Assembly: GCA_015663065.1 (NCBI GenBank)
Contig: DQSX01000192.1
Coordinates: forward strand, 1-34,328
Source of the DNA: Sulfurovum sp.
GTDB lineage: Bacteria; Campylobacterota; Campylobacteria; Campylobacterales; Sulfurovaceae
Direction: 5' to 3'
Length of the DNA stretch: 34,328 bases
In this document: positions 1 through 34,328 of the stretch, piece by piece
Numbering within the stretch: the first letter of the stretch is position 1
How the letters are laid out: every line of letters begins with the position of its first letter
Notes under the pieces: generated by a model
Database searches by the model: none
Seen by the model: only the letters and a program-made list of their open reading frames with translations
What the model was told of the DNA's origin: nothing
Position numbers and translations under genes: made by a program

Positions 1-49
1 CGTGTATTTTAAAAATTTGTGACTAATAGATAAATTTTTGATTGAGTAG

Positions 50-64
50 TGGCCGGGAGAGGGG
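50..64 (+). repeat. Left attachment repeat, displaced 3' end of tRNA-Ser
   Basis: TGGCCGGGAGAGGGG here is identical to 34238..34252, where it forms the CCA, discriminator and acceptor/T-arm end of tRNA-Ser. To its right the sequence stops matching the tRNA exactly (AGTTCAAAC here against GATTCGAAC in the tRNA), which places the element interior to the right and host DNA to the left (1..49). Confidence 0.85.
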
Positions 65-125
65 AGTTCAAACTATTCGATATGTAGCCTACACATAGGG
101 ATTCTTTGCTGTTCGACTCTTATCA

Positions 126-146
126 TTACCGCAACCTTTACCGCAA
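126..146 (+). promoter_or_regulatory. Left-end integrase arm-type sites (two direct repeats)
   Basis: TTACCGCAA occurs at 126..134 and again at 138..146, a 12-bp period. The same nonamer family recurs five times at the other end of the island next to the integrase gene, including one pair with the same 12-bp period. Terminal placement at both ends fits arm-type binding sites for the N-terminal domain of the tyrosine integrase. This function is inferred. Confidence 0.6.
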
Positions 147-236
147 CAAGATATTGTACTACTGTTTTATGCATCATTTGAATAGTATGTATTATATACT
201 TTTTTTAGAAAATTATTCTTTTGCAGAAATGTATCA

Positions 237-893
237 TTATGAATCAACAATTTTCTTTCTTTTGCTTATGATCTTACTTAAGTTTTTTAAGTTCGATGAT
301 TTGTATGCTGTTGCTATGGCTAAGATAAGCGTTGTATCTAAAGTATAAAGCAAGTCCATATCTATACGCAGATCAAACTCAAGGTAGTCTCTTAGCTTTT
401 GCTGTGACAATCTTCCGATACCTCTATCAGAGCGTATCTTATCACATAGGGATTTTTCTGAAGTAGCTATGAGCTTTCCACCATGTATATCATCATAGAG
501 CCAATCGACACCTAAAGCATATGCCTGTAGAGGTACAGGCTTGTAAGTAAACCTACCCAATGGGGTATCAAACTCTTTTTTCATACGCATCGTAGCAGAA
601 GTTATTTCATGCACACGTTCAGGGATAAGTCCATAATAGGACAATGCATAGTCAAATGATACGTAAGAAGGTGCATAAAGTGTATTAGCAATATTTATTG
701 TATCGGGAGAAGTTGTTTGATAGTCTTCTCCAAAAATATATACGCCTTTCTTTAAGCGAATCAGTTCACCTTTCTTTACCATATATGCAATTTTGGCATT
801 GATATTACTCACTTGATCAATTAATATACTTTCTAATATCTTATGAGTAAAGACCACCATAGGTATATGTTTTCTTATTTCTATTATATTCAT
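237..893 (-). CDS. AbiEi-like type IV antitoxin / transcriptional regulator, toxin partner absent
   Basis: The 218-aa protein has an N-terminal winged-helix region (about residues 25-55, with the pattern KKGELIRLKKGVYIF typical of AbiEi antitoxins) followed by a region resembling the AbiEi C-terminal domain (SFDYALSYYGLIPERV, then SEKSLCDKI). In known AbiE systems the antitoxin represses its own promoter and neutralises the nucleotidyltransferase toxin AbiEii, encoded immediately downstream. Here the stop codon overlaps an ATG (TAATG, 239..235), but that frame ends after ten codons and the island boundary is about 170 bp away, so no toxin gene fits. A perfect 11-bp inverted repeat lies upstream. 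It could be a remnant of a truncated AbiE pair or a lone regulator acting on another gene. Confidence 0.7.
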   Translation of the reverse strand: MNIIEIRKHIPMVVFTHKILESILIDQVSNINAKIAYMVKKGELIRLKKGVYIFGEDYQTTSPDTINIANTLYAPSYVSFDYALSYYGLIPERVHEITSATMRMKKEFDTPLGRFTYKPVPLQAYALGVDWLYDDIHGGKLIATSEKSLCDKIRSDRGIGRLSQQKLRDYLEFDLRIDMDLLYTLDTTLILAIATAYKSSNLKNLSKIISKRKKIVDS

Positions 894-924
894 GAGAAAA
901 GTATAGTATATTTATCCATATATC

Positions 925-955
925 ACAGATAATACTAATTTTTTGTATTATCTGT
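925..955. promoter_or_regulatory. Perfect 11-bp inverted repeat, candidate AbiEi operator
   Basis: ACAGATAATAC (925..935) and GTATTATCTGT (945..955) are perfect inverted copies separated by 9 nt, about 32 bp upstream of the AbiEi-like start. AbiEi proteins are known to bind inverted repeats in their own promoters. TATACT on the minus strand between this repeat and the gene could be a -10 box. The arms are AT-rich and no T-run follows on the minus strand, so a terminator for the gene ending at 987 is less likely. Confidence 0.5.
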
Positions 956-986
956 ACACAAATAGTAATCTATTTACCTTTAGCAT

Positions 987-1394
987 CTATGCATAGTATG
1001 AAGCAGATCGTAAATGACCCAAGTAAGCACTTACCGCACTCCGTAGCTGCATAGCACCCCACACCAGGTCAACCATATCTTTAGCATCGTTTATATTTTT
1101 GCCAATAAGTTTAAGATTGTGTAAATCTCGTTCATCTTCGATAATAGTATCCATCAGTTTTGGATACCACAGATCGTACAGTTCAACTACTAGTGGCTTT
1201 ACCTTACTAAAGTATTCACGGTGTTCTGGGCTATTCGGCGATACCAGATAATCAGCATTGTAATAGTCATACGGTGCCTGATCACACCCATGGTAGAAGC
1301 TATAAAGATCTTCGATCACTACTGTATCCATCAGCGTCATTTTCTGGCGAAACTTGTTGTACTCAATTAAATTGAGATTTTTATTTAATAACAT
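987..1394 (-). CDS. Hypothetical protein downstream of terminase large subunit
   Basis: I do not recognise this protein. I prefer the start at 1394 (135 aa) because AAGGA lies 7 nt upstream on the minus strand; an in-frame start at 1451 would give 154 aa and overlap the terminase gene. It is acidic, helical-looking and rich in aromatic residues (WYPKLMDTIIEDERDL, then DAKDMVDLVWGAMQLRSAV). It has no signal peptide or membrane segment. It follows the terminase large subunit 37 bp downstream on the same strand, so it is probably the third gene of the terminase operon. A packaging-related or accessory role is possible but nothing in the sequence shows it. Confidence 0.55.
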   Translation of the reverse strand: MLLNKNLNLIEYNKFRQKMTLMDTVVIEDLYSFYHGCDQAPYDYYNADYLVSPNSPEHREYFSKVKPLVVELYDLWYPKLMDTIIEDERDLHNLKLIGKNINDAKDMVDLVWGAMQLRSAVSAYLGHLRSASYYA

Positions 1395-1431
1395 AATACT
1401 ATCCTTTAAATTTTTTTGACCCACCAAGAAC

Positions 1432-2676
1432 CTACCACCCAGTATTATCACTGTGATCGTTCAAGGCCATCCATGAGTCCATGAAGGCCTTAAACCTGTA
1501 ACCATTCTCATAACTGAAAACAGCGTATCTCAGTGCATCTAGCAGGTGGTCATTCTCTTTGACGGGTCTGTCGAGCAATCGCTCGGATTTATCAATATCC
1601 CACTGGTAGGTCGATAGTTCGTCCTTGAGTTGTGGGAGATTGGCAAACACCAACAATTTTTTTGCACGGAACATACCGTCCAGCATAGAGATCCCTGCAA
1701 TTACATTCTTCTTTGCTTCCGTCATAGGAACTCCTCGTGATCTCAATGTCTCTAACGCATCTTTACCGGCAGGATCTGCGTAAACCATTCCATGACCATT
1801 CTTGAGTATTATTTCTAGATCATCAATATTTGTTTTACTTTTTTTCCACTCCGCTATAACATAAACTACATCTTTATTTGGATCTAATGCAAGCTGTACC
1901 ACTGCATTAGGATTATTAAAACCAAAGTCAAGCCCTCTAAAGTAGATTAGACCATATGGTAACTGGAACGGCTCAATAAATTCTACACTTTCAAATACCA
2001 AGCCAGCAGGTCGTGTAAACCTTGCCTCAAAGAACATCGTAAACTTCCATCCTGGTAGCACCTTTCTTGCCCTAACTATTTCAGAGAGTGGATAAAAAGG
2101 ATTATCACTTGACTTAGGGTTGAATACTTCTATATTGGGATTTCCCTTGAGGTGTTCATCGTAAATCTCGGTCTTTAGCCAATGGTTTGAGTTATAAGGT
2201 GTAGAGAGTATTAAAAGTTGACCATTCTTAAACGCTACTCTTTGCAGTGCTGTATCAAGAACAGGCTTGCTCATTAACCCTGCTTCGTCGAGTATTATCA
2301 AGTCTGAATGTATGCCTTGCATCGACTCATAACTTTCTCCACTTATTAGATAAATGAACCCGTAAGCGAACTCAATGGTCATCTCCGACTTGTTGAGCTT
2401 GTACTCCAAGCCTAACTCATTGAATTGCGCAATGATATATTTTAGTGGGTTTCTCAATAACATTTTATGCGTGGGTGCCATGACTATTATTTCAACTCTT
2501 TTATTGCCAGCAGCGTAAAGTATTCTTGCTTTATAAATAAGAACAATAGGAAGTAAGAACGTCTTACCACAACCTGTACCACCGATAAGAGCAACGATCT
2601 TTCTGAGTGATTGAATAAATTTTCGTTGATAATCAATTAATGTAAGGAAGTGTTCTTTCTTTTCTGTCTTACTCAT
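1432..2676 (-). CDS. terL: Phage terminase large subunit (packaging ATPase and nuclease)
   Basis: The protein has 414 aa, normal for a terminase large subunit. The N-terminal packaging ATPase shows a Walker A (GGTGCGKT, residues 32-39), a Walker B (LIILDE, 126-131) and a coupling motif LSTP (157-160). The C-terminal RNase H-like nuclease carries acidic residues at D250 (RGLDFGFNNP), D301 (YADPAGKD) and D377/D380 (NDHLLDALRYAV). In phages this enzyme docks on the portal, cuts DNA concatemers and pumps DNA into the prohead. The start overlaps the end of the small-subunit gene by 8 nt. No portal, capsid, protease or tail gene exists in the island, so it could only work with another phage's procapsid, or it is a relic. 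The motifs look intact. Confidence 0.93.
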   Translation of the reverse strand: MSKTEKKEHFLTLIDYQRKFIQSLRKIVALIGGTGCGKTFLLPIVLIYKARILYAAGNKRVEIIVMAPTHKMLLRNPLKYIIAQFNELGLEYKLNKSEMTIEFAYGFIYLISGESYESMQGIHSDLIILDEAGLMSKPVLDTALQRVAFKNGQLLILSTPYNSNHWLKTEIYDEHLKGNPNIEVFNPKSSDNPFYPLSEIVRARKVLPGWKFTMFFEARFTRPAGLVFESVEFIEPFQLPYGLIYFRGLDFGFNNPNAVVQLALDPNKDVVYVIAEWKKSKTNIDDLEIILKNGHGMVYADPAGKDALETLRSRGVPMTEAKKNVIAGISMLDGMFRAKKLLVFANLPQLKDELSTYQWDIDKSERLLDRPVKENDHLLDALRYAVFSYENGYRFKAFMDSWMALNDHSDNTGW

Positions 2677-3085
2677 CTGGCACCTCTTCTTTTCTACTAG
2701 CTATCTCATTGAATACAATGTTCACACCGTTATAGTTACTTGCTGCTTCTTTCTTTGTGTCTACACCCAACTTTTTCTCCAACTCGTAGAACTTAAAGAC
2801 TTCTTTGATGGCTGCAAGTCTTGTACGATCCTCGTAATTCTCCAATATTATCTCTTCAAGTACATCCATTGAAGCAGTAGCAAGTTTGGCAAATCTATCA
2901 CTAAAGAAGTTCTTCTCCAGCTCTGTGATCTTTTCCAACACTCTTTCATCTTTAAGAAGAAGGTAGGCTTTTCCATTAGCATAGGTTTCAGAGTACCCAG
3001 CTTCAAGGGCAGCATTTTTGGCATCACGGCTTGTAACATACTTTTCGCAAAACTGTATCTGCTTCTGTGTAAGCGATGCCATCAT
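2669..3085 (-). CDS. terS: Phage terminase small subunit (DNA recognition)
   Basis: The 138-aa protein starts with the characteristic pattern of the Terminase_2 family: LTQKQIQFCEKYV, then NAALEAGYSETYA, an HTH that binds the packaging site. An oligomerisation helix with many Lys/Glu residues follows (about 45-115). It recognises pac or cos DNA and delivers it to the large subunit. GGGAAG precedes the ATGATG start (3085; 3082 is also possible). The gene is divergent from the HsdS-like gene at 3166, with an 80-bp shared promoter region. Small terminases are the usual tool by which phage satellites redirect helper packaging, which makes this gene notable in an island without capsid genes. Confidence 0.9.
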   Translation of the reverse strand: MMASLTQKQIQFCEKYVTSRDAKNAALEAGYSETYANGKAYLLLKDERVLEKITELEKNFFSDRFAKLATASMDVLEEIILENYEDRTRLAAIKEVFKFYELEKKLGVDTKKEAASNYNGVNIVFNEIASRKEEVPDE

Positions 3086-3121
3086 CTTCCCTTTAAACTA
3101 TAGCTAACATTATGTTATCTT

Positions 3122-3129
3122 GCTATAAT
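3122..3129 (+). promoter_or_regulatory. Extended -10 promoter for the HsdS-like gene
   Basis: TGC followed by TATAAT (3124..3129) forms an extended -10 element 37 bp before the ATG at 3166. No good -35 box is visible 17 bp upstream, which is common for sigma-70 promoters in Campylobacterota. The region also has to carry the divergent terminase promoter. Confidence 0.45.
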
Positions 3130-3165
3130 TGTATCAGAAGAATAGATGAATGTGAAGGGTAGATT

Positions 3166-3951
3166 ATGGAGCAAATGGCGTATGAGAGGGCAATGGAACA
3201 GTTCTTCCCCTATGTATCGGCGATCGGAGATCAGGCAGAAATTTTTAAATCATACCCGGTAAGAGTCAGAACACAGGAAAAAATAGCCTATTACGAGGTT
3301 GGCGCATCTAATATCGCTGAAGATGGAGAGCTTATCATCGATCAGAATGAAAATCTAAAGGAGAGTGCAAACGCTGTAGCCTTTGAGAAACTCTATCTTC
3401 GACCCGGCGATATAATCCTTCCCTACCGTTCTAAAAAGATTCACCTTGGTCTTTATATTGAATCAGCACATCCTTTGATGCCTAATCCAAGTCTCATCAT
3501 TATTCGTAGTGGAAGTGTAGAGCTGGGAAGATATTTCTTTTCCTGTCTCAATCAGCCTTTCATTAAGAGCTATATTGAATCAAGTATGATAGGCAAAAAT
3601 GGAAAGAATACTATGCTTGACATTAACAAGTTTAAATCACTTATCATCCCAACAGCTACGGGTGAGACAATCTATTCACTTCATAGTATAGAGAAATACA
3701 ATCACTATGCAAAAAGAGTATCCGCAATACACAAACAGCTAGATCACACTACAACACTTTTATCAGCAGAAGCAATTGCAGGGGAGTATCATAGTCTTGA
3801 AAAAACATTCTTTGAGCATATGGATAAACATATAGGAAAACTGGAAGGTATAGTCTCATCCATGGAAGCCTCAGCCATTCACTCTACTGCTATCAATATG
3901 CTTCGCAGTGACTTTGTAGAGCATAAGGCCAAAAACTCTCCAAAACTGTAA
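3166..3951 (+). CDS. Orphan HsdS-like single target-recognition-domain protein
   Basis: The 261-aa protein resembles one half of a type I restriction specificity subunit. It has a target-recognition domain with the pattern LRPGDIILPYRSKKIHLGLYI (about residues 85-105) and a typical end NKFKSLIIPTATGETI (about 155-172), then an extended helical region (175-260) where HsdS would have its spacer coiled coil. A full HsdS has two such domains and about 400 aa. No hsdM or hsdR gene is present. The gene stands alone on the plus strand between the terminase genes and the nuclease pair. Possibilities are a dimerising half-S subunit that works with a host HsdM elsewhere, or a DNA-binding accessory protein. 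Any link to the BREX methyltransferase is speculation. Confidence 0.65.
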   Translation: MEQMAYERAMEQFFPYVSAIGDQAEIFKSYPVRVRTQEKIAYYEVGASNIAEDGELIIDQNENLKESANAVAFEKLYLRPGDIILPYRSKKIHLGLYIESAHPLMPNPSLIIIRSGSVELGRYFFSCLNQPFIKSYIESSMIGKNGKNTMLDINKFKSLIIPTATGETIYSLHSIEKYNHYAKRVSAIHKQLDHTTTLLSAEAIAGEYHSLEKTFFEHMDKHIGKLEGIVSSMEASAIHSTAINMLRSDFVEHKAKNSPKL

Positions 3952-3983
3952 AAAGCTCCTATCCACTCTTCCACACAATACTG

Positions 3984-4286
3984 CTACTCCCTTGGCAACC
4001 TTCCATCTTGTTCTCTTCTCTCATATGTTTCATTTTCATCACAACGATTAATAATATTCTCCATATGCCAATACGTTCTACCGTCAAAATTAAAGTAGAT
4101 CATTTGTGTTGAATAAAAATTCTCTTTGTGCCCATAGGTATCAATTTGTTCTGCTAACTTTACATATAACTCATTATCAACTTTTTCTTGCACAATATAT
4201 TCATGTGGCCAGGTACTTGCATATGTCTTAGCAAATGTCCATTCACATTCTTCTATAAATTTTTTTACATCAGCAGAAAATTCCAT
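3984..4286 (-). CDS. Conserved small hypothetical protein, partner of the PD-(D/E)XK nuclease
   Basis: The 100-aa protein has an aromatic-rich pattern (WTFAKTYASTWPHEYIVQ, then YFNFDGRTYWHMENIINR). It resembles a widespread small family I remember as having the order W-x-x-AKT, PHEY, Y-x-x-DG-x-x-YW, IINR; its function is unknown to me. It starts 4 nt after the stop of the nuclease gene, so the two form an operon. Immunity or cofactor roles for the nuclease can be proposed from this pairing only. No signal peptide or membrane helix is present. Confidence 0.6.
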   Translation of the reverse strand: MEFSADVKKFIEECEWTFAKTYASTWPHEYIVQEKVDNELYVKLAEQIDTYGHKENFYSTQMIYFNFDGRTYWHMENIINRCDENETYERREQDGRLPRE

Positions 4287-4290
4287 AACA

Positions 4291-5253
4291 CTACTTTAGA
4301 TTATCTTTTATATGTAATAGAACCATATTCACTTCATTTACAATATGGTCTACTATATCATTTTTATCCATACCTGGTCTCAACTGAATCGCATACAAGG
4401 TATGATCTTTTTCGTTGTATGCATCATCACTATTTATAGCATAATAGAACCTATCATCTTTCTTCCAATTGCTATCTTGAATTGACAGCCATGTGGGAGT
4501 ATGTGCTTCTTTTGTAAACCAATTATAACTTGAAAAATACAGGTAGCAAGCTAAATCATAAGCTTTAAAGTAAAAACCATGTCCATATTTAGAGCTTTGT
4601 GTCTTCAGTCCCGTGAAATCCGAATGATCCCAAAGTCGAATTCTACCATTGCATTCATCTACTATATCTGCAAACTGATAAGCAAGTCTTCCGTTCATAG
4701 GATCAAGATCAGACATACTTAAAGGTGGCATTCCCTCTGCATCCATTTTTTTACAAAGCTCACTTAGTTGCATTAAGTCCGAAGCTAGTTGGCTATCATG
4801 GTTTTTATTGTTTTCAATCTCTACCAACTCAAGAAACGCAGACCATGACCTTATTGCTATTCTCTCATTTCTACCATTGAGTCGCTTTTCAATTTCTACC
4901 ACTAAAGACTTTAAACGCTTATCTGGCACAAGAAAGAGCAAGACACCACCTACAGACAACTCATCAAGATAATTCTCAGGCTGATTATCTGTCAAGTTTG
5001 CCCAGAACTTTCCTTCTATGATCACAATCTTGTTACCAGTATCATCTAATCCAGTTATATCTGGTCTACCATTTGTTTTAGTAGACAATTCTGTAATATA
5101 GTGTGTTGGTACACTGCTCATATTCAAGAGTTCTTTTAAGACTTTTCGAGCTGCTGGATACTTATTGAGAAGATACGACACACTACTGTTAGCCACATTT
5201 TCATACTGTGATATAAAATTACTTGCAATATGAGAGAGTAAAGATTCTTGCAT
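4291..5253 (-). CDS. PD-(D/E)XK nuclease family protein
   Basis: The 320-aa protein carries a recognisable PD-(D/E)XK core near its N terminus: D65 (NGRPDITG), E80-x-K82 (IVIIEGKFW) and a RecB-type Q-x-x-x-Y at 91-95 (QPENY). Upstream is a helical segment, and downstream (about 150-320) a domain I cannot name, with many aromatic residues. The catalytic triad looks complete, so a DNA-cutting activity is likely. A restriction or defence role is inferred from the setting in a defence-rich island. It is the first gene of a two-gene operon with the 100-aa protein; AAAGGA precedes the ATG. Confidence 0.75.
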   Translation of the reverse strand: MQESLLSHIASNFISQYENVANSSVSYLLNKYPAARKVLKELLNMSSVPTHYITELSTKTNGRPDITGLDDTGNKIVIIEGKFWANLTDNQPENYLDELSVGGVLLFLVPDKRLKSLVVEIEKRLNGRNERIAIRSWSAFLELVEIENNKNHDSQLASDLMQLSELCKKMDAEGMPPLSMSDLDPMNGRLAYQFADIVDECNGRIRLWDHSDFTGLKTQSSKYGHGFYFKAYDLACYLYFSSYNWFTKEAHTPTWLSIQDSNWKKDDRFYYAINSDDAYNEKDHTLYAIQLRPGMDKNDIVDHIVNEVNMVLLHIKDNLK

Positions 5254-5677
5254 AATGATGTTCCTTTATGTTCTGTAGTATATGGTATTTAGCATTACAA
5301 GTTTTAGAGATGATCTTATATTTACAGAAGTATTCATTCTTTAATAACAAATCTAAAGTGATCAGACAATTTTTTTATTGCATAAACAATAAATTACAAC
5401 GATGGAATTTCCACTAAAAACCTGGTATATACTATGTAGGGACACTTATCCCTCAAATCTCACACTTCTGCCCATAAAAACCACAAATCACATTCCACTT
5501 GTCGTTACCTATAGGCAGATCAACAGGAATACCTTATGTATTACTTATATCTTTTGCATCCACTACTGATGCAACTACACCAACAATCTGTGAATAACCC
5601 AGATTATAACCCTACACCAACAGCCGCTTAGTTCCTAGAACTCTTAACATCATAGCTAACATTACAAGGAGATACCT
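5254..5677. other. 424-bp divergent intergenic region with small inverted repeats
   Basis: This gap separates the leftward nuclease operon from the rightward DUF932 operon and must hold both promoters. No coding frame is convincing. A perfect 7-bp inverted repeat TTGCATC/GATGCAA (5554..5560 and 5568..5574) and a short one AGGGA/TCCCT near 5440..5455 are visible. AAGGAG (about 5667..5672) is the ribosome site of the DUF932 gene. I could not place a confident promoter. Confidence 0.5.
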
Positions 5678-6490
5678 ATGTCAGCAATTAACCCCTTAAC
5701 CCATACAGAACTAATGAATCAAGCCCCAGCTCTCTTCACAGAAGAACCCCATTTTGAAGTATCAGACAAATACCACTTCATTCCTACAATCGATGTAATT
5801 ACAAAGATTACAGAATACGGATGGCATCCAGTATCAGTACAGGAAGCCAATGTTAGAGACCTTGACAAAGAAGGTTACCAAAAACACCTGGTTAGATTTA
5901 GACATTTTGATGACCTGTTGAATCCCAAAGACAATTCAGTAGAACTTTTACTGTTCAACTCTCACGACAGAAGTACAGCATTTAGTATCAGTGCAGGTAT
6001 CTACAGGTTTGTTTGTGCCAATGGTCTTGTGATTGCCGAGAGTATTTTTGAATCGTATAAAATAAAACATATCGGAGAAAGAGAGAATGATGTAGCCAAT
6101 GCAGTAGAACGTATTACAGATATCAAACCTCTACTTGAACAGAAGATACACTCTTTTGAATCCGTAAAGCTACAAGATGCAGAGAAGCGTTCCTTTGCTA
6201 AAGCAGCCATACCACTTAGATTTGAAAAACATTTAGAGGTAGATTATAATGATCTACTACTGCCTCACAGAAAAGAAGATGAACATGATGATTTGTACAC
6301 GGTCTTGAATGTAATACAAGAGAACTTGCTTAGAGGCAATGTATCCGGTCAGAACAAAGAAACGGGAAGACGCTTCACCAGTAGAGAAATTACCTCCATA
6401 GCTAAAGATGTAGATGTGAACCAAGGGCTATGGAATATTGCAGAGCGTATAGCATCCATCAAAAATCCTGCACTAACAATGGCAGCCTGA
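5678..6490 (+). CDS. DUF932 domain protein (phage/plasmid type)
   Basis: The 270-aa protein matches the DUF932 layout seen in plasmid and phage proteins: an opening around IPTIDVITKI with the GW-x-PV motif (YGWHPVSVQEA), a central strand-rich part ending in the pattern FVCANGLVIAESIFESYKIKH (approximately residues 110-130), and a C-terminal helical part with the motif RRFTSREI. The molecular function is not established. Members often sit in mobile-element operons beside RadC-like and single-strand annealing proteins, as here. It is the first gene of a rightward operon, has a clear AAGGAG ribosome site, and ends 1 bp before the RadC-like gene. Confidence 0.82.
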   Translation: MSAINPLTHTELMNQAPALFTEEPHFEVSDKYHFIPTIDVITKITEYGWHPVSVQEANVRDLDKEGYQKHLVRFRHFDDLLNPKDNSVELLLFNSHDRSTAFSISAGIYRFVCANGLVIAESIFESYKIKHIGERENDVANAVERITDIKPLLEQKIHSFESVKLQDAEKRSFAKAAIPLRFEKHLEVDYNDLLLPHRKEDEHDDLYTVLNVIQENLLRGNVSGQNKETGRRFTSREITSIAKDVDVNQGLWNIAERIASIKNPALTMAA

Positions 6491-6491
6491 T

Positions 6492-6956
6492 ATGAAACTC
6501 AAATCCACATACCGTTACCGTCATAGACATAGCGGAAGTAAAATTAGAGAGGAGAGGTTACAGTATCATCGTATCAAAGCTAATCCTGTGATCACAACTG
6601 CAAGTAGAGCCTATAAACATCTGTATGAGTATCATCATCTCGATAGAGAACACTTTATTGCCATCACCTTGGATGGTGCGAGCAGAGTGATTAATACCCA
6701 CATCATCAGCATCGGCACACTTAATCAAAGTTTAGTACATCCAAGAGAAATATTCTACAAAGCAATTCAGGACAAAGCCGCAGCGATCATCATTGCACAC
6801 AATCATCCATCGGGACAACTCTCACCTTCAAGAGCAGATACACAAGTCACAACAAGGCTCAAAGAGGCAGGGAAACTGATCGGTATCAATATTGTCGATC
6901 ATATCATTCTTACTCCTGACGGCTACTACAGCTTTCAAGATGAGGGATTGATCTAA
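6492..6956 (+). CDS. RadC-like JAB/MPN domain protein
   Basis: The 154-aa protein is the C-terminal JAMM domain of the RadC family. The metal-site motif is H103-x-H105-P-S-G and D116 (AHNHPSGQLSPSRAD), preceded by FIAITLDGASRVINTHIIS (about 55-73) and followed by IVDHIILTPDGYYSFQDEG. Chromosomal RadC has about 225 aa with an N-terminal helix-hairpin-helix part. This short form without it is typical of plasmids, phages and islands. The enzymatic activity is not settled in the literature. It starts 1 bp after the DUF932 gene, so it is in the same operon. Confidence 0.88.
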   Translation: MKLKSTYRYRHRHSGSKIREERLQYHRIKANPVITTASRAYKHLYEYHHLDREHFIAITLDGASRVINTHIISIGTLNQSLVHPREIFYKAIQDKAAAIIIAHNHPSGQLSPSRADTQVTTRLKEAGKLIGINIVDHIILTPDGYYSFQDEGLI

Positions 6957-6979
6957 AACAAATCACACAAAGGTAAATA

Positions 6980-7231
6980 ATGAACACAAAACTACAAAAA
7001 CAGCTCAAAGAAATCAACAACAGCACTTTGCATAATATGAGGTTTCTTCTGGAATCTTACAGCAATGAAGTATTAGAAGCACTTGACCAACAAGCCGCAG
7101 AACAGACAGAAATCAATGATGATGTGTTAACTACAATTCGTAGAGAAGTATCATCCGTAATAAGAACCCTGCAAGGCATTGAGACAGTCATCAATCATCA
7201 TACCTATACCAAGACAAAGGAAGCATCATGA
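6980..7231 (+). CDS. Small helical hypothetical protein
   Basis: This is an 83-aa, nearly all-helical, acidic protein (KLQKQLKEINNSTLHNM, later TTIRREVSSVIRTLQGIETV). I recognise no family. AAGGT lies upstream of the ATG, and its stop overlaps the start of the Gp157-like gene by 4 nt (ATGA), so expression is coupled. It may be a helper of the recombination proteins encoded after it, but only position supports that. Confidence 0.6.
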   Translation: MNTKLQKQLKEINNSTLHNMRFLLESYSNEVLEALDQQAAEQTEINDDVLTTIRREVSSVIRTLQGIETVINHHTYTKTKEAS

Positions 7232-7803
7232 AGACCACTAATTATCGCTTACAGACAGAGATAGAACATCTTAAGCCTACAGCTAAAAAAGACTACTTCA
7301 AGAACTATGTCCGTGAGATACTAGAAAGCGATAAGCCATACCATGTCAAAGCAGACTACATTGGTTTGTCCTTCCAAGAACTACAGAACAAGATAGATTA
7401 CCTCTCTTCAGACATCAAAGAACTGCAACAGCTAAAGAAAACATTGGCTGAAGCTAAGACTATCGCACAAGAAGCTACAGCATCCGTACTAACCGAGTAC
7501 GGTATAGATCGTATAGATGGAACAGCTATTTCATCACTAACCATTACCCCATCCAAGATCAAAACCACAGACAAACTTGTCATCACTGATGCAGATGCAC
7601 TAAAAGCTCTTGGCTATGTAAAAGTTATTCTTGATGAAAAGGCAGTAGCCGATGCTATGTCCACCATAGAAGGTATGGATGAGATCGATAAGTTCGTAGA
7701 AGTCAGTATCGTTACAGAAGAGGTGCCTGCCCGTATCAAAATAAATGCGAAACGGAACAGTGTCAACAATGAAGCAACTGAGTTGCTAGAACATGTAGCA
7801 TAA
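7228..7803 (+). CDS. Gp157-like phage protein
   Basis: The 191-aa protein begins with a long coiled coil (about residues 40-95, QELQNKIDYLSSDIKELQQL). A compact strand-rich part follows (GIDRIDGTAISSLTITPSK, then LKALGYVKVILDEKAV) and ends in EEVPARIKINAK. This architecture resembles the siphovirus Gp157 family, in which a coiled coil is followed by a short beta domain and a G/A-rich EVPGA-type motif. Gp157-like genes are common next to phage annealing proteins, and a Rad52-type protein is encoded 15 bp downstream. Function is unknown; the family call is moderate. Confidence 0.5.
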   Translation: MKTTNYRLQTEIEHLKPTAKKDYFKNYVREILESDKPYHVKADYIGLSFQELQNKIDYLSSDIKELQQLKKTLAEAKTIAQEATASVLTEYGIDRIDGTAISSLTITPSKIKTTDKLVITDADALKALGYVKVILDEKAVADAMSTIEGMDEIDKFVEVSIVTEEVPARIKINAKRNSVNNEATELLEHVA

Positions 7804-7818
7804 GAAAGGAGATTTATT

Positions 7819-8511
7819 ATGTTCGTAGATAAACAAATTCAAGTTTTGAAGCACGATATAGAACCAAGCCGTATCAAGAGTCGCACCAAAGGAAATATCA
7901 ACCTCTCATACCTTGAGGGGTTTGATCTCATAGAAACAGCCAACAAGGTGTTCGGTCACGGCAATTGGTCTTACAATATTACAAGTTTAGACCAGGTATC
8001 GCAAGAGACAAACAGCAATCAGAATGTTGTTATCTGCTACAAAGCTATTGTCAAGCTCACAGTTTACAGCTTAGACCATAGTAAGCATATCTCAAAAGAA
8101 GATGTCGGATTTGGTACGGGTATAGCTAAGATGTTGGCTGATGCACATGAGGGTGGAGCAAAAGAAGCCGTTACTGACTCAATCAAGCGAGCCATGAGAA
8201 GCTTCGGGAATCAATTCGGTAACAGTCTTTACGACAAGAGCCGTAATCATCAAAATCAGCCACAAACTTCACCACAGATACCAAGCAGTAAACCTACTCC
8301 ACCTCAAGTACAGCGACAGTCACCACAGGTACAGTATGAGTTTACATCACTTTACAACTTAGGTTTACAGGTACTTGAACAGGGTAACAACTTTGTAATC
8401 GTCGGTGAGGATATTTTCAATAAGAAAGACAGTATAAAAGCTTGTGGATTCTTTTGGGATTCATCTCGTAAGATCTGGTATATGCCAAAGCATAGTCAGG
8501 AGGCAGCATGA
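7819..8511 (+). CDS. Rad52-family single-strand annealing protein with C-terminal DUF5710-like domain
   Basis: The 230-aa protein has a Rad52/22-type fold in its first ~145 residues: SYLEGFDLIETANKVFGHGNWSY written in part, then DVGFGTGI and the conserved block GGAKEAVTDSIKRAMRSFGNQFG (approximately 112-134). Such proteins anneal complementary single strands and act like phage Red-beta or RecT. A Pro/Gln-rich linker (about 150-175) joins a small C-terminal domain with the pattern ACGFFWDSSRKIWYMP, like DUF5710. AAAGGAG precedes the ATG. The fusion suggests DNA binding plus a second interaction surface. It is the recombinase of the element and may serve in replication or in gene exchange with invading phages. 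Confidence 0.85.
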   Translation: MFVDKQIQVLKHDIEPSRIKSRTKGNINLSYLEGFDLIETANKVFGHGNWSYNITSLDQVSQETNSNQNVVICYKAIVKLTVYSLDHSKHISKEDVGFGTGIAKMLADAHEGGAKEAVTDSIKRAMRSFGNQFGNSLYDKSRNHQNQPQTSPQIPSSKPTPPQVQRQSPQVQYEFTSLYNLGLQVLEQGNNFVIVGEDIFNKKDSIKACGFFWDSSRKIWYMPKHSQEAA

Positions 8512-8771
8512 GAACACTATATATCGTTATGATCCTCTACGACAACCGGATACTCAGCACAGAAGCATTCAAGTCACGGGAGGAAGCAGAGGCTAGAGCT
8601 GTACAACTTTCAAGCGAGTGGTACAAAAAGGAGGGAATCGCTTCTTTTGGAAAACACCAACTAGAAACCTTTGATGAGATGCAAGGGTATTATCGATCCG
8701 ATGCTTATTTGGATAGTGGTGATGAAGCCCATATCTGTATCGAAGAAGTTGTGATGAAGGATTCCCTATGA
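8508..8771 (+). CDS. Small hypothetical protein coupled to the Rad52-like gene
   Basis: The 87-aa soluble protein begins with a beta-strand and a helix (RTLYIVMILYDNRIL, then SREEAEARAVQLSSEWYKKEG). It overlaps the Rad52-like stop by 4 nt (ATGA) and its own stop overlaps the next small ORF in the same way. No recognised domain. It is likely an accessory protein of the recombination operon. Confidence 0.55.
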   Translation: MRTLYIVMILYDNRILSTEAFKSREEAEARAVQLSSEWYKKEGIASFGKHQLETFDEMQGYYRSDAYLDSGDEAHICIEEVVMKDSL

Positions 8772-8872
8772 TTGCTATTGAGGGTATCATCATCCTTCTT
8801 GTTAAGTTAGCCTCTCTGATTTTGCAGATACTTACCACTTTTACAACAAAAGTTTTGCCAGTGATTATATAA
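8768..8872 (+). CDS. Predicted 34-aa hydrophobic peptide
   Basis: An ATG overlapping the previous stop (ATGA at 8768) opens a 34-codon frame ending TAA at 8870..8872. The peptide is very hydrophobic (MIAIEGIIILLVKLASLILQ, then TTFTTKVLPVII), like a single membrane helix with a few basic residues. It is the last gene before a clear terminator, which supports it being part of the transcript. It could be a holin- or toxin-like small membrane peptide, or a chance frame. Only the coupling, composition and position support it. Confidence 0.4.
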   Translation: MIAIEGIIILLVKLASLILQILTTFTTKVLPVII

Positions 8873-8875
8873 AGA

Positions 8876-8912
8876 TACACCCTTCGGGGTGTAAAATAGT
8901 CTGATTTTTTTT
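8876..8912 (+). terminator. Rho-independent terminator after the recombination operon
   Basis: TACACCC (8876..8882), loop TTCG, GGGTGTA (8887..8893) form a perfect 7-bp stem with a stable tetraloop. A run of eight T follows at 8905..8912 after a short gap. It lies between the rightward operon and the leftward gene ending at 8922, so it may also help stop the convergent transcript. Confidence 0.75.
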
Positions 8913-8921
8913 AGCTTACGT

Positions 8922-9596
8922 TTAAAAAATAGAGTTTGCACTATCAATACATTTAACTTCATACAGATCATTGTCGGTAGATTCTGTCTCTTCGGTATCT
9001 CTTATCTTGTAAATCATTGGCTTGTCGCCATTTTCTACCCAATAGGGCTTATTTACAATATATTCAGAGATACGGGTAAAGATATTGGACTGGTCATACA
9101 CTTCATTCATCTGTACAACAGTTGGAAGTGTATCTCTATGGCTTTTGCATATCTGTTTTGCTTCACTATATGTATGTATCCCATAGTCTGTATCATACCA
9201 GTCAGCCTGATAAGATTTGGTAAGTTGGATTGTAAGGAAAGCCAATACAGCCATTCCGGCAACAAAGAGCATAATACGATTTCCTTCACGATCATCGTGT
9301 TTTAGTTTTTTGCTTGCCCCCTGAAGAGAGTATTCTGCCTGTGCTTTTGCAAGCATTGTAGCTGTATCACTTTTATCTTCATTGAGGAAGAGAGGATCTC
9401 TTTCTTTAGCTACCTCTTTAAGTAGTTTATCGGATTGATCAATAAGTTGTATTTTTGGGTTAGAGCTTTTTGCTGTACGAATGGCAGCATATATTATCTT
9501 TTCCTCATCTTCACTAAACTCAAAACGCTTAAGTACAGAATATGCTGCATCTCCTCTGTAAAATTCTATATCTGAATCATTTTTCATCGGAGCCAT
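8922..9596 (-). CDS. Hypothetical protein with one transmembrane helix
   Basis: I choose the start at 9596 (224 aa; 9587 also possible) because the open frame upstream overlaps another small gene that has the good ribosome site. The N-terminal half is helical and charged (SVLKRFEFSEDEEKIIYAAIR). One membrane helix follows near residues 108-128 (RIMLFVAGMAVLAFLTIQL). The C-terminal domain contains YSEAKQICKSHRDTLPT and ends with a Cys (EVKCID), a layout seen in lectin-like or Lcl-type extracellular domains, but the match is weak. It is coupled to the 65-aa gene upstream and lies downstream of brxA, so it may be expressed with the BREX operon. Confidence 0.55.
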   Translation of the reverse strand: MAPMKNDSDIEFYRGDAAYSVLKRFEFSEDEEKIIYAAIRTAKSSNPKIQLIDQSDKLLKEVAKERDPLFLNEDKSDTATMLAKAQAEYSLQGASKKLKHDDREGNRIMLFVAGMAVLAFLTIQLTKSYQADWYDTDYGIHTYSEAKQICKSHRDTLPTVVQMNEVYDQSNIFTRISEYIVNKPYWVENGDKPMIYKIRDTEETESTDNDLYEVKCIDSANSIF

Positions 9597-9774
9597 ACAC
9601 TGATTTTGGAATAAAATTGTTATGATTATGCTTAGCACACAACTCTGAGTTAACATAGTTCTCTCTTCTTGTATCAGCTTTATTGTCCATGAGCTCTTTA
9701 TGCTTATGCCAGCGAAGGCACTCTTCTTTTTCAATACACTTATAGCCCGTACAATAAGTAAATATTGTTCCCAT
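9577..9774 (-). CDS. Small cysteine-rich protein
   Basis: The 65-aa protein has Cys residues at 8, 13, 19 and 46 (TYCTGYKCIEKEECLRWHKH), suggesting a small metal-binding fold. A strong ribosome site (AAGGAAG, 8 nt before the ATG) supports this frame over the longer overlapping frame that would extend the next gene upstream. It starts 43 bp after the brxA stop on the same strand. No function is known to me. Confidence 0.55.
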   Translation of the reverse strand: MGTIFTYCTGYKCIEKEECLRWHKHKELMDNKADTRRENYVNSELCAKHNHNNFIPKSVYGSDEK

Positions 9775-9817
9775 AATCTATCTTCCTTTTTTCAAAATAT
9801 ATACTCATTACCAATAA

Positions 9818-10570
9818 TCAATTTTCAATAAAAATATATTCATCCCCAGCACTATATGATGACAAATTTAATCTTAGGTTGTGATTTACAAGTATTGCAG
9901 GAGTTACAATAGATAAACGAAATGGTAGCAATGCAGGTGAATTTACAAAGTCTCCTACTGTACTTTTTCCTTCCCTTGTTGCCAATAGTGTAGCCTCGCA
10001 TAACAAAGCTATTGCATCATCATCCATTACCTCTTTGGTATTACCCTGTGCATAGCATCCCTTATCATCAGTCTCTTTTAGAACTCCCCAATAGACAAAC
10101 GCTCTAATAACATACTTCGCATATCGTCCAATGGTGTCACGGTCACCATAGTGCTCTTTGAGCCTAGAGATGATCTGTTTTTGTGTCACCTGGTCTTGTA
10201 AATTGAGCAGTCTTCCTGTTTGAACAGCCGTGTTATACCAAAACGGGTAAGCTGCGCATAGCATTGCCCAATGCATTACGTTAGCCAGATCAGGTTTGTC
10301 TTTTATAAGACTAAGCGCATCATCTCTAAGCGGTAAGATCTCTTTTGCCGGTGTCACCCATATATTCATGATGTTATTGACGGCAAAGGAACGGGTATTC
10401 TTGCTTCTCTCTCCTACTGATCCATCACCTTTACGCTCAGATAGATACTCATGGAGCTCCGCTCTAATTGATTTCGCATCCAAGCCTGACAGTAGAAGAT
10501 TGACAGCCTTGTCCAGCCATTCAGTTCTAATCGCCTGTTTGATGCCTATTGTTTCATGTCGTTTACTCAA
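9818..10570 (-). CDS. brxA: BREX-3 protein BrxA
   Basis: The 250-aa protein fits the BrxA (DUF1819) family in length, position and pattern: an N-terminal helix with WLDKAVNLLLSG, then RSFAVNNIMNIW, a central HWAMLCAAYPFWYNTA, and a winged-helix stretch ending YVIRAFVYWGVLKET. BrxA is a small helical DNA-binding component required or supportive for BREX defence in studied systems. In type 3 loci it is the last core gene, as here. Its start overlaps the pglZ stop by 4 nt (ATGA), so translation is coupled. It is about 50 aa longer than the typical type 1 BrxA, consistent with the type 3 form. Confidence 0.85.
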   Translation of the reverse strand: MSKRHETIGIKQAIRTEWLDKAVNLLLSGLDAKSIRAELHEYLSERKGDGSVGERSKNTRSFAVNNIMNIWVTPAKEILPLRDDALSLIKDKPDLANVMHWAMLCAAYPFWYNTAVQTGRLLNLQDQVTQKQIISRLKEHYGDRDTIGRYAKYVIRAFVYWGVLKETDDKGCYAQGNTKEVMDDDAIALLCEATLLATREGKSTVGDFVNSPALLPFRLSIVTPAILVNHNLRLNLSSYSAGDEYIFIEN

Positions 10571-12525
10571 TGTGTTCTCCGCTCAAATTTTATAAATGGT
10601 ACGATAACTTCTTCGATCGATGTGCCACCATGCCCAACAACACTGTCGCCTTCTCGAATAAATGCATAATCTTGTTCTGCTATCAGAGGAAAATACTCAG
10701 ACGGTAACGCAGCTGAATTCCATGGTTTTGAAAAAGAGAACTGATCTCCTACCCGATCACGTAACTCTTTGGTCGGATAAATGCGAACACGCTCTCCACG
10801 TGTCTCAGCAATTGCACCTTCTGAAGGTCTTCCTTTTCCCTGACATTCGATATTCCCGTGGTCTGAAGTCAGCCACACTTCAAAACCTCGATCTAAAAGT
10901 CCATCTACCATACTCTCCAAATAACCTTGCTCTACCCACTGTTTTACTTGGTTATGCATACCTGCAGCACCCAACTCCATACCATGCATAATATCATCTA
11001 CTGTATTAATAACAAGTCCAAGGGCTTTTGTTTTTCCTGGTCTAATCAACTCATCCAAGTCAGAGCTAACATCACCTTTACCAAGACTTTTCTTGTACTC
11101 TATCTGCATTTTTGTCAAGTTGTGATCTTCCCAAAATTGCTGCCAAAGTTTTGGTTCTTTACTTGTAGTGTTGATACTATCAGGAAAATACTTAGGTATT
11201 TTTCCTGAAAAGATCGCCTGTCTCGATACCGAAGTCAATGTTGGTACCCAGGCAAAGGATGCTCCCTCCCGGATAACTAAGTCAGAACGTCTTTCCTCCA
11301 ATACATTACGTATTGTCACCCATTGATCCATCGCTAAACCGTCTGCAACTATGAGTGCTATTTTAGCATTATTGTCATTTTCAAGCTCACGTGATAATCG
11401 TCTTGGAATATGATGTACCATTGCGGTATGCATAGGTGGTATATTTGTCAAACTCATATAGTGTTTATCAAGCCAGTCAGAAAATACTCTGTTTAATTTG
11501 TTTGAGAACTCCCTGTAACGTCTCTTGTCACTATTGACCTCTGTATGGATCATGGCACTTAGATTTGCCCATTTTGATGCATAGGAGAGCCATTCATCAT
11601 AGCTTGACTCTATTCCAGGCAACTCTTTTTCCAGCAGCGTATACAGACGATCAGTACGTTCAGCATTATCTTCATCCCTTATGCCACAGCGAGCCCAGTC
11701 TGATCTGCTTAAATTCATCCCCGGCATTGTGATTGGTCGAAGCTTACCCTCTACAAAAAGATTGTCAATATACACTAAAATATCATCATGTCCAAAAGGT
11801 ACTTCTTTTGAATCTTTTCCGCCATAAGATACAGGTGTTTTCTCTTTGACTTTCCCATTGCTGATCTCATCGAGGTAATGTGGCCATTCATCTTGCAGGA
11901 AACTATAAAATCTTTCTGTATCACCGATGATCATCTCCAAAGGCCATTCTTTGAGCTCGGGGTTTTTTTGAAGTTCTCTAATGAGGTACTTTTGTAACTC
12001 ATCTGGAATATCAAGATGACTGTAATGACAACACAGCAGACATTTCAATAAGCTCACTTTATCTTGTATCAGCCCCGTAGTAATCTCAAATATATGACGT
12101 AAGATAAAATCCATTGTTTTTTTATCCCCCATGACACCACTGCTTTGTTTTTCTTGTACATTGTAAAGTTTGTCAAAATATCTCTTATCCAACTGGTTTA
12201 CAATAGGGTAGCTTAGCCGAGGAAAGAGTGCTCCAAGATTAAAAGACAGATGTCGTGATTGCTGTAATATATCAAATGGTAAATCATCTAACTCTTCTTG
12301 ATGTACCAAAACGATCAACTCATTGCTGTCAGGATCTCGATATTGGGATTCATAGGTATATCTAAACTCAGTAGCTCCTTCATACTCAAGCAGGTCAAAT
12401 CCTCTCTCTTGAAGTGCAATTTGCAACTTCTCTTCAGAAAGAAGATAGTCAGGGTCGGAAACAAATGTGAGTTTATTAACCTCCGGTACCAACTCCGCCA
12501 ATATTTCTTCTCGCCAATTACGCAT
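10567..12525 (-). CDS. pglZ: BREX-3 phosphatase-domain protein PglZ
   Basis: This is the hallmark BREX protein with an alkaline-phosphatase superfamily core in its C-terminal half. Residues (numbered from the TTG at 12543) are D401 (LIVADGLAMDQW), the nucleophile region T435 (VPTLTSVSR), D516/H520 (NTVDDIMH), D561-H562 (TSDHGNIE) and H638 (GHGGTSIEEVIVPF). These form a two-metal site. I place the start at the ATG at 12525, which has GGAG 6 nt upstream, giving 652 aa. The upstream TTG is possible. The gene overlaps brxHII by 8 nt and brxA by 4 nt. In BREX, PglZ is essential for defence and methylation and binds other core subunits. Confidence 0.93.
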   Translation of the reverse strand: MRNWREEILAELVPEVNKLTFVSDPDYLLSEEKLQIALQERGFDLLEYEGATEFRYTYESQYRDPDSNELIVLVHQEELDDLPFDILQQSRHLSFNLGALFPRLSYPIVNQLDKRYFDKLYNVQEKQSSGVMGDKKTMDFILRHIFEITTGLIQDKVSLLKCLLCCHYSHLDIPDELQKYLIRELQKNPELKEWPLEMIIGDTERFYSFLQDEWPHYLDEISNGKVKEKTPVSYGGKDSKEVPFGHDDILVYIDNLFVEGKLRPITMPGMNLSRSDWARCGIRDEDNAERTDRLYTLLEKELPGIESSYDEWLSYASKWANLSAMIHTEVNSDKRRYREFSNKLNRVFSDWLDKHYMSLTNIPPMHTAMVHHIPRRLSRELENDNNAKIALIVADGLAMDQWVTIRNVLEERRSDLVIREGASFAWVPTLTSVSRQAIFSGKIPKYFPDSINTTSKEPKLWQQFWEDHNLTKMQIEYKKSLGKGDVSSDLDELIRPGKTKALGLVINTVDDIMHGMELGAAGMHNQVKQWVEQGYLESMVDGLLDRGFEVWLTSDHGNIECQGKGRPSEGAIAETRGERVRIYPTKELRDRVGDQFSFSKPWNSAALPSEYFPLIAEQDYAFIREGDSVVGHGGTSIEEVIVPFIKFERRTH

Positions 12526-15382
12526 TTGCAACTCCAGCTTCAATTTTCATAATGATCAAAGGCTTAATGTCAGGGACAATCTGTCTTAACGCATTGAGTT
12601 CATCTTCCCATATCTTTTTTTCGTTATCAAGCTTTTTAAGCCGGTAATTCTTTACCTCTTCCAGTCCCAGTTTCATAATGGCTTTCTGTCGTGTTTGAAA
12701 AGCATGATCTCCTCGATCTTTCTCTTTCTCTAACGCATTCAAATGATGGCTCTGGAGTGTTTTATAGGTATCATATCCCACTTCTTTGGCCTCACTAAGA
12801 ACATTGGCATGAATCAATTCTGTTTCGTCATCTGTAATGGAACCTATCATCTTTACGCTTGCAGTCTGAAGCACATCCCAAATGTGTCGTGCCGTTGGTA
12901 AGAATAGTTTGCCTTCATCGGAAATAAACAGTGTTATAAAGTCCCTTTTTGTTGAAGAAACTCTGACATATTTAGAAGAAAAGAGGTTGGTTTTTAAATC
13001 GATTTCATACAGTCCCCAATAGCCGGAAATGTTATGAGGTAAATCCTCTATTTGTACTATAGGGATAAGTTGACTATCGGTGACTTGAGGTAAGTTTTTT
13101 GTCAGCCCACGCAATTTATCATTTTCAAGGTTGAGGAAATTGGTATTATTATAGTGAAAGGCATCTTGAATATTGAAGACAACTTTTTTATGTAAAGTAT
13201 CATCTGGCCACTTCAGCTCCCACCAATGCTGTTTTCGTGTGACTTGTCCACCATAGGCTTCAATATAGGAAGTTGTCATGCGTTCTACCCAGTGAGGAAG
13301 TGGATGGGTTCTTAATTTTTTAACTGCACTTGGATCATGTTCATCTGAAATAGTATAGATCTCAGACTCGTTACGGATCGCTTCAATATCATGTTTCATC
13401 TGGATTAGGTTTGACTCTACAGTTTGCTCAATAGCATCCGGATCAAGGATGGCAGAAGTAAATATCTCTTCAAATATCTCACCAGCCTGTGCAGAGTCCA
13501 GTACATCCCCTGTTTTGTCAATACCAAATTCATCATAAATGATCTTCAACTTCTCTTCGAGTACCTCAAGGACACGAAACTCTACACTCTCTTCAAATAC
13601 AAAGTTAATGGCTCTAACGATATGCGCTTGACCAATACGGTCGACTCGTCCGATGCGCTGTTCAAGACGCATAGGGTTCCAGGGAATATCATAATTTATA
13701 ACAACATGACAAAACTGTAAGTTAAGTCCTTCACCTCCGGCATCGGTTGAGACAAGCACTCTTGTCTTATCGGCAAATGCATTTTGTGAAGCTTGACGCT
13801 CTTCCATACTCATAGAGCCATTGAGATAAGCCACAGAGATACCTCGTGATTCAAGCAGCTCTATAAGCATCTTTTGTGTTGGTACAAATTCTGTAAAGAT
13901 CAGGATCTTCAGTTCTGGATCATTCTCCTCTTTTTGAAGATCAAAGATCGTTTCTATGAGTGCTTCTGCTTTGGCATCTATTCCTGATGCTTCACATTGT
14001 TTGGCTAGTTCAAGCAGGCTTTCTACTTCACTTACTTCATGCTTGACTGCTTGCATATGTGACTGCAAGAGTTCATCAAGCTGTTCTTGTCCATCCATAT
14101 CATAAAACTCTTCATCAGATACATTTATACGTTCAATCCCCTCAACACTATCAGAAGTTAATGCTTCAAGTCTACGCTGCAAAGTAGTTCTGATCGCTCG
14201 CGTACTGGAAACAACTAATCTTTGCATCAAAACCATGAGAAACCCGATATGTCGTTTCTTGTCTATGATGGCTTGATTGTAGCCTAGTCGAATATACTCA
14301 GTCACAGCTTCATACAACTCTTTTTGCAAAGCTTGTTTTGCCTGCCATTTCACAGGAAGCATTTGTGTAACCCTTGGCTTAAAGAGTGGATTTCCGTCAC
14401 CATCAATGGCTTTTCGCTTCTCTGTTCTTATGGTGTATTCAGCTACTCTCTCTTTTGTGATGCTCTCTTCATCCAAAAATGTTTCACTATCGAGCAGGCT
14501 CATCAATCGGTAAAAGGCATCTCTCTTCCCTTGATGTGGTGTCGCTGAAAGCAGTAACATATAGGGCGCTGCTTCTGCAAGACCTCGACCTAGTTTGTGA
14601 CGAGCTACCTGTTCGCTACTGCCTCCTAGACGATGTGCTTCATCTACGATCACGAGATCCCAACCAGCAGTTATCAGATCTTCATAACGATCAGCATTGT
14701 AAGCAGCGATTCTTTCGTCACTCCATCCTCGTCGTTTATCTAGTGGTTTAACAGAGTCCAGTGTGACAATGACTTGATCAAATACAGACCAGGGATTTGG
14801 ACTATGCGATCCATGGGCAGACGCAATGCGCTTAAGTGAGCGGATGTCCTCACCTAAGACCAGCTGAAACTCTTCATTAAAATGTGTCTTCATCTCACTG
14901 ACCCACTGTGTTGCTATGCTTTTTGGTGCGATGACAAGTATACGGCGAACAAGACCTCTTAGCTTTAGCTCACGAAGGATAAGACCGGCTTCTATGGTTT
15001 TTCCAAGTCCAACTTCATCTGCAACAAGATAACGAACCTGCTCTTTGGAGATCGCTTTTTTGAGTGCTGAAACTTGATGAGGAAGGAGAATAACATTAGA
15101 CTCAATAGGCGCAAGAAGTACCTGGTCATCATTGAGATCACCGCTATTTTCTACAGCCTGTGCGATCTTGGCTGCCGAAGAGATGTAGAGGATCTTGCTA
15201 ACTTCTTTTTCTGCATCTATATCTATCTCAAGGTCTCTAAGGCTATCACACGGTACTTTAACAACAGTATCACTATCTGGTAGCCAAATATGGCAAATGG
15301 TTTGACCCCATAGAGTTTGTGTATCCAGTATTTTGCAAGGGCTATTGTAGGTTGTGCTGTATTGCCAATTACTATTCACCAA
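12518..15382 (-). CDS. brxHII: BREX-3 helicase BrxHII (SNF2/HepA-like)
   Basis: The 954-aa protein is a superfamily 2 helicase/translocase: ADEVGLGKTIEAGL (Walker A, 121-134), DEAH box (VIVDEAHRL, 247-250), LLLSATPHQGK (motif III, about 277-286), and the C-terminal RecA lobe with DAGGEGLNLQ and EQRIGRVDRIGQ. The remainder (about 640-954) is helical and ends in a coiled region rich in Lys/Glu. It is the type 3-specific BREX helicase and is expected to act on DNA in the cytoplasm together with PglXI and PglZ. No ATG start is seen near the 5' end; TTG (15382) or GTG (15379) overlaps the stop of the UvrD-like gene, so BrxHII translation depends on the guest Gabija gene in front of it. Confidence 0.9.
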   Translation of the reverse strand: MVNSNWQYSTTYNSPCKILDTQTLWGQTICHIWLPDSDTVVKVPCDSLRDLEIDIDAEKEVSKILYISSAAKIAQAVENSGDLNDDQVLLAPIESNVILLPHQVSALKKAISKEQVRYLVADEVGLGKTIEAGLILRELKLRGLVRRILVIAPKSIATQWVSEMKTHFNEEFQLVLGEDIRSLKRIASAHGSHSPNPWSVFDQVIVTLDSVKPLDKRRGWSDERIAAYNADRYEDLITAGWDLVIVDEAHRLGGSSEQVARHKLGRGLAEAAPYMLLLSATPHQGKRDAFYRLMSLLDSETFLDEESITKERVAEYTIRTEKRKAIDGDGNPLFKPRVTQMLPVKWQAKQALQKELYEAVTEYIRLGYNQAIIDKKRHIGFLMVLMQRLVVSSTRAIRTTLQRRLEALTSDSVEGIERINVSDEEFYDMDGQEQLDELLQSHMQAVKHEVSEVESLLELAKQCEASGIDAKAEALIETIFDLQKEENDPELKILIFTEFVPTQKMLIELLESRGISVAYLNGSMSMEERQASQNAFADKTRVLVSTDAGGEGLNLQFCHVVINYDIPWNPMRLEQRIGRVDRIGQAHIVRAINFVFEESVEFRVLEVLEEKLKIIYDEFGIDKTGDVLDSAQAGEIFEEIFTSAILDPDAIEQTVESNLIQMKHDIEAIRNESEIYTISDEHDPSAVKKLRTHPLPHWVERMTTSYIEAYGGQVTRKQHWWELKWPDDTLHKKVVFNIQDAFHYNNTNFLNLENDKLRGLTKNLPQVTDSQLIPIVQIEDLPHNISGYWGLYEIDLKTNLFSSKYVRVSSTKRDFITLFISDEGKLFLPTARHIWDVLQTASVKMIGSITDDETELIHANVLSEAKEVGYDTYKTLQSHHLNALEKEKDRGDHAFQTRQKAIMKLGLEEVKNYRLKKLDNEKKIWEDELNALRQIVPDIKPLIIMKIEAGVANA

Positions 15383-17252
15383 TTAGTCCCATCTCTCTTA
15401 GGAATCTGGATGGTTTCTTATTCCACCCAAAATATTTTTTAGCATAACTTAAATACAAATTCTTTGAAGACCTGGTAATTGCAACAAAGCAGTTTCTTCG
15501 CTCTTCTTGAATTGACTTTTTACCGTTTTTGATTGCGAAATAGGTTGGGAACTGCTCCTCTACCAATCCTACAATATAGACATTTTCAAATTCCATTCCT
15601 TTGGCTGTATGTACCGTTTGTAATCTCACACAATCTCTTGAAAGAGCTTTTGATTTTGGTGACAAATCCATCTCTTGAAGAAATATATGAAGTGCAACTG
15701 AATCTCCATACTCTCGTATAATTTGATTTGAAATACGATACCAATTTTCTTTGTCCTCACCATAGTCTGGATAGAGGTCGTCATCGTCTTCCTGCATATT
15801 TAATGAGTCAAAATACTCGAAAGACTGATCTATAAATGATCTAAAATTCAATGTATCACACAATTCCTTTTCACCTATTTCACAAAATGGTTGTAGCATA
15901 TCACTTTCTGTAGCCAACATGAAAAATGCTCTAAGTGCAGTTATCTCTTCTACACTTGACTTTGTATAAACATCTTCTGCAGATATAGTTATGCCATTGA
16001 GTTTTGTCACAACAGAGCAGAGCTTATTTAGGATACTTCTTGAACTAGGTGTATTCGCAAGTTTTAAAGAAAAGTAAATAGTCTGTGTCAATGGGCTTGT
16101 AAAGTCTTGTTGCTTACTGACAATCTCTGCCATTACTCCATTGTCTTTCATCGTTTCTTTTACTTGAGTGAGAAGCTTATTGCTACGAGCAATGACCAGG
16201 CACGAGTCACGTTGTTTGTTGGGAATAGTCATAACTTTTTCCATTAATCCTTGAATTTCATCTTCAAAAGTATCAAAGGCTTCAACTTGTACTGCTCCTG
16301 TCATTTCATTATGGGATATTCCCGGAATTCTCGATTGTAGTCGGTCACTATTATGCTGAATAAGCTTATTGGCAATTTCTACAACTTCCTTTGGACAACG
16401 GTAGTTTTCTGGAAGTTGAACTACATATGGTTCGTAATCCTTTTTAAGCTCTTCAAGCCTCTTAGGGTCTGCACCATTCCACTGGAAAATAATTTGGTCA
16501 TCATCTGCAACAACAAAAAGATTTGCAGATTTTGGTTCAGCAATAAGTTTAAGGATTTTATATTGTGCAAGATTTGTATCTTGAAACTCATCTACACAAA
16601 TATATTTATAGACCGTCTTTACTTGTCTGGCAACACGTGGCATAGTCTCAAGAAGTTTTCTTGAAAAGTACAACATGGATCCAAAATCCAATTGATTGCC
16701 TTCAATAAGTTCATTTATATAACCATCAAATATGGCTTTTAAGCTTTCATATTGTTCTTTACGATCAGACTTAAAATGTTTCGATAACTCCTTGCTATTA
16801 ATACCACGAGTGAACATTATATCAATCTTTTTTAGGGCATCTTCTGGGTTACTTATTTCTATTTCACTTTTATCTTGTAGTTCTTTGAGGATTGCAACAC
16901 GATCTTTATCATCTGTAATAACAGAAAAGTCTGGCTGTAAACCTAGATGGCTTCCATGTTGTCGCAAGAGATCAGTACAGAATGAATGAAAAGTACGTAA
17001 CTGAACCCTGTGATTATCATCACCTATGATATTCTGAATACGATTTTGCATCTCATTCGCTGCCTTAACAGTAAAGGTCAGACCAAGAATTCGGAAATTC
17101 TCATCAAGACTATTTTTAATCAAATTAGCTATTCGAATTGTCAATACAGCTGTTTTACCAGATCCAGGTCCAGCCAAAACTAATATAGGACCATTTTCCC
17201 ATTGTACTGCTTGACGCTGGTTTTCATTGAGATCTTTTATTACAATATTCAT
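15372..17252 (-). CDS. gajB: Gabija-like UvrD/PcrA helicase GajB
   Basis: The 626-aa superfamily 1A helicase has LAGPGSGKTAVLT (Walker A, about 26-38), VDEFQDTN (motif II, about 220), LPENYRCP (motif IV region), LQTVHTAKGMEFENVYIVG (motif V) and VAITRSSKNLYLSYA (motif VI). It starts with the usual LNENQRQAV Q-motif. Its ATG overlaps the stop of the OLD nuclease by 1 nt (TAATG). OLD plus UvrD is the defining pair of Gabija. In studied Gabija the helicase-like GajB binds DNA ends, activates the GajA nuclease and contributes to phage resistance. This copy is somewhat longer than the classical GajB of about 490 aa, so a variant subtype or a generic class 2 OLD-associated helicase remains possible. 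Confidence 0.85.
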   Translation of the reverse strand: MNIVIKDLNENQRQAVQWENGPILVLAGPGSGKTAVLTIRIANLIKNSLDENFRILGLTFTVKAANEMQNRIQNIIGDDNHRVQLRTFHSFCTDLLRQHGSHLGLQPDFSVITDDKDRVAILKELQDKSEIEISNPEDALKKIDIMFTRGINSKELSKHFKSDRKEQYESLKAIFDGYINELIEGNQLDFGSMLYFSRKLLETMPRVARQVKTVYKYICVDEFQDTNLAQYKILKLIAEPKSANLFVVADDDQIIFQWNGADPKRLEELKKDYEPYVVQLPENYRCPKEVVEIANKLIQHNSDRLQSRIPGISHNEMTGAVQVEAFDTFEDEIQGLMEKVMTIPNKQRDSCLVIARSNKLLTQVKETMKDNGVMAEIVSKQQDFTSPLTQTIYFSLKLANTPSSRSILNKLCSVVTKLNGITISAEDVYTKSSVEEITALRAFFMLATESDMLQPFCEIGEKELCDTLNFRSFIDQSFEYFDSLNMQEDDDDLYPDYGEDKENWYRISNQIIREYGDSVALHIFLQEMDLSPKSKALSRDCVRLQTVHTAKGMEFENVYIVGLVEEQFPTYFAIKNGKKSIQEERRNCFVAITRSSKNLYLSYAKKYFGWNKKPSRFLREMGLIGE

Positions 17253-18961
17253 TAATTGTCCCCTACTGTTTCTGTCAACTTAGATAATATGTCTTTTATT
17301 TCGGGAGGTACTCCTTCTGCACCTATTTCTTTCATAAGAAATATGGATTCAAGTGCAGCAGCAGGCTTAGAAAAGCCACGAGTCTTATTGATGATTTTAT
17401 ATACCTGATGCCAGTATTCTGAAGTACCTTCTTCTTCCGTAAGTTCTGCTACTTTCTGTGCTCCAACACCATCTCTATATGGCTGACCATATCCACTACA
17501 ACAGAGAAGAATATCGATATTTGGATGTGTCAATTTTGATATATACCTGGCTTCATCTCTATCAGCTAAAAGTTCTTTAGCTGCATCAATATATTTCTGA
17601 CCACCATCATCAGCATCAGCAATAAGGTGCCAATTAATACCAAGGGCATCTGCCACTTTAATAAAAATTCCTGGACCACCTGCTTGACTACATTCAACTA
17701 GTCTTATCCCATGCCTATGAAGATTTATACCTAATATATCTGCACACTCTGTAAAAATAGAGACATCTGTTTCTCCTTCTACCAAGAGCCAATATTTCGC
17801 AAATAACAGTTCCCCTCGATTTCTACGAACGTGATGATTGAATTTTCTTAGCTCTTCACTTGTAAGTAGTCCTTCAGGAATAGAATGACAACTAATTGAT
17901 GTATCTTCTCGATTTAGTCGTCTTAATTTTTCAACAGGTACTTCTGACAATATGTCTCCTGAATGTGTAGCTATAATTTTTTGACCAGGAAGATCTTTTA
18001 GTAGATGCCATACTGCACGTGTTGCATTTGGATGCAAGTGTGCTTCAGGTTCTTCAATTGCAATAATAGCCTCAGCATGTTGGTCAGTATCAGCTTGAAG
18101 ACGTTTTTTTAGATATGCACTAAACAGTAAAAGTACAGAAAGGCTTTGTGTACCTTCCCCATGACTGCGAATAGGAATTTTTGCATTAGAATTAGTAAGC
18201 AGATTTACTTCGGTATAACGAAGTGATTTATATATATCCGAAGGTATTGGATCAACAGAGACTGGTTCGGTATGTCCTACTGAAACTAAGTCAGAAATAC
18301 GTTTTACTTCATCTGTAATATCATTAAAGCTTGAATGGGCATCTATAATCTTTTGATTTACTGTAAATAGTTCTGCTTCCAATGCTTGTTTTGTTAAATC
18401 ATCAATATCTTTATTTTTAATGAACGATGACCAGTATGTGGCCTGCCCATGAAATTCATCCTTAGCAGCCCTTAAAGCACTTTGAAAAAAGAATGGACGT
18501 AGTTTACGCAATTCTTTAATCATATTTTGTTTATTTGGTATTTCATTATCAGCAGCATCAAGAAATGACCAATCTTGAGTGAGTTCTGCATTCCCCAGAT
18601 CATATTTTCCTGTCAATCGTAGTTTAATTTCTCCGTACTCTGCTCCAACAATTACATCATTTAGTGCTTGAGTAATATATTCTGGCCATAAATGTTCTTC
18701 GGATTCTAAAAAACTAAAAGTAAAAATAATTGGATCACTTGATGCAACATCCGGATGTTCATTATCACGATAAAAATCGTATTGAGAAAAATTGCATGTT
18801 TTGTTTGACTTGATAGTATCTAAGCCAAATCGAAGTGCCTCAAGAATAGAGGTTTTACCACAGTTGTTTTCTCCAATAATAACTGTTATCTCTCTATCTA
18901 ATTCTATTTCAAGTTCAGTTATTCCTCGGAATTTTTCTATTTTTACCTTATTCAGTCGCAC
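17252..18961 (-). CDS. gajA: Gabija-like OLD-family nuclease GajA (ABC ATPase plus TOPRIM)
   Basis: The 569-aa protein has an ABC ATPase domain with Walker A GENNCGKTS (30-38), a signature-like SHGEGTQS (266-273), Walker B IIAIEEPEAHLHP (299-311) and an H-loop (ATHSGD, 331-336). A C-terminal TOPRIM nuclease follows, with VEGETD (E395) and ADADDGG (D449/D451). The size equals GajA (about 578 aa). In the known system GajA tetramers nick specific DNA and are inhibited by nucleotides until phage replication depletes them. The start is GTG with GAGGAG 7 nt upstream, only 2 nt after the pglXI stop. Adjacent gajB supports the call. All catalytic motifs look intact. Confidence 0.87.
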   Translation of the reverse strand: MRLNKVKIEKFRGITELEIELDREITVIIGENNCGKTSILEALRFGLDTIKSNKTCNFSQYDFYRDNEHPDVASSDPIIFTFSFLESEEHLWPEYITQALNDVIVGAEYGEIKLRLTGKYDLGNAELTQDWSFLDAADNEIPNKQNMIKELRKLRPFFFQSALRAAKDEFHGQATYWSSFIKNKDIDDLTKQALEAELFTVNQKIIDAHSSFNDITDEVKRISDLVSVGHTEPVSVDPIPSDIYKSLRYTEVNLLTNSNAKIPIRSHGEGTQSLSVLLLFSAYLKKRLQADTDQHAEAIIAIEEPEAHLHPNATRAVWHLLKDLPGQKIIATHSGDILSEVPVEKLRRLNREDTSISCHSIPEGLLTSEELRKFNHHVRRNRGELLFAKYWLLVEGETDVSIFTECADILGINLHRHGIRLVECSQAGGPGIFIKVADALGINWHLIADADDGGQKYIDAAKELLADRDEARYISKLTHPNIDILLCCSGYGQPYRDGVGAQKVAELTEEEGTSEYWHQVYKIINKTRGFSKPAAALESIFLMKEIGAEGVPPEIKDILSKLTETVGDN

Positions 18962-18963
18962 TG

Positions 18964-21732
18964 TTAGTCTCCTCTTCTCGTAATCGACTGATCATACCAC
19001 ATCAACAATTTCGGATCTTCTTCCAGCACATTATTTGGTATCTTTTCGGATATGGCTATGATGGTTCCGTAGTCTCTCTCTTGCCATGCTTTTTTAAAGC
19101 CTGCTCTTACTGCTTCTATTCTAAAGAGTTTGAGTTTCTTCTTCTCTGTTTTGTAAGCCTCGAACTCTTTTAATAGTGACTTTTCACGAACTTTTTCAAG
19201 GTCACCTGCTTTATTAGGGTCTGGAACGTACCAGCGGTTGTTGGCTTTCTCCATAAGTCCCGGATCTTCCTTATCAAGCTTTCGCATATCTTTCCAATTA
19301 GAAGATAGGTAGGTATGAATTTGTTCTGGTACCTTTGTAGTGCCATCATACATTAGAAAGTTCTCTTCGAGCAGTGTACTAAGTTCAAGCATCTTCTCAT
19401 TCTTACTCCAGCCACTGGTCTCTTGCATAAACTGTGGATTAAGGTCTTGAAAGGTTTGTGGTTTTTGCTTGAGTTGTTGTCGAAGCCATGCAATGGCTGA
19501 TGACTCATCAGAGACAAAGAGAGATACTTGTACCAAATCTTTAACTCGCATCTTTTTTTTGTCATATTCAGCTACTTGTTCAGGCAAAAAGAACATTCCA
19601 TCTCTTTCTGCAAAGCGTTGAGCTAAACCTAGTTGAAAATTTTGTGAAGAGATGGGTATCATATAACCTTTTTGAACATAATAAGAAATAACCTGATCAT
19701 AAAGAATCCGTGAATCACGTTCAGGAATAATATCCAGTTTCCCGACAGATCCTTTTGTAATGGGCAAATAGCTCAAATGTGTACGAATAAAATCCCAAAC
19801 ACCATCTTCGGTTTGTGCTTCTTGCTGAAAACGATCTTCAAAGCCACCATTGGGTTTATATACAGAGATGACAAGGTCTTGTTTTACTGCTGTCTTTGTT
19901 GTTACAGCTTTAAAGCTTCCTTGTTGTTTATCTAGCGCTGAAACATTCGCTACAATAAATCCTGCATCATTAAGTGCTGTTTGTATGCTGTTCCATACAG
20001 AGGCCTTTGTATTGGAAAACTCAACAGTCATCCATCGTCCTGGCTTTAGAATTTTATAATCTTCTTTAAAGCTTGCTGCCATTAAGTCTCTATACTCGTT
20101 TAACCCTTTGTTCTGAGAACTGTTTACTATAGCTTCTGTATTATTATTTGTTTTTACCCTCAACCACTCTTCCCAAAGCGAACTGAGTTCTGAATAGTTT
20201 AAATTTGCTCCAAATGGAGGATCAGTAAATATATAATCTGCAGAAAAATTTGTTTCTTCTGTCATGGATTGTGTTGAAACTAGCGAAGGAACCTCGATAT
20301 ATTTAAAAGCTGTTATGAGCTTTTTTAACTTATTTACATATGCAATAAATATATTTGATTCAGAGATTTGAGAGCCAACATAATATGTACCACTCAATGG
20401 GTTGTAAGGGAAAGAAACTCCTGGTCTGTAACGATTTAACCTACTCAGGTTTATTAGCTGAGAGTTAAACATTAATAGAGATTGTTTAGATTTGCATCTC
20501 TGACGTATGGCTGCCAATAACCATAGGTTCCGTTTACTATAAAAATGATGGACATGAGTTAGTCCTATTTTGTCATTTCTACGAGTTTCTTTGCCTTCTA
20601 TCATTCTGTTTGTAGGAAACCAATATGGTATTGTGCTTTTATCAATTTTTTCTATTACCTCAAGATCAAACTTATCAGGTATTTTGTCGTAACGCTTTTT
20701 CCCAACAAGATAATTGATTTTTACTGGAATTTGTTTAGCTTGCTTAATTGTTTCATCAATTGATGAATCATAAATAGTTGTCCAAGCCCTGTCAAGCTTG
20801 CGCTTAATAAGCTCTGCATTACAATGAGGGCAAGGAAAGGGATCAAGGACCTTACCTGCATCTTCATCTACTGCTGATTCCCAAAAGATCACTTCTTGTG
20901 TACAGTCAGGGCAAATAAATACATCTGACCAAACTGTATAATTTATTTTTCCTATACTACCATCAGTATGCATCGTATCATACATCCAGCCATACTCATT
21001 TTCAACTTCTTCAAGAATTCGTTTAGCTTCTTTCTCAAATTTATTTATATCTATAGGTGTATTATAATTGTAAGATATAAAAGTAGCAACGGGAGAAAGA
21101 TCATTAATAATAGCACGTCGAATACCTAGTTTGGAGAATGGTACCCAAGTTGTTTTACCTTCTTCATCATACTGTTCTTGTAAAATAGTATTATCTTCCT
21201 GAACCTTGTAACCCAAAGACGATACTGTATCCCTATCTCCACACATTTGTGCAGCTACCCCAGTCATCCCTGTTCCGGCAAAGCCATCAAAAACAATATC
21301 ACCAGGTTCGGTATAATGTAATATGTAGCGCATAATTGCTTTATGTGGTACTTTTGTATGATAAGTATGAGCATTATAAATAGGATCACCTTTCCCTTCG
21401 CTAACATCAGCAGCGAAAGGTTCTCGATGGTAGTGATAATCAACTGGTTTTGTAGGTTTGTCAGCTTCCCATTCAGTAATAAACTCAGCTATCCAAGGGT
21501 TTGGACAGGCAGTATAGTATGGAGGGTCAGAAAGCTCAAGAATGTCTCCATCGGTACCTATAGGGAAACCTTCTACATTGCGAAAGTCAGGATCTTTGAG
21601 TTTTTCCCTTAGTTGTTCTTTAAAGTAACCTCGTCTTGCTTCATCATTTTCAAACTCCATACCAAGGCATATTACCGATCCTGATGATTTTTCTTCATAA
21701 TGCAGATCTAATTTTGGATTATCTTTTGCCAT
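18964..21732 (-). CDS. pglXI: BREX-3 DNA methyltransferase PglXI
   Basis: The 922-aa protein is a class I methyltransferase with an inserted zinc ribbon. The SAM motif FDGFAGTGMTGVAA is at about 148-161. A catalytic-type motif TDPPFGANLNYSE is at 503-515, and a second DPPY motif (LSDPPYYTACPNPW) is near the N terminus at 67-80. The zinc ribbon has C274/C277 and C301/C304. This order matches the type 3 PglXI family and differs from type 1 PglX. It is expected to methylate a non-palindromic adenine or cytosine motif on host DNA to mark self. The ATG has AAGGAAAG 4 nt upstream. It is framed on both sides by guest genes, a striking arrangement. The C-terminal 200 aa are lysine-rich and helical. 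Confidence 0.9.
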   Translation of the reverse strand: MAKDNPKLDLHYEEKSSGSVICLGMEFENDEARRGYFKEQLREKLKDPDFRNVEGFPIGTDGDILELSDPPYYTACPNPWIAEFITEWEADKPTKPVDYHYHREPFAADVSEGKGDPIYNAHTYHTKVPHKAIMRYILHYTEPGDIVFDGFAGTGMTGVAAQMCGDRDTVSSLGYKVQEDNTILQEQYDEEGKTTWVPFSKLGIRRAIINDLSPVATFISYNYNTPIDINKFEKEAKRILEEVENEYGWMYDTMHTDGSIGKINYTVWSDVFICPDCTQEVIFWESAVDEDAGKVLDPFPCPHCNAELIKRKLDRAWTTIYDSSIDETIKQAKQIPVKINYLVGKKRYDKIPDKFDLEVIEKIDKSTIPYWFPTNRMIEGKETRRNDKIGLTHVHHFYSKRNLWLLAAIRQRCKSKQSLLMFNSQLINLSRLNRYRPGVSFPYNPLSGTYYVGSQISESNIFIAYVNKLKKLITAFKYIEVPSLVSTQSMTEETNFSADYIFTDPPFGANLNYSELSSLWEEWLRVKTNNNTEAIVNSSQNKGLNEYRDLMAASFKEDYKILKPGRWMTVEFSNTKASVWNSIQTALNDAGFIVANVSALDKQQGSFKAVTTKTAVKQDLVISVYKPNGGFEDRFQQEAQTEDGVWDFIRTHLSYLPITKGSVGKLDIIPERDSRILYDQVISYYVQKGYMIPISSQNFQLGLAQRFAERDGMFFLPEQVAEYDKKKMRVKDLVQVSLFVSDESSAIAWLRQQLKQKPQTFQDLNPQFMQETSGWSKNEKMLELSTLLEENFLMYDGTTKVPEQIHTYLSSNWKDMRKLDKEDPGLMEKANNRWYVPDPNKAGDLEKVREKSLLKEFEAYKTEKKKLKLFRIEAVRAGFKKAWQERDYGTIIAISEKIPNNVLEEDPKLLMWYDQSITRRGD

Positions 21733-21746
21733 TTTTCTTTCCTTAC

Positions 21747-22175
21747 TTACAGTAGATTCGCATACGTTGGATTGTCCTTGATGCGTTCTTTCAGTTTGTC
21801 TTTGACTTCTTCCGAGACAATCGGATTGAGAAGCAATGCTTTGTGTGCGAGATAAACAGTCCCAATAAGCCGCTCAGCGACTACATCAGTAATGTTTTCA
21901 TTTCGTGCTAATTGGATATGTATATCTTTGTCGCCTATCCCGACAAGCTTGAAATAGTCAGATTCAGATAAAGGTTCGGCAGCGATCTGATAGAGAGCAT
22001 TGAAATCTTTCTGTTCGATGAGGGTATCAATATCTTCATTGGCTGCTATTGCTTCTGCTTGCTCTGCCTGTGTATCTTTTTGTTCATATTCAGCCTCTGC
22101 ATTCTCTTCTAACCGCTGGTTGTAATCTGTAGAAGCAAAATATTCCGTATCACCTGTTTTATCATCTAAACTCAT
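21747..22175 (-). CDS. Small acidic repeat-like protein, guest gene in the BREX operon
   Basis: The 142-aa protein starts with an acidic, disordered-looking stretch (about 1-50) and continues with helical repeats (IHIQLARNENITDVVAERLI, then AHKALLLNPIVSEEVKDKL) that resemble leucine-rich-variant or HEAT-like repeats. Such repeats usually mediate protein contacts. It overlaps the AlbA_2 gene by 4 nt (ATGA) and is followed by pglXI after 14 nt, so it is translated with both. It is not a core BREX-3 gene that I recognise. It is probably a partner of the AlbA_2/HATPase protein, but this is inferred from pairing alone. Confidence 0.6.
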   Translation of the reverse strand: MSLDDKTGDTEYFASTDYNQRLEENAEAEYEQKDTQAEQAEAIAANEDIDTLIEQKDFNALYQIAAEPLSESDYFKLVGIGDKDIHIQLARNENITDVVAERLIGTVYLAHKALLLNPIVSEEVKDKLKERIKDNPTYANLL

Positions 22176-23971
22176 CTTCTATCTCCCTTTAATTTATCTG
22201 CTAACCTGTCACCTTTGTCTGTCAATCGATATTTTTGCTTACTGCTTGTGGGCTTGTCCGGAATTGTCATCTCTATAATGCCTTCTTCCATTGACGGAAT
22301 CAAATATGTATCTCTAAAATGTACTTCATGTTTAAGCCCTAATGCATCCTGGATCTCTTTGCGTTTCATGTCCTTATGCATCACAGCCATAAGTTTTTGG
22401 ACTTCATCGGTAACTACCTCGGTAACTTCATCGGTACTACCACGGTACTTGTCCGGTACTTGTCCGGCACTTAGTTCCGACTTGGCACGATCTTCCACAA
22501 AATGACCATATCTTTTTTGCATTGCTTCAGTCAATTCATACAGATTATCATCCAGTGGTTGCAATAGCACCTGCACAACTAATCTATCGATGATCTCTCT
22601 TGCTTGAGCTTTGGTAGAAGCAGTCAATTTACGTACATCAAGCAGAGAGATCCTTTCATTTTCACAGGCATAAGCAAAAACATCTGCATCTTGAGCTGAA
22701 AGATGCACACCGATCTCTGACTGGAAACGCTTTTGCATATCATTGATCAAAAGTTCTTTAAGCAGTACCAACTCAAAATCTTTACTCGCTTTGTTGTTAA
22801 CCATAATAGGAGGTACATTGCCAAGCTCATGCCAGTTACGGAAGATCGCACGAATACCACTACCCGCCTGGTCACTCATACCAATACGACGGAAAGCACC
22901 AACGATCATAGGGTTTCTTACCTCTTTTTCTGTCGGATCCAACAACTCTGACTCTGTGGCGAAGGCATCACCCGGATTCCAAAAACGAGTCTTATCAGTG
23001 AAGAACTGGATGACCGCTTTACGAGTATGGTCACCGTAGTCTCTATGGATAAGAAGGTTGATCGCAGCTTCTCTAAAGGCTACATAGTCAGCAGGATCAT
23101 CATCACGACGCAATGTCTTTGGATCAATCTTGAAAGGACGATCAGAGAGTCGCATATACTTTTCAACAAGCCCTAGCCAAGTCTGAATAATGTTCTCTTC
23201 AAAAACAACTCTATCTCCCCAACGCTCTTCAGGAGTCCAATCATCTGCTTTAGAGTCGATACGCTGATAGTCAAGTAAAGGCTGTGGTAATATTTGCCGG
23301 ACATAGCGGCTTTTACCAAAAAGTAAAATAGCTGCACGAGTGGCATAGAGTTTTTCTCCTTGCTCTACAACATAGTTCCATTCTATTAAAAAGTCCAAAT
23401 CACTTAGTGCTTCATGTTGTCCAGGTCTTTTTTGCTTAAAGCGGTCTCGATACCAACGAAGAGTACCTTCATCAAAAAATGATTCAGACGGGATATTTTC
23501 AACAATCTCACTGTCATATCGAGTGGTAGCTGAGTCACGAACAAAACGTTCAATCTCTGTTTGTGTACACTGCTCATCTCCTGAACCTTTTCGAATGTAA
23601 CTTTGTCGAAGATCCCCTTTGAGATAAACAGGCTTTTCATTTCGAGGAGACTCTGGAATATAAAAAACAAGCATTGTCTTGCCCTCATGCTCAATGATCT
23701 CTTCTTTAACCGTAATAATACGATTCATCTTTCCGCCCGATCGCAGCGTACTTAAAAAATCATTCTGAACCTTATCTACCTCTTCAACACCAACAATAGA
23801 AAGCTGCCCATTACTATCTTTAATACCAAAGACCAACCAACCACCTTGTGTATTGGCAAAGGCGGAGACGCTTTTGTAGGCATCATCAGGCACACCACGG
23901 CTGGCTTTCTTGCACTCAAAGTCATTCCATTCATACTTCTCTATAAGTTCTAGTAACTTCTCTTTTGTCAT
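22172..23971 (-). CDS. AlbA_2 (Schlafen-like) and HATPase_c_4 domain protein
   Basis: The 599-aa protein has an N-terminal AlbA_2 domain (about 10-130: WNDFECKKASRG, then AFANTQGGWLVFGIKD, SYIRKGSG). A GHKL-type ATPase domain follows (HATPase_c_4, about 300-400: AINLLIHRDYGDHTR, FWNPGD, EVRNPMIVGAFRRIG, AGSGIR). The C-terminal winged-helix region resembles the Fic-associated/RecG-like end (KEIQDALGLKH, YRLTDKGDRLADKL). Proteins of this architecture are widespread regulators or nucleic-acid-binding proteins and occur in defence islands; the biochemical role is not established. It starts 1 nt after the brxC stop and overlaps the 142-aa gene, so it is fully embedded in the BREX operon. A defence or regulatory module nested in BREX is inferred. 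Confidence 0.8.
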   Translation of the reverse strand: MTKEKLLELIEKYEWNDFECKKASRGVPDDAYKSVSAFANTQGGWLVFGIKDSNGQLSIVGVEEVDKVQNDFLSTLRSGGKMNRIITVKEEIIEHEGKTMLVFYIPESPRNEKPVYLKGDLRQSYIRKGSGDEQCTQTEIERFVRDSATTRYDSEIVENIPSESFFDEGTLRWYRDRFKQKRPGQHEALSDLDFLIEWNYVVEQGEKLYATRAAILLFGKSRYVRQILPQPLLDYQRIDSKADDWTPEERWGDRVVFEENIIQTWLGLVEKYMRLSDRPFKIDPKTLRRDDDPADYVAFREAAINLLIHRDYGDHTRKAVIQFFTDKTRFWNPGDAFATESELLDPTEKEVRNPMIVGAFRRIGMSDQAGSGIRAIFRNWHELGNVPPIMVNNKASKDFELVLLKELLINDMQKRFQSEIGVHLSAQDADVFAYACENERISLLDVRKLTASTKAQAREIIDRLVVQVLLQPLDDNLYELTEAMQKRYGHFVEDRAKSELSAGQVPDKYRGSTDEVTEVVTDEVQKLMAVMHKDMKRKEIQDALGLKHEVHFRDTYLIPSMEEGIIEMTIPDKPTSSKQKYRLTDKGDRLADKLKGDRR

Positions 23972-23972
23972 A

Positions 23973-26900
23973 CTATTCTATTACCAAACGTACTTTGGCA
24001 GGATCTTGCCCTTTGGTTAGATTATCAATATAATCATCAAAGCGTTTTTTGATCTCATCCGGTGTTGCTGCACCGCCACCAGACTGCATAGCTTTTTGAA
24101 TATCACCCTGCTTGATGCTTACTTTAACTAAGCCCGAAAGTACCTCTTTGATAGATTGTACAAAGAGTGTATCTACTGTACCTGGAAGTTCTTTAGAAGC
24201 GACAAAATCATTAATCATTGCCTTTTCGTCATCCCCAAGAAGTTCAATATTTGCCTGTGTCATCGGGTCTTCAAGGTTGTTGATAATAGTCTGCGTCCAG
24301 CTCTCCAACAATCCATCTAACTCAATGTCAACTTGAGTAAGTTGCTGACTACTGGATGTTGTGATAGGCTCTACAGATGGTCTAAAGTTACAATGTGGAC
24401 AAATAGGTGATGTCTCAAGCTCCTGTTCACTTATATGGAAACAGCTTTTAATATCTGCAAGTTTATCTTGAAGGTCACTCAGTTGCTGTCGTGGCATAAG
24501 GTCGATGTTTTCCAGGAACTGAAGCGTATGCAATCGGCTATCAGAGAGTAAATGTGCTTTTTGCCTATCATCATTTGCATTGAGCCTTGCTTTGGTATGC
24601 AGTGACATATAGATCTGTATATAGTCTTTCTTTAAGCCCTTAAGTTTAGATGTGATCTCATTTGACTTTGCTTTTAATGTATCGACATCAATATTTTGAA
24701 GCGCATTAAGGACATCTTCTTTGGTTGCCTTGAGACTTTCAGTCCATTTGTCATCAGCAGGAAGAACTGCTTCAGCAGTAGAGAGCCAACTAGCAAGCTC
24801 TGAATGTATGGCAACAAAATTCTTTAGTGTAGAAAGGGATACTAAATGCGAAAGAGCAACATCATGCTGCTTTATTTCCTCTGGTGACAAACGAAAGTTT
24901 TTAAGTTTCCCTGGTGTTGAATAGACCTGAAGTCCCTCAAAAAAGTTTTTACCACTTTCAATTTGCTCCTGTGAATTATCCATACCGCTTGCTGCAATAA
25001 GGTCTATGCCCCAAAAACTTAATCCTTCACGGATATTTTGCTGTGCCATTACCAGATCTTTTACGACCTTACCGATAGCATGCTGAAGTGTTTGAACAGG
25101 CTCGTCTTTACCTTGCATGATAAGCTGTGCATTTCCCGGTGGTAAGCCAAGTGTTTCAAAGAGAGCTTTTAATGCAGGAAGGTTCCACTCTTTTGGCTGT
25201 TCAAGATGTTTGAAGTTAATAAGCTCGTCCATACTCGTAGCAGCAAGAGACTGCAATGCTGTAGCATCAAACTTTTTTCCAGTAACCGCTAAAACAATGT
25301 CACCGGAATAGACAAGTGAAGCCAAGATCACCACTGTCCACTCAGGTTCGAGTCTCATCGATGCAGGGTTCATGTATTCTAAACCATGATCATCTTGTAA
25401 GATCTCGTTATGGTTGACTACCTGTCCATGTCCCTTCTTTTTGACAAGATCGAGTACATATTTGGCATATTTGGAAGCATAAGGATCCAACTTTGCACCG
25501 TCGAGAAGTTCTAAAGCATCAAGAACAGCTGTGGCCTGTTTGGTTCTGTTCTGCCCGGCTATGGTTCTAAGTACATCCTGAGCTGCTTGTGCACGGTTAT
25601 TGCCTGTAATTTTAATGGAAAATGTTGGATACTCCAGTGCACTCTCTTCAAAGTGAGTTTCCAAACAAATACCGGAGATCGTATTGATCAAATCACGGAA
25701 GTTAATGGTATCATGACTGGAGAGACCAGCCAATTCACGAATATTTTTATCTTTCCCCCACGCTATCAATGATTTGGTACGCCCCTGGTAAGTTACCTCA
25801 AAAGCATCTCCCATATGTGCTTGCAGCCATTTGACCAATTCTCTTATAAAGCCTTGTGCCTTAGATTCGTAAGTTGATTTTGCATGTCCTGAAGAGGTCT
25901 GAGCCAGATCCAATGCAGCCGCATAACTTTTCAAAATGGTATCAAAAGCTTCATCGTTTCCAGAAAGTCGGAAGAAGACTTCATCACTCTTCTTTTCATC
26001 TTTAAAACGAGTGGTATCAAAAGGCTGTACAAAATAGAGGTAGAAATCACGAGGTGGTATGACTGTGGAACGCTCATTTGGTGCACCGAAGAAAAGGTAT
26101 CCAGTACGTGCAGCTTTACGCTGAAGCCATTCAAGTTCATGTTCCCATATCTTATAGCCTGTCACATAGGTTGCTGTATCTTGGTACTCCATAACACGTT
26201 TGAGACCTTCATAATAATAGCGATCAAGCTGGGCATTGTCTAAGGTTTCAGCACGGCGGTCGATTAGAGCATCGAAATCATCTGTCTTCTGAAGATCCAG
26301 ATAGTATTGACCATTATCCGGATTGGAACTGATAAATTGACCGCTGACTGTCTTGTGTATCTCTCTCAGTACAGTTTCTACATGTACAAGCAGATCGTTA
26401 TCTACCTCATCACCACCAAGCTCAGCGATCATTGGATCATACAGACTTAGCGTGTCTCGTAATTCTTGTGCAGTCGGTCCAAGTTTAGCATGAATATCAC
26501 CAGTGGTGAGACGATGTACTGAGAGTGCATCGATGATACGAAGTGCCATTGGTTTGTATTGTGGTCGGGTAAAGGCACTGTTAATTCTGGACTCCAAAAC
26601 ATTGCTGCATTCGATGACATCACGAATCTCAGGAATCGTTCTAAAAGAGGGGTTGCCAGTGAGTGTTTTCCAATAACTGTCATAGGCAATCAAACCAGGA
26701 GCATCTGTCGGCACCTCTTCATTAAGCACTTTTTTCATAGAGTTGGAAATCGATTTTAGAATTTCACGCTTTTCTACGGCCGTCACACGCTCAAAGGTGT
26801 CAATATAATCAGGGTGTATCGGAAAGAGACGAACAAACTCATCCATTCGCTCATTCATGTTGGAATAGAACCTGGCATAAGGTGTTAAGTGTTCTCGTAT

Positions 26901-27707
26901 TTTCACCAACTGATCAGGACTCTTTTTTAGAAGTCTTTGCGCAACAACATACTTGACATCATTTCTCGCTATCAGCACTTGTTCAAATCGGTCTTTTACT
27001 CGGCGAAGGCTATCGGCAACAAAAGCAAATCTTGGGCTGTCAAAGATAGCTTCCTGGACACCGGCAATAAGTCTAAAACGGAGATCTTTACATACTTCAC
27101 CCACTTCTCTTAAAAAATTGAGATCCAAAATAAGCTCTTGATCTTTTCTTGTTCGCAGATAATCGAGGAGTTCGTCAACAACAAGGAGTAATCCCTGATC
27201 AGGATAAACTTGACTGAAAGCATCCATCATATCTTCAAAAGCACCTTTATGGCTCGAGATAGTATCAGCATCAGGGAATGTATAATCAACACCCATTTGT
27301 TCAAGACCCTCTTCAAGTTGTGCCACCAAAATATCTCTAAGCGACATGGTAGTAGCCCCGATCTCCATTCGGATGACCTTGAATTTTCCTGCGATCTGAG
27401 TGGCAGCATCAGCAACAGCATCATTACTAACTTCTCCGAGTAAATTCTTCTCTTCTGCCAAACTTGAAATAACAGACATCAAGTGTGACTTACCGGTTCC
27501 ATAATTACCAACTATCAATAAGCCTTTATTGTCCATCGGCACATCAAACTGTAGTTGCGGGATAATAAGATTGACAAGACGATCACCCATTTCATCAGAG
27601 ATAACATAGTTTTTAACCAGTTTCTTTGCAGCCAACGATTCATCTGCATCTCGTAATTGTACAACCGTCTCAATCGGATCAAACTCAATTAACTCACTGT
27701 ATTTCAT
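23973..27707 (-). CDS. brxC: BREX-3 ATPase BrxC (PglY-like)
   Basis: The 1244-aa AAA+ ATPase has Walker [14 protein letters not shown] (66-78) and Walker [13 protein letters not shown] (173-184). Motifs around [11 protein letters not shown] and [11 protein letters not shown] continue the AAA core. The C-terminal part has a CPHC pair (C1103/C1106) that may be half of a zinc knuckle, and a helical tail. Large BrxC/PglY ATPases are core in all BREX types and are expected to hydrolyse ATP to remodel the defence complex on DNA. It overlaps the brxF stop by 4 nt. It is the largest gene of the operon, and its length agrees with type 3 BrxC. Confidence 0.92.
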
Positions 27708-28168
27708 ATCTCAACCTTGTCTTTGTTTATTTCTATCATCAATAAATCCTTGCTATCATAACTTCGATACTCCGGGTGCCCTTGTTCTGCATATATAAGC
27801 TTGCCGTCTCTTACTTGGCCATTCCAAAATGCAATAATAGTTTGATTCCTGGAAAGAGACTCAAGTAGGCGCAAGGGATCCTGTCCCAATTCTACATCGA
27901 AGAGAATCTCCACCTGATCCAAAAGAATAGTTTTATTAGGTTGGACAACCTCATTCATAGATTTTGAAAGATACAGTTTTCGCTGTCTTGAAGTTTGACT
28001 CAGTAATCGCTTTGAAAGTTCAAGGTTAACATTTACAGCTTCTACATCCAGCCGGGCTGAGATCTCTTTTGCAAGCTGTTCATGATCTGCCTTTTCATCC
28101 ACAAGCAGTATCAAACGATAATACATATCAGCTGAAGTGTTTATTGCATCAAGTATCTTTTTGATCAT
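27704..28168 (-). CDS. brxF: BREX-3 protein BrxF
   Basis: The 154-aa protein matches BrxF, the small P-loop-like protein that opens type 3 BREX loci, in size and position. The expected Walker A region has the degenerate form [15 protein letters not shown] with no GKS/T, while a Walker B-like [13 protein letters not shown] is visible near 79-91. It may bind nucleotide weakly or act as a structural partner of BrxC. Its ATG directly follows the stop of the HTH gene (TAGATG), and it overlaps brxC by 4 nt. Function in type 3 BREX is not well defined. Confidence 0.82.
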
Positions 28169-28384
28169 CTATTCAACTTTACTTTGACTGCTCTTATCAA
28201 CCGTAAAGCTTAACTCCAAAGCATCCATGACAGCCCTAATAGAACTAAAGCGAACATCTTCACCTGCCAATATCCTGTTAATAGTTCTGACCCCTACACC
28301 AGACTCTTGAGAGATCTTCTCAATCGTCCAATCAAGATCATCTTTCCGTTCCCGAATACTCTCAATTAAGTACTTCTGCCGCAT
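28169..28384 (-). CDS. Small XRE-type HTH regulator of the BREX operon
   Basis: I choose the ATG at 28384 (71 aa), because AAAAGG lies 6-7 nt upstream and a promoter (28403..28431) would place transcription start near 28396. The upstream in-frame ATG at 28414 would lie inside the promoter. The protein is almost entirely an HTH: WTIEKISQESGVGVRTINRI, followed by a dimerisation helix (SIRAVMDALELSF). It is the first gene of the BREX transcript and abuts brxF. With a GACAT/ATGTC inverted repeat over the promoter, autorepression and control of BREX are likely. BREX loci are often controlled by small DNA-binding proteins; this one is XRE-like, not the WYL-type BrxR. Confidence 0.75.
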   Translation of the reverse strand: MRQKYLIESIRERKDDLDWTIEKISQESGVGVRTINRILAGEDVRFSSIRAVMDALELSFTVDKSSQSKVE

Positions 28385-28402
28385 GACACACCTTTTAAAA
28401 CT

Positions 28403-28431
28403 TGTATAAGACATTATGCCAAATATGTCAT
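28403..28431 (-). promoter_or_regulatory. BREX operon promoter and operator
   Basis: On the minus strand ATGACA (28431..28426) and TATACA (28408..28403) are separated by exactly 17 bp. An inverted repeat GACAT (28410..28414)/ATGTC (28425..28429) overlaps the -35 box and spacer, a good position for a repressor site for the HTH protein encoded just downstream. Confidence 0.65.
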
Positions 28432-28461
28432 TAAAGCTCTTTGGGAACCATTAGTTTTCTA

Positions 28462-28848
28462 TCAATATTTTTGCAGTAGATCATTCTCATGTTTACTTCC
28501 TGGTAGATGAAGTAATGCAGATGCCCTGAAGTCAACTGCCCCATAAAGCCCACCAGTAAAGCAATCTATCGCAATATCTCCAGGACGAATAGCTGAAGTC
28601 TTTTCTCTAGATATTGATCTAAGGTAGTACGACCCATAGTCTAGTCGTTCACCATTCAGCAGTGTTTTCTTATCAGTCTCACTGAGAACATTCATCTTGT
28701 TATGAAAAAAGTGACCTCTTAGGTTGTTGTGGTCTGTCCATACCAGCCAGATTATTCCATTTAAGTCTGTCATATTAGCAGCTCGTGTAATCGCTTCTGC
28801 AAGCATTAAGTCTTTATCTTCATTGTATTCAATGGCGATCTTTGTCAT
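28462..28848 (-). CDS. Hypothetical protein upstream of the BREX operon
   Basis: I choose the start at 28848 (128 aa), which has AGGAGA 8 nt upstream; an in-frame start at 28884 would add 12 residues. The protein is soluble, with a middle region of the type LNGIIWLVWTDHNNLRGHFFHN and a C-terminal GDIAIDCFTGGLYGAVDF. I do not recognise a family. It lies between the Bro-N gene and the BREX regulator, on the same strand, with 77 bp to the HTH start that contains the BREX promoter. Confidence 0.5.
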   Translation of the reverse strand: MTKIAIEYNEDKDLMLAEAITRAANMTDLNGIIWLVWTDHNNLRGHFFHNKMNVLSETDKKTLLNGERLDYGSYYLRSISREKTSAIRPGDIAIDCFTGGLYGAVDFRASALLHLPGSKHENDLLQKY

Positions 28849-28968
28849 TCTAATTTCTCCTGTTCTGTTGAAGTTTGATAGCATCTAGCAGTCACTAGTA
28901 GGTACTATCTGAAGACTATCTACTTCTAAGCATAATAGTCAAAGCGTGTCGAACCCCTGTTTGTACAA

Positions 28969-29481
28969 TCAAAAATCTGCACCAACATAAATATATTCGG
29001 GGAAAGGATCTTTTATACTTGGCATGGGTTTAAAAGTCTTTCTAATCCTTGTAATCTCCAAGAGGATACAATTTAACTCACTAAGATAAAACTTCATCTT
29101 TTCATCATAATCATCACAACAGATTCTTTTTGACATTTGATCATTGTCAACAAATCCATTATCCGTTTTCCCTATCTTCTGAATACTTTTCATCATCTCT
29201 GACTCAAACCATCGTCCAAGCTCCCTGGCTTTAGATTTAGCGCTTCGTTCAAGAATGGACAAAAGTCCAGAGGGATACAAGATACTCATTTTTCGGTTAC
29301 CATTAGGTGTACTTACCATTGCAGTGCCTTTGTCTTTCTCGGCTACCATTCTTAGCATATTGCTAGAGTCCTCGTATTCCAAGATGGTTGCAATATCTTT
29401 TGCGACCACACATGGTCTTTCATATCGATCTAAACCAGTTCTGATACCATTGTTTTCAGATAAATTAATTTTTGTTTGCAT
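28969..29481 (-). CDS. Bro-N domain phage antirepressor-like protein
   Basis: The protein (170 aa from the ATG at 29481, which has AAAGGA 6 nt upstream) has a Bro-N domain over most of its length: VVAKDIATILEYEDSSNMLR, then STPNGNRKMSILYPSGLLSI and RELGRWFESEMMKSIQKIG. Bro-N proteins are DNA-binding or antirepressor proteins in phages and mobile elements. The C-terminal ~60 aa are of unknown type and include two adjacent Cys (RICCDDYDEKMKFYL). It sits downstream of the replication genes and may switch the element's gene expression on helper or SOS signals. Confidence 0.78.
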   Translation of the reverse strand: MQTKINLSENNGIRTGLDRYERPCVVAKDIATILEYEDSSNMLRMVAEKDKGTAMVSTPNGNRKMSILYPSGLLSILERSAKSKARELGRWFESEMMKSIQKIGKTDNGFVDNDQMSKRICCDDYDEKMKFYLSELNCILLEITRIRKTFKPMPSIKDPFPEYIYVGADF

Positions 29482-29585
29482 TTTTAATCCTTTAATGTTT
29501 TTATGCATAATTTGAGGATCAAGCGATCCTCCTGGCCTGACGGCAACTGTTTACTAAGATAGAAATCTAAAGAAAATAAAAGAGA

Positions 29586-29721
29586 CCCCTTAAAAGTGTG
29601 GCTTTGTGTCAAATATAAAAAGTATAGAAAATGTAGAAAGTGTCCTGTAGCTCTACACTTGTCACACTTTTCACCTTTATCATACTTTCTATATATTGCA
29701 TATATATACACTTTTTAGGGG
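29586..29721. other. Nested dyad-symmetric AAAGTGT-motif cluster, candidate replication origin
   Basis: Outer arms CCCCTTAAAAGTGT (29586..29599) and ACACTTTTTAGGGG (29708..29721) are inverted with one mismatch. Inside, AAAAGTGTG (29592..29600) is inverted to CACACTTTT (29663..29671), TATAGAAA (29623..29630) to TTTCTATA (29686..29693), and TGTAG/CTACA (46-50/53-57 of the 296xx block) sit near the centre. AAAGTGT-like variants occur at least seven times in both orientations. The stretch is AT-rich and adjacent to the helicase and primase genes, as origins of satellites and plasmids often are. The function is inferred. Confidence 0.5.
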
Positions 29722-30830
29722 ACAGAAATCTGTGACTGGATCGAATCAATATTCTTTGAAACAGTATCAATGACTGAATACATATGAATATGATTTCGTT
29801 CACCGGTTTTTTTGATCTGCCAGTGCGTATCTACATATCGTTTAAGGACGCTTTTAAGCTCCTTGTTGCTTCCGTCAAAGTCGTCATCCTCTTTCACAAG
29901 TCCTTCAAGTTCTGATTTAGGTATTGACCCCTTCGAGCTTAAAATACCCTTGATGATCGTAATGAGATAGAAATCCTGTCTTTGTTGCGACAGCTTGTCC
30001 GTATCTACTTGACCGTCAATCATTTCAACACTTGAGGGATCACCTTTTCTAAAAGTGAAACTCTGCTCTTCAAAAAAGTAACGAACCCGACCTCCCTCTT
30101 TAAGGGTAGAGATCTTTGTGTGCTCCTCATCTCCATCCATAGTCACAAGTTTTAACAGAGCATCGGAATCTTGCTCGATCTCTGCTGTTCCTGCAAAGTT
30201 TTCACCATCCTTATTGGTATGATGCAGAGAAATAAAAGTTGCACCTTTAGCTGTAAGGGCCTTGATCCTGTGAAGCACTTTTGCATTGGTGCTTTTGCTG
30301 ATAATATCAGGGTTGAGATATTTCAGCGTATCAAGCACGATGACTAAATTTTCCGGATTCTTACTCTCTGCTACAAGCTCTTCTACTACCAACATTAATT
30401 CATTGGCTGTGCCATCAGTGATAATACTATAGCGATCATCTAATCCTTCCTCTTCTAAATGCTGCTCATAGTTTGCTGCCATACCTAGTTGCCCATCAAG
30501 ATAAAGGTAGTAAACCTCTGCTTCACTGTGCTCTTCAAGGAGCTCTTTCATAAGATGCAAAACAATCGTTGTTTTACCACTTCCTGCTGCACCATAGATG
30601 ATGATATGGAATCCTCTGGGTAGTATGTTTTCCAGGAAAAAATACATATGCAGTGCCCGTTCTCTATCTTCTCTATTCATTCGCTTGCCTTTCAATTTAT
30701 CTTTTGCAGATAATGGTATAGTCACATTATCATTGTTACCAGAAGCCACTAGAGAACTGTCAGTTACCAGCTTTTTGTTCTCTTGTACTTCAACGCTAAA
30801 GTTAGTGAGATTCTTTATTTTTGAGTCCAT
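29715..30830 (-). CDS. RepA/DnaB-like replicative helicase
   Basis: The 371-aa RecA-fold ATPase has Walker A IIIYGAAGSGKTTIVLHL (77-94) and Walker B NLVIVLDTLKYL (161-172). Downstream are FISLHHTNKDGENFAGTAEI (sensor, about 205-225) and a C-terminal region that looks winged-helix (SKSELEGL-like, VLKRYVDTHWQIKKT). This resembles plasmid RepA-type hexameric helicases and phage/satellite helicases. GGAGG precedes the ATG and the gene overlaps the TOPRIM gene by 29 nt. Together with the primase genes it would unwind and prime the element's own DNA, so the island may replicate independently after excision. Confidence 0.82.
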   Translation of the reverse strand: MDSKIKNLTNFSVEVQENKKLVTDSSLVASGNNDNVTIPLSAKDKLKGKRMNREDRERALHMYFFLENILPRGFHIIIYGAAGSGKTTIVLHLMKELLEEHSEAEVYYLYLDGQLGMAANYEQHLEEEGLDDRYSIITDGTANELMLVVEELVAESKNPENLVIVLDTLKYLNPDIISKSTNAKVLHRIKALTAKGATFISLHHTNKDGENFAGTAEIEQDSDALLKLVTMDGDEEHTKISTLKEGGRVRYFFEEQSFTFRKGDPSSVEMIDGQVDTDKLSQQRQDFYLITIIKGILSSKGSIPKSELEGLVKEDDDFDGSNKELKSVLKRYVDTHWQIKKTGERNHIHMYSVIDTVSKNIDSIQSQISVP

Positions 30831-31542
30831 AGATTACCTCCTCAACACTATTTTTTTTCAGTGCAAAATCAGTCAAATCGCATTTCTCTTCAGTCATAAG
30901 CTGGATCAGTACAATCTCATCCGCTATATCCTCAATTGCAAGACTCAATGAATGCATACAGTTAAAGGCAGCCTGATCTTCGCTTATGAAAACGACTTTT
31001 CTGTCAGATACTTCTTGCCTTAAGAGTGCAGCATTCTTCAGCTTGAAGCCCGCATAAGGGATCATGATAAAATCAAGCCCCAGCAATACAGCGGTCAGAC
31101 TGTCCCTGTGCCCCTCAACGACATAGACAGTTCTGTCATCACTGAAAATACGAATAAACAGACTTCCGTTAGGGCTAGTACCTGCTCTCGTTTTCCATTT
31201 GATGCCGTCTTTGTACCGCCATTTGTAGGAAATAAGCTTGAGTTCCCAATCCTGATTCTCAAAGCATCCTGATAAGAAGGTATGGCTACTGCTGTCGTAT
31301 CGACCCATTGCTAGAAAGAGTTGCCAGTCATCAGCATCACAGGTTTCTATCAGATAGTCTGGGAATAGTTCGTACAGTGCACTCTGTTGCTCTGCATCTG
31401 ACATATCGATGGCTTTAAAAGCATTAAACTCTTTTTCTACCTGTGTCAAAGTAATGGGCGTGATGTTTCCTGCTCTATTCCTTGAAGACATATACTCAGA
31501 CTCAAGCTTGTATAGACTTGGATTGATATTGGGTTTACTCAT
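30802..31542 (-). CDS. Primase-type TOPRIM domain protein
   Basis: I choose the ATG at 31542 (246 aa), with AAGGAGG upstream; an earlier in-frame ATG would lie deep in the preceding gene. The TOPRIM core is visible: TVYVVEGHRDSLTAVLLGLD (E143, D147) and RKVVFISEDQAAF (E188/D189). The N-terminal ~130 residues are probably the primase accessory or RNA-polymerase fold (IKWKTRAGTSPNGSLF). It works with the zinc-finger-like protein encoded just upstream, the two together corresponding to one DnaG-type or P4-alpha-type primase. Confidence 0.8.
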   Translation of the reverse strand: MSKPNINPSLYKLESEYMSSRNRAGNITPITLTQVEKEFNAFKAIDMSDAEQQSALYELFPDYLIETCDADDWQLFLAMGRYDSSSHTFLSGCFENQDWELKLISYKWRYKDGIKWKTRAGTSPNGSLFIRIFSDDRTVYVVEGHRDSLTAVLLGLDFIMIPYAGFKLKNAALLRQEVSDRKVVFISEDQAAFNCMHSLSLAIEDIADEIVLIQLMTEEKCDLTDFALKKNSVEEVIYGLKNKESH

Positions 31543-31840
31543 CATAATCCTCCTTGCTAATACCAAGTTCTTCACATAGCCAATTCATCGTCTCTGGAAG
31601 TGACTCAAATGCCCTGTAGCCGTCAAAGAGCAGGGCAACTATATCACCATAGTGCTCTCCACTTCCGTAGTCATGGCAGCTTCCATCTTTGTTGATCTTA
31701 CAGGAGGGTGTTCGTTCCTCCCGTACCTTGAAGAAGCCTTCACGGCTTACCTCTATACCTAGAACATTCAAGACCCGGACAATATCCGTATCTGTACTTG
31801 TTCTCTCTTTTATCGCCTGTCTGAGTAGCTTGTAATTCAT
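31535..31840 (-). CDS. CHC2-like primase zinc-binding domain protein (degenerate)
   Basis: I choose the ATG at 31840 (101 aa), with AGGTGG 8 nt upstream and just beyond the alpA stop. It resembles the N-terminal DNA-binding domain of DnaG primases: GIEVSREGFFKVREERTPSC, then HDYGSGEHYGDIVALLF. In a standard CHC2 finger the order is C-x2-H ... C-x2-C; here the first C-x2-H pair is replaced by FFKVRE and only Cys/His residues in PSCKINKDGSCHDYG remain, so metal binding may be altered. It overlaps the TOPRIM gene by 8 nt. A split primase is the likely role. Confidence 0.7.
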   Translation of the reverse strand: MNYKLLRQAIKERTSTDTDIVRVLNVLGIEVSREGFFKVREERTPSCKINKDGSCHDYGSGEHYGDIVALLFDGYRAFESLPETMNWLCEELGISKEDYDE

Positions 31841-31841
31841 A

Positions 31842-32051
31842 TCAAGCACCACCTGGCAGGAATGCTTTCTCTCTGCTTTCGATCCAGTCAAATACTTCAC
31901 TTTCTCTCCAAGCTACTGCTCTTTCAGAGATTTTAACTGGTGCGGGGAAAGTGCCCTTGTTTACAAGGTAATATAATGTCGAATTCGACTCTATCCCTGA
32001 TATATTAAGAACTTCCGGTTTTCTCATTAGTCTTTTTGATTTCTTGTTCAT
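31842..32051 (-). CDS. alpA: AlpA-family excisionase/transcriptional regulator
   Basis: The 69-aa protein has the AlpA (MerR-like) fold: LMRKPEVLNISGIESNSTLY, then GTFPAPVKISERAVAWRESEV and DWIESRE. AlpA activates integrase or excision in P4-like elements and often controls the first operon. GGGAG lies 6 nt upstream of the ATG, and a consensus promoter (TTGACT-17-TACAAT) precedes it. It is the first gene of the leftward replication operon (alpA, split primase, helicase). It is separated from the integrase by a cargo gene. Confidence 0.88.
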   Translation of the reverse strand: MNKKSKRLMRKPEVLNISGIESNSTLYYLVNKGTFPAPVKISERAVAWRESEVFDWIESREKAFLPGGA

Positions 32052-32081
32052 CTTTAACTCCCATTGGATTAATTTAATCTA

Positions 32082-32112
32082 ATTGTAGCGTATTAAAATA
32101 CTTGAGTCAAGT
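32082..32112 (-). promoter_or_regulatory. alpA promoter with overlapping palindrome
   Basis: TTGACT (minus, 32110..32105) and TACAAT (32087..32082) are separated by exactly 17 bp, giving a leader of about 24 nt. The -35 box lies inside a perfect palindrome ACTTGA-G-TCAAGT (32100..32112), a likely operator. The element AACACTTGAC spanning it is repeated in the divergent promoter. Confidence 0.75.
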
Positions 32113-32152
32113 GTTTATACTAATATAATACTTATATCAGGTATTTTAACAC

Positions 32153-32181
32153 TTGACATGATTTAATATATTAAGTATACT
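32153..32181 (+). promoter_or_regulatory. Strong consensus promoter for the HTH cargo gene
   Basis: TTGACA (32153..32158) and TATACT (32176..32181) are spaced by 17 bp, a near-ideal sigma-70 promoter and the best -35 in the window. It drives the gene at 32210. AACACTTGAC overlaps its -35, the same 10-mer as in the divergent alpA promoter, so one regulator could control both. Confidence 0.8.
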
Positions 32182-32209
32182 TCCTCTAAATATTCAAAAG
32201 GTATGACTA

Positions 32210-32800
32210 ATGGCTACTGCAAGAGAAATCGAAGAGATACTAGGTATATCATCAAGAACGATCGAATCCTGGTCAAGCACAAGAGATGATAAATATTTAT
32301 TATCAAAATTCCTAAAATCATATTCAAAACTTGATTTAAAAAGTAGAATCGAGAGAATACTTGAAGAAGAAGAAATCATGATATTAGATAAACAAAAGTT
32401 TTTTGAGAAGATACGTGATAATTTTCAACGTTTTTTTCCAGATGTGCTCGCTTCTGAAATATCTGATTCTAAAATTGGTGTTGATACACGAACAGGCATG
32501 AGTGATTTAGTTATTAAAACAAGAAGTACAATATATTTCTTAGATGAAACTTCTCAATTACCATCCAAAAATATTATTTCAAAACGCTGCAAAAAACTGC
32601 TTTCAACTATTCATAATTCTAATAATCAATATTTTGACGGGATTAGCAAAATAAACTGCATTTACATAACAGCAAAAAAAGGAGCAGGAAAAGGTATGAC
32701 TATTAAAGTTGATGACTCATTAGATTATGTTGTTACAGCTATTGATATTGATACAGTTGCGAAGGAATTATATAGCCAAGAAAGAATAATTTTAAGATAA
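32210..32800 (+). CDS. HTH-containing protein of unknown function (cargo gene)
   Basis: The 196-aa protein begins with a phage-type HTH (ATAREIEEILGISSRTIESW). Residues 60-196 form a separate domain with a possible restriction-like-fold pattern, D99 (MSDLVIKT), then a strand and E113-x-S115 (FLDETSQ), but lacking a clear Lys; I would not call it a nuclease on this. AAAGG lies 8 nt before the ATG. It reads divergently from alpA under the strongest promoter in the window, and converges on the integrase gene. It is visibly more AT-rich than its neighbours, suggesting separate acquisition. It may be the master repressor of the element or a small defence gene. Confidence 0.65.
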   Translation: MATAREIEEILGISSRTIESWSSTRDDKYLLSKFLKSYSKLDLKSRIERILEEEEIMILDKQKFFEKIRDNFQRFFPDVLASEISDSKIGVDTRTGMSDLVIKTRSTIYFLDETSQLPSKNIISKRCKKLLSTIHNSNNQYFDGISKINCIYITAKKGAGKGMTIKVDDSLDYVVTAIDIDTVAKELYSQERIILR

Positions 32801-32846
32801 GGCTCGTTCCAAAAAATTCATCTCAAATGAAATTCTATATCTGTGA

Positions 32847-34058
32847 CTATTGCGCATACTTAACCTTTATCTCATCCAAATAGTCACACCACCACACCAT
32901 CAGTCTAGTTCTCTCAGGTAGATACTGTGCATGATTATATACACCTCTTATTGACCCGTCTTTATGTAGCATTTGCAACTCAATTGCATCACTGGAAACA
33001 TTATGCACATGCATATTATCATGAAGTAAGGTTGAAGCCGTATGTCTAAAACCATGAGAAGTCATTTTCCCCTTGTAGCCCATTCTCTTTAGAGCCGTAT
33101 TTAGAGTATTTTCACTTAGCATTCTTTTATTTGATATTGGCGAGGGGAAGACATAGTCACTTCTGTCTTTAGTGAGTACTGCTGTTTCATTTAAATTATC
33201 CATTAGCTGCTGAGTGATTGGGATCACATGCTTTAGATCATTTTTCACCTCTTCTTTTGGGTAGGTTATAAGCTTTTTCTCAAAATCTATATATTCCCAC
33301 AAAAGACCTCTAACATTCCCTGGTCTAAGAAACGTCATGGATGCATACTTCAATGCAAGCTTTGTAATAGGATCCCCAAAGTATTCATCCATACTGATGA
33401 GCAATTGTGCAAACTCTTTTTCATTGTCAATATGATCATAATTTTTGGATATTTTCTTGCCAAGTAAAGCTCTTGCATCTATATCTGCTGCTGTATTGTG
33501 TGTGGCATCTCCTGTACTTAGTCCATACATATATACTGATTTTAATAATGTCAAAATCCTCCTAGCTGTTTCAGCCTTACCTTCATTATGAAACTTGAGT
33601 AGTAGTCCACTAATGTCTGGGATGGATATACGATCTATCTCTTTGTCTCCAAAAGATTCAATCATATATCGAATATATCTCTTATTACTTTCAATTGTCG
33701 AATCACCCCAGTCTGCACTTTTCTGATCCAGCAACTGTGTAGCTATATTTTTAAAGATTTTATTTTCATCTATTTCATTCTTCTGTTTCTCTTCAGAAGG
33801 ATCAATACCATCAAAAACCATCTTACGATACTCTTGTCGTACTTCTCTTGCTTCTTTCAAAGTTGTGCCAGGATAAGTACCCACAGAAATAGAATTCCGC
33901 TTACCATTCGGTCTTGTATAATCAAACCTGAAATACTTCCGACCCTTTGCGGTAACAACAAGTCGCAACCCGTCACCATCACTTAATGTATATTGCTTCT
34001 GCTTGGGCTTGGCACTCGCTATTTTGGTGTCTGATAGAGGAACAACTTTTTTAGGCAT
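32847..34058 (-). CDS. int: P4-type tyrosine integrase
   Basis: The 403-aa protein has an N-terminal DUF4102 arm-binding domain (KQYTLSDGDGLRLVV, RNSISVGTYPGTTLKEAR), a SAM-like core-binding domain (about 100-200) and a catalytic domain. The active-site residues are R245 (FLRPGNVRGLLW), H335-x-x-R338 (SHGFRHTAS), H365 (MLHKDG) and Y374 (GVYNHAQYLPER). It catalyses insertion at and excision from the tRNA-Ser 3' end about 180 bp away. AAGGAG is 10 nt before the ATG. Arm-type nonamers overlap its start codon and leader, so integrase binding may repress its own expression. Confidence 0.96.
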   Translation of the reverse strand: MPKKVVPLSDTKIASAKPKQKQYTLSDGDGLRLVVTAKGRKYFRFDYTRPNGKRNSISVGTYPGTTLKEAREVRQEYRKMVFDGIDPSEEKQKNEIDENKIFKNIATQLLDQKSADWGDSTIESNKRYIRYMIESFGDKEIDRISIPDISGLLLKFHNEGKAETARRILTLLKSVYMYGLSTGDATHNTAADIDARALLGKKISKNYDHIDNEKEFAQLLISMDEYFGDPITKLALKYASMTFLRPGNVRGLLWEYIDFEKKLITYPKEEVKNDLKHVIPITQQLMDNLNETAVLTKDRSDYVFPSPISNKRMLSENTLNTALKRMGYKGKMTSHGFRHTASTLLHDNMHVHNVSSDAIELQMLHKDGSIRGVYNHAQYLPERTRLMVWWCDYLDEIKVKYAQ

Positions 34059-34146
34059 TGCGGTAATTCTCCTTTTTGCGGTAAAAGTAACGACTATAAA
34101 AAGTCTTACCGCAAAGATTACCGTAAAAAAACTTGGATTACCGTAA
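34058..34146. promoter_or_regulatory. Right-end integrase arm-type sites (five copies)
   Basis: TTGCGGTAA at 34058..34066 and 34076..34084 and, inverted, TTACCGCAA at 34106..34114 and TTACCGTAA at 34118..34126 and 34138..34146. The third and fourth copies have the same 12-bp period as the pair at the left end. They lie between the integrase gene and the attachment core, as expected of arm sites, and the first overlaps the integrase start codon. Confidence 0.7.
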
Positions 34147-34237
34147 ATGTGGTTGGATCTCTTTGTAGTGAAAAGTTGATTAAGTCTCTTACTTAAGGGG
34201 CTTATCGGATTGTTTTGGAAGTTATTGAATTAGTGTA

Positions 34238-34252
34238 TGGCCGGGAGAGGGG
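34238..34252 (-). repeat. Right attachment repeat inside tRNA-Ser
   Basis: This is the right copy of the 15-bp core TGGCCGGGAGAGGGG shared with 50..64. It forms the 3' end of the tRNA, so insertion leaves the tRNA functional. Confidence 0.85.
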
Positions 34253-34325
34253 GATTCGAACCCCCGGAGGTATTACCCTCACCGGTTTTCAAGACCGGCA
34301 CGTTCAACCGCTCCGACATCTCCCG
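34238..34325 (-). tRNA. tRNA-Ser(UGA), integration target
   Basis: Read on the minus strand the gene begins CGGGAGA (34325) and ends TCTCCCG, discriminator G and an encoded CCA. The anticodon loop CTTGAAA between CCGGT and ACCGG gives anticodon TGA. A long variable arm (GAGGGTAATACCTCC) is typical of serine tRNAs. The T arm GGGGGTTCGAATCCCCC is perfect. The 3' 15 bp are duplicated at the far end of the island. Confidence 0.95.
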
Positions 34326-34328
34326 ACA

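What the first reader, a model, noticed from the sequence alone, without database searches (positions are those of the whole stretch)
21747..23971. Second guest module (AlbA_2/HATPase protein plus 142-aa protein) on the other side of pglXI
A 599-aa AlbA_2-HATPase_c_4-winged-helix protein and a 142-aa acidic helical-repeat protein sit between brxC and pglXI, coupled by 1-nt spacing and a 4-nt overlap. They are not core BREX-3 genes. With the Gabija pair on the other flank, pglXI is bracketed by guests, as if the borders of the methyltransferase gene were insertion hot spots. The pair could be an undescribed two-gene defence or control module.
Basis: partly seen in the sequence, partly recalled or inferred. 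Interest (0 to 1): 0.68.

Follow-up and report, generated by a model that had tools for sequence, protein, structure and literature searches.

The report
Schlafen-type cargo gene in BREX-3
Beside the DNA-methylating gene of a bacterial anti-phage system (BREX-3) sits a known kind of extra gene, probably a back-up RNA-cutting protein, followed by a small gene found at no other such locus; comparing many loci shows that both sides of the methylation gene are regular parking places for such extras.

Summary
The two genes are real and placed as described. The 599-aa gene (SLFN_AlbA_2, HATPase_c_4, Fic-like_C winged helix) is an optional cargo gene, but not an undescribed one: a 2026 survey (PMC12839542) lists "Schlafen RNase + minimal histidine kinase + wHTH" beside BREX core genes in at least 1017 taxa. 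I found relatives in 80 genome loci, mostly at brxC|pglXI or pglXI|brxHII, and also in type I restriction-modification loci. The 142-aa gene is coding but is not its constant partner: no relative occurs at any other BREX-3 or AlbA locus examined, and the nearest relative of the whole cluster (L005, 75% identical AlbA protein, same Gabija pair) joins AlbA directly to pglXI. The "two-gene module" is therefore not supported. The hot-spot idea is: in loci sampled without reference to AlbA, 35 of 45 junctions flanking pglXI exceed 300 bp, against 4 of 75 other core junctions. Most likely the AlbA protein is a conditional back-up effector (Schlafen-like RNase gated by a GHKL ATPase). Two of three Schlafen catalytic acids are invariant in 36 relatives; the third is D in the window but K or Q in 12. 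RNase activity is untested.

The parts
22172..23971 (-). 599-aa AlbA protein: SLFN_AlbA_2 (14-135), HATPase_c_4 (320-393), Fic-like_C winged helix (522-584); cargo gene in the brxC|pglXI slot
   Evidence: 80 relatives in genome contigs; AlphaFold2 pLDDT 85.3; Foldseek best 3lmm, also SLFN14
21747..22175 (-). p142, 142-aa acidic all-helical protein with variant-leucine-rich-repeat-like pattern; lineage-specific extra gene translationally coupled to the AlbA gene
   Evidence: no relative in other BREX-3 loci; single-sequence model only pLDDT 51.9
23973..27707 (-). brxC (left border of the slot)
   Evidence: PADLOC PDLC02482, E=0
18964..21732 (-). pglXI methyltransferase (right border of the slot)
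   Evidence: PADLOC PDLC02541, E=0
27704..28168 (-). brxF, first core gene of the BREX-3 operon
   Evidence: NCBIfam NF033453 E=5.7e-48
15372..18961 (-). gajA and gajB (Gabija) in the second slot, pglXI|brxHII
   Evidence: PADLOC PDLC00094 E=1.1e-252 and PDLC00114 E=2.8e-265; same pair at the same place in L005, L030, L049, L059, L207 and gajA in L012
12518..15382 (-). brxHII
   Evidence: PADLOC PDLC02500 E=0
10567..12543 (-). pglZ
   Evidence: PADLOC PDLC02558 E=2e-261
9818..10570 (-). brxA
   Evidence: PADLOC PDLC02444 E=1.6e-92

Best explanation
The 599-aa gene is one cargo item of a BREX-3 locus that has two cargo slots, one on each side of pglXI. It is most likely a conditional back-up effector: an N-terminal Schlafen (AlbA_2) domain that cuts structured RNA such as tRNA, held off and switched on by a GHKL-type ATPase domain and a C-terminal winged helix that sense failure or inhibition of the BREX machinery or phage nucleic acid, so that an infected cell stops translation. 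Shown: domains, conserved motifs, fold similarity, optional presence, slot positions, occurrence also in type I R-M loci. Inferred: RNase activity, substrate, trigger, abortive outcome. The 142-aa gene is a lineage-specific small helical-repeat protein placed at the tail of this cargo gene; it is not needed by the family. At most it tunes the effector in this lineage.
For: Domains. Profile of 36 relatives matches AlbA_2 structure 2kyy (9e-17), Schlafen 8 (6e-6) and SLFN14 (5e-5); Foldseek of the 85-pLDDT model gives DIP2311/3lmm (1e-24) and SLFN14 (5e-4). E14, E19 and K21 are invariant in 36/36, and E14/E19 align with the Schlafen pair essential in SLFN13 (E205/E210; PMC5862951); window D52 aligns with SLFN13 D248; D or E in 24/36. 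GHKL residues E301, N305, H309, D311, P333-G334-D335, G370 and G372 are invariant. Same architecture beside BREX in at least 1017 taxa, read there as a back-up RNase. A protein with the same two Pfam domains, Photorhabdus TrlG, stops growth in a dominant, inducible way that point and stop mutations relieve (PMC7554251). Optional presence: two Alphaproteobacterial plasmids have the same order around brxF-brxC, with AlbA (L003) and without it (L145).
Against: The third catalytic acid is K or Q in 12 of 36 relatives, so part of the family may not be a Schlafen-type nuclease. Human SLFN5 keeps E205/E210 equivalents yet did not cut tRNA (PMC5862951). Similarity to eukaryotic Schlafens covers only about 45-65 residues. 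A winged helix fits a DNA-binding regulator equally well. No functional data were found for this subfamily.
Confidence: 0.5

Rival explanations
1. The AlbA protein is a transcriptional or local regulator of BREX: AlbA_2 and winged helix bind DNA, the GHKL domain senses a ligand, and it controls expression of brxC/pglXI or dosage of the methyltransferase.
For: C-terminal winged helix (Fic-like_C), with MarR-type repressors among the structural matches; in the BREX-3 and type I R-M cases the gene is beside a methyltransferase gene.
Against: It lies inside the operon, after brxC, not at its head where WYL regulators sit in relatives (L003, L145); some loci of the same type lack it; the Schlafen glutamate pair is invariant, which DNA binding alone does not require.
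Confidence: 0.22
2. The AlbA protein is a dedicated helper of the methyltransferase (methylation licensing or target DNA sensing) and not an effector.
For: Placed in a slot flanking pglXI in 60 of 71 full-length cases, and between hsdR-like and hsdM-like genes in Chlorobiaceae type I loci.
Against: Complete BREX-3 loci without any AlbA gene are common (7 of 26 junctions empty, others filled with unrelated genes). Unrelated defence genes share the same slots, so position does not imply partnership with the methyltransferase.
Confidence: 0.15
3. The pair is a two-gene module in which p142 is the antidote or partner of the AlbA toxin.
For: 4-nt overlap, translational coupling and equal third-position G+C content (34.7 and 35.0%); p142 is small and acidic, as many antitoxins are.
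Against: No p142 relative beside any of the other AlbA genes examined; L005 with a 75% identical AlbA protein has none. Relatives of p142 sit elsewhere (between murC and mutS2; beside a WYL regulator).
Confidence: 0.08
4. p142 is a chance or decaying ORF.
For: No relative at this place anywhere else.
Against: Codon usage equals that of the neighbouring genes and only this frame scores as coding; ATGA overlap; weak but consistent similarity to a family in the same phylum (phmmer E about 1e-6; 8 invariant columns in A2).
Confidence: 0.05

Closest known systems
BREX-associated Schlafen RNase + minimal histidine kinase + wHTH (Rakesh and Krishnan 2026, PMC12839542)
   Same: Domain order, position within or beside BREX core genes, wide distribution; proposed back-up effector
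   Different: That paper gives no slot statistics in the passages I read and no activity data; a 142-aa companion is not mentioned in those passages
Photorhabdus TrlG (PMC7554251)
   Same: AlbA_2 plus HATPase_c_4; dominant, inducible growth block; homologous locus near a type I R-M methyltransferase in a Yersinia plasmid
   Different: Growth restriction by temperature, not phage; direct sequence comparison not made here
Mammalian Schlafen SLFN13/8/14 N-domain
   Same: AlbA_2-type fold with E205/E210/D248-like positions
   Different: Only the AlbA_2 core matches; no GHKL or Fic-like_C match; the third acid varies in the bacterial family
BrxU in type I BREX (Picton 2021, PMC8565348)
   Same: An autonomous defence gene inserted between brxC and pglX
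   Different: BREX type I; BrxU is a GmrSD-type DNA endonuclease
DIP2311, PDB 3lmm
   Same: Best structural match over nearly the whole length (Foldseek 1e-24)
   Different: 17% identity, structural-genomics protein deposited as uncharacterized

Membership tests
BREX-associated Schlafen / histidine-kinase / wHTH effector | SLFN_AlbA_2, then GHKL ATPase, then winged helix in one protein | tested here: met
   Pfam E=1.3e-17, 6.7e-11, 1.5e-24 in that order
BREX-associated Schlafen / histidine-kinase / wHTH effector | Encoded inside or directly beside core BREX genes | tested here: met
   1 nt from brxC in the window; 60 of 71 full-length relatives in a BREX-3 slot
Schlafen RNase | Three-carboxylate active site (SLFN13 E205, E210, D248) | tested here: inconclusive
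   E14 and E19 invariant 36/36; D52 present in the window but D/E in only 24 of 36 relatives
Schlafen RNase | Cleavage of tRNA or rRNA | not testable with these tools
   needs purified protein
BREX-3 core gene | Present in essentially all BREX-3 loci | tested here: not met
   Close family in 3 of 26 and any AlbA_2 protein in 11 of 26 sampled brxC|pglXI junctions
Two-gene defence module (AlbA + p142) | The two genes co-occur in several loci | tested here: not met
   p142 relative in none of the other BREX-3/AlbA loci; absent in L005
Variant leucine-rich-repeat (LRV) proteins, for p142 | Match to a curated LRV model | tested here: not met
   No Pfam match at E<=1 to any LRV model; only a pattern-level similarity to repeat proteins of the phylum
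Gabija (neighbour) | gajA OLD-ATPase/TOPRIM plus gajB UvrD helicase | tested here: met
   PADLOC and Pfam matches

The most novel reading that the evidence does not exclude
The two borders of pglXI are dedicated cargo ports of BREX-3 loci, kept because cargo placed there is co-expressed with, and guards, the methyltransferase machinery: AlbA, Gabija, OLD/TOPRIM and other effectors swap in and out and fire when pglXI or BrxC is inhibited. In this lineage p142 would be a recently recruited repeat-protein adaptor that retunes the AlbA guard.
Probability: 0.2. Interest if true: 0.62.

Novelty: new member of a known kind. Interest (0 to 1): 0.38.

Why it matters
The AlbA gene itself is an instance of a catalogued BREX accessory effector, so it is not a new system. 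The useful gain is the measured rule: in BREX-3, cargo enters almost only at the two borders of the methyltransferase gene (35/45 against 4/75 junctions, Fisher p=7e-17), while brxF-brxC, brxHII-pglZ and pglZ-brxA stay tightly coupled. That makes the two pglXI borders places to look for unknown defence genes (several sampled slots hold proteins without a family), and makes a guard model testable. The same AlbA subfamily beside hsdM-like genes in type I R-M loci suggests cargo exchange between methylation-based systems.

Tried and rejected
A single-sequence AlphaFold2 model of p142 was too poor for a fold search (pLDDT 51.9). A viral-contig scan with the AlbA protein gave no relative; p142 has no match in plasmids and no credible one in the PDB. 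I suspected p142 came from the murC-mutS2 small gene of the host: the host's own murC has no such neighbour. I considered that albA/p142 are compositionally foreign: their third-position G+C (34.7, 35.0%) equals that of the core genes, while pglXI (27.1), gajA (17.5) and gajB (26.5) deviate; low gajA/gajB G+C recurs in L005 but not generally in other loci, so no cassette claim is made. The brxF family search in the window's own phylum found no other BREX-3 locus over the cut-off (1 of 397 genomes, the window's own), so no close comparison inside the phylum was possible. Weak PADLOC hits (Aga_SIR2, PDC-S50) cover single shared domains and were not used.

Full report
Observation. The window carries a BREX-3 locus on the minus strand in the order brxF, brxC, AlbA, p142, pglXI, gajA, gajB, brxHII, pglZ, brxA. 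The 599-aa protein has SLFN_AlbA_2, HATPase_c_4 and a Fic-like_C winged helix, all above Pfam's cut-offs. The 142-aa protein has no family but is coding: only its own frame fits the codon usage of the core genes.

The AlbA gene elsewhere. A scan of one genome for each of 84,980 species returned 80 loci with a relative, up to 75% identical, in many bacterial phyla and in Methanosarcina and Methanosaeta. Mapping the window's genes onto them and classifying full-length cases puts 39 at brxC|pglXI, 21 at pglXI|brxHII and 11 elsewhere. Among those elsewhere, Chlorobiaceae loci hold the gene between a large hsdR-like gene and an hsdM-like gene, followed in L041 and L043 by an hsdS-like gene (L041, L043, L048, L083; assignments by reading the sequences). 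In the protein tree the pglXI|brxHII position needs at least 4 supported changes (quick tree, SH-aLRT only), so the gene has changed place more than once. The gene is thus neither restricted to one place nor to BREX.

How often it is present. To avoid counting only loci found through AlbA, I searched the BrxF family in 369 genomes of the class of L009 (a gammaproteobacterium) and in 385 genomes of the phylum of L013 (Desulfamplus), took up to 20 kb around each hit, and added plasmids found with BrxC. Of 26 brxC|pglXI junctions, 3 hold the close AlbA family, 8 a distant AlbA_2/HATPase protein, 7 are empty (under 100 bp) and 8 hold something else: an ABC-type ATPase with a second gene, Fic plus OLD/TOPRIM, a GHKL ATPase, a Bro-N protein, an HD protein, a 23S rRNA intervening-sequence protein, or no clear gene. 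Two of the three close cases (L199, L208) have contig lengths equal to those of L052 and L039 in the other collection, so they are probably the same contigs, reached independently.

Hot spots. Junctions with more than 300 bp between core genes in this sample: brxF|brxC 1/36, brxC|pglXI 19/26, pglXI|brxHII 16/19, brxHII|pglZ 3/20, pglZ|brxA 0/19. The two pglXI borders together are 35/45 against 4/75 for the rest, Fisher p=7e-17. Loci are related by descent, so the p-value is optimistic, but the variety of occupants argues for many separate insertions. Gabija occupies the pglXI|brxHII slot in the window and in L005, L030, L049, L059 and L207, with gajA also in L012. In type I BREX the gene brxU was described between brxC and pglX (PMC8565348), so this kind of slot is not confined to BREX-3. 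The searched library gave no paper that states the two-slot rule for BREX-3; the library does not hold most subscription journals.

The 142-aa gene. No relative was found in any ORF of the other BREX-3 or AlbA loci (blastp, phmmer and profile). The nearest relative of the whole cluster, L005 (brxC 71%, AlbA 75%, pglXI 72%, gajA 70% identical; the record is labelled a Gracilibacteria metagenome bin), has AlbA and pglXI directly abutting with no p142. Weak relatives exist in the window's phylum: a 105-aa gene between murC and a mutS2-like gene in one genus, 179-183-aa genes beside a WYL regulator in two genomes of the window's family, and 458-470-aa repeat proteins. The shared pattern (K/R)DIxIxLAxxxxL resembles variant leucine-rich repeats, though no curated model matches. 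p142 is best seen as a lineage-specific extra gene.

Mechanism. The N-terminal domain is Schlafen-like by profile and by fold. E14 and E19 are invariant, K21 too; D52 completes a SLFN13-like triad in the window but not in a third of the family. The GHKL ATPase motifs are invariant. The 2026 survey reads this architecture as a back-up RNase, and TrlG of Photorhabdus, with the same two Pfam domains, blocks growth in a dominant, inducible manner. I therefore commit to a conditional growth-stopping effector, with RNase activity, trigger and substrate inferred. A regulator and a methyltransferase helper remain as rivals.

Novelty. The AlbA protein is a new member of a catalogued kind. The two-slot rule, the shared occurrence in type I R-M loci and the lineage-specific p142 are modest additions. 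Interest is moderate.

Noticed in passing
window 987-3085, 28969-34058: The BREX-3 locus lies between a phage terminase pair (large 1432-2676, small 2669-3085) and an Ant-type antirepressor (28969-29508), an ATPase/helicase-like gene (29715-30830) and a tyrosine integrase (32847-34058), so it may ride on a prophage or phage-satellite-like element.
   Followed up: partly
window 15372-21732: pglXI, gajA and gajB have lower third-position G+C (27, 17.5, 26.5%) than the other BREX genes (about 34%), while albA and p142 match the core; pglXI-gajAB may have been acquired or exchanged separately.
   Followed up: partly
L041, L043, L048, L083: The AlbA subfamily sits between hsdR-like and hsdM-like genes in Chlorobiaceae type I restriction-modification loci; L043 and L083 have a second AlbA_2-like gene beside it.
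   Followed up: partly
L189, L190, L195, L197, L198, L199, L202, L210, L212, L220: pglXI|brxHII slots of sampled BREX-3 loci hold recurring genes not identified here, for example a 335-348/874-887-aa gene pair in L198, L199 and L210, a 340-344/168-169-aa ATPase-like pair in L190 and L197, and a 449-465-aa protein in L195, L212 and L220.
   Followed up: no
L018: One locus carries two AlbA-family genes, one upstream of pglXI and one in the pglXI|brxHII slot.
   Followed up: no
L149 (G313) 7236-10375 and L229 (G1156): A p142 relative lies in a small conserved neighbourhood with a WYL regulator, a gamma-glutamylcyclotransferase-like gene and a gene that looks like a restriction-endonuclease-type protein; in L149 also an LRV-like repeat protein.
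   Followed up: no
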